Below, one piece after another: positions 1 to 64,000 of a stretch of 64,000 nt of DNA. The DNA is from an uncultured Opitutia bacterium (lineage in GTDB: Bacteria > Verrucomicrobiota > Verrucomicrobiia > Opitutales > Opitutaceae). The position numbers and the translations under genes were made by a program. How positions within the stretch are numbered: the first letter of the stretch is position 1; the number at the start of each line of letters is the position of its first letter. Where the stretch lies: assembly GCA_903862955.1 (NCBI GenBank), contig CAIPAH010000014.1:1-64000 (forward strand), written 5' to 3'. The notes beneath the pieces were generated by a model. The model did not search any database. It was not told where the DNA came from and saw only the letters and a program-made list of their open reading frames with translations.

Positions 1-2532
1 CTCGGCCTCCTGGTAGGCGCCGAGGAAGCTGCCCGAGTCGTCGCGCGACATGCCGAGGCAGGTCTGCGTGAGGTCGTTCGTGCCGAAGCTGAAGAACTCG
101 GCGCCCTTGGCGATTTCGTCGGCGGTGAGGGCGCCGCGCGGGACTTCGATCATGGTGCCGACCGAATATTTGATCTTCACTTTCTTCTCGGCCTGGACCT
201 TGGCGGCGACCTCGTGAACGAGCGCGACCTGGAGATCGAGCTCCTTCTTGAAGCCGACGAGCGGGATCATGATTTCCGGGTGGGCCTTGAAGCCGGCCTT
301 GGTGGCGTCGGCGGCGGCCTCGAGGACGGCGCGCGCCTGCATCGCGGTGATCTCTGGGTAGCGGATGCCGAGGCGACAGCCGCGGAAGCCGAGCATGGGG
401 TTGAACTCATGCAGCTCGTGCACGCGCTGCTCGATCTTCTCGACCGCGATCCCGAGTTTTTTCGCGAGGTCGGCCTGCGACTCCTTGGTGTTCGGGAGGA
501 ACTCGTGGAGCGGCGGGTCGAGAAAGCGGATCGTCGCGGGAAATCCGTTCAGCGCCTTGAAGATGCCGAAGAAGTCTTCGCGTTGATACGGGAGGAGCTT
601 GGCGAGCGCCGTTTCGCGGGCCGGGGTGCTGTCGGCGAGGATCATTTCCCGCATCGCGTCGATGCGGTTGCCCTCGAAGAACATGTGCTCGGTGCGGGTG
701 AGGCCGATGCCGATGGCGCCGAACGCCATGGCGTTGCGGGCCTGCTCGGGCGTGTCGGCGTTGGTGCGGACGGAGAGCTTCGTGGCCTGGCTGCACCACT
801 TCATCAGCTGGGCGAAACTCTTGAATTTCTCGGTGGCCTGCGCGTCCTTGTCGCCGTGCAGGAGGCCGGCGATGATCTCGGACGGCGCGGTGGGAATCTG
901 GCCGCCGTAAACCGCGCCGGTCGTGCCGTCGATGGAGAGGAAATCCCCCTCGGCGAACGTCTGGCCGGAGATGGTGGCGACCTTTTTGTCGTAGTCGATC
1001 GAGACGCCGGCGGCGCCGCAGACGCAGACCTTGCCCATCTGGCGGGCGACGAGGGCGGCGTGCGAGCTGACGCCGCCGCGCGCGGTGAGGATGCCCTCGG
1101 CGGCGATCATGCCGCGGAGATCCTCGGGGGAGGTTTCGACGCGCACGAGCAGGACCTTCTCGCCCTTGCCCGCAGCGACGACCGCGCGGTCGGCATTGAA
1201 GTAGATCTTGCCGGTGGCGGCGCCCGGGCCGGCGGGGAGGCCGGTGGCGATGATCTTGGCCTTCCTGACGTCGGCGAGGTTGAAGATCGGGGCGAGGAGC
1301 TGCTCGAGCTGGTCGGCCGGGTTGCGGAGGATGGCCGTGCGCCAGTCGATGAGTTTCTCCTTCACCATATCGATGGAGAACTTGAGCGCGGCGGCGGCGG
1401 TGCGCTTGCCGTTGCGCGTCTGGAGCATGAACAACTTGCCGTCCTGGATCGTGAACTCGATGTCCTGGACGTCCTTGAAATGCTTCTCGAGCGTGGCGCG
1501 AACCTTGAGGAGCTCGGCGTAGGACTCGGGCATCTGCTTCTTGAGCTCGAGCACGGGCTCGGGCGTGCGGACGCCGGCGACGACGTCTTCGCCCTGCGCG
1601 TTGATGAGGAACTCACCGTAGAATTCGTTCGTGCCGTTGGCGGGATTGCGCGTGAACGCGACGCCGGAGCCGGACTTGTCGCCGGTGTTGCCATAGACCA
1701 TGGCCTGCACGTTGACGGCGGTGCCCCACTCGGAAGGAATGTTGTATTTCGCGCGGTAAACCTTGGCGCGGTCGTTCATCCAGGAGCCGAAGACGGCGCC
1801 GGCGGCGCCGCGCAGCTGGTCCCACGGATCGTTGGGGAACACGTGGCCGGTGCGCTCTTTGACGAGAGCCTTGAAGCGGACGACGAGCTCGCGCTGGTCG
1901 GCGGCGGTCAGCTCGCTGTCGACGATGTCCTTGTGATAGACCTCATGCTTGAAGTTGTGGATGACGGTCTCGAACGGCTCGTGATCCTCGTTTTCCTTCT
2001 TCTGCACGCCGAGGACGACGTCGCCATACATCTGGATGAAGCGGCGGTAGCAGTCCCAGGCGAAACGCTCGTTCTTGGTCGCGGCGGCGAGGGAGAGGAC
2101 GGTCTGGTCGTTGAGGCCGAGGTTGAGGATCGTGTCCATCATGCCCGGCATCGAGTCGCGGGCGCCGGAGCGGACGGAGACGAGGAGGGGGAACCCGACG
2201 GCGTCGCCGAACTTGTAGCCCATGATGCGCTCCATGTTCTTCATGCCGGCGTCCATCTGCGCCTGCAGGGCCGCGGGATAGGTGCGCTTGTGGGCGTAGA
2301 AATAGGTGCAGACCTCGGTCGTGATGGTGAAGCCCGGGGGCACGGGGAGGCCGATGCGGGTCATCTCGGCGAGATTGGCGCCCTTGCCACCGAGGAGCGG
2401 CTTCATGCCGCCGTTGCCATCGGCTTTGCCGGCGCCCCAGGAGTAGACGTATTTTAGAGCCTTGGCGGCGGGTTTCTTCGCGGAGGATTTCGCCTTGGCG
2501 GCGACTTTCTTAGCTTTGGATTTGACGGCCAT
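1..2532 (-). CDS. ppdK: Pyruvate, phosphate dikinase, 3' end beyond the left edge
   Basis: Interconverts pyruvate, ATP and phosphate with PEP, AMP and pyrophosphate in the cytosol. Reading leftwards from the ATG at 2532, 844 codons stay open to base 1, so only the last part of the C-terminal PEP/pyruvate barrel is missing. An ATP-grasp domain (about residues 30-370, with [10 protein letters not shown]) is followed by the phosphohistidine domain ([16 protein letters not shown], catalytic His near residue 489) and the TIM barrel ([12 protein letters not shown], then SFGTNDLTQ near the edge). The first ~27 residues are an unusual Lys/Ala-rich extension ([12 protein letters not shown]...) before the normal start of the family. 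The gene stands alone, with 191 bp before the next gene. The long open frame on the opposite strand is a GC-rich shadow. Confidence 0.96.
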
Positions 2533-2723
2533 GGTAGGAGGGGGTTCGCGATTGAAAATTAGCGGCGCGATGCAGACGCGCAGGGAAAGATGGGACAGCC
2601 GGCGCATGGCGCTGTCAATCGCGCAGCCCGTTGGGAATGTGTCCTAACCGCTGCTAATCGCCCTCAGAAACAGGGCTGGTAGTCGTGGGCTGGCCGCCCC
2701 CGTGCAGAACGCCGCCGGGCGGC
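2533..2723. other. Intergenic region upstream of ppdK
   Basis: Contains the ppdK leader and the downstream end of the small membrane gene. A short GCCGCC/GGCGGC self-complementary run lies just after that gene's stop, but its loop is too small for a convincing terminator. No further gene is supported here. Confidence 0.5.
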
Positions 2724-2960
2724 TTACTTCTGCGCCGCGCGGTAGGCGCGAAAAACGACCCGGAACATCTGCAGGGCCAGCCAGAATACGCCGGTCAGGC
2801 AGGAGGTCCCGATGGCGGCCCAGAGCGCGATCATCCGCGGATTGGTCGAGGGCACGTGCGACTTCAGCACGCCGAACATGAAGGCGAAAAATGCGACCAC
2901 CAGCACGAGGTCGACGAGCAGGCTGGCGGGCGAGGTGAACTTTTCTTCGGACTGGGCCAT
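2724..2960 (-). CDS. Small two-helix membrane protein of unknown function
   Basis: A 78-residue protein. A short polar N-terminus (MAQSEEKFTS) is followed by two hydrophobic segments (about residues 14-33 and 45-67) and a basic end (FRAYRAAQK), as in small inner-membrane proteins. I start it at the ATG at 2960. Longer upstream reading would translate an intergenic inverted repeat and looks non-coding. It lies downstream of the aminopeptidase gene in the same direction, but the repeat separates them, so co-transcription is uncertain. I do not recognise a family. Confidence 0.6.
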   Translation of the reverse strand: MAQSEEKFTSPASLLVDLVLVVAFFAFMFGVLKSHVPSTNPRMIALWAAIGTSCLTGVFWLALQMFRVVFRAYRAAQK

Positions 2961-3004
2961 GGAGAAAGGGAGAGCGGGAACCCGGGGCTTGTCCACGGAA
3001 AATT

Positions 3005-3113
3005 TGCCCACGGAACACACGGATGACACGGAATCCAATCGATTCCTAGGTCGACCCACGGAGGGCCGGCCGGGCTTGGCTTGGTTCTGTGTCGTCCGTG
3101 TGTTCCGTGGGCA
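3005..3113. repeat. Long imperfect inverted repeat with 9-nt internal period
   Basis: The left arm at 3005-3033 and right arm at 3085-3113 are 29-nt reverse complements with only two mismatches. Each arm is built from a roughly 9-nt unit of the form CACGGAACA / CACGGATGA / CACGGAA. Inside the 51-nt spacer is a second perfect hairpin, GGAATC-CAATC-GATTCC (3030-3046). The element would form a long stem-loop in the RNA between the aminopeptidase gene and the small membrane gene. A related element lies at 8576-8672. Confidence 0.85.
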
Positions 3114-3123
3114 GAACAATAAC

Positions 3124-4401
3124 TTACAGCGTCTTCGGGATGGCCGCGGTCAGGTTCTCGGGGGCGCCGGACGTCACGAGCACGTTGTCCTCGATGCGCA
3201 CGCCGCCCAGGTGGAGGAGGGACTCGGCCAGCGGCCAGTTGACGCAATCGCGGAAGCGCTCGCGGCGTTTCGGGTCATTGAGCAGCGCCGGGATGAAGTA
3301 GAGCCCGGGCTCGACAGTAACGACGTAGCCGGGGGCAAGCGGCAGGTCCATCCGGAGGGTGGCGAGGCTGGCGCGGGGCGACTTGGTGCGCCCGGGCAGC
3401 ATCCCGCTGCCGTCGCGCACGCCGAGGCCGACCATGTGACCGAGACCGTGCGGAAAAAAGAGCGTGTGCGCCTCCTGCTCGACGAGGGATTCGGCCGAGC
3501 CGCGCATCACCCCGAGGCTTATGAGGCCGGCGGTCATTTCAACGGCGGCGGCGAGATGGATTTCGCGCCACTCGGCACCGGGCACGCAGCGGGCCACCGC
3601 GTGTTCTTCGGCGGCGAGGACGACTTGGAAGAGGTCGCGTTGAAAAGCCGAGGGCGTGCCGACCACATACGTGCGCGTGACGTCGGTCATGTAGCGGTCG
3701 ATTTCGGCGCCGGCGTCCACGAGCAGGAAATCCCCGGCCTGCGCGACGCGCGCGCTCGGTGTCGAGTGCAGGATCGCCGAATTCGCGCCGAGGCCGACGA
3801 TGCTGCCGTAACCCGGCCGCGTGCCGCCGGCGCGGAAGAACTCCGCCTCGAGTTCGATTTGCAGCGCCCGCTCGGTCAGGCCCGGACGCAGGATGGAACG
3901 CAATTTCGCGTAGCCCGCGGCGGTGGCGATGGCCGTCCGGCGAAGCAGGGCGATTTCCGTGGCGTCCTTGACGCGTCGGGCGTGCAGCAGCTGCTCGCGT
4001 GCGCGCAGCGTGGCCTTGCCGTCGGCCACGACGCCGCGCAGGGGCGCGCCGAGCATCGCGATGGGCCGGCCGCGGCGGGTGGTGAGCCAGGGTTCGAGCG
4101 TGGCGACAGAAGCGCCGGGCAGCTGCGCGCGGCCTTCCCAGACGATCTCGCCCTCGGTGATGTCGGGCACGAACGAAACCCACCCGGCCCGATCGCCGTC
4201 GCGCGGATCGAAGGCGACAACGCCGCCGGGGCATTCGTGGGCGGCGAGGTAAAAATACTCCGCGTGCGAACGGAAGGGGTAAGTTTGGTCGCTGCCCTCA
4301 GGCAGCGGCACCGGTTCGCCGGCACCGACCAGGAGCAGGGTATCGCCGAGGTTGAGCGCGGCCGCGGTGCGGGCTCGCCGGTCGGAAAGAAACGTGGACA
4401 T
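3124..4401 (-). CDS. pepP: Xaa-Pro aminopeptidase-type metallopeptidase (M24B)
   Basis: Cytosolic pita-bread metallopeptidase expected to remove an N-terminal residue before proline. It has the AMP_N-type N-terminal domain (Y-P-F-R-S...FYLAAHECPGGV) and the M24 catalytic domain with the dinuclear metal ligands: Asp in VDAG (about residue 229), Asp in MTDVTR (about 240), His in HGLGHMVGLG (about 322), Glu in TVEPGLYF and Glu in GVRIEDNVLV. The 425 residues fit the family. I use the ATG at 4401; a GTG at 4410 is in frame and has a better-spaced GGAG, so the start may be three codons earlier. The gene is transcribed toward the small membrane gene. The symbol is by family resemblance. Confidence 0.88.
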   Translation of the reverse strand: MSTFLSDRRARTAAALNLGDTLLLVGAGEPVPLPEGSDQTYPFRSHAEYFYLAAHECPGGVVAFDPRDGDRAGWVSFVPDITEGEIVWEGRAQLPGASVATLEPWLTTRRGRPIAMLGAPLRGVVADGKATLRAREQLLHARRVKDATEIALLRRTAIATAAGYAKLRSILRPGLTERALQIELEAEFFRAGGTRPGYGSIVGLGANSAILHSTPSARVAQAGDFLLVDAGAEIDRYMTDVTRTYVVGTPSAFQRDLFQVVLAAEEHAVARCVPGAEWREIHLAAAVEMTAGLISLGVMRGSAESLVEQEAHTLFFPHGLGHMVGLGVRDGSGMLPGRTKSPRASLATLRMDLPLAPGYVVTVEPGLYFIPALLNDPKRRERFRDCVNWPLAESLLHLGGVRIEDNVLVTSGAPENLTAAIPKTL

Positions 4402-4433
4402 GCGTGCCACGCTGCTCCGATGGCCTCCCGCAG

Positions 4434-4466
4434 GAAATAAAAAAAACGCCCGCGGGAAGGCGGGCG
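4434..4466 (-). terminator. Intrinsic terminator after the PEP-CTERM gene
   Basis: On the minus strand a perfect 7-bp GC stem (CGCCCGC/GCGGGCG, 4447-4453 with 4460-4466, 6-nt loop) is followed at once by a run of eight T and further T-rich sequence down to 4434. It lies 20 bp past the stop of the PEP-CTERM gene and just before the aminopeptidase gene, so it separates the two units. Confidence 0.9.
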
Positions 4467-4485
4467 CGACCGTGGCGGAACCGAC

Positions 4486-5238
4486 TCAGGCGGCCGCGCG
4501 CGGACGGCGGCGGACGAAGCGCAAGCCCAGGCAGCCGAGGCCGAGGGCCAGCGTTGCGTAGGTGGAAGGCTCTGGAACCGCGATGATCGCGAGCGTCACG
4601 TCGTCGATCTGCCAGTTGCGCGTACCGATTCCGCCGCTGCCGTCCGTGCCGTAGATTCGAAACGTGACCGGCGTGTCAGTGGCCCAAGTCGTAGTGGCGA
4701 ATGAAATGCTGGCCAACGCCCAGTTCCCGTCAGGCGTGACGCTGGTTGTGCCCAGCTGGGTAAAGTTGCTCGTAAAATTATCCGTGCTGGCCACCAGCGT
4801 CAGCGTCGAGGGTCCTGCGCCCCCGCCGCCGGGCTTGCTGCGTGAGCCCAGCTCGAAATACGAGGTTTGCAGCGCGTAACCCGAGCTCGGTGCCAAGGTG
4901 AATTCAAAGTAGGTTGCACTGGGATCGGCGGCATCGGTGAGCGTATTGATCGGACCGGCGAAGCTTTGCACCTCAACGGAGGCGTTGTGGACGCCTGATG
5001 CGGCGCCGTGCAAACCGGTATAGCCGGTGGAGGCTGGAGCCGTCGGAGAGAATGCCGGCGTATACCCGGAGTCGAAGTTGAACGCCGTGATTACCCCGCC
5101 AGTCACATTGCTCGAGAGCTGCGTGGGCGTACCGGTCCCAGACCCGAAATTCCAGTACACATTGGTTTGGGCTTGGAGACCCACCGCGGCCAAACCGAGC
5201 GAAACGAACACGACCGAGAGGCGTAAGATGTGTTTCAT
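4486..5238 (-). CDS. PEP-CTERM sorting domain protein
   Basis: A 250-residue exported protein. It has an N-terminal signal peptide (MKHILRLSVVFVSLGLAAVG, cleavage likely after LQA) and a Ser/Thr/Gly-rich body with beta-sandwich character. The C-terminal PEP-CTERM signal has the VPEPST motif, a hydrophobic helix (ATLALGLGCLGL) and a basic tail (RRRPR). Such proteins are processed by exosortase and tied to exopolysaccharide in Verrucomicrobia and other Gram-negatives; no exosortase gene is in this window. It ends at a strong terminator, and the AT-rich upstream region probably holds its promoter. The specific role is unknown. Confidence 0.9.
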   Translation of the reverse strand: MKHILRLSVVFVSLGLAAVGLQAQTNVYWNFGSGTGTPTQLSSNVTGGVITAFNFDSGYTPAFSPTAPASTGYTGLHGAASGVHNASVEVQSFAGPINTLTDAADPSATYFEFTLAPSSGYALQTSYFELGSRSKPGGGGAGPSTLTLVASTDNFTSNFTQLGTTSVTPDGNWALASISFATTTWATDTPVTFRIYGTDGSGGIGTRNWQIDDVTLAIIAVPEPSTYATLALGLGCLGLRFVRRRPRAAA

Positions 5239-5736
5239 GATTCAGCGGGTTTTCAGGATCGGAAATTTGGCTGCAGAAGGCGAGGTGCAAATTATCTGCA
5301 ATTTATGTAAATACCGTCTGGGGTGAACTATCTATAAGCTCAAATGGCGACTGGCTAAGGGATAACAGTGTATTGGCGGGCCTTGCGGTTCCCAAACCGG
5401 GTCCGGCGGTGATTACTTAGCGGTCCTTTCGTGCGCTGAAATGAGGAGAATTTTTGAGCGGAATCGTGACCGCGCTGAGCGGAGAAGGAGCCACAGCCCG
5501 TCACAACGGGGACAAATGGCGTTGGCGGCGATTGCGGGTCAGCGGCGGCTATCCTCCGCGCGAATTCCTAGCGAGTCGGGCGGGCGCGACGGCACTCCGG
5601 GTCCGCCGATGCGGGCGCGACCACGGTGACTATTCAGTTGCGGGGCGGTTTTCCGCTTTACGTCAACGGCCGGGAGCGCAGGAGTGCTGGCTTACCCTGC
5701 GTCGAAGGGACGCGCCCGATTTCTTAGCCCACTCAC
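5239..5736. other. Intergenic region of about 500 bp
   Basis: Lies between the divergent PEP-CTERM gene and the sugar operon. Bases 5280-5345 are AT-rich and probably contain the PEP-CTERM promoter. The right half is GC-rich with short open frames on both strands, none with recognisable protein features. Bases 5600-5725 read as a weakly protein-like C-terminus (TTVTIQLRGGFPLYVNG) without any plausible start, perhaps a gene remnant. No RNA gene is seen. Confidence 0.4.
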
Positions 5737-6810
5737 ATGAAAAAAGTCCGACTTGGTTTCATTGGCACCGGCAACATGGGTCAGATGGCGCACCTGCGCA
5801 ATTATCTGACCCTCCCCAACTGCGAGGTCGTCGCGATGGCGGAATTGCGACCGCAGCTCGCGGCGCAGGTCGCCAAGCACTGGAACATCCCGGAGGTGTA
5901 TGCCACCGACGCGGAGCTCCTCGCGAAGGCCAAGGTGGACGCGCTGGTCGCGATCCAGTGCTTCTGGTTCCACGGCGGCCTGTTGCCGGCGGTGATTGCG
6001 GCGGGCAAGCCGATCATGATCGAGAAGCCCCTCGCGCAAAGCGTCGAGATCGCCGAAAATCTCACGGCCCTGTCCAAGAAGCACCAGGCGCCGATCTACG
6101 TCGCCTACCACAAGCGCAGCGACCTCGCTTCCGTGGCCGCGGCAGAAAAGATCCGCGAATGGAAGGCCTCGGGCAAATTCGGCAAGCTGCGCTACATCCG
6201 CGTCACGATGCCGCCGGGCAAGTGGGACGCCGAGGGTTTCTCCACCCGCATCGTCACCGACGAGAAATACCCGGACATGAAGGCCGACGCGCCGCCGGCG
6301 GGCTTTGATGAGCAGGGAGCGAAGCGGAATTTCGAGTTGGTGAACTTCTACATTCACCAGATCAACCTCCTGCGCTATCTGCTGGACGAGGACTTCAAGG
6401 TCACGGTCGCCGACGCCAACGGCCAGTACATGGGCATCCGTTCTACCAGCGGCGTGTCGGGTATCCTCGAGATGGCGCCCTATCACACGACCCAGGACTG
6501 GCAGGAGTCGGCCTTGGTCGGTTTTGACAAGGGCTACCTCAAGCTCGAGCTGCCGGCGCCGATGGTGATCGACCGTCCGGGCAAGCTGCAGATCTTTGAG
6601 GATCTTGGCGGCACCGAGACGCCGAAGCTCATCGAGCCGGTTTTTGCGCCGTGGCACGCGATGCGCTCGCAGGCCGCGAATTTCCTGCGGGCTGTCGCCG
6701 GCGAAAAAACGCCGCTCTGCACCGCCGAGGATGCAACCAAAGATCTCGAGATCGCACGCGACTTCCTGCTCCTCCAGCAGAAGGGCGCGGGCATCAAGAT
6801 GAGTTTCTAA
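5737..6810 (+). CDS. Gfo/Idh/MocA family oxidoreductase
   Basis: NAD(P)-dependent sugar or cyclitol dehydrogenase, 357 residues. The N-terminal Rossmann fold begins at residue 4 with GFIGTGNMGQ. The family motif EKPL (MIEKPLAQS, about residue 92) and the conserved Lys in AYHKRS follow. The C-terminal alpha/beta domain has the His of NFYIHQINLLRYL. It is first in a tight cluster with two sugar isomerase/epimerase genes (27-bp gap, then a 4-bp overlap), a typical arrangement for catabolism of inositol-like or keto-sugars. The substrate cannot be told from the sequence. Confidence 0.9.
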   Translation: MKKVRLGFIGTGNMGQMAHLRNYLTLPNCEVVAMAELRPQLAAQVAKHWNIPEVYATDAELLAKAKVDALVAIQCFWFHGGLLPAVIAAGKPIMIEKPLAQSVEIAENLTALSKKHQAPIYVAYHKRSDLASVAAAEKIREWKASGKFGKLRYIRVTMPPGKWDAEGFSTRIVTDEKYPDMKADAPPAGFDEQGAKRNFELVNFYIHQINLLRYLLDEDFKVTVADANGQYMGIRSTSGVSGILEMAPYHTTQDWQESALVGFDKGYLKLELPAPMVIDRPGKLQIFEDLGGTETPKLIEPVFAPWHAMRSQAANFLRAVAGEKTPLCTAEDATKDLEIARDFLLLQQKGAGIKMSF

Positions 6811-6837
6811 CCCCAATTTAGTTCCACGTTTTTCCCC

Positions 6838-7680
6838 ATGAATATCAACCGACTCGGTCTCAACACCGTCTCCATCAAGTTTACCCACCTCGAGGAAATG
6901 GCCGCCGCCGCTGCCGGCGCGGGCTTTCGCACCATTGAGTGCCCGCTCGACCAAATCCGGAGGGAGCTCGCGAAGGGGATGACCCCGGCGCAGGCCAAGG
7001 CCATCATCAACGGCCACAAGCTCACGGTCTCGGGCGGCTTCAACCAGAACCTCGTCGGCCTCGGCACCTCGGCCGAGATCAAGAAGAGCCAGGACGAACA
7101 CGTCGCGAACGCCGAGCTGATCGCCCAGCTGGGCGGCAACATGATGGTGGTCGGCACCGACTACATCAACTGGCCGTCCTCGAAGGAAGTGCCCAACGTG
7201 ATCGAGCGCATGGCCGAGGCCGCCAAGGGCGTCGCTGACCGCATCAAGCCGACCGGCGTCACAATGGCGATCGAGTTCAACTGGGGCATGGTGAAGACCT
7301 TCCTCTCGGTGGTGGAGATCGCGAAACGTTCCGGGGCGTCCAACGTCGGCGTCCTGTTCGATCCCGCGCACTTCCACTGCACGCCCAGCAAGACCGAACA
7401 CGTCACCGCGGAGACCGCGAAGTGGATCAAGCACGTGCACGTGGACAACATGCCGATGACGCCGGCCGAGACGACCGACTGCAACACGGCCCGCCTGCTG
7501 CCCGGCGATCCCGCGAGCGCCTACGACCTGGTCGAACTGTTCGGCCGCTTTGAGAAGCTTGGCTACAAGGGCAACTACGCGATCGAGATGTTCAACGACG
7601 AGCTCTGGGCCATGCCGCCCGCGGCCGCCGCCAAGAAGATGTTCGATGCGATGCAAACCGTTTTTTCCAAACTCCCATGA
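6838..7680 (+). CDS. Sugar phosphate isomerase/epimerase (TIM barrel, AP endonuclease 2 family)
   Basis: A 280-residue xylose-isomerase-like TIM barrel. Likely metal ligands occur in the usual strands: Glu in MAIEFNWGM, Asp and His in LFDPAHFHC, His in HVHVDN and Glu near the end in YAIEMFND. It is related to IolE, IolI and hydroxypyruvate isomerase and is expected to epimerise or isomerise a sugar intermediate. It sits between the oxidoreductase and a second barrel gene that starts at its stop codon (ATGA), so the three are surely co-transcribed. The substrate is unknown. Confidence 0.88.
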   Translation: MNINRLGLNTVSIKFTHLEEMAAAAAGAGFRTIECPLDQIRRELAKGMTPAQAKAIINGHKLTVSGGFNQNLVGLGTSAEIKKSQDEHVANAELIAQLGGNMMVVGTDYINWPSSKEVPNVIERMAEAAKGVADRIKPTGVTMAIEFNWGMVKTFLSVVEIAKRSGASNVGVLFDPAHFHCTPSKTEHVTAETAKWIKHVHVDNMPMTPAETTDCNTARLLPGDPASAYDLVELFGRFEKLGYKGNYAIEMFNDELWAMPPAAAAKKMFDAMQTVFSKLP

Positions 7681-8564
7681 GCACCCCCGCCAAAACCAAG
7701 ACCGGTGGCTTTCCCATCGGCATCCGGATGACCGGTGAATTTGACAAGCTGCCGGCCGCCGACGTGGCAAAATGGGCCACCACGAACGGCTTCAGCTGCA
7801 TCGACGTCGGCGCCGCGCGGCTGCCGCATGTGCCTGCCTTCCAGAAGGGCGGGCTGCCGATCGGCACGATCGATCTCTTCGGGCCGGAATGGTCCGGCAT
7901 GCTCTCGGCCGACGCCGGCCGGCGCAAGGCGACCGTCGCGCTCGGGCAGAAGATGATCCGCGAGAGCGCGGCGGCGGGCGTGAAACTGTTCTTCATCGTC
8001 ATGCTGGCGGAGGATGAAAAGCTCCCGCGCAAGGACACGTTCGGCTACATGGTCGAGACCTACGGCCAGTTGCGCGACGTGCTGAAGGAGACGAAGACGA
8101 AGCTGTCCGTCGAAGGCTGGCCGGGCTGCAACGCCCAGTGCTGCACGCCCGAGTCGTATCGCGCGTTCCTCAAGGAGATGAATTCGCCGTCGTATGGCAT
8201 CAATTACGACCCGTCGCACCTGCTGCGCATGGGTATCGACCCGGTGCGCTTCATCCAGGAGTTCGCGCCGCACGTCGTGCACGTGCACGGCAAGGACACG
8301 TTCGTCGACCCGGAGCGCCTCTACAACCTCGGCACCGAGCAGGCGCCGGTGTTCGCCGCGGGCCTGCCGTGGGGCGGCTCGTTCTGGCGCTACACGATCC
8401 CGGGCGACGGCGCCGCGCCGTGGAAGAAGATCTTCACCACACTGAAATCGGTGAAATACGGCGGCTACGTTTCGATCGAACTCGAGGACGTGACCTACAA
8501 CGGCACCGTCGCGGGCGAGAAACGCGGCTTCCTCGCCGCGCGGAAATTCCTGCAGTCGGTCTGA
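7677..8564 (+). CDS. Second sugar phosphate isomerase/epimerase-like TIM barrel
   Basis: A 295-residue barrel that overlaps the previous stop by 4 bp. Likely metal-site residues are Glu in LSVEGWPG, Asp in INYDPSHLLRMG, His in VVHVHGKDT and Glu in VSIELEDVTY. Family members handle inosose, ketose or keto-sugar intermediates. Two different barrels beside one Gfo/Idh/MocA enzyme suggests oxidation of a sugar at one carbon followed by isomerisation, as in inositol-like routes. An inverted repeat begins 12 bp after the stop. Confidence 0.86.
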   Translation: MSTPAKTKTGGFPIGIRMTGEFDKLPAADVAKWATTNGFSCIDVGAARLPHVPAFQKGGLPIGTIDLFGPEWSGMLSADAGRRKATVALGQKMIRESAAAGVKLFFIVMLAEDEKLPRKDTFGYMVETYGQLRDVLKETKTKLSVEGWPGCNAQCCTPESYRAFLKEMNSPSYGINYDPSHLLRMGIDPVRFIQEFAPHVVHVHGKDTFVDPERLYNLGTEQAPVFAAGLPWGGSFWRYTIPGDGAAPWKKIFTTLKSVKYGGYVSIELEDVTYNGTVAGEKRGFLAARKFLQSV

Positions 8565-8575
8565 GCCCGAGTTTC

Positions 8576-8672
8576 ACCGCGAAGGACGCGAAGAGGGCGA
8601 AGCGAATCCCGGCCGGAGAGATCCGATCGGGAAACGCGACGGTCACTTCGCGTTCTTTGCAATCTTCGCGGT
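8576..8672. repeat. Imperfect inverted repeat of the 9-nt period family
   Basis: The left arm at 8576-8602 (ACCGCGAAGGACGCGAAG then AGGGCGAAG) and right arm at 8646-8672 are reverse complements at about 21 of 27 positions. As in the element at 3005-3113, the arms are made of a repeated unit of about 9 nt (GCGAAGGAC / GCGAAGAGG / GCGAAG). It lies directly after the sugar operon and before the TPR gene, so it may act as an RNA hairpin or transcription end, though no U-tract follows. Confidence 0.8.
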
Positions 8673-8770
8673 AAATTTTGGGTCCGTTAAACCTGGGCGG
8701 TGGGAAAACGGAGGCTTGTCGTTGCCGGGCGGGCTTCCAACTTCGAGGCGTGCCCGGGGCTACTCCACCT

Positions 8771-9583
8771 GTGTCTTGCCGCCTGCTGCTTTGGCTGGTC
8801 CTGGCCGGAGTGTGGACGATGGGGCGCGGCGCCGACGCCGACGTGACGGCGGCCTGGAGCCTGGCGGGACAGCATCTTGCGAACGACGCGCTGGCCGGGC
8901 TGCGGAAGGATCATTCCCCGGACGACCGGGAGAGAAGCTTTGCCGAGGCCGTCGTGCGGATGGATGTCCAGCCCGTCACCGAGACGGGTTTGAAAAAGGT
9001 GGAGGCCGAACTGTCGGCGCTGGCGAAAGGCGATGACGAGATTGCGCAGGCGTCGGCGTATCTCATCGGGCGGCTGTATCAGGCGCATTATTTCGCGCCG
9101 GATTACGCCCGTGCGGCGGAAGCCTACACGCGACTGGCGGAGAAATTCCCCGGTGGCTATTGGGCCCAGCTCGGGCTGGTGAAGCTGGCGCTCCTGAAAC
9201 TTTACGCGCTGCCCGAACCGGCGGGACCGGCGGCGCGCATTGTCGCGGCGGAGGCGTTGTTTCCGCGCGTGACGGTGCCGGAGCTGCAGCGCGACCTTCA
9301 CCTCGTGCTGGGACGCGCGGAGCTGTTTCACGAGTATGCGATCGAGGCGGTACTGGCGCACCTGCTCGCCGCGGACCGGATTGGCGGACTGACGCAGATC
9401 AAGCGGGGCGAGTTGCAGCTGCAGATCGGCGAGTTGTCCCGGCGGGCCCGGCACTGGGACCAGGCGCGCGATTACTTCAGGCGCTTCATCGTGGAAAACG
9501 AAGTCGATGGCCGGCTCTCGACCGCGAAGTTGAGGCTGGCCCAGATCGACGCGGCGCAGCGGGCGGAGGAATCGCACCGATGA
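8771..9583 (+). CDS. Exported TPR-like protein
   Basis: About 270 residues. A hydrophobic stretch (LLLWLVLAGVW) right after the chosen GTG forms a signal peptide ending near GRGADA. The rest is helical with tetratricopeptide character, for example YARAAEAYTRLAEKFPG and HWDQARDYFRRFIVEN. It probably works as a periplasmic scaffold. The start is uncertain: GTG at 8750 is also possible, while the ATG-like start at 8678 would translate the inverted-repeat flank. Its stop overlaps the start of the solute-binding protein by 4 bp, so the two are translationally coupled and likely act together. Confidence 0.7.
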   Translation: MSCRLLLWLVLAGVWTMGRGADADVTAAWSLAGQHLANDALAGLRKDHSPDDRERSFAEAVVRMDVQPVTETGLKKVEAELSALAKGDDEIAQASAYLIGRLYQAHYFAPDYARAAEAYTRLAEKFPGGYWAQLGLVKLALLKLYALPEPAGPAARIVAAEALFPRVTVPELQRDLHLVLGRAELFHEYAIEAVLAHLLAADRIGGLTQIKRGELQLQIGELSRRARHWDQARDYFRRFIVENEVDGRLSTAKLRLAQIDAAQRAEESHR

Positions 9584-11187
9584 AACGCCGCAAATTCCGT
9601 TTGATGCTGATCGTCTTCGGCGCGGCATATGTCACCGCGCTCTGGTGGGTATTCACCCGCTCGGCGCCGCTCATCAGCGTGCGCCCCGTCACGATCCGCT
9701 TTGCGCACTGGCAGATTGAAAAGGGCCCGCCCGAGGGGTTTGCGGCGGTGATCCAGCGCTACGAGCAGCTCAACCCGCGGGTAAAAGTGGAGCAGGTCGC
9801 GGTGCCGAGTCCGGTGTATCGCCAGTGGGTGCGGACCAACCTGACGGGCGGGACGGCGACGGACTTGATCGAGTTCGCTTACTGGCTGCAGGGCATGAAC
9901 GACGTGCCCGTGCGGTATTTCGAGCCACTGACGCGGGACATGGAGGAGCCGAATCCCTACAACCGCGGCACGCCGATGGCAGGAGTGCCCTGGCGGCTGA
10001 CGTTTGACGATGGCCTCTACGGCATGCTCAGCCAGAGTCCGGAAATCGGCCAGATTTACGGCGCCACGCTCTCGCAGGGCAGCAGCCGGCTGTTCTGCAA
10101 CCGCGAGCTGATGGCAAGGATCACCGGCGGGCCCGTGGTGGCACCGGCGACCTTCGCGGATTTCCGCCGACTGTGCGCGCAGGTGACGGAGTATTCGCGT
10201 CGCACCGGCCGGCCGCTGCACGCGCTCGCGGGCTCCTACAGCAACGCGCAGTGGCTGGCGGATTTCGTGATGATCGGGACGCTCACCGGCATGAACCTCG
10301 ACCTCGATCGCGAGGGATACCTGGGACGCGTGGCATGGCAGGCGCAGACGGATTACCTGCTGGGCCGGTGGAATTATCACCGGCCGGAAGTCCGCGCCGC
10401 GCTCGCCCTGCTGCGCGAGATGACCGAGCAGATGCGGCCGGGCTTCGCGCAGCTGTCGCGGGACGCAGCACTCCAGGAATTCACGCGCGGCGAGGCGCTG
10501 TTCATTTACTCCGGCACCTTCGATGCCACGAGCCTGAAGCGCCTGGCGCCATTTCCGGTGGAAGCCATGCGCCTGCCGCAGCCGACGAAGGACGATCCCG
10601 TGGTGGGGCCCTACGTGGTCGGCCGTTACCAGGACGGGTATTTGGGGACGGGCTTCGAGATGTATCTCAACAAGCAGAGCCCGCATAAGGCCGAGGCGCT
10701 CGATTTCCTGCGCTTCATGACGAGCGTGGAGGGCGGGCAGCTGTTCATGGATCACAGCGGCTGGCTGTCGTCGGTGCGCGGCGTGAATGTGCCGAAGGAC
10801 ATGGAAATCTACCGGGGCACCATGGACGGGTTCTCGGGCGGGTTTCAGTATGTCGGCGTGGGGCCGAATTCCACGATGAAGTTCTGGCAGCACCTGGACC
10901 TGCTGGTGGGCGCGCAAGGCAGCGTGGATAAATTCGTCGAGGCGATGGACACCGGACTCGTGAAGGATGTCTCCGACGATTTGCGAATCGAAATCCGGAC
11001 CGCGGTGACGGCCAGCCGCGCGGCCGATTCCGAGATCGTGGCGATGAGCGCCCTCAACCGGCTGCAAGCACCGGAGGCGGAGCGCGCCCTCCGCCAGCAG
11101 ACGATGGCCGGCAACCAGACGCTCGCGGAGATCAACGAGTATGAATGCCTCTGGGTGCTCGAGCGTCACGGGTACAAGCAACCCTAG
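9580..11187 (+). CDS. Membrane-anchored extracellular solute-binding protein
   Basis: A 535-residue family 1-type ABC solute-binding protein. An uncleaved-looking N-terminal helix (MLIVFGAAYVTALWWVF) replaces the usual lipoprotein signal; no lipobox Cys is seen. The mature part has the expected lobes: IRFAHWQIEKGPP, RYEQLNPRVKVEQV, FCNRELM, GEALFIYSGTF, and ALDFLRFMTSVEGGQ near the end. Such proteins normally deliver oligosaccharides to a permease, but no permease or ATPase genes are adjacent and a TPR gene precedes it. It could work with a distant transporter or as a sensor. The assignment to the fold is firm, the role is not. Confidence 0.82.
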   Translation: MKRRKFRLMLIVFGAAYVTALWWVFTRSAPLISVRPVTIRFAHWQIEKGPPEGFAAVIQRYEQLNPRVKVEQVAVPSPVYRQWVRTNLTGGTATDLIEFAYWLQGMNDVPVRYFEPLTRDMEEPNPYNRGTPMAGVPWRLTFDDGLYGMLSQSPEIGQIYGATLSQGSSRLFCNRELMARITGGPVVAPATFADFRRLCAQVTEYSRRTGRPLHALAGSYSNAQWLADFVMIGTLTGMNLDLDREGYLGRVAWQAQTDYLLGRWNYHRPEVRAALALLREMTEQMRPGFAQLSRDAALQEFTRGEALFIYSGTFDATSLKRLAPFPVEAMRLPQPTKDDPVVGPYVVGRYQDGYLGTGFEMYLNKQSPHKAEALDFLRFMTSVEGGQLFMDHSGWLSSVRGVNVPKDMEIYRGTMDGFSGGFQYVGVGPNSTMKFWQHLDLLVGAQGSVDKFVEAMDTGLVKDVSDDLRIEIRTAVTASRAADSEIVAMSALNRLQAPEAERALRQQTMAGNQTLAEINEYECLWVLERHGYKQP

Positions 11188-11199
11188 GTGGTGCTGATC

Positions 11200-11217
11200 G
11201 GCGGGTTGAAACCCGCC
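11200..11217. terminator. Hairpin between convergent genes
   Basis: Perfect 7-bp stem GGCGGGT-TGAA-ACCCGCC between the solute-binding protein stop (11187) and the stop of the minus-strand dehydrogenase (11232). The position suits a bidirectional terminator, but neither side has a good T-run. Confidence 0.5.
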
Positions 11218-11231
11218 TGGATTGGCCGCGG

Positions 11232-13655
11232 TCAGGATTTTTTGTAGACCGCGAGCAGGCCGCCCATCTTCACAACCGAGTCCGGGGGCGCGGCGATGCG
11301 GACCAGGCGGCCGGCCGCGGGCGCTTCAACCTCGAGCACGGCTTTGTCGGTTTCGACTTCGGCGATTATTTCCCCGGCGGCCATGACGTCGCCCACCTTT
11401 TTCCGCCAGTTCAGGACCTTGGCTTCGCTCACGGTCAAATCGCCGTGCGGCAGCGTGATGGGTTCGCCGTCCGCTGGCTTCGCGTCATCGGCCGGCGACG
11501 ATTTCCCCGCCGGCGGCAGCGGGGGTGCGTTCTTTTTCGCGGGCGGCGGTGCTGCCGGTGCCTGGGAGATTGCGGAGGGCTGTGCCCGTGGACGACGCGG
11601 CGCGGGCGCCTCGCCCCGGACTACACTTTGGGCGGCGGCGACGATCTTGGCCGCGCTGGGTAGCACAGCGGCCTCGAGCGTCGGGTTGAACGGGTGGGGC
11701 ACCGGCTCCATGTGCAGCCGGCCGACGGGTGCGTCGAGCGAGTCAAAGGCCAGCTCACCGACCGCCGCGGCGATTTCCGCGCCGAGGCCGTGGCTGGCGT
11801 AGCCCTCGTCCACGACGAGGATGCGGCCGGTCTTCGCGAGGCTGGCGGTGATGGTGTCGAGGTCGAGCGGCACGATGGTGCGCAGGTCGATGATCTCGCA
11901 GTCCACGTTTTCGCGAGCCAGGATGTCCGCTGCCTCGAGGGCGAGCGACACCATCCGCCCGGCGGCGACGACCGTGAGGTCGCGGCCGGCGCGGGCAATC
12001 CCGGCGACGCCGAACGGCACGAGGTGCTCGCCCACTGGCACCGGGCCCTTGGAGGCGAACAGCGCCTTGGGCTCGAGGAACAGCACCGGGTTTTCGCCGC
12101 GCAGCGCGGTCTTCATGAGTCCTTTCGCATCGGCGGGATTCGAGGGCAGCGCGACCATGAGGCCAGGCAGGTGGGACCACATCGAGTGATACGTGCCGCT
12201 GTGCTGCGGGCCGGCGCTCTTGACCGCGCCGCAGGGCGCGCGGACCACGATCGGCGCGGCCATCGCCCCGTTGCTCATGTAGCGCAGCTTGGCGGCCTGC
12301 AGCGGGATCTGTCCGCCGGTCTCGAACAGGAAATCCACGAACATGAGGTCGGCGACCGACCGGCAGCCGGTGGCGGAGGCACCGATCGCCGCGCCGGTGA
12401 AGCCCAGCTCGCAGATCGGGGTGTCGATCACCCGACCGGCGCCGAACTCCTGCCAGAGTCCCTTGGTATGCGCGAAACTCCCGCCGCGCTCGCCAATGCC
12501 CTCGCCGAAGTAGAGCACGTGCGGGTCGCGCCGCATCTCCTCGGCGATGCCGTCGCGCACGGCGTCCAACCAGCCGAGTTCCCGCGTGCGAGGAGCGGGA
12601 TCCGTGGCGGGCACCGGTGGGTTTAGCGACGCGGACCAGCTGTGCGCGAACACGCCTGCGGGATCCGGTTCGGGTGACTGTCGCGCGAACTCGACGGCCC
12701 CGGCCACTTCGGCCAGCACGCGCACATCAATTGCATCGAGCTCGGCCGAACTCGCCGCCTTGAGTTCGCCGATGAGCCGGTTGCGGAAGGACTGGATCGG
12801 GTCGCGGAGTTTCCACGCGTCGAGTTCTGCCTGCGTGCGATAGACGCCGGTCAGCGGATCGCCCTCGTGATGGCCGACCACGCGGTAGGTCTTCGCCTCG
12901 ATCAACGTCGGGCCCCCGCCGGCGCGGGCGCGGGCGACGGCGTCGCGGGCGGCCGCCCACACGGCGAGCACATCGTTGCCGTCCACGGCCACGCCGGGCA
13001 CGCCATACGCCGCGGCGCGCGTCGCCACTTCGGGATTGCGCGTGACGGACGCCAGGGGCGTCGCCGTGGCGTAGAGGTTGTTCTCGCAGACGAAGAGCAC
13101 GCCGGCCCGCTGGGCGCCGGCAAAGTTCAGGCTCTCGTGGAACGCGCCGTGGTTGACGGCGCCATCGCCGAAGAACGTGGCCGCGATGCCCTTCGTGCCG
13201 CGCGTGCGCGCGCTGAGCGCCGCGCCGACGGCGTGGGGGATGCCTCCGCCGACAATGCCATTGGTGCCGAAGACGCCGTGCTTCGGATCGTAGAGATGCA
13301 TGCTGCCGCCGCGCCCGCCGCAGCACCCGGTGGCCTTGGCATAGAGTTCCGCCATCAGGGCCGTTGGGGGCAGGCCCTTCGCCAAGGCGTGGCCGTGGCC
13401 GCGGTGCGTGCTGGTGATCCAGTCAGCGTCGTCGAGATGCGCGCACACGCCGACGGCTACCGCCTCCTCGCCGATGTAGAGATGAATGAAACCCGGCATC
13501 TCGCCGGCCTTGTAGCGGGCCTGGGCGGCGAGTTCGAACTGGCGCAACAGCACCATCTGCTCGTAAAGCCGGAGCAATTCCGCGCGGGTTGGCACAGGTG
13601 CTTTCGCAGCCGCAGCGGCGCGGGCAGGCTGGGCTTTCCGGGGGTGGGACGCCAT
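11232..13655 (-). CDS. Fused 2-oxoacid/acetoin dehydrogenase E1-alpha, E1-beta and lipoyl domain
   Basis: A single chain of 807 residues. Residues ~30-340 are the E1-alpha TPP domain (GDGAVNHGAFHESLNFA to CENN is the thiamine-diphosphate motif). Residues ~390-710 are E1-beta (YFGEGIGERGG, then the transketolase C-domain). After an Ala/Pro-rich linker, residues ~735-807 are a lipoyl domain with the lipoylation site ETDKAVLEVEAP. In most bacteria these are three proteins. The E2 acyltransferase and E3 are not nearby. I start at the ATG at 13655; longer reading would run antisense through the SDR gene. The neighbouring SDR and CoA-transferase suggest acetoin or branched-chain substrates, but this is inference. 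Confidence 0.9.
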   Translation of the reverse strand: MASHPRKAQPARAAAAAKAPVPTRAELLRLYEQMVLLRQFELAAQARYKAGEMPGFIHLYIGEEAVAVGVCAHLDDADWITSTHRGHGHALAKGLPPTALMAELYAKATGCCGGRGGSMHLYDPKHGVFGTNGIVGGGIPHAVGAALSARTRGTKGIAATFFGDGAVNHGAFHESLNFAGAQRAGVLFVCENNLYATATPLASVTRNPEVATRAAAYGVPGVAVDGNDVLAVWAAARDAVARARAGGGPTLIEAKTYRVVGHHEGDPLTGVYRTQAELDAWKLRDPIQSFRNRLIGELKAASSAELDAIDVRVLAEVAGAVEFARQSPEPDPAGVFAHSWSASLNPPVPATDPAPRTRELGWLDAVRDGIAEEMRRDPHVLYFGEGIGERGGSFAHTKGLWQEFGAGRVIDTPICELGFTGAAIGASATGCRSVADLMFVDFLFETGGQIPLQAAKLRYMSNGAMAAPIVVRAPCGAVKSAGPQHSGTYHSMWSHLPGLMVALPSNPADAKGLMKTALRGENPVLFLEPKALFASKGPVPVGEHLVPFGVAGIARAGRDLTVVAAGRMVSLALEAADILARENVDCEIIDLRTIVPLDLDTITASLAKTGRILVVDEGYASHGLGAEIAAAVGELAFDSLDAPVGRLHMEPVPHPFNPTLEAAVLPSAAKIVAAAQSVVRGEAPAPRRPRAQPSAISQAPAAPPPAKKNAPPLPPAGKSSPADDAKPADGEPITLPHGDLTVSEAKVLNWRKKVGDVMAAGEIIAEVETDKAVLEVEAPAAGRLVRIAAPPDSVVKMGGLLAVYKKS

Positions 13656-13745
13656 GGCGTCTCTCACAGAGCACAGTCGGCGGGGGGCGGGCGACATTCT
13701 TTTCGCTCGCGAACTCGGCCGGATTTGACGCGATGGGGGCACCCC

Positions 13746-14531
13746 ATGAAAGCGGACCTCTCGAACCAAGTGGCGCTCGTGACGGGTGCCGCGCATGGCA
13801 TCGGGCTCGCGACGGCACAGCTGCTGGCGGAGAACGGCGCCCGGGTCGTCATCGCCGACCTCGACGAGGCCGGCGCCAAGGCCGCGGCGGCGGGGATGAA
13901 AAACGCGATGGGACTGCGGATGGATGTCTCGTCGGCGACGGAGGTTGAGGCGGGCGTGCGCCAGGTTGAGGCCCAGTGCGGACGGATCGACATCCTCGTA
14001 AACAACGCCGGCATCAACACCACGAACCACCGCGTGACCATTGACCAGTTTCCCATCGAAGAGTGGGACCGGATCATGGCGGTGGACCTGCGCGGCGTGT
14101 TTCTCGTCAGCCGCGCGGTGGCGGCCCGGATGATTGCGCAGAAGGCGGGAAGGATCGTGAACATCGCGTCGGTGCTCGGGATTGTGCCGGCGCGGCTGCA
14201 ATGCGCCTACACCGCGGCGAAGGCGGGCGTCATCAACCTCACGCAGACCATGGCACTCGAGCTGGCGCCCCACCACATCACGGTCAACTGCGTCGCCCCC
14301 GGCTCGACGCTCACGGCGGCCACGGAGAAGCTTTTCTACGGGCAGGAACCCGCGCTGCAGGAAAAAGCCCGGCGGATGCTGAGCCACGTGCCCGCCGGCC
14401 GCCCCGGGCGGGTGGAGGAGGTGGCGCAGGCAATTCTCTTCTTTGCCGCGGCGGAAAACAGCTACGTCACCGGACAGGTCCTGAGCGTGGACGGCGGCTG
14501 GACCGCCGGGGGATTCTTGCGCGATTTTTAG
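13746..14531 (+). CDS. Short-chain dehydrogenase/reductase
   Basis: A 261-residue classical SDR. It has the cofactor motif TGAAHGIG (about residue 12), an Asp at the end of beta-2 (VVIADLDE) that favours NAD(H), the NNAG motif, the catalytic Ser of IVNIASV, Tyr-x3-Lys (YTAAK), and the C-terminal VDGGW typical of FabG-like enzymes. It is divergent from the fused E1 gene (90 bp between starts) and precedes the CoA-transferase gene. A role as an acetoin/diacetyl or 3-hydroxyacyl dehydrogenase would fit the context, but the substrate is not visible. Confidence 0.88.
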   Translation: MKADLSNQVALVTGAAHGIGLATAQLLAENGARVVIADLDEAGAKAAAAGMKNAMGLRMDVSSATEVEAGVRQVEAQCGRIDILVNNAGINTTNHRVTIDQFPIEEWDRIMAVDLRGVFLVSRAVAARMIAQKAGRIVNIASVLGIVPARLQCAYTAAKAGVINLTQTMALELAPHHITVNCVAPGSTLTAATEKLFYGQEPALQEKARRMLSHVPAGRPGRVEEVAQAILFFAAAENSYVTGQVLSVDGGWTAGGFLRDF

Positions 14532-14616
14532 GCCCGCAAGGGATGCGGATTAATTCGCAGGAGACGCGCAAATTCGGGGCTTTGCTCGGGGAGTGAGGAT
14601 CGAGCATCATGGCGTC

Positions 14617-15927
14617 ATGGACGCGAACGTACTCCCTAATTGGAAAGCCCGCGCCGGCACCGCCGCGGACGCCGTGGCGCTGGTGCGCAGCGGAACCAAT
14701 GTCTTCATTCATGGCGCCTGTGCGACGCCTGCTCCGCTGCTGGCGGCGCTGGCGGCCCGCCGCGACGTCGAGAACGTGCGGTTGTATCACCTGCACACGG
14801 CGGGACCGGCGCCCTTCGCCGAGCCGGAGTGCGAGAAACAATTCCGTTCGGTCTCGCTTTTCACGGGCCAGCCGCTGCGCCGCGCCATCGCGGAGGATCG
14901 TGCGGATTACGTGCCGATTTTTCTCTCCGACATCCCCGGCCTGTTCCTGAGCGGCCGGGTGAAGCTGGATGTCGCCATCCTCCAGGTCTCGCCGCCCGAT
15001 CGCCACGGCATGTGCTCGCTGGGCACGTCGTGCGACGCGGCCAAGGCGGCGTCGGAGATGGCGCGCGTGGTCATCGCCGAGGTCAACGAGCAGATGCCCC
15101 GCACCCAGGGCAACAACGTGCTGCCGTTCGATCGCATCCATGCGGTGGTCGCCACGGACCGCCCGCTGGTGGAACATCATCTCTCACCCGAGACGCCGGT
15201 GGAGGCACGGATCGGCGAGTTGGTCGCGGCCCTGGTCGAGGACGGCTCGACGCTACAGATGGGTATCGGCGGCATCCCGGATGCGGTCCTGGCACGGTTG
15301 CACAACAAGAAGGACCTCGGCATCCACACGGAAATGTTCTCCGACCGCGTGGTTGAGCTGGTGGAGAGCGGCGCGGTCACCAACCGGCTCAAGCAGGTGG
15401 GCGCGGGCCGCATCATCACGAGCTTCATCAATGGCACGAAAAAACTCTTCGACTTCGTGCACGAGAATCCGCTGGTCGCGTTTTACCCGTGCGACTGGAC
15501 CAACGACACGTCTGTCATCCGGCAGAACCCGAAGGTGGTCGCGATCAATTCCGCGATCGAGATCGACCTGACCGGGCAGGTTTGCGCCGACTCGATGGGT
15601 CATCGCATTTTCTCGGGCATCGGCGGCCAGATGGACTTCATTCGCGGTGCCGCGCTGTCACCCGGCGGCAAGCCGATCATCGCGCTGCCCTCGACGGCGA
15701 AGAGTGGAAAACTTTCGCGCTTGGTGCCGCAGCTCGCGGCAGGCGCGGGCGTGGTGACCACGCGCGGTCACGTGCATTGGGTCGTGACCGAATATGGCGC
15801 CGTCGATCTTCACGGGCTGACACTGCGGGAGCGCGGCGAGGCCCTGATCTCCATTGCGCATCCCGACTTTCGCGCCGACTTGCGGAAGGAAATGGTCAGG
15901 ACGCGGAAGGGCACCCCCGGCGCATAG
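14617..15927 (+). CDS. Acetyl-CoA hydrolase/4-hydroxybutyrate CoA-transferase family protein
   Basis: A 436-residue class I CoA-transferase of the Cat1/AbfT family. The N-terminal half carries SGTNVFIHGACATP. The C-terminal half has the active-site region (GIGGIPDAVLARL, GIHTEMFSDRVVEL, where a Glu would form the CoA thioester) and the glycine-rich IFSGIGGQMDFIRGA loop. The ATG at 14617 is chosen; a GTG at 14593 is also open. It would move CoA between acetate and another acyl group and so could conserve the thioester made by the neighbouring 2-oxoacid dehydrogenase. It ends 45 bp from a convergent gene. Confidence 0.87.
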   Translation: MDANVLPNWKARAGTAADAVALVRSGTNVFIHGACATPAPLLAALAARRDVENVRLYHLHTAGPAPFAEPECEKQFRSVSLFTGQPLRRAIAEDRADYVPIFLSDIPGLFLSGRVKLDVAILQVSPPDRHGMCSLGTSCDAAKAASEMARVVIAEVNEQMPRTQGNNVLPFDRIHAVVATDRPLVEHHLSPETPVEARIGELVAALVEDGSTLQMGIGGIPDAVLARLHNKKDLGIHTEMFSDRVVELVESGAVTNRLKQVGAGRIITSFINGTKKLFDFVHENPLVAFYPCDWTNDTSVIRQNPKVVAINSAIEIDLTGQVCADSMGHRIFSGIGGQMDFIRGAALSPGGKPIIALPSTAKSGKLSRLVPQLAAGAGVVTTRGHVHWVVTEYGAVDLHGLTLRERGEALISIAHPDFRADLRKEMVRTRKGTPGA

Positions 15928-15971
15928 GCGCAACAGCGACAGCTGCGACTGAAGGATTTCCCGCCGCGGGC

Positions 15972-18101
15972 TCAGCGGTGGTTGATCGCGAACATCGCCA
16001 GCGTGTGCAGGCGCGGCGCGGTGAACGTGACCACGCCGGCCCGCGTGCGGTGCGGGATCTTCCTGTTGCCGGGCAACAACCGGATGCTGCGAACCGGCCG
16101 GCGGAGCCGCAGCCGGACCTCGATGCCATCGACGGGCAGATTCGGCTGGTCCGGTTGGATGCTGACGAGGCCGAGCACGTGTCGCTGCCGCTCAGGCTGG
16201 TCGAAGAGCGTGAGTTCCACCGCCGCGGGCGCATCGGCCTCGACGCTGAAGGTGGGTGAAAGGCGTCGCAGCAACCGGATGAAGACATCGCGGATGTTCT
16301 CCATATCCTCGAGCATGGTGGCGCAATAGATCGTGCGACCCTTGCCGAAGCGGTGGAAAACGACCTCCGGCTGCTTCGTCGCAAGCCACGGCGGGTTGCT
16401 GTGGATCGAGGAGAAAAGGGACGGTTCGGGCTTCGGCCAGGTCTGCGTGGTGGTGGCGAGGACCACCGCACCGCGCCGCGCGCGGATAGTGAAGCCGGGG
16501 CCGCGGGAGTAGGGCGGGCGCTCGGCGGACCAGCCGGCAAATTCGGCGGCGCCAGCCGCAGTGGGCGCAATGTAGTGATCGCGGTCGGACCAGTCGGCTT
16601 TGACGAGCGAAACACCCAGGACGTCGGCCAGCAGAAAATCCTTCTGTTGTTTTCCGTCGGGCGTCACCAGCGAGGTGCCGCCGCTCGCGTAGAGCGCGCC
16701 GCCGCCGCGAACGTAGGCGCGGAAGGCCGAGGCCTCGCGGCGCGAGAGGTGATGGATTTGCGGCGCGATGATGAGCTTGAACTTCGCGAGCTCGCCGAGC
16801 TGCGCGGCGGTGATGACCGTGAACGGCAGGTGGGCCGTGAGCAGGCGGCCGGCGGCGTTCATTGCGGACGTGGTGTGAGTGTCGTGCTCGCCAGCCTCTT
16901 CGACCGAGCGGCCGTTGTCGCGCAGGTCGAATTTCGAATCGAGCGAGTAGTAGATGGCGATGTCCGCCACGCGCGTGCCGCCCAACTCGGCGTAGTAAGG
17001 CGCCAGCCGGTCGTAGATGCGGCCCATGGTGTCGTGGGCGGGGAAGTTGATGGTGCCGACGGGATCGAGGGCGTCGATGAAGAGGAACGCGCTGTGGTCC
17101 GTAATGGCGGCGCTGGCCTTGGCTTCGATCAGCGACTCGGGTTTGCGGCCGGTGTGGTCAAAGAGCGTGGTCGAGTAGCTTGTGGCGTAGGTGAAGGGCT
17201 TGCCCGGCGAGAGTTCGCTGAGGAGCTTGCGCACGAACGAGCCCTGCAGCGGAGTGCCGTAAAAATCGCCCTGCAGGAAATCATTCTGGGCCACCAGCGA
17301 GTGCGAGGCGCCGCGCACCCAGTGCGACGGCAACGTCGAGGACTGGTGGTCGACGGAGATGGCGGGGTTGACCTGTTTGACCGTGCCGGTGGCGATGGCG
17401 GCGAATTCGCCCAGCCACTGCTCGCGCTTGTGCTGGAAGCGCACCCAGCGTTCGTCCAGCCAGTTCACCGTGCGCGGCAGCGGGCCGCCGCCGACCTCAT
17501 CGGCCCAGCGCTGCTCGCAGTGCGGGCAGTAACAGACCCCGGGCCAGTAGGTCATGTCGAAGAAGATGCCCTCGAACTGGTAGCGTTCGCACACCTCGCG
17601 GGTCCAGGCGCGGACATACTCGCGGTAGGGCGAATTGGGGCAGAGCAGGCCGTAGCGCGTCTGCGGGCCGAACTCGAAACCGGTGCAGCCCTTCGAATCC
17701 TGGCCGCGCCATTCGGGGTGATTGTCGTAGGCCCAACGGTCAAAGATCAGGCTCATATACAACTCGAACGCGATGCCGCGACGGTGACACGCGTCGATCA
17801 GTTCGCGGAGCAGGTCGCGTCCGCCGAGGTTGCGATGCTGCACGCCGACGGCCGTGGCATAGTTGAACAGGCCGGTGTGCGACATGCCGTAGGCCAGCAC
17901 GGATTGCGCGCGCGAGCGGGCGAATGCGTCAGCGCAGGCCTCGGGGTCAAACTTGGACATGAACTCCGGGTCCCAGTCCGGGATGTGCATGTCGATGGTC
18001 GAGCGACGCCAGGCGTGCTCGAACCAGCGGGAGCCGAATGAGGCGGCAGTGGGCGCCGGGACACGGGTGGCGCGGGGCTTGGCGGTGGGGCGGGTCGGCA
18101 T
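15972..18101 (-). CDS. GHL6-like putative glycoside hydrolase with beta-galactosidase trimerisation-like domain
   Basis: A 709-residue protein. An N-terminal TIM-barrel-like region (ELIDACHRRGIAFELYMS, FEGIFFDMTYWPGVCYCPHC, residues ~60-330) resembles hypothetical glycosyl hydrolase family GHL6. A middle region (YYAELGGTRVADIAIYYS, then IIAPQIHHLSRREASAFRAYV and GGGALYASGG) resembles the glutamine-amidotransferase-like trimerisation domain of GH42 enzymes, and a beta domain ends the chain. There is no clear signal peptide from the ATG at 18101; a GTG at 18152 is less likely. The substrate is unknown. The Cys/His cluster CYCPHC after the putative catalytic Asp is notable. Confidence 0.7.
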   Translation of the reverse strand: MPTRPTAKPRATRVPAPTAASFGSRWFEHAWRRSTIDMHIPDWDPEFMSKFDPEACADAFARSRAQSVLAYGMSHTGLFNYATAVGVQHRNLGGRDLLRELIDACHRRGIAFELYMSLIFDRWAYDNHPEWRGQDSKGCTGFEFGPQTRYGLLCPNSPYREYVRAWTREVCERYQFEGIFFDMTYWPGVCYCPHCEQRWADEVGGGPLPRTVNWLDERWVRFQHKREQWLGEFAAIATGTVKQVNPAISVDHQSSTLPSHWVRGASHSLVAQNDFLQGDFYGTPLQGSFVRKLLSELSPGKPFTYATSYSTTLFDHTGRKPESLIEAKASAAITDHSAFLFIDALDPVGTINFPAHDTMGRIYDRLAPYYAELGGTRVADIAIYYSLDSKFDLRDNGRSVEEAGEHDTHTTSAMNAAGRLLTAHLPFTVITAAQLGELAKFKLIIAPQIHHLSRREASAFRAYVRGGGALYASGGTSLVTPDGKQQKDFLLADVLGVSLVKADWSDRDHYIAPTAAGAAEFAGWSAERPPYSRGPGFTIRARRGAVVLATTTQTWPKPEPSLFSSIHSNPPWLATKQPEVVFHRFGKGRTIYCATMLEDMENIRDVFIRLLRRLSPTFSVEADAPAAVELTLFDQPERQRHVLGLVSIQPDQPNLPVDGIEVRLRLRRPVRSIRLLPGNRKIPHRTRAGVVTFTAPRLHTLAMFAINHR

Positions 18102-18167
18102 GAAAGCGGGGCGGGCGGCGGGAAAGCAGCGAGGATTTTCGCGTCGATCCACACCACGCGCGTGTTC

Positions 18168-18287
18168 TCACCCAGTGGCGAATGACGCGGGCGGACACAA
18201 GCCGATGTTGCGCCCGCCGCGCCGCTCGATGGAGAGGCTCTGACCGGGGACGTACTGCCGCTGGTGGACGACTGCCACGAACCCCAT
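18168..18287 (-). CDS. Possible 39-codon open frame, doubtful
   Basis: In the 223-bp gap between the two minus-strand genes an ATG at 18287 opens a 39-codon frame with protein-like composition (QYVPGQSLSIERRGG). No family is recognised and there is no strong ribosome-binding site. It may be a remnant. A GC-rich hairpin, CTGAGC...GCTCAG (18305-18328), overlaps the stop of the upstream polyphosphate kinase gene. Confidence 0.2.
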   Translation of the reverse strand: MGFVAVVHQRQYVPGQSLSIERRGGRNIGLCPPASFATG

Positions 18288-18324
18288 GTCGGGCTGAGAT
18301 TCCCCTGAGCGGCCCCGGCCGGGC

Positions 18325-19800
18325 TCAGTCCTCCAGCGCGGCCTCGATGGCGCGGCTGGCGGTGCGCAGGACTTCGAGTCGGGCGAAGCGCTTGTTGTCC
18401 GCGGCGACCAGATACCACGGAGCGTTCTTGCGATCGGTGAGGGCGAGCATGTCGCCGACGGCGATTTCGTAGGCGCCCCGCTGGCGGCGGTTGCGCCAGT
18501 CCTCGGCGTTCATTTTGTGCGACTTGTGCGGCGCGGCCTCGCGCTCGCGAAACCGGCGCAGTTGCTCGGCGTGCGAGATGTGGAGCCAATATTTGAGGAC
18601 GATGGTGCCGTGATCCGTCAGCTCGCGTTCGAAGCCGTTGATCTCGCCAAACGCGCCCTTCCACTCGTCCTCGCGGCAGAATCCCTCGATGCGCTCGACC
18701 AGCACGCGCCCATACCACGAGCGGTCGAAGATCGTCATCCGTCCGTCGCGCGGGATGTCGCGCCAGAAGCGCCAGAGGTAATGCGCGTGCTTTTCCTCGG
18801 CGGTGGGCTTCGCCACGGGGATCACGGTGTAGTCCCGCGGGTCGATCGCGCTCGTCAGGCGGCGGATGGCGCCGCCCTTGCCGGCGGCGTCCCAGCCCTC
18901 GAAGGCGAACACGATCGAGCGCTCAGCCGCGAGGGCCGTGCGCACGGCGCGGTTCAGCCGGCCCAGCCATTTCTCGCGGAGCGCGTCGTAGTCCTTTTCG
19001 GAAAGATCCTGGTCCAGTGGCAGCGCATTGAGTCGTTTCAGGCCGGACGGGCGCAGGCTGCGTTGTACTCGCGGCCGGGTGGCGTGGCCGAGCAGGGTGA
19101 TGCGCTTCTTTTGGGCGTGAAATTGCGTGAGCAGGAGGCGGCCCACCGCCAGGTCGCGGGTGCGTTCATCCTCGGCGTCGATGAGCGTCCAGCGGGCGCC
19201 GGGCCGGTCGGTCTGGCGGCGGATGAGCTCGGCGGTCCGCGCGAGGCGGTCGTAGATGCGATGGTGGTGCCAGTCCTCCTTCGTCACGCGCCACGCCGTG
19301 GCGGGCTCGGCGCGGAGCGTGCGCAGGCGGCGGCCCTGGGCTTCCTGCGAAAGGTCGAGCCAGACCTTGACGATGAGCGTGCCGCCGTCGGCAAGCAGGT
19401 GTTCGAACTCCCGGATGCGTCCGGCTTCCTCGGCGACGTGGCTGAGCGCGCGCTGGCTGCGCGCCTCTTCGCGCAGGGTCTCGGTATACCACGACCCCGC
19501 GTAGAGCCCGATCCGACCCATCGCGGGCAGGCTGCGCCAGAAACGCCACTGGTGCGGGTGGGCCCGCTCGTTGTCGGTGGGAGAGTGGTAGGAAAACGTC
19601 TCCACGCCTCGCGGATCGAGCCACTCGGCGAGGGTATTGAGCAGGTTGCCGCGCCCGGCGCCCTCGGGACCGGCGAGGATGAGGAGGACCTTGAACGGCA
19701 CGTGCCGCAGGTCCTGCTGCAGCTGGACCAGCTGCTCGCGGAGGACCCGCGCGCGGGCCTGGTAGGTCCGCTTGGCCAGCCGTTGCGGTGCTTTCGCCAT
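18325..19800 (-). CDS. pap: Two-domain PPK2-family polyphosphate:AMP phosphotransferase
   Basis: A 491-residue tandem PPK2 protein. The first domain has a degraded P-loop (AGPEGAGRGN) and the second a complete one (FEGWDAAGKGGAI) plus the lid/Walker B region (IFDRSWYGRVLVERIEGF). One degenerate and one intact copy is the usual pattern of class II PPK2, which phosphorylates AMP to ADP with polyphosphate. It is divergent from a single-domain PPK2 180 bp away, so the pair could convert AMP to ADP and nucleoside diphosphates to triphosphates during energy stress. Confidence 0.88.
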   Translation of the reverse strand: MAKAPQRLAKRTYQARARVLREQLVQLQQDLRHVPFKVLLILAGPEGAGRGNLLNTLAEWLDPRGVETFSYHSPTDNERAHPHQWRFWRSLPAMGRIGLYAGSWYTETLREEARSQRALSHVAEEAGRIREFEHLLADGGTLIVKVWLDLSQEAQGRRLRTLRAEPATAWRVTKEDWHHHRIYDRLARTAELIRRQTDRPGARWTLIDAEDERTRDLAVGRLLLTQFHAQKKRITLLGHATRPRVQRSLRPSGLKRLNALPLDQDLSEKDYDALREKWLGRLNRAVRTALAAERSIVFAFEGWDAAGKGGAIRRLTSAIDPRDYTVIPVAKPTAEEKHAHYLWRFWRDIPRDGRMTIFDRSWYGRVLVERIEGFCREDEWKGAFGEINGFERELTDHGTIVLKYWLHISHAEQLRRFREREAAPHKSHKMNAEDWRNRRQRGAYEIAVGDMLALTDRKNAPWYLVAADNKRFARLEVLRTASRAIEAALED

Positions 19801-19979
19801 GCAAGGGCCAAGCTGCCGCGCAGCCGTGTCATGTCGAGACGGAGATGGAACGCCCCCGGGGTTTCGCGGCCTAAGGTTACGGTCAGGTTAAATCCGCCCG
19901 GCCGCCCCGGGGTGACACCTTGGTGGCTTTACGCCGACGGATTCTCGACTTCCCTCGTTCCCGTCTCCATCCCGATCCC

Positions 19980-20909
19980 ATGGCCAAAGAATCTCCCAGC
20001 CACGACAACCAGCTCATGAAACGCGTCCATCGCGAACTCATCGATGACTACGATGAAGAGCTGGAAATGGAGCGCGAGGACTGGGAGCACGTGAGCCCGA
20101 ACCAGCCGGCGCGGCCGGTGGAACAGGACACCACCAGCGCGGCGCGCAACCGGTATTTCCGCGAACTTTTCCGCCTGCAGGGCGAGCTGGTGAAGATGCA
20201 CGATTGGATCGTGGCGAGCGGGCATCGGCTGGTGATCGTGTTCGAGGGCCGCGACGCCGCCGGCAAGGGCGGGGCGATCAAGCGCATCACCCAGCGGCTC
20301 AATCCCCGCGTGGCCCGGGTGGCGGCGCTGCCGGCGCCCTCCAGCCGCGAGAAAACCCAGTGGTATTTCCAGCGTTACGTCGCGCACCTGCCGGCCGCCG
20401 GCGAAATGGTGCTCTTCGATCGCAGCTGGTATAACCGCGCGGGCGTCGAGCGCGTGATGGGCTTCTGCACCGATGCGGAATACGAGGAATTTTTCCGCTC
20501 GGTGCCCGACTTCGAAAAAATGCTCGTGCGGTCAGGCATCCAGTTGATCAAATATTGGTTCTCCATTCCGGACGAGGAACAGGAATTCCGGTTCCGGTGC
20601 CGGATCAATGACCCGCTCAAGCAATGGAAGCTCAGCCCGATGGACCTCGAGTCGCGCAAGCGCTGGGAACTCTACACCAAGGCGAAGGAAGTCATGTTCG
20701 ACCGCACGCACATTCCCGAGGCACCGTGGTGGGTGGTGCATGCCGCCGACAAGAAGCGCGGGCGGCTGAATTGCATCCACCACCTGCTGTCCCAGGTGAA
20801 ATACAGCGAAGTCCCGCACGTGCCGGTCGAGCTGCCGCCGCGCGTGCATCACCCGGATTACCATCGCGAGCCGCTGCGGCCCGACATGGTGATCCCGGAG
20901 ATTTACTGA
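19980..20909 (+). CDS. ppk2: Single-domain polyphosphate kinase 2
   Basis: A 309-residue PPK2 with intact Walker A (FEGRDAAGKGGAIKR, about residue 89) and Walker B/lid (LFDRSWYNRAGVERVMGF), and the conserved FRFRCRINDPLKQWKLSPMD stretch. It resembles class I PPK2, which transfers phosphate between polyphosphate and ADP or GDP. The ATG at 19980 is in frame and close to the domain start; reading from further upstream adds non-conserved residues. An acidic N-terminal segment (DDYDEELEMERED) precedes the kinase fold. Confidence 0.9.
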   Translation: MAKESPSHDNQLMKRVHRELIDDYDEELEMEREDWEHVSPNQPARPVEQDTTSAARNRYFRELFRLQGELVKMHDWIVASGHRLVIVFEGRDAAGKGGAIKRITQRLNPRVARVAALPAPSSREKTQWYFQRYVAHLPAAGEMVLFDRSWYNRAGVERVMGFCTDAEYEEFFRSVPDFEKMLVRSGIQLIKYWFSIPDEEQEFRFRCRINDPLKQWKLSPMDLESRKRWELYTKAKEVMFDRTHIPEAPWWVVHAADKKRGRLNCIHHLLSQVKYSEVPHVPVELPPRVHHPDYHREPLRPDMVIPEIY

Positions 20910-20918
20910 CCGCCGAGG

Positions 20919-21326
20919 TCAGGTTCCGGCCGGGGCCGGGGGTATCTCATCCGACACGGCCGGCGGTTGAGTCACCGGCGGAGCCGGGTATTCCAAGGGT
21001 GGCGGAGTGGTCGCGGGCGCGGGCGCTACGATCAGGCGAACGCGTTTCCGGGTGGGCGCCTTGGGCGAAGGCTTGGCCGCGGCGACGGGGCGCCGGCGTT
21101 TCTTTGACGCGAGCGCGGCGAGCTCGAGTTTCAGCTGCTTGACCGACTTGCGGAGCTTCTTGGCCGCGCGGCGGGCGTCCTTGTATTTTTGCTTCGCGGT
21201 GCGAAAGCCGAGCTTGGCGAGCTTTGCCTCCTTCTTGGCGGCGTCGGCCAGCTTCTGGGCGGCGGCGATCTGGGTGTGGAGCTTCTTTTTGACCGCGGCG
21301 GCGGGATGCGGGGAATTTGATGTCAT
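20919..21326 (-). CDS. Lys/Ala-rich, histone H1-like protein
   Basis: 135 residues. A strongly basic, helical N-terminal two-thirds (KKKLHTQIAAAQKLADAAKK, KYKDARRAAKKLRKS) looks like a coiled coil, followed by an Arg/Lys patch (SKKRRRP) and a Pro/Ala-rich tail (APATTPPPLEYPAPP). The composition resembles bacterial histone H1-like or nucleoid-associated proteins, but there is no diagnostic domain. It is convergent with the ppk2 gene, with 9 bp between stops. Confidence 0.6.
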   Translation of the reverse strand: MTSNSPHPAAAVKKKLHTQIAAAQKLADAAKKEAKLAKLGFRTAKQKYKDARRAAKKLRKSVKQLKLELAALASKKRRRPVAAAKPSPKAPTRKRVRLIVAPAPATTPPPLEYPAPPVTQPPAVSDEIPPAPAGT

Positions 21327-21772
21327 GGGCGGATGGATTTACCTGTAGTGACACCACTTTCGTCCGTTCGCACCGAACGGCAACGCCCTGAATGTTACAT
21401 TTTTCGAGCCGGGCCGGCCAACAGTTGGGCTTCGCAAACGTGTCCGGCGGGCAACGGCGTCGTCCCGGGCACCTGAAAACCTACGGCGCGTGGGGATCAG
21501 TCGCAGGATGATCCTGTCGCCATACCGCGTCCTAATCACTGCAGCCTCCGTTGGCCAGGGCGGGAAGCAGAAGCTGAAATTCGCCGATGGACACGGCCTG
21601 GTCGACCGCCGAAGGCCAGAAAAAGGGGACAAATTACATTTTCCGGTGTTTTAATGCGTTGATCCCGTCCATCCCGAGCAGAGCTGCCAAGATCGCCCGA
21701 ATGACTTGTCGGCTCCGCGCCTTTCACTCTTTCAAAACCCCTCGTCACGCGCTCACCCCTGCATAGCGAATC
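21327..21772. other. Gene-poor stretch with hairpin and possible transposase-element remnant
   Basis: Bases 21364-21380 form a perfect hairpin (CCGTTCG-CAC-CGAACGG). The strings AATGTTACATTTTTCG (21391-21406) and GGGGACAAATTACATTTTCC (21627-21646) resemble sequence often left beside IS200/REP-associated transposase genes. The short frames between them have no recognisable transposase motifs. It may be the scar of a decayed insertion. No other gene is supported. Confidence 0.35.
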
Positions 21773-22420
21773 ATGACAACGTCTCCGCTGACTGTTCCCA
21801 CCGCCCCGCCTTCCAAATTCAAAACCATTCTCTGGATCGGCCTCGGTGTCACCGCGCTCTTCGTCTTTATCACCTCAGAAGTCTTTCTGGTTGTGGACTA
21901 CCCCATGTACCACGCCTACCGCTTGCAGGTCATCTCCGACCGCCAACTGCTCATCCCGCACACGCTCGCCGGAATGTGCGCACTCTTCATCGGCCCGGTC
22001 CTTTTCTCTTCGCGGACTCGCCTGTTACATGTTCAACTTCATCGGGTTCTCGGGCGCATCTATGTCATCTCCGTCTTTGTGGGTGCCGCCACGGGGGTCG
22101 CCCTCGCTGCCGGCCGTCCGGGTCTACCCGGAACCGTTATCCAGGCGACGGCTTGGATTGTCTGCACCACGGCCGCGCTCATCACGGCGCGCAACCGCCA
22201 GATCGTGCAACACCGCCAATGGATGGTGCGCTCCTATGCCGTCACTTTCACCTTTATTTCCACCCGCGTTCTCAACCTTTGGCCCTGGTACTGGAGCCAC
22301 CTTGGCGACACCTTCGCCGCGGTCGGCCTGATCGCGTTCACCTTGGCTTCCTTGTTAATCGTCGAGCTCGGCCTCAGCTGGCGTGAGCTCACCACCCGCC
22401 ATGAGATCGGGCAGCCGTGA
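21773..22420 (+). CDS. DUF2306 family membrane protein
   Basis: A 215-residue protein with about six hydrophobic segments and the hallmark pairs of the family: HRVLGRIYV in the middle and HRQWMVRSYAVTFTFISTR later. The family is predicted to be a haem-binding-like or redox membrane protein with conserved His residues; no enzyme activity is established that I know of. It stands alone, with 80 bp before a convergent gene. It may belong to older mobile DNA left of the att site. Confidence 0.8.
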   Translation: MTTSPLTVPTAPPSKFKTILWIGLGVTALFVFITSEVFLVVDYPMYHAYRLQVISDRQLLIPHTLAGMCALFIGPVLFSSRTRLLHVQLHRVLGRIYVISVFVGAATGVALAAGRPGLPGTVIQATAWIVCTTAALITARNRQIVQHRQWMVRSYAVTFTFISTRVLNLWPWYWSHLGDTFAAVGLIAFTLASLLIVELGLSWRELTTRHEIGQP

Positions 22421-22500
22421 GGCTATCGAAAAGGAGTTATTCGCAGTTCGGGTCCGAGGGTTTCGACGCCGCACCACGGAAGCCGCAAGAATTTTGGAAG

Positions 22501-23634
22501 TTAGACTTCGTAGGCATACACGGCATTCAATCCCATCTCCGCCGTGTGCGACAATACCAGGCGCGTGACAAAGTTGCGCCCGCTGACCATCCAGCGATTC
22601 TCCCATTGGCCGATCGCCCCGATGCGACGGGACTGCCGGCCGACATATGCGGTTCGACGTTTCCGCTTCGCCTCATAGGAGTAAAAAGCCGCGGCGATGC
22701 CCGGAGCAGCGAGCAGGCTTTTGGTGAGGCAGGCGGCATCCTCAATCGCCATGCAAGCTCCCTGGCCGACATTGGGGGTGATGGGATGCGCCGCATCGCC
22801 GAGCAAGGTGACGCAGCCCCGGCCCCACCGTCCCAGCGGCTGACGGTCCTGGGCGTCATTTTTCATGATCATCGACTCATCCGTGGCTTCGATCAGCGCC
22901 GGGATGGGTCGATGCCAGTCCTTGAAGAGCTGAAGCACCTCGTGCTTGCGCCCCTCGGGCGCGTCTGGCCGCGAGGGCGGGCAATTGCGAGTGGCGTACC
23001 AGCAGATGCGCCCCCCGCCCATGGGCAAGATGCCGAATCGCTGTCCGGCGCCCCAGGTTTCGCTAATGTGTCCTCGCACAATCCCCTCGCTGTCCGAGGC
23101 GATTCCCCGCCAGATGCAATAGCCGCGGTAGGCGGGCGACACCGTTCCTAGCAGCTGGGTCCGGACGATGGAATTGATGCCGTCAGCCCCAATCAATCCG
23201 GCGGCAGCAACTTCGAGCCCGCTGGCAAATTTCGCCGTGACCCCGTCTGCATCTTGCGCGAACGAGATCAATCGTTGACCGCCCACAATGCAGTCCGCGG
23301 GCAAAGGACCGCGCAGGCAGCGATGAAGATCGGCCCGATGCAGGCACAGGGCGGGCGTAGCGTAGCCCCCCATGCCAATCGCGGAAATCATCCGGCCGTC
23401 TGGGCGCAAAAGATTGAATTGCGAGACCGGTTCGCTGACCGCCATAAGCTGATCGAGCACCCCCAATGTCTTGAGCACGCGGGTCGCATTCGGCCACAGG
23501 CTCATCCCCGCGCCGACTTCGGCGAAAGCCGGCGCCCTTTCATAGAGGGAAAAACCAAGTCCGGCTCGGTACAGCGCAAGCGCAGCCGCCATCCCGCCGA
23601 TGCCGCCACCCGCGATGATTAGGTTCCGATCCAT
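22501..23634 (-). CDS. FAD-dependent aromatic monooxygenase (salicylate hydroxylase-like)
   Basis: A 377-residue group A flavoprotein monooxygenase. FAD-binding GGGIGG lies at residues 8-13, the NAD(P)H/FAD motif at IGADGINS, and the second FAD motif at GDAAHPITPNVGQGACMAIEDA. It resembles 3-hydroxybenzoate 6-hydroxylase or salicylate 1-hydroxylase. I use the ATG at 23634; a TTG two codons earlier is open. No ring-cleavage genes adjoin, so the substrate is unknown. Confidence 0.87.
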   Translation of the reverse strand: MDRNLIIAGGGIGGMAAALALYRAGLGFSLYERAPAFAEVGAGMSLWPNATRVLKTLGVLDQLMAVSEPVSQFNLLRPDGRMISAIGMGGYATPALCLHRADLHRCLRGPLPADCIVGGQRLISFAQDADGVTAKFASGLEVAAAGLIGADGINSIVRTQLLGTVSPAYRGYCIWRGIASDSEGIVRGHISETWGAGQRFGILPMGGGRICWYATRNCPPSRPDAPEGRKHEVLQLFKDWHRPIPALIEATDESMIMKNDAQDRQPLGRWGRGCVTLLGDAAHPITPNVGQGACMAIEDAACLTKSLLAAPGIAAAFYSYEAKRKRRTAYVGRQSRRIGAIGQWENRWMVSGRNFVTRLVLSHTAEMGLNAVYAYEV

Positions 23635-23850
23635 GAACAACCAATCAACTCCCCAAAGCGACGTGGTTCAAGGCCGGGATGACGGCCAGTAACGAAAAAT
23701 TATCCGCCGTTCGAGATTGGGGCATCAAAGACTTGGCGACAAGAGGACGCTACCGGTGTTCCGCAATTATGCCGTCCGCGGATGGGTCGGCATAAATATG
23801 GATCGAAAGGCGCCGGATGGTGACTAACCTGCGCCTTGCTCAATTTGAAG

Positions 23851-24420
23851 ATGACTGTTCGATGCTCCTCCGGTGTTTGCTTGCTCACAGCGGTCATGCT
23901 TGCGCTCCCTCTGTCGGCAAGGGCAACGGGCGCGCCGTTGGTGTTGGATTACACGGAATCGCACCTTGATATTGCGGTGAAGTCGACGGTCACGTCCTTC
24001 ATCGCCCGGCTTGAGAAATTCGACGTCGCGATCACGGTCGATCCGGATCGCGGGCGAGTCGAATCGACCGCGTTTCATGCGGATCTGGCCGCAGTAAAGA
24101 CCGGTCGCACGGATCGCGACCATAACATGGTCGTGTGGTTGCAGGCGAATCAGTTTCCCCAAGTCGACTTTGAACTTAAAGCGATGGACCGCGGTCCGGA
24201 CGGAGGATTAACCGCCTTCGGCCGGTTTCAATTGCATGGCCAGCAACATGACTTGCGATTCCCCTTAACCGTAACCGTCAGCAAGGGACTGACGATCATT
24301 GATGGCACGGCGACTTTGGATACGCGTGACTTTGGCCTGCCCATCATCCGGTTTTGGTTACTGACCGTCGATCCCGTGGTGCACGTTCATTTTCACTTGC
24401 AGGGTAGCCTGAGTCGGTAA
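23851..24420 (+). CDS. YceI family periplasmic lipid/isoprenoid-binding protein
   Basis: A 189-residue protein with a signal peptide (VCLLTAVMLALPLSARA) and the YceI lipocalin-like beta barrel: LDYTESHLDIAVKSTV, then FKAMDRGPDGG-type strands, TAFGRFQLHGQQHDLRFPL and TRDFGLPIIRFWLLTVDP. The family binds polyprenyl-like ligands; bacterial members are often stress related. It is divergent from the monooxygenase across 216 bp. It lies about 100 bp from the integrase remnant and may be cargo of an earlier island. Confidence 0.85.
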   Translation: MTVRCSSGVCLLTAVMLALPLSARATGAPLVLDYTESHLDIAVKSTVTSFIARLEKFDVAITVDPDRGRVESTAFHADLAAVKTGRTDRDHNMVVWLQANQFPQVDFELKAMDRGPDGGLTAFGRFQLHGQQHDLRFPLTVTVSKGLTIIDGTATLDTRDFGLPIIRFWLLTVDPVVHVHFHLQGSLSR

Positions 24421-24517
24421 GGCGCGAACGTGCGTGGAGCCACCAGGCGTCTGCGCCTTGGCCCGGGTCTTTCCTTGTGAAAGACGCTTCGACGGACCCA
24501 GTTACGCGAAGGAAGCG

Positions 24518-24614
24518 ATTCTCCCGCAATTGACGTTGCTGGCGCAAGCCACTGGGACCGATGGAGTAGGCCACGCAATGGCTCACTCTGGCACGTCTGG
24601 CCAAGTTATCGCCA
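24518..24614 (+). pseudogene. Remnant of a tyrosine integrase C-terminus
   Basis: About 32 codons (ILPQLTLLAQATGTDGVGH..., then SGQVIA) run directly into the 25-bp att repeat and continue in it as MAARAGIEPA. Counting the repeat, 27 of 42 residues equal the C-terminus of the intact integrase that ends at 61300. Nothing upstream resembles the rest of an integrase. This is best read as the 3' end of an older integrase that once abutted tRNA-Asn before the present island inserted. Confidence 0.7.
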
Positions 24615-24639
24615 TGGCTGCCCGGGCTGGGATCGAACC
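24615..24639. repeat. Putative attL: 25-bp copy of the tRNA-Asn 3' end
   Basis: Twenty-five bases, TGGCTGCCCGGGCTGGGATC followed by GAACC, are identical and in the same orientation to 61263-61287. There they form the CCA end, acceptor strand and T-arm of tRNA-Asn (minus strand). The sequence beyond it does not continue as a tRNA, so this is a truncated copy expected at the far end of a tRNA-targeted island. Confidence 0.85.
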
Positions 24640-24817
24640 CGCTTCGGCTTTTCTGCAAGCGGTAATCACAGCACTGACTTCTGAAAGTGTCAGTGACGCT
24701 GGGGCACAAAAGAGGGCACAAGATCTCTGCGAATTATCAGAAGTGCTGGGTACATGGTGGTCGATCGCTCCCGAGATTCGAGCGGCTATTCTCACAATGG
24801 TCCGCGCAGCAAAGAGG
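24640..24817 (+). other. Displaced integrase C-terminal tail beside attL
   Basis: The reading frame of the integrase continues through the att repeat into about 59 residues ending in PEIRAAILTMVRAAKR, a motif I recall from C-termini of island integrases in Planctomycetes and Verrucomicrobia. Site-specific integration leaves the element's own sequence right of attL, so this should be the native tail of the integrase now ending at 61300. The frame runs on to 25021, overlapping the next gene antisense, so its true end is unclear. Confidence 0.5.
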
Positions 24818-24865
24818 CCTATTTGGCTCAGACCGTTCTGGGCCGGACATCCACCTTCACAGCGA

Positions 24866-26059
24866 TCACCCGCGTATGGCCCCGAGAAGCTTGATCATGC
24901 CGAAGCCTACCGCGCCCACAGTCACAGCAGCGGACAGGCCGACAAAAAACGGGCGCCAACCCAGGCGTTTGAGACTGTCGAAACTGGTGCTCAATCCCAC
25001 TGCGGCCATGACCACGGTTAGCAACCAAGTGGATGCATGGTCCATCGAGCCTAGAAACTGAACCCAAGACTCGTGGTCGACGAACCCGAACGCGCGGCTG
25101 GAGGTGTCACCGATTGTCCGGACAATCGTCAGAAGGAGGAAGCCAACGACAAAGGGCGGGAGAATCTGGTGACGCGGCCGACTCTTGGCATGTCCCCCGC
25201 GCCCCCGTTGGTACAAGCCGGCCATCATTGGGATCACGGCGGCCATGCTCAGATTGCGCATGATCTTTACGACCGTGGCCGTATTCAGCACCGCGGGCGC
25301 ATGATGGGCCTGCTGGTAAGCGAGCGCCGCGCCAGTTACCTGTCCCGTATCGTGGATTGCCGTGCCAAAAAAGATGCCGATGGCGAGTTGGTCATTACCC
25401 AGCAGCCAGGGCACGATGAAGGGGTACAGCAGCATCGCGAGCATGCCGAAGATGGCTACACAAGCGACGGCATAGCTGACCTCACCTTCTTCGGCATCGA
25501 TGACGGGCGCGGTTGCCATGATCGCGGACACACCGCAGATGCTGGTTCCCACGGCGATCAGGGTGGCGAGTCGCCGCGACAGTCCGGCTCTTGCCCCCAT
25601 CCAAGGGATGATGATCAGGGCCGCCGTAATGGTGGCGAGGGCGACGGGCAGAGCCTGCAGGCCGATGCCCCCTACGACGCCGAGACTCAGGCGCCAGCCG
25701 AGCAGCATGATCGCTAGCCGCTGCAACGGGCGCATACAGGAGCGCAGGCCTTCCTGGAATGTCGCCGGAATACCCACGGTGTTGCACAGCACAATGCCCA
25801 TCGCGATCGCCAACGGGATGCCGCTGATGGGGTTGACGTGGGAGTCCAAAAGCGTCCGTCCGATCCAGTCCGCGCCGCTGTTGGCCAGGTATGCGAGGCC
25901 CACCGCGAGGAAGAAACCGGGTGCCTGTTCACCCAACCACGCCAAACTCCAATGCCCGAGGCTGCGAACCGTACGGGCGTTCCTTGGAAGGGAAATCCGT
26001 GCCATGCCCTCCAAGCTGTCCCAGCTATCAAAGATCTCGGGCGTGGGGTGCTGGGACAT
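24866..26059 (-). CDS. YeiH-family putative sulfate/sulfite exporter
   Basis: A 397-residue protein of the conserved YeiH (UPF0324) family with about ten membrane helices. Family landmarks include GIVLCNT, GWRLSLG, VGTSICGVSAIMA, GIFFGTAIHDTGQVTGAAL and NLSMAAVIPMMA. Members are annotated as putative sulfate exporters and lie near sulfonate-degradation genes in several bacteria. Here it is the first island gene, divergent from the SQ isomerase gene across 214 bp. Its upstream region holds a half-match to the island operator. Export of excess sulfite is the most sensible role, by inference. Confidence 0.83.
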   Translation of the reverse strand: MSQHPTPEIFDSWDSLEGMARISLPRNARTVRSLGHWSLAWLGEQAPGFFLAVGLAYLANSGADWIGRTLLDSHVNPISGIPLAIAMGIVLCNTVGIPATFQEGLRSCMRPLQRLAIMLLGWRLSLGVVGGIGLQALPVALATITAALIIIPWMGARAGLSRRLATLIAVGTSICGVSAIMATAPVIDAEEGEVSYAVACVAIFGMLAMLLYPFIVPWLLGNDQLAIGIFFGTAIHDTGQVTGAALAYQQAHHAPAVLNTATVVKIMRNLSMAAVIPMMAGLYQRGRGGHAKSRPRHQILPPFVVGFLLLTIVRTIGDTSSRAFGFVDHESWVQFLGSMDHASTWLLTVVMAAVGLSTSFDSLKRLGWRPFFVGLSAAVTVGAVGFGMIKLLGAIRG

Positions 26060-26071
26060 GGGGCAGGGGGT

Positions 26072-26088
26072 TTATTTTCGCATTCACA
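26072..26088 (-). promoter_or_regulatory. Degenerate copy of the island operator upstream of the YeiH gene
   Basis: On the minus strand the sequence reads TGTGAATGCGAAAATAA. Its right half, GCGAAAATAA, equals the right half of the dsrA and isomerase sites, while the left half is poor. It sits 13 bp upstream of the start codon. Taken alone it would not be called. Confidence 0.35.
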
Positions 26089-26242
26089 GTATAATCAAGC
26101 GCAAACCGACTGCCCGCCACCCGCCGCGGCGCCGTCAGCCGACGGGCTTTCGCGTCCGGATCGCCCCTTTCCCGGGCGCCGCGGTTCCGCGGCCGGGGGC
26201 CACTGGCCGGGACAAGGCGGAAAGACGCTAGTTTTCGGCTTG

Positions 26243-26256
26243 TTTCGAAACCGAAA
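26243..26256 (+). promoter_or_regulatory. Candidate ROK operator upstream of the SQ isomerase gene
   Basis: Perfect palindrome TTTCG-AAAC-CGAAA, embedded in a longer symmetry (TTTTCGG at 26232-26238 and CCGAAAA at 26251-26257). It ends 17 bp before the ATG at 26274 and is followed by an AT-rich ATAAT that could be a -10 element. The same architecture is found before other island genes. Confidence 0.65.
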
Positions 26257-26273
26257 ATAATCAACATGCTCGT

Positions 26274-27035
26274 ATGAATCCCGTAAAGCCCGCCCATTTT
26301 TTGACTGCCGGTGCGAGGTCGTTTTCCTACACTGAGAAGTCGAGCCCGGCCTCATCGAACCTGCAGTTTTTGACCTATGGCGTCTATGAATTGGAAGGGA
26401 AGGCCGCGAGCGGTGCGCTGTCCCACGTGGGGGAGGAGGCGCTGCTGTTCGCCCTGAAGGGGCGGGTGACGGTCGAGTTGGGGGGCAAGACCTTTGTTCT
26501 GGACCCCTACGACGTGCTCTACGTGCCCCGCAGCCAAGTGTACCGCCTCCGCCAGGAAGACGGCCAGTCAAGGTTGGTGGTATGCCGGGCCCCCGCCACG
26601 GCTGAGCACCCGATTTATCACGCCAGCTGGAAGAAATACTCCAAGGACGAAAGCCGGATCCGGCACCTGAAGGGCAAGGACGTCTTCCTGATGTTCGATG
26701 TGAGCGAAGGCGCCGACAAACTGATGGCGGGTTTCACGCTGTTCCAGCCCGGGCAGCGCTCCTGGCCGCCCCACAACCACACGGATCAGGAAGAAATTTA
26801 CATTTTCACCAAAGGGCGCGGCGCCATGGAGGTGTACGCGGAAGAGGAAACCAAGAGCTTTGTCCGCAGTGTGTCCGAAGGTGACGCGGTGACGATTCCC
26901 CTGTTGAATTACCACCCGGTATTCAGTCAGGAGGAGGAACTGCATTTCATCTGGTGCATTGCCGGCAACCGCTACTGGGTCGGCGACAAGAACAAGGATT
27001 TCATGAGCGGCAAGGTGGACAAACTAACGACCTGA
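26274..27035 (+). CDS. KduI/IolB-type cupin isomerase, probable sulfoquinovose isomerase
   Basis: A 253-residue double-cupin protein. The second cupin carries the metal-site residues HNHTDQEEIYIF, a later GDAVTIP and a His in LLNYHPVF, as in KduI and IolB sugar isomerases. I recall that the isomerase of the transaldolase sulfoglycolysis pathway (SftI/SqvD) belongs to this family, converting SQ to 6-deoxy-6-sulfofructose. That role fits here: an epimerase-like gene follows after 1 bp, then suyAB, a transaldolase and an aldehyde dehydrogenase. An operator lies just upstream. KduI or IolB function is less likely because no uronate or inositol genes adjoin. Confidence 0.75.
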   Translation: MNPVKPAHFLTAGARSFSYTEKSSPASSNLQFLTYGVYELEGKAASGALSHVGEEALLFALKGRVTVELGGKTFVLDPYDVLYVPRSQVYRLRQEDGQSRLVVCRAPATAEHPIYHASWKKYSKDESRIRHLKGKDVFLMFDVSEGADKLMAGFTLFQPGQRSWPPHNHTDQEEIYIFTKGRGAMEVYAEEETKSFVRSVSEGDAVTIPLLNYHPVFSQEEELHFIWCIAGNRYWVGDKNKDFMSGKVDKLTT

Positions 27036-27036
27036 G

Positions 27037-27951
27037 ATGAGCGTCGTGCGGGAGGTGATTGCGTTCCGGGGCTGGCCCAACGCCCTGCGGCTCGCCAACG
27101 GCACGGCCGAGCTGATTGCGACGCTCGATGTCGGGCCGCGGATCTTGTCGTACACCCGGCAGGGCGGACTGAACCCTTTCAACATTTACGAGGATCAAGC
27201 AGGCGGCCGGGGTGAAGCGCAGTGGCGGAATCGCGGGGGTCACCGGCTCTGGCTGGCGCCGGAGGCTCCTGGTTTCAGCAATTTCCCGGACAACCAGCCG
27301 GTGGCTTGGGAAAAACTGGGGGAGTCTGGGGTCCGGCTGATTCCTCCGCCGGAGCCCGCAACGGGCTTTCAGAAGCAGATTGACCTCACGCTGGCGGACA
27401 CGGGGGCCCGGGTGACGGTGGTTCACCGCATCAGCCGGATCTCTCCGGTTGCCTGCACCGCTGCGCCGTGGGCGTTGAGCGTTATGGCGGCAGGCGGGAC
27501 TGCGATCCTGCCCCAGCCGCCCTTCGGCGAACATCCCCGCGACCTGCTGCCCAACCGGCGGCTGGTGGTCTGGCCCTACACAGATCTTTCCGACGCACGC
27601 TACCGGCTCGGGCGGAAGTTTTTCACCATGCGACAGGATACCGCGGGGGTACCGACCAAGATCGGGCTGGCCACGTCGGTGGGCTGGGCCGCCTATCATT
27701 TGCAGCGCACCCTGTTCATCAAATATTTCACCCGGACGGCCGGCGTCGACTACCCCGACGACGGCTGCAACCTCGAGGTTTTCACCAATGCAAGGATGCT
27801 GGAGCTGGAAACGCTGGGGCCACTGCAACGCTTTGAACCCGGCACCACCGCGGAGCTGACCGAGAATTGGGACCTGCGGACCGATCTGCCCGAAATCGAC
27901 CCCAGCGATGAAGCCGCCTTGGCGGCTTATTTTCGGCTTGCTCCCGTCTAG
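27037..27951 (+). CDS. Aldose-1-epimerase-like (DUF4380-type) protein
   Basis: A 304-residue predicted galactose-mutarotase-like beta-sandwich. Recognisable stretches are LRLANGTAELIATLDVGPRILSY, GHRLWLAPEAP, a DLLPNRRLVVWPYTDLSD segment, and YPDDGCNLEVFTNARMLELETLGP, which matches the family end. Such proteins bind sugars and may interconvert anomers. One base separates it from the SQ isomerase gene, so mutarotation of SQ before isomerisation is a reasonable guess. No signal peptide is seen, so it is cytosolic. Confidence 0.7.
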   Translation: MSVVREVIAFRGWPNALRLANGTAELIATLDVGPRILSYTRQGGLNPFNIYEDQAGGRGEAQWRNRGGHRLWLAPEAPGFSNFPDNQPVAWEKLGESGVRLIPPPEPATGFQKQIDLTLADTGARVTVVHRISRISPVACTAAPWALSVMAAGGTAILPQPPFGEHPRDLLPNRRLVVWPYTDLSDARYRLGRKFFTMRQDTAGVPTKIGLATSVGWAAYHLQRTLFIKYFTRTAGVDYPDDGCNLEVFTNARMLELETLGPLQRFEPGTTAELTENWDLRTDLPEIDPSDEAALAAYFRLAPV

Positions 27952-27954
27952 TTA

Positions 27955-27968
27955 TTTCGGAATCGTAA
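27955..27968 (+). promoter_or_regulatory. Candidate operator upstream of suyA
   Basis: TTTCG-GAAT-CGTAA, matching the island palindrome at 9 of 10 arm positions. It begins 4 bp after the preceding stop and ends 30 bp before suyA. AATAATT follows, as at the isomerase site. It suggests an internal promoter for suyAB. Confidence 0.5.
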
Positions 27969-27998
27969 TAATTCTTCGCTCCAACCCTCCCAAAACCA

Positions 27999-28277
27999 AT
28001 GATCTCATTCCTCATGCACGAAAAACAGGACACCGTCGGCGTCGCCGTGGTGGACCTCAAAGCCGGCCAGGTGGTGCAGGGACGCTCCCTGCATGGCAAG
28101 GCCTCCCCGAGGCTCAAGGTCCTCAGTGACATTCCACTGGGGCACAAGATTGCCCTCCAGGCTTTCAAGCCGGGCGACACGGTCTTCAAATATGGCGTCG
28201 ATATCGGAAAGATCGTGGCGCCGATCAAAAAGGGCGGCCACGTCCACGTGCACAACCTCAAGACCAAGCGCTGGTAA
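27999..28277 (+). CDS. suyA: (2R)-sulfolactate sulfo-lyase, small subunit
   Basis: A 92-residue SAF-domain protein. With the next gene it would split (R)-3-sulfolactate into pyruvate and sulfite. The chain [45 protein letters not shown] and the ending [10 protein letters not shown] is what I recall of SuyA; it also resembles the N-terminal domain of altronate dehydratase (UxaA), from which the split sulfo-lyases derive. The separate small subunit and its partner 8 bp downstream favour SuyAB. It is the step that frees sulfite for the dsr genes on the same island. Confidence 0.88.
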
Positions 28278-28285
28278 AATTCCCC

Positions 28286-29449
28286 ATGAAAACTCCCACC
28301 TTTCTCGGCTATCGCCGCAAAAACAAGCGGGTCGGCATCCGCAATCATGTCATCATTCTGCCGGTTGATGATATTTCCAACGCGGCCTGCGAGGCCGTGG
28401 CCAACAACGTCAAGGGCACGATGGCTCTGCCGCATGCCTACGGGCGGCTGCAGTTCGGCGAGGACCTCGAACTCTTCTTCCGCACGATGATTGGCACGGG
28501 GTCCAACCCCAATGTGGCCGCGGTCATCGTGATTGGCATCGAGCCAGGTTGGACGCAGCGGATCGTGGACGGCATCGCCAAGACGGGCAAGCCGGTCGCG
28601 GGTTTTTCAATCGAGCGCCATGGCGACTTGCAGACGATTGCGGACGCCGCGCGCAAGGCGAAGGAGTACGTCCAGTGGGCCAGCGAGCTCCAGCGCGAGG
28701 AATGCTCGGTCGACGAACTCTATATCTCGGTCAAATGCGGCGAGTCGGATACGACCACTGGCCTGGGCTCCTGCCCGGCGGTGGGCAACGTGATCGACAA
28801 GACCGTGGCGATGGGCGCCACCGCCTCCTTTGGCGAGACGACTGAATTGACCGGCGGTGAGCACATCGTGAAGGCAAAGGCAGCTACACCGGCGGTGGCA
28901 GCGGCCTTCATGAAGGTGTGGAACAACTACAACGATATGGTCATGAAGGAGAAGACTGACGATTTGTCCGAGTCGCAGCCGACCAAGGGCAACATTCGCG
29001 GCGGCCTCACCACGATCGAGGAAAAGGCGATGGGCAACATCGAGAAGCTCGGCAAGAAGACGAAATTCGTGGGCGTGCTCAAGCCCGCCGAAGCTCCGAC
29101 CCGCAAGGGTCTCTGGTTCATGGATACCTCGTCTGCGGCGGCCGAAGCGGTGACGCTATGGGCGGCCTCGGGGGCGGTGGTGCACCTGTTCCCGACGGGG
29201 CAGGGCAATATCATCGGAAATCCGATCGAACCCGTGATCAAGCTGTCCGCCAATCCTCTCACCTGCGCGACGATGAGCGAGCATATCGATCTCGATGTCT
29301 CGGCCATTCTCCGGGGTGAAATGTCCGTGGACCAAGCCGGCGACAAGCTGCTGGCCATGGTTGTGCGGACCGCCAGTGGACGTCTCACGGCCGCGGAGGC
29401 CTTGGGTCATCGTGAATTCGTAATGACGAAGCTCTATCGAAGCGCCTAG
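28286..29449 (+). CDS. suyB: (2R)-sulfolactate sulfo-lyase, large subunit
   Basis: A 387-residue UxaA C-terminal family protein, the catalytic partner of SuyA. Landmarks are [31 protein letters not shown]-like [62 protein letters not shown], and [13 protein letters not shown]. These Cys and Gly-rich loops bind the metal centre in the family. The length and the split from suyA match known SuyB rather than full-length altronate or galactarate dehydratase. Acts in the cytosol; products are pyruvate and sulfite. Confidence 0.88.
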
Positions 29450-29471
29450 TTGCTGCGCCGCTTCGCGGACC

Positions 29472-30671
29472 ATGCCGACCGAAAGCGCATCATCGAGCCG
29501 CTGCGGCGTGGCGTGGGCCAGGAAGCAAGTCCGCGATCTCGCCGTGGCGGTAAACGTGCCGCCCGGCGATGCCGGGCGGTTCGCGGATGCCTTGGTGGCC
29601 GCGGACGTGCAGGGCATCCCCACCCACGGGATTTCCCGGCTGAACGTCTATCTCCGACGCATTCAAGCCGGGCTCATCAATCCGCGGGCCAAGTTGTCGG
29701 TTATCCGGCAGCGGGGTGGGGTGCTCGTGCTCGACGCCAACCATGGCCTCGGGCAGGTCCAAGCGCTCAAGGCCCTCGACCGGCTGGTACCGCTGGCGCG
29801 GGAACATGGCGTGGCGGTCGCGACGATCCGCAACTCGCAGCACTTCGGAGCACTGTCGTATTACTGCAACCAAGCGGCGGCTCAGGACATGATTCTGATT
29901 GCCTCCACGAATGGCGAACCGGCCATGTCGCCCGAGGGCGGGTGCCAGGCTTTCTTCGGCACCAACCCTTTGGCCGCGTCCTTCCCGACAGGCCGGGGCG
30001 GGCCTGTGAAGATTGATTTTGCCACTGCGATCGTGGCACGGGGCAACATCATTGCGGCGCAAAAGCGCGGCCAGCCGATCCCTCCTGGCTGGGCGCTGAA
30101 CGGCGAAGGCGAGCCGACGACCGATGCGGCGGCGGCGCTGGCGGGCACGGTCCTCACCTTGGGCGGGCACAAGGGCTACGCCTTGGCCTTGATGTTGGAA
30201 GTTTTGTCCGGGGTGCTGTCGGGCGCGGCCATCGGCCCGGCGGTGGGTTCGATGTACAAAGACATGAACCGTCGGCAGGGGGTGGGCCATTTCTTCTGCC
30301 TGCTGGACATCGCGGCATTCATGGAGGTCTCCGAGTTCAAGCAGCGGATTGACCAGACGATCGACGGGATCAAGGCGTGCCGGAAACGTCCCGGCGTGTC
30401 CGAGATCCTCATCCCGGGGGAAAGTTCGCACCGCGAGGCACAGCAGAACCGCTTGCAGGGAATTCCCGTGGACGAATCCACGCAGAGCGAAATCAAGCAG
30501 TTGTGCATGGACCTGGGCGTGAAATTCCGGCTCGGTCCAGTGGCCCGCAGCCGGTCCGCGTGTACCCGGCGGCGGCCCTTGTCGCGCGTGACCGCGCAAG
30601 TTCACCGTGGCGCAAAATCCCATTCCAATTTCCGCGGATTAACCCATCAAGCGCACGGGCGACCACAGTGA
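29472..30671 (+). CDS. ComC-like (R)-sulfolactate/malate dehydrogenase family protein
   Basis: A 399-residue member of the Ldh_2 (malate/L-sulfolactate) NAD(P)-dependent dehydrogenases. It shows ADVQGIPTHGISRL with the conserved His, VATIRNSQHFGALSYY with its catalytic His, FGTNPLAASFP, KIDFATAIVARGNI and GGHKGYALALMLEVLSG. In Chromohalobacter-type sulfolactate pathways, ComC makes (R)-sulfolactate from sulfopyruvate for SuyAB. The position between suyB and a LarA-like gene supports this. The last ~45 residues are Arg-rich, unlike the family, and end in a 1-base overlap (TGATG) with the next start, so a late frameshift extending the end is possible. Confidence 0.82.
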   Translation: MPTESASSSRCGVAWARKQVRDLAVAVNVPPGDAGRFADALVAADVQGIPTHGISRLNVYLRRIQAGLINPRAKLSVIRQRGGVLVLDANHGLGQVQALKALDRLVPLAREHGVAVATIRNSQHFGALSYYCNQAAAQDMILIASTNGEPAMSPEGGCQAFFGTNPLAASFPTGRGGPVKIDFATAIVARGNIIAAQKRGQPIPPGWALNGEGEPTTDAAAALAGTVLTLGGHKGYALALMLEVLSGVLSGAAIGPAVGSMYKDMNRRQGVGHFFCLLDIAAFMEVSEFKQRIDQTIDGIKACRKRPGVSEILIPGESSHREAQQNRLQGIPVDESTQSEIKQLCMDLGVKFRLGPVARSRSACTRRRPLSRVTAQVHRGAKSHSNFRGLTHQAHGRPQ

Positions 30672-31927
30672 TGCAAATCCAGGTTCCATATGGGCGGGCT
30701 TTCGTATCTGCCCGCGTCCCAGACCAGACCGGGATCGATATCATTGAGGCGCCGGAGACACCGGGGGCCGGCGATCCGTTGGGCCTCGTCCGCTCAGCCT
30801 TGGCCAACCTTCTCGGCGGAGCAAAGTGGGCTGATTTCGCGGGAGCGCGCTCGGTGGCCATCACCGTCAACGACAAGACGCGCCCGGTTCCGCATCACCA
30901 GCTCTTGCCGCCGTTGCTGGAGCGCCTCGCGGTCCTCGGGATCCCCGATGCCGCCATCACTTTCTACGTGGCCGTGGGCACCCACCCGCCGATGACGCGC
31001 GACGAATTTCCCGCGATCCTGCCGGAGGAGATTCTGAAACGCTACCGGGTGGTGTCACACGACGCGGAAAATGGCGACCTGCTGACCAACTTGGGCGAAA
31101 CCTCCCGTGGCACGCCAATCTGGTCCAACAAGGCCTATGTCGCGTCCGACCTAAAGATCGTGGTGGGCAATCTCGAGCCGCACCAGTTCGTCGGCTTCTC
31201 GGGCGGCGTCAAAGGCGCGGCCATCGGGCTTTCCGGGTTGCAGACGATCAACCGCAATCACGCCCTGATGATGCATCCCGATTCCCAGTTGGGCGAATAC
31301 GAGACGAACCCGGCGAGGCAGGATGTGGAGGAAATCGGCGCCAAGATGGGAATCCATCTGGCGCTGAATACCATCTTGAACCAGCACCGGCAGATCGTGC
31401 ATGTGCTCGCGGGTGAGCCGCGCGCCGTGATGCGGGCCGGGGTGCCGCTTTCGCGGCAGGTCTGCCAGGTGGGCGTTACTTCCAGGTACGGCCTCATCAT
31501 CACCTCGCCCGGCGGCCATCCCAAGGACATCAATGTATACCAGGCCCAGAAAGCGCTCGGGCACGCGGCGCTGATCGCCCGGCCGGGCGGCACCATCATC
31601 CTCGTGGCGGCCTGTCCCGAAGGCACGGGCAGCCCGCATTATGAGGAGTGGATGGCGGGCAAGAGGTCCTACGACGAAATCATCAACCGCTTCAGCGCCG
31701 AGGGCTTCCGGATCGGGCCGCACAAGGCTTACCAAATTGCCCGCGATGCTTCCAAGACGCGGTTGCTTTTCTGCACCGGGATGGACGAGCACCTGGCGCG
31801 GACCCTGTTGCTCAATCCGGTCAGGGATTTGCAGGCCGCCGTGGACAAGGCGTTGCCGGGACTGCAGCCCGGCGAGCGGATCGGCGTTCTGCCCCATGCC
31901 AACTCCACCATTCCTTTCCTAAAATAG
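30671..31927 (+). CDS. LarA-like nickel-pincer racemase, candidate sulfolactate racemase
   Basis: A 418-residue LarA family protein. Landmarks are [66 protein letters not shown], which holds Lys and His positions that bind the pincer cofactor in LarA, and [12 protein letters not shown]. Family members racemise lactate, malate and other 2-hydroxyacids. Between a ComC-like dehydrogenase and sulfoglycolysis genes, the likely substrate is sulfolactate: oxidation of SQ-derived sulfolactaldehyde gives the S form, and SuyAB uses the R form. Cofactor genes larBCE are not in the window. I start at the ATG at 30671. Confidence 0.8.
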
Positions 31928-32007
31928 AGCGCCGCCATTTTTTCCCAATCCAACCGTCCCCGCCCTCCGGCGGAGGCACCCAACCCGCAACCAGAACGAA
32001 AGTATTT

Positions 32008-32655
32008 ATGAAACTATTCATCGACACAGCTGACGTCGCCCAAATCAAGGAGACCTATGCGTGGGGCATCATTGATGGTGTGACCACGAATCCTTCCCAT
32101 GTCGCGAAAACCGGCCGGCCGGCGGCCGCCGTCTACCGGGACATCTGCGCCATCGTCGACGGGCCGATCAGCCTCGAGACACTCAGCCTCACCGCACCCG
32201 AGATGATCGTCGAGGGGCGTGAGCTCGCCAAGTTTCACCGCAACGTGGTCGTGAAGATCCCCATGACGCGCGAGGGCATGAAGGCCGTGAAGGTCCTGTC
32301 CGCGGAGGGCATCAAGACCAACGTGACGGTGACCTTTTCGCCGCTGCAGGCGCTGCTCGCCGCCAAGTGCGGGGCGACCTACATCAGTCCCTTTGTGGGG
32401 CGCTTGGACAGCTTCGGCCACAACGGCATGGATTTGGTCCGGCAGATCAAACAGATCTACGCGAACTACGGCTACAAGACCGAGATCATCGTCGCCGCGG
32501 TCCGGCATCCTATGCATGTGCTCGAGGCCGCGCTGGCCGGCGCGGAGATAGCCACGATGGGCTATGACGTCATGGTCCAGCTCTATCACCACCCGTTGAC
32601 CGATCTGGGCATCGAAACCTTCCTGAAGGATTGGAAAAAAGTTCCACAGTCATGA
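32008..32655 (+). CDS. sftT: Fructose-6-phosphate aldolase/transaldolase family, probable 6-deoxy-6-sulfofructose transaldolase
   Basis: A 215-residue class I aldolase of the FSA/TalC type. It has the opening [27 protein letters not shown], the Schiff-base Lys in NVVVKIPMT (about residue 79-84), [31 protein letters not shown] and the later [20 protein letters not shown]. In the SftT pathway such an enzyme moves dihydroxyacetone from sulfofructose to glyceraldehyde 3-phosphate, giving fructose 6-phosphate and sulfolactaldehyde. The aldehyde dehydrogenase starts inside its stop codon (ATGA), which ties the two reactions. A plain sugar-phosphate transaldolase cannot be ruled out by sequence. Confidence 0.8.
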
Positions 32656-34073
32656 AAACACAACCGCTCTATCTCGGAGGGAAGTGGGTGACATCTCCCA
32701 CGACCCTGCAGGTCCACAATCCGGCGAACGGCCAGGTCATCGGCGAAGTCTGCACCGTGGGCCGGCCCGTGGTGGCGCAAGCCATCACCGACGCGCACGC
32801 GGCCTTGGCCGGCTGGCGCGCCCTGACGGGCAAGGAACGCGGCGACCGCCTTCGGGCGGTGGCTGATCAGCTCCTGCGCCGCCGCGACGAGGTCGCGCGG
32901 ACGATCACGCTGGAAAATGGCAAACCCCTGGCACAAAGCCTCGGGGAAGTGGCGATGTCGGTGGACCACCTGCTGTGGTTTGCCGAGGAGGCCCGCCGGG
33001 CCTACGGCCGCATCGTTCCGGCGCAGGCGCCGGGCAAGCGCCATCTCGTGGTGAAAACGCCCATCGGGGTCGTGGCCGCCATCAGCCCGTGGAATTTCCC
33101 ACTCGTGCTGGCGGTGCGCAAGATCGCGCCGGCGCTGGCCGCCGGCTGTCCCGTCGTGCTGAAGCCTGCCAGCGCTACCCCGCTGTGCGCTATCCAGTTT
33201 GCGGAATGTGTCGAAGCGGCCGGGTTGCCGGCCAGTGTCTTCCAAGTCGTGCTGGGCCGCGCGTCGGAAATCGCCGCGGAATTCCTGGAAAACCGCCTCT
33301 GTCGCAAGATCACCTTCACGGGTTCCACCGAGGTGGGACAGCTCCTGATCCGCGGAGCGGCCACGGACATCAAGCCCCTGTCGCTCGAACTCGGGGGGCA
33401 CGCCCCGGTCCTCATCTTTGCCGATGCGGACCTGGACCAGGCGGTGGAAACCGCGATGATCGCGAAATTCCGGAATTCGGGCCAGTCGTGCATCGCGGCC
33501 AACCGGATCTACGTACAGCGGCCCGTCTACCAGGAATTCCTGGAGCGTTTCGCGCAGAAAGCCCGGGAACTCAAGGTTGGCGACGGCTTGGAGGCCGGCG
33601 TTAATGTCGGTCCCGTCATCAACCAGGAGGGACTCGACAAGGCGCTGTCGCATATCGCCGATGCCAAGGCGCGCGGGGCCCGTTGTCTTTGCGGAGGCCG
33701 GCGCATGGACCGGCCAGGATGGTTCCTGGAACCGACCGTGTTGGCGGACGTCCCGGAGGCCGCCACCTGCATGAGCGAGGAAACCTTCGCACCCGTGGCC
33801 GCGGTTTGCTCCTTCGAGACTGAAGAGGAGGCCGTCACACGGGCCAACGCCTCGCCATTTGGCCTGAGCGCCTATGCGTGCACGCGAGACCTGGGCCGGA
33901 CCTTCCGGTTGATCGAGAGCCTGGAAGCAGGGACCATCGGCATCAATGACGGCGCGCCGTCGACGAGCCAGTGTCCCTTCGGCGGAACCAAACATAGCGG
34001 TTGGGGACGGGAATTGGGCAACGAAGGGCTGGACGCATTTCTCGAAACCAAACACGCTTCGCTCGTTCTGTGA
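32652..34073 (+). CDS. NAD(P)-dependent aldehyde dehydrogenase, probable sulfolactaldehyde dehydrogenase
   Basis: A 473-residue ALDH of the succinate-semialdehyde (GabD) type. It carries ISPWNFPL, the catalytic Glu in SLELGGHAP, the catalytic Cys in [20 protein letters not shown] and [10 protein letters not shown]. It overlaps the transaldolase stop by 4 bp, so its substrate is most likely the transaldolase product sulfolactaldehyde, oxidised to sulfolactate. That is consistent with SuyAB upstream rather than with export of dihydroxypropanesulfonate. The ROK gene starts in its last codons. Confidence 0.85.
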
Positions 34074-35374
34074 GGCGATCTGCATTTCAAACCACCCATC
34101 TGACATCGGACATCCTCAAGCGAGTACGCGCTTGTGGGGGCATTTCCCGCGTGGATTTGGCGCGGGACTTGGGCCTGGCGCCGTCCACCGCCGGCATCTA
34201 CGTCGAGCGACTCATCGACCGCGGCTTCCTGCTTGAGACCGAGGAAACCACGGGTGACGCCGGACGTCCCCCACGAATCCTCCGGACAAATCCGGAGGGC
34301 GGGGAATTCATCGGGGTGGATTTTGAAGCCCGGAACATCATGGCCGTGGCCGTGGATTTTTCCGACCGGCCGCTACGGAATTCCCACAAGCTGATCGAAG
34401 CCGATGAGACCGTGGAGCAGGTTATCGCCAAGATTGCGGAAGCGATCGAGGAAGTGCTGCCGGGGGCGAACCGGCGGAATCTGGCTATCGGGGTGGGGGT
34501 CCCGGGCATTGTTGATTCGGGCAAGGGCGTGGCGGTGCACTACAAGCACATTCGCAAATGGGACAATGTGCCCCTGGCCAAGATCCTGTCGGCGCGATTT
34601 GGCGTCCCGGTGTTTCTGGAAAACAACGCGCGTTCCATGGCCTTGGCCGAGCTTTGGTTTGGCCAGGGCAAGGGGCAGGATGACTTCCTTTGCATCGGCA
34701 TCCGGAGTGGAATTGGCGCCGGAATGGTCTTGAACGGCCGCGTTTATTCCGGCGCCCACCATGCGGCGGGGGAATTGGGCCGCTGGCGCTATCTCGCTGT
34801 GTCGGTCCCCGCGGCGCCTTGGTTTGCGCCGATGACCACCAACGGCGATGCGGACGGTCCGGAGTTGGAGGAGATCGCCTCGGTCCGCGCGGTGCAGCGT
34901 GCGCTGCATAACGCCGTGGCCCAGGGAAAAAAGACGGTGCTCGCGGGCGGCAAATCCCATTTTTCGGTGACGGATATCGTCAAGGCCTGCCAGCAGCGGG
35001 ATGCGTTGACGATCCGGGTGGTCAGCGAGTCCGCCGGGGCGCTCGGCTGGGCCATCGGCCAACTTTCGCTCGCGGTGGACCCGGGCAAGATTGTCCTGTC
35101 GGGTCCGCTGACCGCACTGGGCGAGGTTTTCCTTCAGCCCCTGCGTGCCCGCGTCGATCGTTTGCTGCGCCTCTCCGGCGCGCGTTCACCCGAAATCGTG
35201 AATTCCACGATGGGCGAGTACAGTGGCGCGCTGGGCGCCGCGGCGCTGGCGCTGCATGAGTGGAAGCCGGTGCTGGGCGGGCGCGGACGTGAAGCGGAAG
35301 CGGAAAGCCAGCCGGCTCCCAAGGGACGCAAGACTCGCTTTGCGAAGGGCAAGCCAAGTGGGAAGCTGACCTAG
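34070..35374 (+). CDS. ROK family transcriptional repressor
   Basis: A 434-residue ROK/NagC-type protein. It begins with a winged HTH (LKRVRACGGISRVDLARDLGLAPSTAGIYVERL) and then the ROK domain (FIGVDFEARNIMAVAVD, AIGVGVPGIVDSGKG, GIRSGIGAGMVLNG). The kinase Asp of the usual ENDAN motif is replaced (FLENNARSMA), and the Cys-rich zinc motif after GELG is absent, so it should be a pure regulator. The GTG at 34070 overlaps the aldehyde dehydrogenase stop. It is the best candidate to bind the TTTCG-N4-CGAAA sites of the island. A Lys/Arg-rich tail follows the fold. Confidence 0.87.
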   Translation: MRRSAFQTTHLTSDILKRVRACGGISRVDLARDLGLAPSTAGIYVERLIDRGFLLETEETTGDAGRPPRILRTNPEGGEFIGVDFEARNIMAVAVDFSDRPLRNSHKLIEADETVEQVIAKIAEAIEEVLPGANRRNLAIGVGVPGIVDSGKGVAVHYKHIRKWDNVPLAKILSARFGVPVFLENNARSMALAELWFGQGKGQDDFLCIGIRSGIGAGMVLNGRVYSGAHHAAGELGRWRYLAVSVPAAPWFAPMTTNGDADGPELEEIASVRAVQRALHNAVAQGKKTVLAGGKSHFSVTDIVKACQQRDALTIRVVSESAGALGWAIGQLSLAVDPGKIVLSGPLTALGEVFLQPLRARVDRLLRLSGARSPEIVNSTMGEYSGALGAAALALHEWKPVLGGRGREAEAESQPAPKGRKTRFAKGKPSGKLT

Positions 35375-35420
35375 CCGGAAGGCAGGTGGGCGGCGCCGAG
35401 CGCGATCGCTCTGGACTGGA

Positions 35421-37025
35421 TTACTTGGGTCCCTTGCCGTCGACCGTTGGGTGATGACTGGCCGGATCGCTGAACACGTAGCCGCGCGCGAGGGCGGTGT
35501 AGTCCGCAACCTGCCGGTCCTGCCACGCTTGATCGCGACCGAGTTCTGCTGCGGCCAGCCGCGCGACGAGCGGCGCGGTCTCAATCGAGGCGCGGGCATT
35601 GAGGATCAGGGCCCGCGTGCGCCGCGCCAACACGTCCTCAACCGTCCGGGCCATCTCGTGCCGCAACTGCCAGACGACCTCACCTTGTTGGTAGGGCAGG
35701 TCCGGGTGCAGCTTTTGCTCCAATCCGGGGGTGGCTTTGATCAGTTCCGAAACGCGCACGGCGTCCGAACCATAGGGCGCAAGGTTCTTCTCGGAGATCT
35801 CGGCCTGCGTCCATCCATGAACGTGCATGTTCTCGGTGTGACAGCGGGTGCTCTCCAGCCCCGCGACTGTTTCGGCCTGGTCGATCACATCCTCGGCCAT
35901 TTTACGGTAAGTCGTCCACTTTCCGCCCGTGATCGTGATGAGGCCGCTTTGGCTGACAAGGATCGTGTGATCGCGGGACAGCGCTGCGGTATTGCTGCCT
36001 TCGCCGGACTTCACCAGCGGACGCAGGCCCGCAAAGATGCTGAGCACATCACTGTCGGAGGGATCCATGGCTAGGTAGCGGCGGGCATGGGACATCACAA
36101 ATTCCCGCTCTTCGTCCAGCGCGCGGGGTTCGACTGAAGCTTCAGCCATCGGGGTATCGGTGGTGCCGACGACGACGCAGTCGTGCCATGGCACCGCAAA
36201 CAGCACCCGCCCGTCGGCCGTCTTTGGCACCATGATCGCGGTGGTGCCGGGGAGGAAACGCTTGGGCAGCACCAGGTGAATTCCCTGGCTGACGGAGATC
36301 AGTTTCCGCCCGGCCGGCTCGTCCAGCTGGCGGAGATCATCGACAAACACGCCGGTCGCGTTGACCACTGCCCGGGCCCGAATGGTGAATTCCTCGCCCG
36401 ACTCCTCGTCCCGGACGAAGACTCCGGCTACGAGGTTGTTCTCCTTGAGAATGCCGACGCAGCGGCAGTAGTTCAGCATCGCGGCCCCGAGATCGTCGGC
36501 GGTTTGGGCCAGGTTGATCGCGAGTCGCGCGTCGTCGAATTGGCCGTCGTGATAGACCACGCCGCCGGTGAGATTCTCGGTTTCGACGGTGGGGATGAGC
36601 TCGAGCGTCTCCTCACGGCTCAGATTGCGCGACGGTTTGAGACCGAGCCGGCCGGCCAGCTGGTCGTAGACCTTCATGCCGACGCCATAGAACGGACCCT
36701 CCCACCATTTGTAGCTGGGAATGACAAACGCGAGGTCATGGACGAGGTGCGGGGCGTTTTGCGCGAGCCGGCCCCGCTCGCGCAGCGCCTCGAGCACCAG
36801 CGAAATGTTGCCCTGGCGCAGGTAGCGCACGCCGCCGTGAACGAGCTTCGTTGAACGGCTGGAAGTCCCTTGGGCGAAATCTTGTTGTTCAATCAGCGCG
36901 ACCCGGTGGCCGCGCGCGACCGCGTCCACCGCTGCCCCCAAGCCGGTGGCGCCGCCGCCCACGATGAGGATGTCAAAGGGCTCGGTGGCCGAGCGGATAC
37001 GATCAAGGGCAGTGGTCCGGTTCAT
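35421..37025 (-). CDS. glpD: Aerobic-type glycerol-3-phosphate dehydrogenase
   Basis: A 534-residue FAD enzyme. It has the dinucleotide motif (FDILIVGGGATGLGAA, residues ~18-33), SSRSTKLVHGGVRYL, GGVVYHDGQFDDARL, AVVNATGVFVDD, and GGKWTTYRKMAEDVID near residue 390. It oxidises sn-glycerol 3-phosphate to dihydroxyacetone phosphate and passes electrons to quinone. The ATG at 37025 begins the conserved region; longer reading would run into the glpK gene. It is third in the order GH31, glpK, glpD, so it completes use of the glycerol released from SQ-glycerol. It is convergent with the ROK gene. Confidence 0.94.
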   Translation of the reverse strand: MNRTTALDRIRSATEPFDILIVGGGATGLGAAVDAVARGHRVALIEQQDFAQGTSSRSTKLVHGGVRYLRQGNISLVLEALRERGRLAQNAPHLVHDLAFVIPSYKWWEGPFYGVGMKVYDQLAGRLGLKPSRNLSREETLELIPTVETENLTGGVVYHDGQFDDARLAINLAQTADDLGAAMLNYCRCVGILKENNLVAGVFVRDEESGEEFTIRARAVVNATGVFVDDLRQLDEPAGRKLISVSQGIHLVLPKRFLPGTTAIMVPKTADGRVLFAVPWHDCVVVGTTDTPMAEASVEPRALDEEREFVMSHARRYLAMDPSDSDVLSIFAGLRPLVKSGEGSNTAALSRDHTILVSQSGLITITGGKWTTYRKMAEDVIDQAETVAGLESTRCHTENMHVHGWTQAEISEKNLAPYGSDAVRVSELIKATPGLEQKLHPDLPYQQGEVVWQLRHEMARTVEDVLARRTRALILNARASIETAPLVARLAAAELGRDQAWQDRQVADYTALARGYVFSDPASHHPTVDGKGPK

Positions 37026-37102
37026 GATGGGTGGGGGATGGGTTGGCCGGTTCTTGCCGGAAGTGGCGGTAGGGCGTTTGTCGTATGGGCTTGATCTGGG
37101 CG

Positions 37103-38608
37103 TTAATCGCCTGGGCGGGCCCATTCGCGCGCTCGCTCGAGCGCCCGGCGCCAGTCGGCCAGGCGGGCGGCGCGTTCCGACGCGGTGACGGCCGGTTCGA
37201 ACCGGCGCGCCGCGCGCCACTGCTGGGAGATCTCATTCAGATCCGACCAGAAACCGACTCCGAGCCCGGCCAGGTAGGCCACGCCCAGCGCGGTGGTTTC
37301 GGTGACCTGCGGGCGCACCACCGGTTTGCCGAGAAGATCGGCCTGGATTTGCATCAACAAATCAGAGCGGGACGCCCCGCCATCGACCCGCAACTCGCTT
37401 ACGGCAATGCCCGCGTCCGACTCCATCGCCCCCAGCACATCGACGGTTTGCAGCGCGATGGCATCAAGTGCCGCCCGCGCGATGTGCGCACGGGTGGTAC
37501 CCCGGGTCATGCCGAGCAAGCTGCCGCGCGCATAAGGATCCCAGTGCGGTGCTCCCAAACCGGTGAACGCCGGCACCAAGATCACGCCCTCGCTGGTGGT
37601 GCACCCCGCCGCGAGCGTTTCGATTTCCTCCGCTTTGGCAATGAAGCCGAGTCCGTCACGCAGCCATTGGATGATTGCCCCGCCCATGAAGATGGAGCCT
37701 TCCAATGCGTAGGTTGTGGCACCGCCGAGTTGCCAGCCGACGGTGGACAACAGGCGGTTACGGGACGCGATCGGCCGCGCGCCGGTGTTCATCAAGAGGA
37801 ACAGACCGGTGCCATAGGTGTTCTTGGCCATTCCCGTCTGCCAACAGGCCTGCCCGAACGTGGCGGCCTGCTGGTCGCCGGCGATGCCGCTGATCGGTAC
37901 GCTCGTGCCGAACAAGGCAGGATCGGTTTTTGCGACGACCCCGCTGGACGGCACGATTTCCGGCAACACCGCTCGCGGGATCCCGAACAGCCCGAGCAGC
38001 TCGTCATCCCACGCCAGCGTGTGGATGTTCATGAGCGACGTGCGGGAAGCGTTCGAGACGTCCGTCACGTGCCGGTGGCCGCCGCTCAGTTGCCAGACCA
38101 ACCAGCTGTCGATCGTGCCGAATGCGAGTTCGCCGCGCTCGGCGCGAAGGCGGGCTCCCGGCACATGGTCGAGTAACCACGCGAGTTTCGTGGCCGAAAA
38201 ATAGGGGTCAATCAGGAGGCCGGTCTTCTCCTGAATCCGCGCCCCCAATCCCTTCGCGGTGAGTTTTTCACACTCCGCGGCCGTGCGGCGATCCTGCCAG
38301 ACGAGGGCAGGATGGACCGGCGCGCCGGTCGACCGCTCCCACAGCACCGCGGTTTCACGCTGATTGGTGATGCCGATGGCCGCCACATCGGCGATGCCGG
38401 CCCCAGCTAGCCCGACCACCGCGTGGGCCACGGTCAGTTGCGATCGCCAGATCTCGCCCGGATCGTGTTCCACCCAGCCAGGATGGGGATAGTGCTGCGC
38501 GTGCTCGCGCTGCGCCATCGCCACCGGCGTGCCTTCGCGGTCAAATAAGACGGCGCGGGAACTGGTGGTCCCCTGGTCCAAGGCGAGAATGTAGCGCTTG
38601 GCCTTCAT
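37103..38608 (-). CDS. glpK: Glycerol kinase
   Basis: A 501-residue FGGY kinase. It has [17 protein letters not shown] at the start, [37 protein letters not shown], the conserved [11 protein letters not shown] and [11 protein letters not shown], and the signature [22 protein letters not shown]. It makes sn-glycerol 3-phosphate with ATP in the cytosol. It lies 24 bp after the sulfoquinovosidase gene and 77 bp before glpD. No glpF is present, which fits glycerol being made inside the cell by the GH31 enzyme. Confidence 0.95.
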
Positions 38609-38632
38609 GTGGGGTTGATCTTCACGGTTGGA

Positions 38633-40651
38633 TCAAGCGTTTGCCAAGGCGAGTAACTGGGACTGCATCGCGCAGCCCTGGCGCACGAACACGGGTGGCT
38701 GGCCCAAGGGCGCCGCCACGGTCACGCGTGCACCGCCGTCGAATTCCCGCCCCGTCCACAAATGGATCCAACGGGCCCCCGCCGGGAGGTAGGGTTCCCA
38801 GGAGTCGCGCCCTGCGGCGTGCACGGGCGCGACGAGCAGGTCCGCGCCATAAAGGTATTCGTCCTGGATCGTGTAGGCCTGCGGGTCCTCCTCGAAATGC
38901 AGGAAGAGTGGACGCTGCAGCGGCAATCCCTGGGTTGCGGCCTGTTCCGCGAGTTGCCGGACATAGGGAACCAAGGCGGCGTAGATGCGGGTCATGCGGG
39001 CGAAATGCGCCAGGACCCCGTCATCCTGCCAGAACTGGAAATTCTCGTCGGGTCGGTTGCCCTCGTGAGTGCGCATGACCGGGGTGAAGGCGGCCATCTC
39101 GGCCCAGCGCTGGAACAGCTCCGGAGTGCGCCGGTTTCCAAACAGGCTGGTGTAGCCGCCAATGTCGCTGTGATGGTAGGCATTGCCCAGCAGGCCCGAC
39201 GAAAGCGCGCCGCAGATGACCGTCTGCAGGCCGTCGTGCCGGGAGAAGTCCACGGACTGGTCGCCCGCCCAGAGAAGCGGGCAATGCGCTTGGATGCCGG
39301 TGTAGCCGGCGCGCATGAAATAAAGCACATCCCCTTTGCGTCCGGCCTCCGCTACTGCGTCGGCGTTGACCTTGGCCCACATCGTAGGCCACGCGTTGTG
39401 CATCAACATCGCGTCGGCGCCGCTCGCGAGTTTGACGTCGGTGGGCAGGTATTCGCCGAAATCGGCCATCCAGCCGTCCAAGCCCGAATCAATCATCTCC
39501 TGCCGGATCACGCGGCGTCCATACCACCGGGCGGCCTCAGGATTGGTGAAATCAACCACGCCGCAGCCAAACTCGCCAAAATCCACGATGTATTCGCCGC
39601 CCGTTGCGTTCGTGGCCAGATAGCCGGCCGCGCGCGCCTCCTGGTAGATCACACCGTCGCTGCACAAATAGGGTGTGACGTAACCGAGGAAGCGGACACC
39701 GCGGGAATTAAGCGACGCCACCCACTGGCGCGCATCCGGGTAGCGCTTTTCATTCCAGTGCCAGTCCCAAAACAGGCGGTTGCCGAACGACGTCTTGCGC
39801 AGGCCCACCCAGTCCTCGCACCACAGCGCGGACACCTTGACGCCGTGCTTGCGACTCAGCTCCAGGATGCGCTCCGCATGTTCGGGACCGTTCTTCAGCC
39901 CAAGGATCGCGCCCTTGAAAACCCAATCGGGGAGCGCGGGCTGCCGGCCAAACCGGGCGGAAATGCGCTCAACCAGACCGATGAAGCTTTTGGCGGCAAA
40001 CAACTCGATGCGGGCGGGCACGGCCCAGAATTGGAGCTCGTGGAATTCCGGATGGCGGAAATCAAAATCGGCGTACGCCGTGGTCTCGGCATGCAGGCAA
40101 TAGTGGTCCGAGGAAACGTAGGTGGGCTGCGGATAGTTGGTGGTGTAATAGTCGCCGCCCGCCTTTCCGGTCACGTCGGCCTGCCAGGTGAGATAAGTGG
40201 ACTTGTCGCGGCCGACGCCCGGCTCCGACGTCCAGAGCGGGAAATGCCGCCCGCGCAAATTAAAGTAAGACATCTGCTCACCGCCGCCCCAGACCTGCTC
40301 GGCGGGCTGCGCGTTGACGCGCCACCACAAGCGGTTGACTCGGTTGGACGCAGGAGAAAATTCGACCACTGCGCCCGGCCCTTCGACGCGAACGGTCAGC
40401 TCCAACTCCACTTCCGTTTGCGCCGAACGCGCCAAAGACACCCGCACTCCACCAGCTACCGCCTCAACCCGGGCATGCCGCAGGGGAACCCGCTCCTCCA
40501 CGTAGTCTTCGAATTCAAAATTCCCACGGTGCATCTTGACCGACGCCACCCCGAACCCGACGAAACAGCACGGGACGCCCGGGGAATGCGCCATGAGCTG
40601 CCGGCCCTCATGCCAGAACGCCCAGGAGTCTTGGGTAAATTTGAGTTCCAT
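38633..40651 (-). CDS. yihQ: GH31 sulfoquinovosidase
   Basis: A 672-residue GH31 enzyme expected to hydrolyse alpha-sulfoquinovosides such as SQ-glycerol. The nucleophile Asp is in WMADFGEYLPTD (about residue 397) and the acid/base Asp in WAGDQSVDFS (about 465). The sulfonate-recognition set recalled for the K-E-R-W-Y subtype of YihQ can be read: Lys in GLKNG (~253), Glu in CEDWVG (~278), Arg and Trp in TSFGNRLFW (~292, ~295) and Tyr in HHSDIGGYT (~500), with spacing close to E. coli YihQ. No signal peptide is seen, so the glycoside must enter the cytosol. It is first in an operon with glpK and glpD. Confidence 0.87.
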   Translation of the reverse strand: MELKFTQDSWAFWHEGRQLMAHSPGVPCCFVGFGVASVKMHRGNFEFEDYVEERVPLRHARVEAVAGGVRVSLARSAQTEVELELTVRVEGPGAVVEFSPASNRVNRLWWRVNAQPAEQVWGGGEQMSYFNLRGRHFPLWTSEPGVGRDKSTYLTWQADVTGKAGGDYYTTNYPQPTYVSSDHYCLHAETTAYADFDFRHPEFHELQFWAVPARIELFAAKSFIGLVERISARFGRQPALPDWVFKGAILGLKNGPEHAERILELSRKHGVKVSALWCEDWVGLRKTSFGNRLFWDWHWNEKRYPDARQWVASLNSRGVRFLGYVTPYLCSDGVIYQEARAAGYLATNATGGEYIVDFGEFGCGVVDFTNPEAARWYGRRVIRQEMIDSGLDGWMADFGEYLPTDVKLASGADAMLMHNAWPTMWAKVNADAVAEAGRKGDVLYFMRAGYTGIQAHCPLLWAGDQSVDFSRHDGLQTVICGALSSGLLGNAYHHSDIGGYTSLFGNRRTPELFQRWAEMAAFTPVMRTHEGNRPDENFQFWQDDGVLAHFARMTRIYAALVPYVRQLAEQAATQGLPLQRPLFLHFEEDPQAYTIQDEYLYGADLLVAPVHAAGRDSWEPYLPAGARWIHLWTGREFDGGARVTVAAPLGQPPVFVRQGCAMQSQLLALANA

Positions 40652-40806
40652 GGCGGTTAGGGACTAAGAGGGTCGTGACCCACCGGAAGACAAGCAGCGC
40701 ATGCGACGAAGAGTGACCGGAGCTGCTCGTCAAAGCCGGCGGAGGATCGGAAAGGGGAGTGCGGGGAAGCGGCCACAGGAACTGATTGGGGAGGCGGGCA
40801 CGAATA

Positions 40807-40820
40807 ATTTGTATTCAAAA
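40807..40820 (-). promoter_or_regulatory. Weak candidate operator for the GH31-glpK-glpD operon
   Basis: Minus strand TTTTG-AATA-CAAAT. It has the same 5-4-5 architecture as the island palindrome with C-to-T and G-to-A changes in the arms, followed by an ATT-rich stretch. It is 156 bp upstream of the GH31 start. Weak on its own. Confidence 0.3.
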
Positions 40821-40973
40821 GAACACCGGCGAAATGGCCTGTCAATTGTCGAATCACCCGGGAAAACGCCGGCCATGAGACGAAAACAATACCTCGCAAC
40901 AGTCGCGCGCGGCGCGTGTCCGGGCTTGCAAAATATCCTTGTGCTTTGTGCGGGGGTGGGTAACAACTGATTT

Positions 40974-40987
40974 ATTCGAAAGCGAAA
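40974..40987 (+). promoter_or_regulatory. Candidate operator upstream of the TonB receptor gene
   Basis: ATTCG-AAAG-CGAAA, nine of ten arm positions matching the TTTCG-N4-CGAAA palindrome. It ends 28 bp before the receptor ATG. Because the site is symmetric it could also act on the divergent GH31 operon. Confidence 0.6.
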
Positions 40988-41015
40988 GAATCGTCGGTCC
41001 TAACCCCTAACCCCC

Positions 41016-43391
41016 ATGAACTGCTCATTCGCCCGTCCCGGGCACAACGATGCCCGCATTGGCCGACTTCCCGGCCTCTTTGTTTGGCGCCTGCTCTCCC
41101 TCGCCGCGTTCGCCGTCGCCCCCGCGCTGGCCCAAGGCGACAACCCGGCCACTCCCGCGGCCAGCCCGGCTGCTCCCGCGGTGGCCGAGGAAGAAAACGC
41201 GGCCACTCCCGCCGTTCCCGCCGCTAAGGAGGATGACATTGTTCGACTCCCCAAGGTGAGCGTCAGCGCCACGCTGCGTGATGAACCGCTCCTGTCGGTG
41301 CCGATTCCGGTCGCCGTTTTGTCCGGCGCCCAGATGTTGCAGTCCAACCTGCGTGGCCTGAGCGATATCACCTCTCAGATGCCGTCGCTGACCTTTCGTG
41401 CGGGAGCGTCCAACAAGGACACTTCGCTGCTGATCCGCGGTGTCGGTACGATCACGACTTCACCCGGCGTCGAGCCCGGCGTCTCCACGGTGGTTGACGG
41501 CGTGGTTTTGGCCCGCCCGGGACAATCCACGATGGACCTGATGGACATCGATCACGTTGAAGTGCTGCGCGGACCGCAGGGGACGCTGTTCGGCAAGAAT
41601 TCCTCGGTCGGTGCCGTCAACATCGTATCCACGGATCCATCGCCGAACACCCACAGCTTTTTGAATGTCGGATATTTCGGAGCGGACACCGAGGAATCGG
41701 TTCGCGCCGGCGTCTCGGGTACCATCGTACCCAACAAGCTCTTGGCGTCCGTCGCGTTCATGTATGACCACTTTGACGGCAATGTGGACAATGTCTTCCT
41801 CCATGAGAAGGTGAACGGCTTCCGCAACTGGGGTATGCGGGCCAAGCTGGTCTACGCGCCCAGCACCAACTTCAAGGCGACCTTCATCCTCCACTACATC
41901 GATTCCTACTCCACCCAGCCGAATGAAGGTCCGTTTGTCCGGGCTTATAACACCAATTTCCCGGCCCTGGTGACGACGCCGACCTCGGCCGCCACCCTTG
42001 CCGCGATCTCGCCCGTGGTGCCGACGGAAAACAACCTGCAGATCAACAGCGGGCTGCTGGGTCGCATCCAGGACTTCAACGACGGCGTTGCAGCCAACCT
42101 CGAATGGTCCGTGGGCGGCTACAAAGTGACGTCAATTACGGCCTACCAAAATTGGTACAACAACCAGCATGAGGACACCGGTGTCGTCGCGTCGCCCACG
42201 GTTGGATACACCGTGTCGTGGGACAATGGTCATCTCTGGTTTGACCAGTATTCCGAGGAGCTGCGCCTGACTTCGCCGACCGGAAAGTTCTTCAACTTTG
42301 TCACCGGCCTTTATTGGCAGAAGGCCATCGACACGGAGACCTACCGGCGCGACATCACCCAGGAGCCGACCGCGGGCACCCTGGTGCCCAACACCGGTGA
42401 GGCTCACTACGGCACGGACTCGAGCAATTACTCGGCCTATGGCGAAGGCACTTGGAATATTTCAAAGACCTTCCGGGTGATCACGGGTCTGCGGCTGACG
42501 CGCGACGATCTTCACTTCTATCATTCGCGCATTTCCACCTCAGCGGTCGCAGTGCCCGGCATTCAACCCACGCTGGCGCCCCATGACGGCACGACGAGTT
42601 CGAACGGCGTCTCCGGGCGAGCCGGCGTGCAATACGATCTGAACAAGGAGACCATGTTGTTCGCGACCTACTCGAAGGGTTACAAGGGCCCGGCTTACAA
42701 CGTGTTCTTCAACCAGACCGCCCTCCAGGTGCTCCCCTTGGATCCCGAAACCTCTGATGATTACGAACTCGGAATCAAGGCGCTGACCTGGCACGGCCGG
42801 CTGCAGTTCACGGCGACGCTGTTCAGCACGACCTATCAAAACTACCAGGCCAATGAACCCACGACCGTTCTCGGTACGCCGGTCACCAACCTGATCAACG
42901 CCGGGCAGGTCTCGTCCAAGGGCATTGAAGCGGACTTGCGGGTCCGGCTGACGTCGCAGCTGACATTGTCGGTGACCGCCTCCCGCATCGACGCCGTCAT
43001 CGACAACTTCAACAAGATTGTCAGCACGATCAACTACAACGGACAGCCGTTGCCCTTTGCGCCGAAGTTCAAGGAGGACACCTTGCTGGAATTCCGGACC
43101 CCGATCACCAACAAACTCGATCTCACGGTGACGACGGATTATGCGTACCAAACGAAGCAGCAATACCAGATCACCCAGACGCCGGACACCATCCAAGACG
43201 CCTACGGACTCTGGAACGCATCGGTCGCGTTCGCGCGCCCGTCCGACGGATGGCGCGTGGCCTTCATTGGCAAGAACCTGACCAATACCCACTACGCGAC
43301 TCTGCTGACTGAAGCCGGTGGCATGGTTTGGCGCACGGTTCCGCGGGACAACAGCACCTATTTCGGGGTTACGGTGCGCAAGGACTTCTGA
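41016..43391 (+). CDS. TonB-dependent outer-membrane receptor
   Basis: A 791-residue receptor. The signal peptide lies in LLSLAAFAVAPALAQG, followed by an Ala/Pro-rich spacer. The plug (LPKVSVSATLRDEPLLSVPIPV, SLLIRGVGT, then VEVLRGPQGTLFGKNSSVGAVNI) and a long beta-barrel end in the aromatic YFGVTVRKDF. The sequence looks like the iron-siderophore/sucrose-type subgroup rather than SusC. With the operator upstream and an MFS gene downstream, uptake of SQ-glycerol or SQ across the outer membrane is the likely role, by context only. Confidence 0.92.
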   Translation: MNCSFARPGHNDARIGRLPGLFVWRLLSLAAFAVAPALAQGDNPATPAASPAAPAVAEEENAATPAVPAAKEDDIVRLPKVSVSATLRDEPLLSVPIPVAVLSGAQMLQSNLRGLSDITSQMPSLTFRAGASNKDTSLLIRGVGTITTSPGVEPGVSTVVDGVVLARPGQSTMDLMDIDHVEVLRGPQGTLFGKNSSVGAVNIVSTDPSPNTHSFLNVGYFGADTEESVRAGVSGTIVPNKLLASVAFMYDHFDGNVDNVFLHEKVNGFRNWGMRAKLVYAPSTNFKATFILHYIDSYSTQPNEGPFVRAYNTNFPALVTTPTSAATLAAISPVVPTENNLQINSGLLGRIQDFNDGVAANLEWSVGGYKVTSITAYQNWYNNQHEDTGVVASPTVGYTVSWDNGHLWFDQYSEELRLTSPTGKFFNFVTGLYWQKAIDTETYRRDITQEPTAGTLVPNTGEAHYGTDSSNYSAYGEGTWNISKTFRVITGLRLTRDDLHFYHSRISTSAVAVPGIQPTLAPHDGTTSSNGVSGRAGVQYDLNKETMLFATYSKGYKGPAYNVFFNQTALQVLPLDPETSDDYELGIKALTWHGRLQFTATLFSTTYQNYQANEPTTVLGTPVTNLINAGQVSSKGIEADLRVRLTSQLTLSVTASRIDAVIDNFNKIVSTINYNGQPLPFAPKFKEDTLLEFRTPITNKLDLTVTTDYAYQTKQQYQITQTPDTIQDAYGLWNASVAFARPSDGWRVAFIGKNLTNTHYATLLTEAGGMVWRTVPRDNSTYFGVTVRKDF

Positions 43392-43415
43392 GTCCACCTG
43401 TCGCGCGGTATTTAT

Positions 43416-43461
43416 GCCGCCTCGTCCGGAAGCCAATCCTGGCGAGGCGGCTCAACTTTTC
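43416..43461 (+). terminator. Stem-loop terminator after the TonB receptor gene
   Basis: A perfect 9-bp stem, GCCGCCTCG (43416-43424) with CGAGGCGGC (43443-43451), and an 18-nt loop, 25 bp after the receptor stop, followed by TCAACTTTTC. The T-run is short. Confidence 0.65.
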
Positions 43462-43610
43462 TGCGGGGCGTACCTAACCGGCCGGGCCAATAGTTTGCCT
43501 CGTTCGTCCGGCCCGGTTCAACTGATCCAAACCATGAAGCCGCGTTCCTCGGACCAGGGTACTCAACCCGCGGGCAGCTGGCCGGTGGCGCCCCCTTAGC
43601 CACAACCGTC

Positions 43611-44930
43611 ATGACGCACCCCAACCCCATGGAAGAGGCCCCCGGAGGCTCCCCGGCGCGGCTGCGCTGGTATCATGGGGTTTCGCGCGCGCAATGGCTG
43701 GTGCTCGTGATTGCCTGTGCCACGTGGATCTTCGACTCGTACGACGCCCAAATTTTCAACGTGACGCGCACCGACATCCTGGCGGATGTCCTGCACCTGC
43801 GCCCGGGTGATGCCGCGATCAAGTTTTGGGGTGAGATGTTCCTGGGCATCTACCTCATCGGCGGGGCGATTGGCGGGAGTTATTTTGGATCGCTGGCGGA
43901 CCGGATCGGCCGACGGCCGACGATGATCATCACGATCCTGATCTACACGACCTTTTCCGGACTCACCTGCCTGGCGCAGTCGGGCTGGCAGGTGGCGGCG
44001 CTCCGATTTGTGGTGGCGATGGGCACGGCGGGGGCGTGGGCCGTGGGTGCCTCATTCGTGGCCGAGGTTTTTTCTGCCCGGTCCCGCGCCCAGGCGGGCG
44101 CGATCTTTCATTCCACCAGCAATATCGGCACGGCCCTGGCGTCGCTGGTCGGCATGGCGGTCGGGACCAACTGGCGACTCGCCTATTTGCTGGGGGTGGT
44201 TCCGGTCGTGATGGTGTTCTGGGTCCGGGCGTGCGTGCAGGAATCGCCGAGTTGGAAGGAACAGGCGGACAAGGTGGGAAGCCAGCCGCGCGGCAATTTC
44301 AAGGACCTGCTCCTGGTGCGCCCTTGGGCGCCGCGAGCGCTCCTGGGCATGTGCCTCGCGGCCGTGGGCATCGGGACCTATTGGTGCATCACCGTCGGGG
44401 GCCAGGATCTGGTGCAGGATTTTCTCATTCGGCACGGCGTCACCGCCGCCGCGGCCCGGCCGCGGGCCCAGTTTGCCTACGGCTTCCTGATCAACGGCGG
44501 GGGCTTCCTGGGCGCGATCGCCTTCGGCCCGTTGGCGCATTGGCTGGGACGCCGCCGGGCGTTCGGCGCCGTGATGCTGGGGGGAATGTTCATCGTGCCC
44601 GTGACATGGTATCTGCCCCAGAACTACGGCCAGTTGCTTTGCCTCCTGCCGCTCTATGGTTTTCTGACCTTTGGGTTTCATGCGGGATTTGCCTTTTATT
44701 TTCCCGAGCTGTTTCCGACCCACCTCCGCGGCACGGGCACGGGCTTTTGTTTCAATGGTGGACGGCTGCTGGCGGCGGTGGTCCTGGGTTTCTCCGGTTG
44801 GCTGAAGTCCCGGCCCGGCCTCGATCTCCGGCAGGCGGTGTGCATCCTGGCTTTGTTCTACCTGGCCGGACTGGTCTGCCTGTGGTTCCTCCCTGAAACC
44901 AAGGGCGAAAAGCTGGCGGAGATGACTTGA
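43611..44930 (+). CDS. MFS transporter, candidate SQ or SQ-glycerol importer
   Basis: A 439-residue protein with twelve predicted helices. It has the MFS loop motif between helices 2 and 3 (GSLADRIGRRPTMI) and its half-repeat (GPLAHWLGRRRAFGAV), and the sugar/acid-porter end FLPETKGEKLAEM. The N-terminus includes DSYDAQIFNVTRTD, as in aromatic-acid/sialate-type MFS proteins, so the substrate is probably an anion. It lies 219 bp after the TonB receptor gene. Together they could form the uptake route for the anionic sugar. The role is inferred from context. Confidence 0.85.
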   Translation: MTHPNPMEEAPGGSPARLRWYHGVSRAQWLVLVIACATWIFDSYDAQIFNVTRTDILADVLHLRPGDAAIKFWGEMFLGIYLIGGAIGGSYFGSLADRIGRRPTMIITILIYTTFSGLTCLAQSGWQVAALRFVVAMGTAGAWAVGASFVAEVFSARSRAQAGAIFHSTSNIGTALASLVGMAVGTNWRLAYLLGVVPVVMVFWVRACVQESPSWKEQADKVGSQPRGNFKDLLLVRPWAPRALLGMCLAAVGIGTYWCITVGGQDLVQDFLIRHGVTAAAARPRAQFAYGFLINGGGFLGAIAFGPLAHWLGRRRAFGAVMLGGMFIVPVTWYLPQNYGQLLCLLPLYGFLTFGFHAGFAFYFPELFPTHLRGTGTGFCFNGGRLLAAVVLGFSGWLKSRPGLDLRQAVCILALFYLAGLVCLWFLPETKGEKLAEMT

Positions 44931-44941
44931 ACCCAAGTCAT
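44922..44941 (+). terminator. Perfect hairpin over the MFS stop codon
   Basis: ATGACTTG-AACC-CAAGTCAT, an 8-bp stem with a 4-nt loop that includes the stop codon. No clear T-run follows directly (CCTCGACTTGG), so termination is only possible. Confidence 0.4.
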
Positions 44942-45026
44942 CCTCGACTTGGATGCAGTCGTCCTTTTCCGCGGGGGCCGTTGTCGGCGATTGGTCGTTG
45001 CCGGAATCAGGTGAGTCCGGTGCAAC

Positions 45027-45941
45027 TCAACCGGCGGTCCGGAAAATCATCCGCCGGTGGGACCAAAGGCTATCCGTCGAATAGAGGATCAGCGCCGCCC
45101 AGATCAGAGCGTAGCATTGGAAGCGTCCGACGTCGAAGGCCTCCCGGTAAATCAGCAACCCAACGAGGAATTGCACGGTCGGTGCAATGTATTGCAGCAG
45201 CCCCAGCGTGGTCAGGCGGATTCGCCGCACGCCGTAGGCAAACAGCAGCAGGGGAATGGCAGTGATGACCCCCGCGCTCAGTACGTAGGCCTGCACCAAA
45301 GGGCCGACGTGAACGAAGTCGCCTGTCCCGGTGTGCGCCCGCCAGAGGAGAAACGCCGCCGCCAAAGGGGCGATGGCGAGGGTCTCCACTGTCAGCCCGG
45401 CAATCGGCCCCAACGCAGATTTCTTTTTCAGAAATCCATACGCGCTCCAAGTGGCCGCGAGCGACAGCGCAATCCACGGAGGGTGACCGACGCCAGCCAG
45501 CAGGAGGGTAACGCCGAGCGCGGCCAGGGCTATGGCTGCCCACTGCAGGCGGCGGAGGCGTTCGTGCAAAAAGAGGTAACCCAGGGCAATGTTGCAGAGC
45601 GGGATCAGGAAATTGCCCAGGCTTGATTCAATGATGTAGCCGGCATTGACCGCCCAAACATAGATCGTCCAGTTGCACACGAGCACGAGGCCACTCAGGC
45701 CATAAAACGCAAAAATCCGGACGCCGGCGAAAGCGGGGCGCAGTGCGCCCAAGTCGCGTTGTATAGCCAGGACCGCCAGCAGAAAGAGCGGCAACCAGAA
45801 CGAACGGTGGGCAATAAGTTCGACCGCGGAAACGCCCTGGATTTGCTTCCAGTAAATCGGGATGATGCCCCAAAGCAGAAAGGCCGCGGTCGCTGCCAGG
45901 GCGCCGCGAGGATCGACGGAAGGGGAAGCTTCGGAGGCCAA
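45027..45941 (-). CDS. rarD: RarD-type EamA family transporter
   Basis: A 304-residue protein with ten membrane helices in two EamA halves. The opening ALAATAAFLLWGIIPIYWKQI and the stretch NWTIYVWAVNAGYIIESSLGNFLIPL are typical of RarD. Family members export or import small metabolites; the substrate is unknown. It is convergent with the MFS gene and has no obvious operator. It may be part of the SQ cargo or an independent gene. Confidence 0.88.
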   Translation of the reverse strand: MASEASPSVDPRGALAATAAFLLWGIIPIYWKQIQGVSAVELIAHRSFWLPLFLLAVLAIQRDLGALRPAFAGVRIFAFYGLSGLVLVCNWTIYVWAVNAGYIIESSLGNFLIPLCNIALGYLFLHERLRRLQWAAIALAALGVTLLLAGVGHPPWIALSLAATWSAYGFLKKKSALGPIAGLTVETLAIAPLAAAFLLWRAHTGTGDFVHVGPLVQAYVLSAGVITAIPLLLFAYGVRRIRLTTLGLLQYIAPTVQFLVGLLIYREAFDVGRFQCYALIWAALILYSTDSLWSHRRMIFRTAG

Positions 45942-46004
45942 TGGGCGAGACTGGGACCGGGCGGTCGCGACGTCAAACGGTCGCGACGCAATGTGCAGCG
46001 ATTT

Positions 46005-47129
46005 TCACGGGTAATCCGTCCCGAAATGTCGCCCGACCTGCTCACGCAGCGCCTCCGCCTCGCGCTCGCCCGGGCAGTTGACCATGAGGTAGACGCCCTT
46101 CGTTCCGATGGCGTCAAGCAGCGGGAGCACTTGCTGCGGCTCGACGTCCAAGACCTGCACCGATTTGCCGGCGGCGAGGATGCGACGGTAAAGATCGTGC
46201 CACCGCCGGTTCCCGCCCGGCTCGATGCCGGCCTGCGGCGTCCACTCGATCGCATCCAGCGGCTCAATCGCCAGCAGCAGGTCCAGATGTCCCAGTGCCT
46301 GCGTGCCGTCCAGGTGATAGAGTGAGTGGTCGAGCCAGTCGCATTGGGCGGTCAACGCCGGCACGACGAAGTGTTGAAACATGCTCGGGGAGAACAGGGC
46401 GGAGGCGTCGCACTGCAACTTGGCGACTTTGCCGGGGCCCCAGATTCTGAACGGCCCGAAGGATGAACTGCCATCCGCCAGCTTGATCAACTCGTAGATG
46501 CGCTCGTAGGCCGCGAACCACGCGTTGTTTATCTCCCAGACTTTCTGCTCAACCCATTCCGGGCGCTCGAGCATGTCCAGCAGCAGCGTCTCGGCGCCGC
46601 GCAGCGACGCCAGGACATCCAGGTTTTCGATCAGGTCGGGGCAGGCCACGAGATACTTGCCCCGCGCAGCGTCGGCGCAGCGGCCAACGATTTCCGAGGT
46701 CGAGCGCCACCAGGCGTTTTCCGGATCGAAGCGGAGCGGCGGCAGCTGCTCCACGTCGACATTCGCTTCAAGCACCGCCCGATACCAGACCGTGTCCTGC
46801 GCAAAGTCCGGCTCGGCCCCGAGGAGCAGCGCGAGAGAACCGGGCCCAAGGTTGGTGGTCGCGAGGGGCAGTATATCCAGGGGAAATGCGCAGCAGGACA
46901 GGCGATAGTGATTCTCCGCTGCGCGGTATTCGGCATTGCAATAGCACTCGCGGAGCGACGAAGGCCGCATCGGCTTGGCCACGGCCTCGTGCACGCAGTG
47001 TCCGGTGTTCAGGTCACCGTACATGCCGATCAGCATCCCTTCGTGCCGCCACCAGTTCACGAAGCGTTGTTTGGAGGCTTCCCAGTTGTCCTTCCAGGCA
47101 ATGTCGGGCGCTCGCGGGCCAGGTTTCAT
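46005..47129 (-). CDS. Uroporphyrinogen decarboxylase-fold protein (URO-D-like)
   Basis: A 374-residue URO-D-like TIM barrel. The end region HLDGTQALGHLDLLLAIEPLDAIEWTPQ is the typical metal-site stretch of the methyltransferase-like branch, and CPDLIENLDVLASLRG lies in the middle. Haem-making HemE has different N-terminal Arg/Asp motifs, which are missing here. In Verrucomicrobia and related bacteria such proteins often lie in sugar loci with unknown roles, and some act on corrinoid methyl groups. It precedes no corrinoid protein here. The gene follows the PhyH gene on the same strand. Confidence 0.75.
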   Translation of the reverse strand: MKPGPRAPDIAWKDNWEASKQRFVNWWRHEGMLIGMYGDLNTGHCVHEAVAKPMRPSSLRECYCNAEYRAAENHYRLSCCAFPLDILPLATTNLGPGSLALLLGAEPDFAQDTVWYRAVLEANVDVEQLPPLRFDPENAWWRSTSEIVGRCADAARGKYLVACPDLIENLDVLASLRGAETLLLDMLERPEWVEQKVWEINNAWFAAYERIYELIKLADGSSSFGPFRIWGPGKVAKLQCDASALFSPSMFQHFVVPALTAQCDWLDHSLYHLDGTQALGHLDLLLAIEPLDAIEWTPQAGIEPGGNRRWHDLYRRILAAGKSVQVLDVEPQQVLPLLDAIGTKGVYLMVNCPGEREAEALREQVGRHFGTDYP

Positions 47130-47216
47130 GTTCTTCCCCGTGATTTCTGTCGCGCCGGGCTGACCGCTTCGTCCGGGCCTGCAATGGCTGCGTTCATGTC
47201 TTCACTCCGTTTGGGA

Positions 47217-48032
47217 TCAGCCGCCAACTTGCGCCGGGAACGGCCCGAAATTTTCCGGGCGGTCCTCCGCGTGGTTGTAGGCCATTTTGCCGTCCTTCAG
47301 GAACGGAACGGCCAGCGTCCGCGGCCGACCGTCCGGCCGGCAAATCGGCTCGGCGCTGTACTGGGGCAGGTAGACCCGCCGCATCCGCGCGGTGGTATTC
47401 GGTCCGCTGCGGTGGAGCACGTAGCTGTCGAATGCCACGATGCTGCCCGCCGGCACGATGGCCGCGTCGCCCGGATCCCGCCCGGTGTAACCGATCAGGT
47501 CGTTGGAGCCGGCTTCCTTCGTGTGGTCGAGGATTTTGTCGCGCGTGCCGCCGCGGGAGTGGGGCAGCACGTAAACCGTGCCGTTCGCCTCGTTCACGTC
47601 GTCCAGCGTGCACCAGCACGTCAGGTATGGCCGATGGCGCGTCGCCGGGTCATTCCACTTCACGTACCCGCTGTCCTGGTGCCACGAGAACTTCATCCCC
47701 TGCTCGGGCCCTTTGACGACCCATTGCTCGTGAAACAGGTAAACGTCCGGGCCGAGCGCCGCCTCGGTCACCGCCGCCATGAGCGGGCTGAAGATGAACT
47801 GCCACAGCCGGTTGCTCATCCGGTAGCGGTTGTTAACGAAGTAGCGCCGGCCCCGATGGCTGAGGCCCTCCGTCTGCACTCCTTTGGCGTCCATCTGGGC
47901 GTCGCAATAGCCGAGGAAGTACGAGCATTCCTCGCGCAACATGGTCAGGACGTCGATGGGGATGACCCCGGGCAGGATCATGTAGCCCTCGCGGCGAAAA
48001 CGGTCACGTTCAAGTTCTGGGACTGGGTTCAT
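47217..48032 (-). CDS. Phytanoyl-CoA dioxygenase (PhyH) family protein
   Basis: A 271-residue Fe(II)/2-oxoglutarate dioxygenase-like protein. The metal triad is visible as HQDSGY (His-x-Asp) in the centre and the distal His in LHRSGPNTT, with the nearby Arg residues of RMRRVYLPQY for 2-oxoglutarate. The ATG at 48032 lies just before the domain (RDRFRREGYMILPGV). It is divergent from an AraC gene 73 bp away, which probably controls it and the URO-D-like gene. The substrate is unknown. Confidence 0.85.
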   Translation of the reverse strand: MNPVPELERDRFRREGYMILPGVIPIDVLTMLREECSYFLGYCDAQMDAKGVQTEGLSHRGRRYFVNNRYRMSNRLWQFIFSPLMAAVTEAALGPDVYLFHEQWVVKGPEQGMKFSWHQDSGYVKWNDPATRHRPYLTCWCTLDDVNEANGTVYVLPHSRGGTRDKILDHTKEAGSNDLIGYTGRDPGDAAIVPAGSIVAFDSYVLHRSGPNTTARMRRVYLPQYSAEPICRPDGRPRTLAVPFLKDGKMAYNHAEDRPENFGPFPAQVGG

Positions 48033-48105
48033 CCCTGCTAATATACGTCCTTCCCCTTTTGGGCTCTTCTCATTTTGCTTCCCTCTTCTTATCATTTCTT
48101 GTCGC

Positions 48106-48942
48106 ATGCGACTTCACCTCAACCTGCCCGCGGCCTGGGATGGAAACCTCTGGCGCAGCGGCTACCTCGGCCGCGCCCGGCAGAAGCACCGGCACGCCGA
48201 GCTCGAGTTCAATCTCGTGACGCGAGGAGCGGGCACCTATCTCCTGGCGAATCGGAAGTACCGCATCGTGCGCGGTGACCTGCTCTGGCTGTTCCCCGCG
48301 CAAGAGCATGTGCTGGTCGGGGAGACACCTGACTTTGAGATGTGGGTCGGCGTCCTGAAGCCCCATGCCATCCGGCGGGTGGCGACTGACCCCGAGGCGC
48401 GCATTCTGCAACAAGCCGGGCCGATCGGCGTCCATTGCCGCCGCCTTTCCCTCGGGATCCTCGCGAGGCTTGAGGACCTGTTTCAGGATGTCGCGGGCAC
48501 GTGCGAGCAAACGGGGTTGTTCAATGCGGGCCTCGCCCACGTGTTCCTGGCCACGTGGCAGCAGTTCGAGCGGGCCGTGGATGTGCCGGTGGTTGATGTC
48601 CACCCGGCCGTCGAACAAGCCGCGCGCTTGATCCGCCGCGACACCGGTGAGCTGGATCTTCACCAGCTGGCCCGCCAATCCGGCCTGAGCGCTTCGCGGC
48701 TCAGCCGCCTGTTCAAGCAGCAGACGGGAGTGACCTGGGTGGACTTCCGAAATCGCGAGCGCATTCGAAATTTTCTGCAACTCTACGGCACCGGGCAGCG
48801 CCGGACTATGCTGGCCGCAGCCTTGCAGGCCGGCTTCGGGAGTTATCCGCAATTCTATCGAGTCTTCAGCCGCGTCATGGACTGCACCCCCAATGACTAT
48901 CGGCGCAAATTGGGCACGGACCCCGCGCAGGCAGGGGAGTGA
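48106..48942 (+). CDS. AraC family transcriptional regulator
   Basis: A 278-residue regulator. An N-terminal cupin-like sensing domain (KHRHAELEFNLVTRGAGTYLLANRKYRIVRGDLLWL) is followed by a C-terminal double HTH (LHQLARQSGLSASRLSRLFKQQTG and AALQAGFGSYPQFYRVFSRVMDCTPNDYRR). It is divergent from PhyH, the usual layout for a local activator of an adjacent sugar operon. It is the second regulator on the island after the ROK protein. Confidence 0.9.
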   Translation: MRLHLNLPAAWDGNLWRSGYLGRARQKHRHAELEFNLVTRGAGTYLLANRKYRIVRGDLLWLFPAQEHVLVGETPDFEMWVGVLKPHAIRRVATDPEARILQQAGPIGVHCRRLSLGILARLEDLFQDVAGTCEQTGLFNAGLAHVFLATWQQFERAVDVPVVDVHPAVEQAARLIRRDTGELDLHQLARQSGLSASRLSRLFKQQTGVTWVDFRNRERIRNFLQLYGTGQRRTMLAAALQAGFGSYPQFYRVFSRVMDCTPNDYRRKLGTDPAQAGE

Positions 48943-49296
48943 CGATTATTGTTCATCCGAGCAGTCGAGGTCGCGGGGAGCGATGGAAACGGAAATGCCG
49001 TTTACTAATGGGGGCGCATAGTTTTTCACGCACAGCCTCTCATGCTCCCGAACCGCTGCGCGAGCTGCCGTAACTTACTGATTACAAGGATGATTATATA
49101 AGCGGGGTTCGCGACCAAAAGGCGACGGGCCATCGGTTGCGGCAATCAGCCGGGCGTTTGCGGCGTCCGCGAAGCGGGAGACGCCAGATGGGTATTGTTT
49201 CGAAAGCGAAAATATGGTTCGAAATGGCCTCGCCGCGCGACGCGGCGTGAAGCCAGCCACCGGACCGAGCCGGCGCCCCCCCAATGCCCGCAACCA
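48943..49296. other. Upstream region of the dsr operon
   Basis: 354 bp without a supportable gene. It contains the operator at 49198-49211 and an AT-rich patch at 49000-49100 (GATTACAAGGATGATTATATAA) that could serve as promoter. A second TTCGAAA string lies at 49218-49224. No RNA gene is recognised. Confidence 0.6.
49198..49211 (+). promoter_or_regulatory. Candidate operator upstream of dsrA
   Basis: Perfect palindrome TTTCG-AAAG-CGAAA followed by ATATGG, 85 bp before the dsrA start. It matches the SQ isomerase site in all ten arm bases and would place sulfite reduction under the same regulator as sulfoglycolysis. Confidence 0.65.
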
Positions 49297-50721
49297 ATGC
49301 CCACGATGGAAAAGATTAAACTCTGCTGCGCGAAATGTGGTTTTGTGATCGAGGAATACACGGCCGAGGAGCTGGCCGCGGTGCCGCGGAAAGCGAAGCG
49401 GTACCAGTACCTGAAAAACAAATCGAGCATCTGCCCGTCATGCCTGGCCTCGGGCCGGCTCTCGGACATTCGAGTGAACGAAGAGAGCGGACCAGTGGGC
49501 GCCCCGCGGGTGGCCGCCCCGGCCAGTTCCACAGCTGCCCCGGTGGGACACGAGGAACACGCCGTGTCGCCGACGCCCATGATGGATGCGATGTCCCAAG
49601 GTCGCTTTCCGAGCCACGCGGCCGAACTCAAGAAGACCAAATACCCGGTCCAGATGTACGAACAGGCGCTGCAAAAGCGCCGCACGCAGTGGGGCTATGG
49701 CGGCTATGTCTCATTACCCGGGGTGGCCTCCGGGGTTCTCGTGCGTTCGTCGGCCCGGCCCGAAATCACCAAGGGATCGAATTTTGTGCGGATCATGGAC
49801 CCGTGCGGAAATTTTTTCAGCACGGCCTCCATGCGCGGGCTTTGCGACATCGCGGACAAGTACGCCTACGGGCTGCTGCACTTGCTCAGCACCGGGGGCG
49901 ACTTGGAACTCCTCGGCATCCCCACCGAGAACCTGAAGCCGGCGGTCGAGGAAATCACGAACCTCGGCTTCGACATCGGATCGACCGGCGACGACTACCG
50001 GACGAGCGAGGAGTGCATCGGGCCGGCCAAGTGCGACCTGACGCTCTACGATACGCTCGGACTGCGAGCCGCCTGGTACAAACGCTTCCTGGACGACGTC
50101 CAATACCCGCGCTTCCCGCACAAGATCAAATGCAAGTTCGCCGGCTGCCCGAACGACTGCGTGCGCGGGTGCCAGAAGGCGGACATCTTCCTCTGTGGCG
50201 TCTACCGCGACGCCCCCCAGGTCGACCAGCAGAAGGTCGCGAAATGGGTCGAGGCCGGCGGCGACATCACGACGGTGTGTTCGCGCTGCCCGGGCCAAGC
50301 CATGCAGTGGGAGTCCGGGAAGGGGCTGCGCATCGATGAAGACAGCTGCATGCATTGCATGTACTGCAGCAACAAGGTTCCCGGCGTCAGACCCGGTGGC
50401 GACCGCGGCGTGGCGGTGCTCGTCGGCGGAAAATTGCGCGGCAAGTTCGGCCCGATGCTTTCCCGCGTGCTGGTTCCCTTCATCAAGGCCGAGGGCCCGG
50501 ATTACAAGGAGGTCTTCGACTGCATCGAAAAATTCACCGAAGTCTATGACGCGAATGCCCGCAAGAAGGAGCGGGTGGGCGACTTCATCCTGCGCATCGG
50601 CATCGATGAATTCTACAAGCTGTCGGGAGTCGAGCCGGCGCCCCAGCTCCTGGCGCAGCCCCGCACCAATTTCTTCTGCCATTGGGAGGTCGAGGAAGTG
50701 ATGGACGAGCGCAAGCGCTGA
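49297..50721 (+). CDS. dsrA: Dissimilatory sulfite reductase alpha subunit with zinc-ribbon-like N-terminal extension
   Basis: A 474-residue DsrA, part of the siroheme DsrAB enzyme that reduces sulfite. The core from about residue 90 (PMMDAMSQGRFPS) has the siroheme/4Fe-4S Cys sets ECIGPAKC (Cys-x5-Cys) and GCPNDC (Cys-x3-Cys), then a ferredoxin domain (CSRCPGQAMQW, CMHCMYC). Residues 1-60 are extra: CCAKC near residue 10 and CPSC near 47 look like a zinc ribbon or rubredoxin-like knuckle, joined by an Ala/Pro-rich linker. Usual DsrA is about 410-440 residues. The start is ATG at 49297 or 49306. Confidence 0.94.
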   Translation: MPTMEKIKLCCAKCGFVIEEYTAEELAAVPRKAKRYQYLKNKSSICPSCLASGRLSDIRVNEESGPVGAPRVAAPASSTAAPVGHEEHAVSPTPMMDAMSQGRFPSHAAELKKTKYPVQMYEQALQKRRTQWGYGGYVSLPGVASGVLVRSSARPEITKGSNFVRIMDPCGNFFSTASMRGLCDIADKYAYGLLHLLSTGGDLELLGIPTENLKPAVEEITNLGFDIGSTGDDYRTSEECIGPAKCDLTLYDTLGLRAAWYKRFLDDVQYPRFPHKIKCKFAGCPNDCVRGCQKADIFLCGVYRDAPQVDQQKVAKWVEAGGDITTVCSRCPGQAMQWESGKGLRIDEDSCMHCMYCSNKVPGVRPGGDRGVAVLVGGKLRGKFGPMLSRVLVPFIKAEGPDYKEVFDCIEKFTEVYDANARKKERVGDFILRIGIDEFYKLSGVEPAPQLLAQPRTNFFCHWEVEEVMDERKR

Positions 50722-50750
50722 ACAACCAATCCCAAGAAAGGACCATCCCC

Positions 50751-51809
50751 ATGCCCGGAATCGGAATCCCCTCCCTCGAAGCCAGCCTCCCGCCCATCGT
50801 GAAGCGGAACTACGGCAAATGGACCTCGCACGACCACATTCGCCCGGGCGTCATCAAGCATGACGCCGAATCCGGCGAAGCCTGCTACACGGTGCGGGCC
50901 GCCATGCCGCCCAACGCGCGCGTCAGCACCCCGACGATGCGGATGTTGTGCGGCCTCGCCGATGAGTTTTCCGAAGGTTTCTTCCGGGTCACCCAGCGCA
51001 ATTCGATCGAGTTTGTCGGGGTCCCCGTCGGGCGGATCGAGGAACTGATCGCCCGCCTGGCCGGGCATGGTTTCCCGGTTGGCGGCACCAACCGGTCCCT
51101 GCACAACATGACCTGCTGCACGGGCTACATGCACTGCCACCTGGCCGCGACCGATCCCGCCGCCATCGTCAAGGCGATCTCGGAGATGCTCATCAAGGAG
51201 TATGAAACCGACTGCCTGCCGGCAGGGCTGAAGATTTCGGGTTCCGGCTGCATCAACAACTGCGGCGAGGGCTCCTGCGCGGACATCGGCATCGTCGGCG
51301 TACACCGCGACCTTCCGCCGATCAATGCGGAAAAACTCAAGGGGTGCGAGTTGCCGCTGGTCATCTCGGTCTGCCCCGTCGGCGCGATCAAGCCCAAGGG
51401 CCCGGGCATGGTGGAAATCGACCCCAAGAAGTGCATCCATTGCCCCGCTTGCTCGGTGGCTTGCGCCGCTTTCGCCCCGATCGGCAGCGCCAACGGGGAC
51501 GGCGTGGCGATTGTCGTCGGCGGCAAGTCCAGCAACACCGGCGACGGCCCGGCCCTCGCCAAGATGGTCATACCTTACCTGCCCAACAATCCCCCGCACT
51601 GGCCCGAGGTGACGGAGGTCGTGCGGAAGATCGTGGACACCTGGGTCGCGAACGCGCACCGGGACGAACGGGTGGGAGAATGGATCAACCGCATCGGTTG
51701 GGAGAAATTCTACCAGCGTACCGGGCTCAAGATGTCGTTCAAGGTGGTCGACGGCTACGACCAGAGGTCGCTCGAGTATGTCAGGAGCAACGTGAGATTC
51801 CGCTGGTAG
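50751..51809 (+). CDS. dsrB: Dissimilatory sulfite reductase beta subunit
   Basis: A 352-residue DsrB. The siroheme/4Fe-4S sites are CCTGYMHC and GCINNC, and the ferredoxin domain reads SVCPVGAIKPKG and CIHCPACSVAC. It opens like known DsrB (HDHIRPGVIKH, RNSIEFVG). An AAAGGA box sits 9 bases before the ATG at 50751, 29 bp after dsrA. It pairs with DsrA in the cytosol and passes the sulfur to DsrC as a trisulfide. The lack of dsrEFH in the cluster points to the reductive direction. Confidence 0.95.
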   Translation: MPGIGIPSLEASLPPIVKRNYGKWTSHDHIRPGVIKHDAESGEACYTVRAAMPPNARVSTPTMRMLCGLADEFSEGFFRVTQRNSIEFVGVPVGRIEELIARLAGHGFPVGGTNRSLHNMTCCTGYMHCHLAATDPAAIVKAISEMLIKEYETDCLPAGLKISGSGCINNCGEGSCADIGIVGVHRDLPPINAEKLKGCELPLVISVCPVGAIKPKGPGMVEIDPKKCIHCPACSVACAAFAPIGSANGDGVAIVVGGKSSNTGDGPALAKMVIPYLPNNPPHWPEVTEVVRKIVDTWVANAHRDERVGEWINRIGWEKFYQRTGLKMSFKVVDGYDQRSLEYVRSNVRFRW

Positions 51810-51866
51810 GTCACCCCTTTCCGGCCCCGGTTACGCGCCACTTTCAACCCAGATTCCATCAGCACC

Positions 51867-52184
51867 ATGCCCACCATCACATTGTCCGGTGAACCATTCG
51901 AAGTCGACGAAGACGGCTTCATTCAGGATCCCGCCCGCTGGAACGAGTCCGTCGCGAAGGGCCTCGCCAGCGAGGAGGGAATCACCGAATTGACCGAGGA
52001 CCATTGGAAGGTGATCCGATTCCTTCACAACTACTACGCGCAGTTCGGCAGCGCGCCGATGGTTCGGAAGCTCAGCAAGGAGACCGGCTTCGATCTCAAA
52101 ACCATTTACAAACTCTTTCCGACCGGCCCCGCCAAAGGCGCCTGCAAGCTCGCAGGCTTACCCAAACCGACGGGCTGCGTATGA
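51867..52184 (+). CDS. dsrC: DsrC sulfur carrier
   Basis: A 105-residue DsrC/TusE family protein. The C-terminal arm KGACKLAGLPKPTGCV keeps both redox Cys residues (93 and the penultimate 104), which separates true DsrC from TusE and other single-Cys homologues. DsrC accepts sulfur from DsrAB and is reduced by DsrMKJOP. The direct position behind dsrB supports the role. Confidence 0.94.
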   Translation: MPTITLSGEPFEVDEDGFIQDPARWNESVAKGLASEEGITELTEDHWKVIRFLHNYYAQFGSAPMVRKLSKETGFDLKTIYKLFPTGPAKGACKLAGLPKPTGCV

Positions 52185-52273
52185 CGCATCCGGCTGCAGT
52201 TTGCCGGTGCCGCGGGGGCGCAAGTCTCCTCGAGCGGGCGTCGGCGATCAACCCATAGAACCACCGCCTCCCC

Positions 52274-52459
52274 ATGTACGTCATCACAATCGATGAGGCC
52301 AAGTGCACCCAGTGCACCGAATGCGTGAAGATCTGCCCCTCCGAGGTGTACAAGCTGGTGAACGGGCGGGTCGTCGTCGGCAACAGCGACGACTGCAGCA
52401 GGTGCGAAAGCTGCCTGTCGGTATGCGTGCCCGGGGCAATTACCGTCGTTGAAATGTAA
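52274..52459 (+). CDS. 2[4Fe-4S] ferredoxin
   Basis: A 61-residue ferredoxin with two complete clusters (CTQCTECVKICP and CSRCESCLSVCVPG). It sits between dsrC and dsrM, where several sulfite-reducing clusters have a ferredoxin, and could pass electrons to DsrAB. Confidence 0.92.
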   Translation: MYVITIDEAKCTQCTECVKICPSEVYKLVNGRVVVGNSDDCSRCESCLSVCVPGAITVVEM

Positions 52460-52476
52460 CCGCCGGTGAATTTCCC

Positions 52477-53565
52477 ATGCCTGACATTAAGCCACCGGCG
52501 CATGGTCAGGATTCCCCGGTTTCATTCCCGGCTTGGAGAGGTGAAGGCGCGAAAGCCCTGTTCCCGCTGGTGGCGGTCGCGGCCCTGGTCTTGATCGCGT
52601 GGGCGGGTGCCGGGTTGCCCCGGCTGGAGCCGTTGTTTGGCATCATTCTTCCCTACGGCGCCCTGCTGGCGTTCTTGTTCGGTATGTCCTGGCGCGTGCT
52701 CTCTTGGACGAGGTCGCCGGTTCCCTTCAACATCACGACCACTTGCGGCCAGCAGTATTCGCTTCCGTGGATTCGCTCCAGCCGGATCGAAAATCCCCAC
52801 ACCCGCTGGGGCGCGGCCGGCCGGGTCGTACTGGAAATGCTGCTGTTCCGCAGCCTGCTGCGCAATGTGCGGCACGAGTGGGTCGAAGGGGATCGCGAGG
52901 GTGCCGCACCGAAGTTGGTTTTCAAATCCAGCCCGGGCCTGTGGCTGGGCGCGCTGGTTTTCCATTATTCCCTGCTACTGGTCTTGCTGCACCACGCCCG
53001 TTTCTTCCTCGACCCGGTGTCGGGCTGGGTGACAGGCCTTGAAAAGCTCGATGCGTTTTTTCAGCTCGGTTCGGCGGCGTTCTACGTCAGCGGCGTCACG
53101 CTGATCCTGGCTCTGCTTTACCTGTTGGTGCGCCGCTGGTGGCTGCCGTGGCTGCGTTACCTCTCCTTACCAGCTGATTACTTTCCCCTCTATCTCCTGC
53201 TCGGTGTCGCCCTGACGGGCGGCATGATGCATTACTCGACGCGGGCCAACGTTCCCGCGGCCAAGGATTTTTGCCTGGGCCTGGCCCGGCTGCGTCCGGC
53301 CGGCTTGTCCGGGCTCGGGCCGCTCTTTTACGTTCACCTGACGCTGGCCTGCCTCCTGTTGGCCTACGTGCCATTCAGCAAACTGGCGCACATGGTGAGC
53401 CTGCCGCTGAGCCCGACCCGCAACCTGCCCGGCGCCGGCCGGATGACACGGCACGTGAACCCGTGGAATGCGCCCGTCAAAACGCACCCTTACGCGGAAT
53501 ATGAGAACGAATACCGCGACAAGATGCGGGCGGCGGGCATTCCGCTGGAGAAGGAGATCCCATGA
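52477..53565 (+). CDS. dsrM: DsrM, membrane cytochrome b subunit
   Basis: A 362-residue NarI-like protein with about six helices. Paired His candidates occur in LGALVFHYSLLLVLLHHARF and in FYVHLTLACLLLAYVPFSKLAHMV. It forms the quinol-oxidising module with DsrK in the DsrMKJOP complex. The downstream dsrK overlaps it by 4 bp. The N-terminal ~25 residues are polar and variable. Confidence 0.9.
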   Translation: MPDIKPPAHGQDSPVSFPAWRGEGAKALFPLVAVAALVLIAWAGAGLPRLEPLFGIILPYGALLAFLFGMSWRVLSWTRSPVPFNITTTCGQQYSLPWIRSSRIENPHTRWGAAGRVVLEMLLFRSLLRNVRHEWVEGDREGAAPKLVFKSSPGLWLGALVFHYSLLLVLLHHARFFLDPVSGWVTGLEKLDAFFQLGSAAFYVSGVTLILALLYLLVRRWWLPWLRYLSLPADYFPLYLLLGVALTGGMMHYSTRANVPAAKDFCLGLARLRPAGLSGLGPLFYVHLTLACLLLAYVPFSKLAHMVSLPLSPTRNLPGAGRMTRHVNPWNAPVKTHPYAEYENEYRDKMRAAGIPLEKEIP

Positions 53566-55166
53566 GCGAGGACGCCAAGCCCGCGAGACCGGCCAAGGTG
53601 CCGTTCGCTCCGAGTTCGCGCGACTGGCTCGAACCGACCGTGAAATTTGCCGCCGGGCGGTGGAGTTACAGCGCCAAGCCGAAGTCACTCCGCACGCTGG
53701 AGTTTCCGAATCCCCGCGACTGGTCGCCGGACCAGCCGGACTGGAAGCTCCCCGATAACTGGAAGGAAATCATCCTGCAGGGCTTGCGGGAGAGGATGGA
53801 CCGTTTCCGGTCGCTGAGGCTTTTCATGGACTGCTGCGTGCGCTGCGGGGCCTGCGCCGACAAGTGCCACTACTTCATCGGCACGGGCGATCCGAAGAAC
53901 ATGCCGGTGCTGCGCGCCGAGCTACTGCGCTCGGTTTACCGCGGGGAGATGACGCTGGCGGGCCGCCTGCTTGGGCGGTGGGCCGGCGGCCGGCGGCTGA
54001 CCCCCGAGGTGCTCAAGGAATGGTTTTACTACTTCTACCAATGCACGGAATGCCGGCGGTGCTCGGTCTTCTGCCCGTTCGGCATTGACCAGGCCGAAAT
54101 CACGATGCTCGGCCGCGAGCTGCTGAATCTACTGGGCTTGAACATCAACTGGGTGATGGAGCCGGCGGCCAAGTGTTTCACCACCGGCAATCATCTTGGG
54201 ATCACGCCCCACGGGCTTAAGGACAACCTGGAGTTCTTCGTGGATTCCATTGAGGAAATCACCGGCGTAAGGGTAAACCCGTCGATCAACCGGAAGGGCG
54301 CGGACGTCCTCTTTGTGGCCCCGTCGGGCGACCTCCTGGCCGAGCCCGGCATTTTCACCCTGATGGGCTACCTGCTGGTGCTGCATCAAAGCGGCCTCAA
54401 TTACACTTGGAGCAGCTACGCGTCGGAAGGGGGAAATTTCGGCATGTTCGCGTCGCATGAGCTCATGAAAGGCTTGAACGCGAAGATTTACGCCGAGGCG
54501 CGCCGACTGGGCGTCAAGTGGATCCTCGGCGGCGAATGCGGTCACATGTGGCGCGTGGCGCACCAGTACATGGAAACCATGAACGGACCGGCGGACTTTT
54601 TACAGGAGCCGATTTCGCCGATCACCGGCACGCACTTTCAAAACGCCCGGACCACGCGCATGGTGCACATCGCCGAGTTCACCGCTGACCTCATCCAGCA
54701 GGGAAAACTCAAGCTGGCTCCGGAGCGCAACGACCGCTACCGGGTCACATTCCATGACTCGTGCAACCCGGCCCGTTCCATGGGGCTGCTGGAGGAACCG
54801 CGCTATATCCTGAGAAGCACCTGCCGGCATTTCCACGAGATGCCCGCTGAGACGATCCGGGAGAAGACATTCTGCTGCGGCTGCGGCGCGGGACTTGGCG
54901 GCGAGGAATGCATGGATCTGCGGATGCGCGGCGGCATTCCCCGGGCCGAGGCGGTTCGCAGCGTGCGGGAGAAATACGGCGTCAACCTGCTCTCCTCCAT
55001 TTGCGCCATCGACCGGGCAGTCCTGCCGACGTTGATGGATCATTGGGTTCCGGGCGTCGGCGTTGCGGGGCTGCACGAGCTGGTCGGCAACGCGCTCGTG
55101 CTCGACGGCGAGAAGGAACGCACCATCAACCTGCGCGGCGAACCGTTGCACGAAGGCGAGACGTGA
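53562..55166 (+). CDS. dsrK: DsrK, Fe-S subunit with CCG domain
   Basis: A 534-residue HdrD-like protein. It has two 4Fe-4S motifs (CCVRCGACADKCH near residue 90 and CTECRRCSVFCPFG near 165) and a CCG-type catalytic domain (HDSCNPARSMG, FCCGCGAGLGGEEC) that binds the special cluster for DsrC trisulfide reduction. It is attached to DsrM at the cytosolic face. The order dsrM-K-J-O-P is the standard one. Confidence 0.93.
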   Translation: MSEDAKPARPAKVPFAPSSRDWLEPTVKFAAGRWSYSAKPKSLRTLEFPNPRDWSPDQPDWKLPDNWKEIILQGLRERMDRFRSLRLFMDCCVRCGACADKCHYFIGTGDPKNMPVLRAELLRSVYRGEMTLAGRLLGRWAGGRRLTPEVLKEWFYYFYQCTECRRCSVFCPFGIDQAEITMLGRELLNLLGLNINWVMEPAAKCFTTGNHLGITPHGLKDNLEFFVDSIEEITGVRVNPSINRKGADVLFVAPSGDLLAEPGIFTLMGYLLVLHQSGLNYTWSSYASEGGNFGMFASHELMKGLNAKIYAEARRLGVKWILGGECGHMWRVAHQYMETMNGPADFLQEPISPITGTHFQNARTTRMVHIAEFTADLIQQGKLKLAPERNDRYRVTFHDSCNPARSMGLLEEPRYILRSTCRHFHEMPAETIREKTFCCGCGAGLGGEECMDLRMRGGIPRAEAVRSVREKYGVNLLSSICAIDRAVLPTLMDHWVPGVGVAGLHELVGNALVLDGEKERTINLRGEPLHEGET

Positions 55167-55167
55167 G

Positions 55168-55665
55168 ATGAAACTCTATCACGGCCAATACATCCTGCCC
55201 GGGCTCGCCCTTTTCCTCGTGGTGACGACGCTGCCAATCTGGCTCGGCGCGGGCGGCGGCAACCCGGGTTTTCGCAGCCCGCCCAATCCCGGTGGGGAGC
55301 GGTGCATCGAGCCGAAGGAGTTCATGCGCGTCGAACACATGCGAATCCTCGTGCGCTGGCGCGATGACGTGGTCCGGGAAGGCAACCGCGTCTATGTTGC
55401 GACGGACGGCCGCCACTGGGAGAAGGGTTTGAAAACCTGCGTGGCCTGTCACGGCTATGCGGATGCGCGCGGGAAATCCACCACCGCCGCGGCTGCCTGC
55501 AGCGAGTGCCACGGCTACGTCGACGCGAAGCTGGATTGCTGGAATTGCCACCACGAGTCGGCGGCTGGCGCCGCTGAACGAATGCGTCCCCGAGTGTGGT
55601 CCGGGAATGCCACGGCGGAAAATGCGGGAACGCTCGCGGTCTCGAGTAGAAAGGAGCCGCAATGA
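55168..55665 (+). CDS. dsrJ: DsrJ, triheme cytochrome c
   Basis: A 165-residue exported cytochrome. An uncleaved N-terminal helix (ILPGLALFLVVTTLPIWLG) anchors it, and three c-type haem motifs are close together: CVACH, CSECH and CWNCH. These make it the DsrJ of DsrMKJOP, facing the periplasm. Its start is 1 bp after the dsrK stop, and dsrO overlaps its end by 4 bp. Confidence 0.92.
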   Translation: MKLYHGQYILPGLALFLVVTTLPIWLGAGGGNPGFRSPPNPGGERCIEPKEFMRVEHMRILVRWRDDVVREGNRVYVATDGRHWEKGLKTCVACHGYADARGKSTTAAAACSECHGYVDAKLDCWNCHHESAAGAAERMRPRVWSGNATAENAGTLAVSSRKEPQ

Positions 55666-56447
55666 AGTGTAACCGGCGAGCGATGCTGAAGCTCACGCTG
55701 CTGGCCGCTGCCGGACTCGCGCGCCGGCGGCCCCTGTTCGCGGCTTTGGTGTCCGCCGTGCCCACGGACGTGCTGAAGCCCGGTGCGGCGCTCAGGTCCG
55801 GTCGGTGGGCGATGGTAATCGATCTCAGAAAATGTCTGGAGTCGAAGGACTGTCACGCCGCCTGCGCGCGCGCCTGCCACTTGGAGCACAATGTCCCGGA
55901 CATCGCCAACCCGCGGCACGAGGTGAAGTGGATTTGGCGCGAGCAGGGAGCGCATCTGTTTCCCGATCAACTGGACGAGTTTCGCGGTGCGGCGCTGGCG
56001 GATCAGCCCATGCCGGCCCTCTGCAACCACTGCGACAATCCACCATGCACGCGGGTGTGCCCGACCGGGGCCACGTTTAAGCGGCCGGACGGCATCGTTG
56101 TGATGGATCCGCACCGCTGCATCGGCTGCCGGTTCTGCATGGCGGCGTGCCCGTATGGCTCGCGCAGCTTCAACTGGGAGGACCCGCGGCCCTCGCTGAA
56201 GCACGTTAATCCGGACTATCCGACGCGCGGCAAAGGCGTGGTGGAAAAATGCTCCTTCTGTGACGAGCGGTTGGCCCAGGGCCGGATGCCCGCCTGCGTC
56301 GAAGCCTGCACCTGCGGCGCCATGGCGTTTGGCGACTTGCGGGACGAGCAATCGCCCGTCGTGAAACTTCTGCGCGAAAACTACAGCATCCGCCGCAAGC
56401 CCGAGCTCGGGACCCAACCGGCGGTGTATTACCTGGTATCAAAATGA
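55662..56447 (+). CDS. dsrO: DsrO, periplasmic Fe-S subunit
   Basis: A 261-residue protein. The N-terminus has a twin-arginine-like signal (CNRRAMLKLTLLAAAGL). Four Cys clusters of the NrfC/DsrO type follow: CLESKDCHAACARAC, CNHCDNPPCTRVCP, CIGCRFCMAACP, and CSFCDERLAQGRMPACVEAC. It carries electrons between DsrJ and DsrP in the periplasm. Confidence 0.93.
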   Translation: MKCNRRAMLKLTLLAAAGLARRRPLFAALVSAVPTDVLKPGAALRSGRWAMVIDLRKCLESKDCHAACARACHLEHNVPDIANPRHEVKWIWREQGAHLFPDQLDEFRGAALADQPMPALCNHCDNPPCTRVCPTGATFKRPDGIVVMDPHRCIGCRFCMAACPYGSRSFNWEDPRPSLKHVNPDYPTRGKGVVEKCSFCDERLAQGRMPACVEACTCGAMAFGDLRDEQSPVVKLLRENYSIRRKPELGTQPAVYYLVSK

Positions 56448-57604
56448 TCGAGCGAGCCTTCATCGGACGGGGTCGTTACCAGCTTTGGCTGGCGGGCTGG
56501 CTGATTCCAGTCGGCATCGGCCTGGCGTGTTACCTTTTCCAATATTCCCATGGCTTGGGCATTACGGGAATGGGTCGCGACGTGATCTGGGGGTTCTACG
56601 TCGCCCAATTTACTTTCCTGGTGGGCGTCGCGGCGTCCGCGGTGATGGTCGTCGCCCCGTTCTATCTCCACGACTGCCGGGAGTTCGCCCGTATCGTCAT
56701 CCTGGGGGAATTTCTGGCCGTCACGGCGGTGATCATGTGCGTGCTGCACATCTTCGTTGATCTCGGCCAGCCGGCACGCGTCTTGAACGTGCTGCTGCAC
56801 CCGTCCCCGGGCTCGGTGATGTTCTGGGACATGATCGTGTTGACCGGCTACCTCGGACTCAACTTGGTCATCGCTTGGACGACACTCGACTGCGAGCGCA
56901 ACGCCACCCGTCCACCGCGTTGGATCAAGCCGTTGATCTTTCTCTCCATCCCTTGGGCGGTTGCCATCCACACGGTCACGGCCTTTCTCTATTCCGGCCT
57001 GCCCGGGCGTCATCTTTGGCTCACCGCCGTGGTGGCACCGCGGTTTCTCGCCACGGCGTTTGCGTCCGGCCCGGCCCTGCTCGTCCTCCTTTGCCTGCTG
57101 TTGAAAAAGGCCGTGGGATTCGACGCCGGCAAGGAAGGGCTCCGCCGGCTCTCCTTCACGATCGTCTACGCGATGCTCGCGAACCTGTTCTTCATTTTCG
57201 TTGAGTCCTTCACCGCGTTTTACAGCGGCGTGCCGAGTCACCGGCATGACTTGCAGTATCTCTTCTGGGGTCTCGATGGGCACGCCGCCATGGTTCCCTG
57301 GATGTGGCTGTCGCTGCTCATGGCGGTCGCGTCCCTTCCGATCTTGCTGAGTTCCATCCGGCGCGGAAACCAGCGGCGGCTGGCGCTGGCCTGTGGGCTC
57401 GTATTTTTCTCCACGTGGATCGACAAAGGGCTCGGATTCATCGCGGGCGGACTCGCGGTCTCCCCGATGGGGACGGTCGCTAGCTACGCCCCAACCGTTC
57501 CGGAGCTGCTGATCAGTCTCGGGATCTACGCCGTGGGGGTGCTGCTCCTGACGCTGTTCTACAAGATTGTCCTCTCGGTTCGGGCGGAAACGGAGAGCCC
57601 GTAA
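56444..57604 (+). CDS. dsrP: DsrP, NrfD-like membrane subunit
   Basis: A 386-residue NrfD/PsrC family protein with about ten helices, e.g. YFLWLAGWLIPVGIGLACYLF-like opening and PWAVAIHTVTAFLYSGLPGRHLWL in the middle. It interacts with quinones in the membrane and pairs with DsrO; dsrO overlaps it by 4 bp. It completes the five-subunit complex. Confidence 0.92.
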   Translation: MIERAFIGRGRYQLWLAGWLIPVGIGLACYLFQYSHGLGITGMGRDVIWGFYVAQFTFLVGVAASAVMVVAPFYLHDCREFARIVILGEFLAVTAVIMCVLHIFVDLGQPARVLNVLLHPSPGSVMFWDMIVLTGYLGLNLVIAWTTLDCERNATRPPRWIKPLIFLSIPWAVAIHTVTAFLYSGLPGRHLWLTAVVAPRFLATAFASGPALLVLLCLLLKKAVGFDAGKEGLRRLSFTIVYAMLANLFFIFVESFTAFYSGVPSHRHDLQYLFWGLDGHAAMVPWMWLSLLMAVASLPILLSSIRRGNQRRLALACGLVFFSTWIDKGLGFIAGGLAVSPMGTVASYAPTVPELLISLGIYAVGVLLLTLFYKIVLSVRAETESP

Positions 57605-57623
57605 ACTACCGCACTCTTTCCAC

Positions 57624-58892
57624 ATGAAAACACTCCTCATCCTCGGCGCGGGTACGGCTGGGACCATCGTGGCGAACAAGATGTCGCGCCGACTTGATCC
57701 GCGCGACTGGCGGATCGTGGTCGTGGACCGGGAGAAAAGGCATTTCTACCAACCGGGCTACCTGTTCATTCCCTTCGGGCAGTACTCGCCGGCGCAAGTG
57801 GTCAAACCGAAACGGAACTTCCTGCCTTCGCGGGTGGAGGTCGTCTTCGATGATGTCGAAATCATCGATCCGCAGAACAGCCAGGTGAAACTGGCCGGGT
57901 CACCGGAAAAGATCGTCTACGACCAATTGGTCATCGCCACCGGATGCGACATCGACCCGAAGGAGACGCCGGGCCTGGTCGACGGGGGCTGGCGGAAAAA
58001 CATCTTCGATTTCTACACCTTTGAGGGGGCTTCGGCGCTCGCGGCCCACCTGCGCAACTGGCCGGGCGGACGCCTGGTCATGAGCATCGCCGAAATGCCC
58101 ATCAAGTGCCCGGTCGCCCCGCTGGAGTTCCTGTTTTTGGCGGATGCGTTTTTCCGCGAGCGCGGCCTGCGTCGTAAAGTTGAGCTGATTCTGGCGACGC
58201 CACTCACGGGCGCGTTCACGAAGCCCATCGCTTCGGCGGCCTTGGCCGGCCTGCTCCAGCGCAAGGGGATCCAGGTCGTACCCGATTTCACCCTGAGCGA
58301 GGTAGACAACCGCCGGGGCGCGCTCATGTCCTACGACAATCGGGAGGTTCCCTTTGACCTGCTGGTGACGGTCCCCGTCAACAAGGGAGCCGAGGTCATC
58401 GGCCGGTCCGGCATGGGCGATGAACTCAACTACGTCGAGACCGACCCTCACACGTTGCGTGCAAAACGGTGGCCCAATGTCTGGGTAATTGGCGACGCGG
58501 CTGACGTCCACACTGCCAAGGCCGGTTCTGTGGCCCACTTCATGGCCGACATCCTGGTGGATAACCTGTTTCACGAAATCAGGGGCCGGACCGGGCCGTA
58601 TCCCGCCAGTTTCGACGGCCACGCGAACTGCTTCATTGAAACGGGCTTCGGGCGGGCGCTCCTCATCGACTACAGCTATACCGCGGAGCCGCTGCCCGGT
58701 TCATTTCCGCTGCGCCGCTTCGGCCCGCTCCCGTTGCTCAAGGAGTCCAGGCGCAATCACTGGGGAAAACTTCTGTTTCGCCCGATCTACTGGCACCTGT
58801 TGCTACCCGGCCGGCTGCCGTTTCCGCCCCACTATCGACCCCCGGGAAGGTCGGCGCGGAGAACTTCCCGTTCGGATTCGGCCGCCAAGTAG
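57624..58892 (+). CDS. Sulfide:quinone oxidoreductase-like flavoprotein
   Basis: A 422-residue FAD enzyme of the SQR/FCSD family. Its N-terminus has the FAD motif LGAGTAGTIVANKM. Three Cys residues are in SQR-like positions: VIATGCDID, IKCPVAPLEF and NCFIETGFGRALLIDY. Proteins of this type close many dsrMKJOP operons. It could oxidise sulfide back to a sulfane form or feed quinones under oxic stress; another role is possible. I start at the ATG at 57624. Its last 61 bases overlap the convergent cobA gene. Confidence 0.8.
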   Translation: MKTLLILGAGTAGTIVANKMSRRLDPRDWRIVVVDREKRHFYQPGYLFIPFGQYSPAQVVKPKRNFLPSRVEVVFDDVEIIDPQNSQVKLAGSPEKIVYDQLVIATGCDIDPKETPGLVDGGWRKNIFDFYTFEGASALAAHLRNWPGGRLVMSIAEMPIKCPVAPLEFLFLADAFFRERGLRRKVELILATPLTGAFTKPIASAALAGLLQRKGIQVVPDFTLSEVDNRRGALMSYDNREVPFDLLVTVPVNKGAEVIGRSGMGDELNYVETDPHTLRAKRWPNVWVIGDAADVHTAKAGSVAHFMADILVDNLFHEIRGRTGPYPASFDGHANCFIETGFGRALLIDYSYTAEPLPGSFPLRRFGPLPLLKESRRNHWGKLLFRPIYWHLLLPGRLPFPPHYRPPGRSARRTSRSDSAAK

Positions 58893-59659
58893 GCAAGGGA
58901 CCGCGGCCGGTGCGCCGCAACCTCGCCGATAATAACGATCGCCGGCGAGGCAATGCCCGCGGCTTCCGCGCGCTCGGTCAAGTCGCCCAGGGTGGCAAAC
59001 ACCTCTCGCCGCCCTTCCATTGTCGCCCCTTGGATGACCGCGGCGGGCGTGTCCGGCGAAAGCCCGCCATCCTGAAGCTCCCGCGTGATCCCCGCCAGGC
59101 GGTGCAAGCCCATGTAGATGCAAAGTGTCGCATTGAGCCGGGCGTAGTCCCGCCAGCGCACCGCCCCGTCGGGCTTTCCCGGGCACTCGTGTCCGGTGAG
59201 GAAAACCAGTGCCGAAGTATGGGCGCGATGGGTGAGGGGAATCCCGGCCGCGGCCGCTGCTCCCAGCGCGGCGGTGATGCCCGGGACGACATGGACCGGA
59301 ATCCCGGCCGAAGTGAGCGCCTCGGCCTCCTCGCCACCCCGGCCGAAAACGAACGGGTCGCCCCCTTTCAAGCGCACGACGTTTCGTCCCCGGCGGGCGA
59401 GCGCGATGAGGAGCCCGTTGATCTCGGCTTGGGGATGACAAGCGTGCCCCGCCTTCTTGCCGACGAACACGCGTTCGCACCCGGGCGGAACCTCGGCAAG
59501 GATCTCCGGCGCCACCAAGTAATCGTAAACGACCACCTCGGCTGAACGGATCAGCCGCAGGGCCTTGACCGTCAGAAGTTCCGGATCGCCCGGGCCGGCG
59601 CCCACGAGGTAGACGACGCCGGGGACGATGACAGGTGCCTCTGGGGGTGACGTGCTCAC
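58832..59659 (-). CDS. cobA: Uroporphyrinogen-III C-methyltransferase (siroheme branch)
   Basis: A 275-residue SUMT (CysG-A type). It has YLVGAGPGDPELLTVKAL, the SAM-binding VVRLKGGDPFVFGRGGEE, and VVPGITAALGAAAAAGIPLTHR and the GALxFLTGH-like loop (SALVFLTGHECPG). It makes precorrin-2, the entry to siroheme, which DsrAB needs. No CysG-B dehydrogenase or ferrochelatase is present nearby. The GTG at 59659 precedes the domain; the operator 61 bp upstream suggests co-regulation with dsr. Confidence 0.9.
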   Translation of the reverse strand: MSTSPPEAPVIVPGVVYLVGAGPGDPELLTVKALRLIRSAEVVVYDYLVAPEILAEVPPGCERVFVGKKAGHACHPQAEINGLLIALARRGRNVVRLKGGDPFVFGRGGEEAEALTSAGIPVHVVPGITAALGAAAAAGIPLTHRAHTSALVFLTGHECPGKPDGAVRWRDYARLNATLCIYMGLHRLAGITRELQDGGLSPDTPAAVIQGATMEGRREVFATLGDLTERAEAAGIASPAIVIIGEVAAHRPRSLAYLAAESEREVLRADLPGGR

Positions 59660-59719
59660 GGCGATATTCTGGCGACATCGATTTCGGCTTACTTGGGGGC
59701 GGTGTGGCAACTGGTAATA

Positions 59720-59733
59720 TTTCGAAAGCAAAC
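59720..59733 (-). promoter_or_regulatory. Candidate operator upstream of cobA
   Basis: TTTCG-AAAG-CAAAC on the plus strand. The left arm is perfect and the right arm is partial. It lies 61 bp upstream of the cobA start; on the minus strand TATTACC follows, as AT-rich as at other sites. Confidence 0.45.
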
Positions 59734-59783
59734 GAATTTACCTTGGCTGCAGCCGCCAATACCTCGTCTAATGCTCGATCTGG

Positions 59784-59971
59784 ATGCACAGTAGCCCGGA
59801 ACCCGATGGCGGAAGATGTCCGATTTCCAAGCGCCCCCTGAATCGCCTGATCGCGGGCGGCACTTTTCCCGCTCCCTTGAAAATCGGCCGTGCGTCGCGC
59901 GTGGCGCGCGAAGACATTGCCGGCTACCTCGAAACCCTTCGCCGCGAGCGCGGTGACAAAATTGGCCCGTC

Positions 59972-59975
<4 letters not shown>
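59784..59975 (+). CDS. AlpA-like excisionase / small HTH protein
   Basis: A 63-residue protein with the end of an AlpA/excisionase winged helix: LNRLIAGGTFPAPLKIGRASR followed by VAREDIAGYLETLRRER. The first helix is shorter than usual, and a few upstream codons may be missing. Its stop overlaps the integrase start by 4 bp, the classic xis-int layout, so it probably controls excision of the island. Confidence 0.7.
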
Positions 59976-61337
<1,362 letters not shown>

Positions 61338-61548
61338 ACGTGGCTTTTAACCCGGCCTGCGCCGGGCGAAAGAGTCCACGAAAAACAGAGCCATGCCGCA
61401 GGTTGTCAATGCCCGTTTTACCCTCGGCGGGCGAAAAATGCGGACGCGGCGAAGTTTTGGTTGCTTTCAACCGGTCCAACCGTATCACCTGACCCTCTTT
61501 TCCACTACGCCTGCCCTCAATTCCGGGGCGACAGGGGGAACGAAAACC
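61338..61548. other. Intergenic region between tRNA-Asn and rplY
   Basis: 211 bp. It should hold the divergent promoters of tRNA-Asn and rplY. No further gene is supported. Confidence 0.5.
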
Positions 61549-62370
61549 ATGACCCAATCGTATAAACTTAACGTCGCAGTGCGCGCCCAGACGGGCCGTA
61601 GCGCCTCACGCCGCCTGCGCAAAGCCAACCGCGTTCCCGCCATCCTTTACGGGAAGCACACCAGCCCGGAGTCGCTCTCCATCGAGGGCCCCGAGTTCGT
61701 CCGCCTCCTGCGCACCGTCGCCGGCCGCGCCGTGCTCGTCGAGCTCGAGCGCACGGACAAGCCCGAGAAGGCGCTGTCCTTCCTCCAGGAGGTCCAGCGG
61801 GACCCGATGACCGACAAGTTCCTCCATGTGGACTTCCAGGAGGTCAAACCGGACGAAAAATTTGAAATCCGTGTGCCCGTCCAGGTCACCGGCGAATCGT
61901 TTGGCGTGAAGAACCAAAGCGGCGTGCTCGAAATGAACGCGCACCAACTCCGGATCCGCGTCCTCCCGAAGGACCTACCCGAGTTCATCGTCGTCGACGT
62001 CACCGAGCTCAAGGTCGGTGAAACCATCAAGGTCGGCGAGATGAAGCCCATTGCCGGCGTCGAGTTCCTCGATTCCAAGGGCCAGCCCGTGGTCGCGTGC
62101 GTCGAGCCCGTGGCCGAGGTCGTGCAGGAAGTCGTGGCTGCCGCGACTCCCGCCGAAGGTGCTGCCGCTGCTCCTGCCGATGGTGCCGCCGCCGCGCCTG
62201 GCGCCGCCGCCCCGGCGGGCGATGCCAAGGCCGCGCCTGGTGCCGCCGCTCCCGCGGCCGGTGCGAAGCCCGGTGCCGCCGCCCCGGCGGGCGCCGCGAA
62301 GGCCGCCGCTGGCGCGAAGCCCGCGGCCGGTGCCGCCGCTGCCAAGCCGGCAGCTCCCGCCAAGAAATAA
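61549..62370 (+). CDS. rplY: 50S ribosomal protein L25 (Ctc form)
   Basis: A 273-residue L25. The N-terminal domain (LNVAVRAQTGRSASRRLRK, VPAILYG) binds 5S rRNA, and the TL5/CTC beta domain follows (ILQEVQRDP-like FLQEVQRDPMTDKFLHVDF, then VGETIKVGEM). The last ~75 residues are an Ala/Pro/Gly/Lys tail of short repeats, longer than usual. It heads the housekeeping group rplY-pth-rpsF-ssb-rplI. Confidence 0.95.
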   Translation: MTQSYKLNVAVRAQTGRSASRRLRKANRVPAILYGKHTSPESLSIEGPEFVRLLRTVAGRAVLVELERTDKPEKALSFLQEVQRDPMTDKFLHVDFQEVKPDEKFEIRVPVQVTGESFGVKNQSGVLEMNAHQLRIRVLPKDLPEFIVVDVTELKVGETIKVGEMKPIAGVEFLDSKGQPVVACVEPVAEVVQEVVAAATPAEGAAAAPADGAAAAPGAAAPAGDAKAAPGAAAPAAGAKPGAAAPAGAAKAAAGAKPAAGAAAAKPAAPAKK

Positions 62371-62428
62371 GCTTTCCCGTCCCGCGCACCGCTCCAACGC
62401 GGCGCGCGGCGATGTTGTTCTTTGAGTC

Positions 62429-63010
62429 ATGTCCATCACCCTCGTTGCCGGTCTCGGCAATCCGGGCCGCGAATACGAAACCACCCGCCACAACGTGGGC
62501 TGGGTCGTCGTCGAGGCTTGGGCCAAAAAACACGGCCTGACGTGGAAAACGTCACCGCAGTTTGAAGCCGAGATTGCGCGCTGGGACACCCCGGGCCGCA
62601 CCTGCTACTTCGCAAAGCCGCTGACGTTCATGAACGACAGCGGACGTGCCGTCGCCGCGCTGGCACGGTATTACAAGGCGGACGCCGGGTCGGTCATTGC
62701 GGTCTACGACGACCTCAACATTGACCTGGGCCTCGTCAAAGTCTCCGTCACCGGCAGCGCCGGCGGACACAACGGCGTGGCCAGCCTGCTCGAGCACCTC
62801 GGCGACGGCTTCACCCGCTATCGCCTGGGCATCGGCCCGAAGGAACCCCCGCAGATGGACCTCAAGGACTTCGTCCTCGGCAAATTCACTCCCGACCAAC
62901 AGAATCTCGTCACTCAACACCTCTCCACTTACCTTTCAGGCCTCGACCTGCTGCTCTCCCGCGGCGCCGAGGCCGCCATGAACCAGCTCAATCGCAGAGA
63001 TCCAAAATGA
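62429..63010 (+). CDS. pth: Peptidyl-tRNA hydrolase
   Basis: A 193-residue Pth that releases tRNA from stalled peptidyl-tRNA. It has VAGLGNPGREYETTRHNVGW with the catalytic His, KPLTFMNDSGRAV, VYDDLNIDLG with the catalytic Asp and GSAGGHNGVASLLEHLG. The rpsF start overlaps its stop by 4 bp. Confidence 0.96.
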   Translation: MSITLVAGLGNPGREYETTRHNVGWVVVEAWAKKHGLTWKTSPQFEAEIARWDTPGRTCYFAKPLTFMNDSGRAVAALARYYKADAGSVIAVYDDLNIDLGLVKVSVTGSAGGHNGVASLLEHLGDGFTRYRLGIGPKEPPQMDLKDFVLGKFTPDQQNLVTQHLSTYLSGLDLLLSRGAEAAMNQLNRRDPK

Positions 63011-63303
63011 ATCCCACCAAACGCAACTACCGCGCGACCTTCATCCTCGATAACCGCGGCAAGGAAGACTCCATCGAACAGATCATCGAGGGCGTCAAAA
63101 AGGACATCGTCGCCGTGCAGGGCGAGGTGACCGCAGTGGACAACATCGGCAAGCGCGACTTCGTGCGCGTGACCGACAAGAAGCTCACCGGCGCGACCTA
63201 CGTGCACGTGAGTTTCTCCGCCCCGAGCGACGGCCCGGCCCAGCTGAAGGAGCGTCTCCGCCTCAACAACAGCGTCTACCGCACCTTCGTCCAGAGCGCC
63301 TGA
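63007..63303 (+). CDS. rpsF: 30S ribosomal protein S6
   Basis: A 98-residue S6. The pattern YRATFILDNRGKEDSIEQII, KRDFVRVTDKK and YVHVSFSAPSDGPAQLKERLRLNNSVYRTFV fits the family; the N-terminal few residues are longer than usual. It sits before ssb, the standard order. Confidence 0.93.
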   Translation: MNPTKRNYRATFILDNRGKEDSIEQIIEGVKKDIVAVQGEVTAVDNIGKRDFVRVTDKKLTGATYVHVSFSAPSDGPAQLKERLRLNNSVYRTFVQSA

Positions 63304-63328
63304 CGCCCGGACGGTCGCGCCCCCACCC

Positions 63329-63808
63329 ATGGCCTACCTCAACAAAGTCTTCCTCATCGGCAACCTCACGCGGGACCCCGAACTGCGGGTCACGCCCAAG
63401 GGCACGGCCATTTGCCAGTTTGGCATCGCGGTGAACCGTCAGTTCAAGGACGAGTCCGGCGCGACGCGCGACGAGACGACGTTCGTGGACATCGAGGCGT
63501 GGGGCAAGCAGGGTGAGCTCGTTTCGAAGTATCTCACCAAGGGCAGCCTCGCGATGGTCGAGGGCCGCCTGAAGCTCGACCAGTGGGAGGACAAGACCAG
63601 CGGCCAGAAGCGCAGCAAGATCAAGGTCGTCCTCGATAACGTGCAATTTCTCTCCACCCGCGGTGGCGCGGGCGGCGGCGGTGGCGGCGCAGCTGCCGCT
63701 CCAGCCGACGGCATCGACCAGACGACGCCCGAGCGTCATTCACCCCCGCCGCGCGGCAACCCCAAGCCTGCCCCGCAGGAACACCTCGACGAAGACGTGC
63801 CGTTTTGA
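63329..63808 (+). CDS. ssb: Single-stranded DNA-binding protein
   Basis: A 159-residue SSB. The OB fold covers NKVFLIGNLTRDPELRVTPKG to VVLDNVQFLS, a Gly-rich linker follows, and the acidic C-terminal tip DEDVPF recruits partner proteins. Confidence 0.96.
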   Translation: MAYLNKVFLIGNLTRDPELRVTPKGTAICQFGIAVNRQFKDESGATRDETTFVDIEAWGKQGELVSKYLTKGSLAMVEGRLKLDQWEDKTSGQKRSKIKVVLDNVQFLSTRGGAGGGGGGAAAAPADGIDQTTPERHSPPPRGNPKPAPQEHLDEDVPF

Positions 63809-63865
63809 GCCGGCGCAGTCGCTTCCACTTAAACCTTACAGCTTAAAACTTAAACCTAACGTCCC

Positions 63866-64000
63866 ATGGCCAATAGCGAAATCCTCCTTGTCAAACCCGT
63901 CGACGGTCTCGGCGGCGAAGGCGACCAAGTCAAAGTCCGCGCCGGTTACGCGCGCAATTACCTCCTGCCGCGCGGCATCGCCGTGCCGTTGACGAGCTCC
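63866..64000 (+). CDS. rplI: 50S ribosomal protein L9, 3' end beyond the right edge
   Basis: The first 45 residues (SEILLVKPVDGLGGEGDQVK, then RAGYARNYLLPRGIAVP) are the L9 N-terminal domain that binds 23S rRNA. The gene is cut by the window edge. Confidence 0.93.
   Translation, partial: MANSEILLVKPVDGLGGEGDQVKVRAGYARNYLLPRGIAVPLTSS

Follow-up and report, generated by a model that had tools for sequence, protein, structure and literature searches.

A LarA homologue beside suyAB in an Opitutaceae sulfoquinovose cluster is a candidate sulfolactate racemase

Sulfoquinovose is a plant sulfosugar and a major organic sulfur compound. The (S)-sulfolactate derived from it must be turned into the R form for SuyAB, and the extracts of two studies describe this inversion, in other bacteria, as proceeding via SlcC and ComC (PMC12421959, PMC10507020). 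In the available part of its description, Desulfovibrio DF1 converts DHPS to sulfolactate and passes this to SuyAB with no inversion enzyme described (PMC6278857); thus, the step may not always be needed. How, then, is sulfolactate inverted at a locus where suyAB is followed by a gene for a LarA homologue and no gene for SlcC is found? The window analysed here is the whole stretch of 64,000 nucleotides from contig CAIPAH010000014.1 of an uncultured Opitutia bacterium, whose genome (3.61 Mb, 31 contigs) is given as 100% complete. Judging from sequence and neighbourhood, the LarA homologue of the window is probably a sulfolactate racemase. No paper among the matches listed in the open-access literature connected sulfolactate with LarA or with a racemase of lactate or malate; one candidate, PMC4641369, was set aside as 'Lara' is there the name of an author.

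The genes of this region make up a cluster for the use of sulfoquinovose and are listed below.

24866..26059, minus strand: YeiH-type putative exporter, possibly of sulfite or sulfate (TIGR00698, 147.6, under the cut-off of 232.6)
26274..27035, plus strand: KduI-type cupin, which may act as sulfoquinovose isomerase (KduI, 61.6 bits)
27037..27951, plus strand: mutarotase-like protein (NF052227, 262.6, under the cut-off of 550)
27999..28277, plus strand: suyA, small subunit of sulfolactate sulfo-lyase (SAF domain)
28286..29449, plus strand: suyB, large subunit of sulfolactate sulfo-lyase (similarity to plasmid SuyB records)
29472..30671, plus strand: ComC-like dehydrogenase, 399 residues (Pfam Ldh_2 over residues 17-341, 385.5 bits)
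30671..31927, plus strand: LarA homologue of the LarAH5 branch, candidate sulfolactate racemase, 418 residues (Lar_N and LarA_C)
32008..32655, plus strand: transaldolase-family protein, presumed sulfofructose transaldolase (TAL_FSA; TIGR00875, 314.2 versus 245.95)
32631..34073, plus strand: aldehyde dehydrogenase, from its context presumed to act on sulfolactaldehyde (Aldedh; nearest models of the succinate-semialdehyde type)
34001..35374, plus strand: ROK-family regulator with an uncertain start (ROK, 153 bits, and HTH_24)
38633..40651, minus strand: GH31 sulfoquinovosidase of the YihQ type (NF007746, 953.4 versus 553)

The sulfoquinovosidase assignment is clear, the best solved relatives of the GH31 protein being YihQ-type enzymes (932.5 bits). 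Thirteen plasmid records match SuyB at 64-71% identity, among them those of the known sulfolactate degraders Cupriavidus pinatubonensis (66.3%) and Paracoccus aestuarii (68.9%), before a fall to 40% at the next record. The transaldolase-family protein finds better matches among ordinary transaldolases (269.5 bits) than among the solved sulfofructose transaldolases (165.9 bits; 8bc3) and is 39% identical to its counterpart in a related Chloroflexota cluster (L063, below), so its sulfofructose activity may have had a separate origin. At 18325-20909 the window also holds two adjoining opposite-strand ORFs whose motifs resemble polyphosphate kinase 2.

The LarA homologue has the domains, the fold and the catalytic and cofactor residues of the LarA superfamily. 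Its Pfam domains are well above threshold (Lar_N, 181.3 versus 23.3 bits; LarA_C, 51.4 versus 25 bits), and it exceeds the cut-off of NF052595, the curated LarAH5 'malate racemase' model (532.6 versus 462 bits), an assignment absent from the initial annotation. Five other LarA models also match it, each below its cut-off, including that of LarAH6/Mar2 (407.1 versus 500 bits). According to a residue list taken from excerpts of PMC7583248, the catalytic residues Asp68, His105, His171 and Lys294 (Asp72, His108, His174 and Lys298 in Lactobacillus plantarum numbering) and the cofactor residues Arg71, Lys181 and His197 (Arg75, Lys184 and His200) are all kept. His351-Lys352 occupy the positions of Trp358 and Thr359 and form a dianion signature; excerpts of PMC11770544 give His or Gln followed by Lys at these positions as the malate racemase signature, the lysine being thought to face the second carboxylate. 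The best sequence match of known structure is Mar2 (253.9 bits). The predicted structure (mean pLDDT 95.4) superposes on lactate and malate racemases with Z scores of 48-51, far above other structures; the prediction confirms the LarA fold and does not discriminate malate from sulfolactate. Both are 2-hydroxyacids that carry another acidic group on C3, and one such pocket could suit either.

The relatives of this protein were sought in several collections. A scan of genome contigs gave four, namely L026 (91% identical), L027 (78%) and L028 (73%) from Opitutae or Opitutaceae MAGs and L029 (57%) from an Anaerolineales MAG. In a set of 400 Chloroflexota genomes, 72 matched the LarAH5 model at E<=1e-90, 14 of them above the cut-off; among these 14 loci, all of which were compared (L029 and 13 others), two besides L029 are more than 55% identical to the window protein (L063, 58%; L068, 56%). 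Together with the window, these six relatives, 56-91% identical to it, form a single clade of seven (FastTree support 0.895) throughout which the cofactor residues are identical. Other LarA matches are at most 34% identical in 17 plasmid records, 32% among the 177 genomes searched from the same order (E<=1e-30) and 34% among 387 from the phylum (E<=1e-60); it was a separate genome collection that supplied the closer relatives from Opitutaceae.

Four of the seven clade members lie in clusters with suyAB and a transaldolase: the window, L026 and L028 (Opitutae or Opitutaceae) and L063 (Chloroflexota), with suyA immediately 5' of suyB in each. L026 shares the operon of the window. The order in L028 is mutarotase-suyA-suyB-LarA-transaldolase, and L063 comprises a sulfoquinovosidase, a transporter, an SftI-like isomerase, the transaldolase, suyA, suyB and LarA. 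In L068 a transaldolase and LarA adjoin, together with a YeiH-type gene, on an 8.4 kb contig without suyB; the YeiH-type gene is also present in L026. SuyB had no match at E<=1e-100 in the genomes of L029 (G525) and L068 (G536). The LarA genes of L029 and L027 are not near suyAB and adjoin, respectively, cobalamin genes (read from ORFs) and molybdoenzyme-type genes. Two features of these neighbourhoods are recorded separately. In L028, between the transaldolase and the ROK regulator, a type II glyceraldehyde-3-phosphate dehydrogenase and a phosphoglycerate kinase (5792-8133) take the position of the sulfolactaldehyde dehydrogenase; the pair may oxidise sulfolactaldehyde via an acyl phosphate with a gain of ATP, or may serve plain glycolysis of the transaldolase partner. 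In L063, a cysteine-desulfurase-like class V aminotransferase (9784-10941) directly follows LarA, perhaps by chance.

Within the window, the stop codon of the ComC-like gene (TGA, 30669-30671) and the start codon of larA (ATG, 30671-30673) have base 30671 in common, which bears out the one-base overlap reported in the initial annotation. The same overlap recurs in L026, where ComC ends and LarA starts at 6398, and the arrangement is not due to chance, since it is conserved in other genomes. The best-scoring NCBIfam model for the dehydrogenase itself is that of L-sulfolactate dehydrogenase (NF040650), at 270.5 bits against a cut-off of 500, and no family model matches its C-terminal region of about 48 residues. 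In a comparison of nine genes between the window and L026, dN/dS was well below 1 throughout (0.035 for SuyB and 0.12 for LarA, indicating purifying selection); ComC was the least constrained of the nine (0.27), with a value of about 0.62 in its tail (346-399). No ComC was found in the stretches of L028 and L063 examined, the L063 contig stopping about 2 kb past LarA. Low constraint and this absence would fit a ComC made dispensable by LarA.

The counterpart SlcC was searched for with a Paracoccus SlcC-like protein as the query (E<=1e-20 in the own genome). The five matches all lie outside the contig of the window, and the best of them is 43% identical over residues 35-306 (272 residues) of a 629-residue frame which, by its length, we read as SerA-like. 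Three SlcC-positive control genomes gave 46-51% over about 305 residues at the suyAB locus, compared with 41-43% for the best matches in the seven genomes with a clade LarA; the search for a hidden SlcC in the seven thus gave only weaker matches. In five of the seven, the best-match frame is longer than SlcC (G000, G522, G523, G524 and, with 390 residues, G525). The frames in G597 (301 residues) and G536 (316 residues) are SlcC-like in length, and length alone does not settle these two. A Rhodococcus SlcC-like protein beside suyAB is itself only 40% identical to the query, so identity alone is not decisive and an unlinked, divergent SlcC is conceivable; with this proviso, the earlier observation that SlcC is missing stands.

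A wider comparison shows how LarA and SlcC are distributed. Sixteen of the 400 Chloroflexota genomes encode SuyB, one of them (G597) being that of L063, and we compared the other 15 suyB neighbourhoods for LarA, SlcC, ComC and transaldolase. None of the 15 has a LarA of the query type; SlcC-like genes occur in ten (weak and distant in L121) and ComC-like genes in eight. A transaldolase is found in eight, seven of them with SlcC and six with ComC; the eighth transaldolase cluster is L128, whose contig ends soon after suyB. In the four LarA clusters, by comparison, SlcC is found in none and ComC in two. With L128 left out and kinship uncorrected, seven of seven against none of four gives p=0.003 (Fisher). 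No cluster examined has both LarA and SlcC. Among seven named plasmid suyAB clusters, four carry the pair of SlcC and a ComC-like gene (Methylobacterium, Rhodococcus, P. aestuarii and Sinorhizobium mexicanum) and three do not: by annotation, C. pinatubonensis and Paracoccus versutus (L091, L092) have HpsN/O/P-type or similar dehydrogenases, neither SlcC nor ComC, and Rhodobacteraceae SC52 (L095) has an Ldh-family gene without SlcC. SlcC and ComC are therefore not universal beside suyAB. On balance, LarA occupies the place held elsewhere by SlcC and partly by ComC.

The proposed pathway would run as follows. The GH31 enzyme would free sulfoquinovose, which would be isomerised and cut to (S)-sulfolactaldehyde, and this would be oxidised to (S)-sulfolactate. 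LarA would then invert C2 by reversible hydride transfer via bound sulfopyruvate, with the cofactor on Lys181, nickel on His197 and His105/His171 as the acid/base pair. One of these histidines would remove the hydroxyl proton as the hydride passes to the cofactor, leaving bound sulfopyruvate; return of the hydride to the opposite face would give (R)-sulfolactate, which SuyAB would split into pyruvate and sulfite. The sulfonate would be held by His351 and Lys352, whose counterparts in malate racemases are believed to point at the second carboxylate group. The template for this scheme is lactate racemase, as described in part of PMC7583248, from which we infer the mechanism and the use of a nickel-pincer cofactor in the window LarA. 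If LarA replaces the SlcC/ComC pair, the inversion would need neither NAD(H) nor free sulfopyruvate. The titles of PDB entries for LarA mention a sulfite-carbon bond (adduct) in the cofactor; sulfite from SuyAB might inhibit LarA, and sulfite export might matter.

Supply of the cofactor is the weakest point of the racemase reading and also its stranger, most interesting part. In the own genome LarC has no match, and LarE (45.5 bits versus a cut-off of 150) and LarB (25.3 versus 175) score far below threshold. None of larB, larC and larE is over its cut-off in G000, G522, G523, G524, G597 or G536; alone among the seven clade genomes, G525 (L029) has all three, clustered on another contig. Assembly gaps are an unlikely cause, as all three genes are missing in six genomes, one of them 100% complete; the own genome is the only clade member with a completeness figure (none for G522-G525, G536 and G597), and larBCE are often clustered (e.g. 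G525:C47, G032, G004), so a gap would be a single event per genome. Outside the clade, 25 genomes that carry LarA were tested and 16 have LarC; the contrast with the clade is moderate (Fisher p=0.033, kinship uncorrected). Because LarC is missing in the remaining nine as well, its absence concerns how the cofactor is supplied and does not mark the LarA protein family. Also encoded in the own genome are two LarA homologues that retain the core residues (L083, C8:87073-88311, and L084, C30:65592-66059), one nearest to the lactate racemase model (418.3 versus 460) and the other to a putative hexonate epimerase (151.3 versus 500, fragment tested). LarA homologues of three other genomes, L089 (G030), L085 (G047) and L081 (G376), likewise occur with LarB, LarC and LarE not over cut-off; a LarA lacking the known pathway for its cofactor is thus seen outside the clade of the window as well. 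The initial claim of a nickel-pincer enzyme is accordingly half sustained, by the binding residues and not by the biosynthetic genes. That LarA racemises sulfolactate in bacteria that cannot make its cofactor by the known route, and which instead take it up, like a vitamin, from their neighbours or else make or replace it in another way, is a tentative idea that we hold at somewhat less than even chances.

Three other explanations have to be weighed against a sulfolactate racemase. The protein could be a malate racemase, in keeping with the name curated for its family, and its presence in the cluster could be accidental or tied to the handling of C4 acids; it passes the family cut-off and carries the family signature. 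The curated name, the racemisation of malate by Mar1, the position of the LarA genes of L027 and L029 away from suyAB and the lack of a SuyB match in the genomes of L029 and L068 count against the sulfolactate reading. Two further LarAH5 genes, in L061 (49%; 2032-9279) and L062 (47%; 3474-9771), are each found some 4-5 kb or less from a gene for ATP-type PEP carboxykinase, a setting in keeping with C4-acid metabolism in these two cases. However, members of the window clade accompany suyAB and transaldolase in two phyla, the genes from suyA to the regulator in the window include none recognised as acting on C4 acids, and the first LarAH5 enzyme, Mar1 of Desulfitobacterium hafniense, binds malate poorly (Km 55 mM; PMC7583248, seen in excerpt), so we hold a malate racemase to be unlikely. 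Within the same excerpt, the authors of Mar1 allow that malate may not be native and suggest tartrate or 2-hydroxysuccinamate; a later paper, in its accessible part, files Mar1 as a malate racemase with a side activity on tartrate (PMC11770544). As the substrate sought for Mar1, sulfolactate would fit: extracts of a 2026 review place D. hafniense DCB-2 among the users of sulfolactate as an electron acceptor (PMC12890257), and a suyB candidate is listed for D. hafniense DSM 12704 in a portion of PMC6278857. The comparative evidence favours sulfolactate: in four clusters a LarA of this clade accompanies suyAB and transaldolase, and in none of the four is SlcC found.

Sulfolactate could instead be inverted by ComC and an unlinked 2-hydroxyacid dehydrogenase, LarA having another role. 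The ComC-like gene adjoins larA in the window and L026, 2-hydroxyacid dehydrogenases are encoded elsewhere in all seven LarA genomes, and true SlcC-like proteins can diverge as far as the Rhodococcus one. Yet none of the seven has a match of the grade seen in the positive controls, and ComC is both the least constrained gene and missing from the L028 and L063 stretches, which makes this explanation quite improbable. To the proposal that the window LarA does without the nickel-pincer cofactor in its native host, being inactive or using something else, we give a similarly slight chance. The missing or weak larBCE matches in six genomes speak for it; against it stand the invariant cofactor residues, purifying selection and the persistence of two further homologues with core residues, which an acquired cofactor fits better than decay. 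Cofactor residues kept without cofactor genes suggest uptake or alternative synthesis rather than disuse. Direct inversion of sulfolactate by LarA in place of SlcC/ComC, as originally proposed, thus gains comparative support from the association with suyB in two phyla, from two of four clusters being without ComC and from none having SlcC.

If sulfolactate is the substrate, it would be the first sulfonate substrate of the LarA family, and sulfoquinovose breakdown would have a one-enzyme, redox-neutral alternative to SlcC/ComC. The real substrate of Mar1 would have a testable answer, and, on the more tentative idea above, what is now curated as the LarAH5 'malate racemase' family would, with Mar1, consist at least in part of sulfolactate racemases. 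The undetected larBCE genes make cofactor sharing between organisms, as opposed to alternative synthesis, testable.

Compared with known systems, the cluster resembles the Sulfo-TAL and SuyAB clusters of Thermotogae and Chloroflexi (PMC9594981, in the portion available) in combining a transaldolase-family gene with suyAB, and L063 has a sulfoquinovosidase and an SftI-like isomerase as well. That portion mentions no LarA-type racemase, and the nearest relatives of the window are Opitutae or Opitutaceae MAGs. As far as its description was accessible, the SlcC/ComC system of Chromohalobacter has the same place in the pathway and its genes the same place in the cluster, flanked by SuyAB and by the steps that form sulfolactaldehyde; the window differs in having one predicted enzyme instead of two, with no NAD(H), and LarA is not homologous to SlcC. 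Mar2 of Thermoanaerobacterium thermosaccharolyticum (6d6z, 7s91) shares the fold and 34% identity over 398 residues, although the window LarA remains under the Mar2 model cut-off. Mar1 (LarAH5, NF052595) belongs to the same curated family, with the catalytic, cofactor and His-Lys residues as described for the group in the excerpts of PMC7583248; the likeness is one of family model and residues, and the difference is that the window LarA sits in clusters of suyAB and transaldolase.
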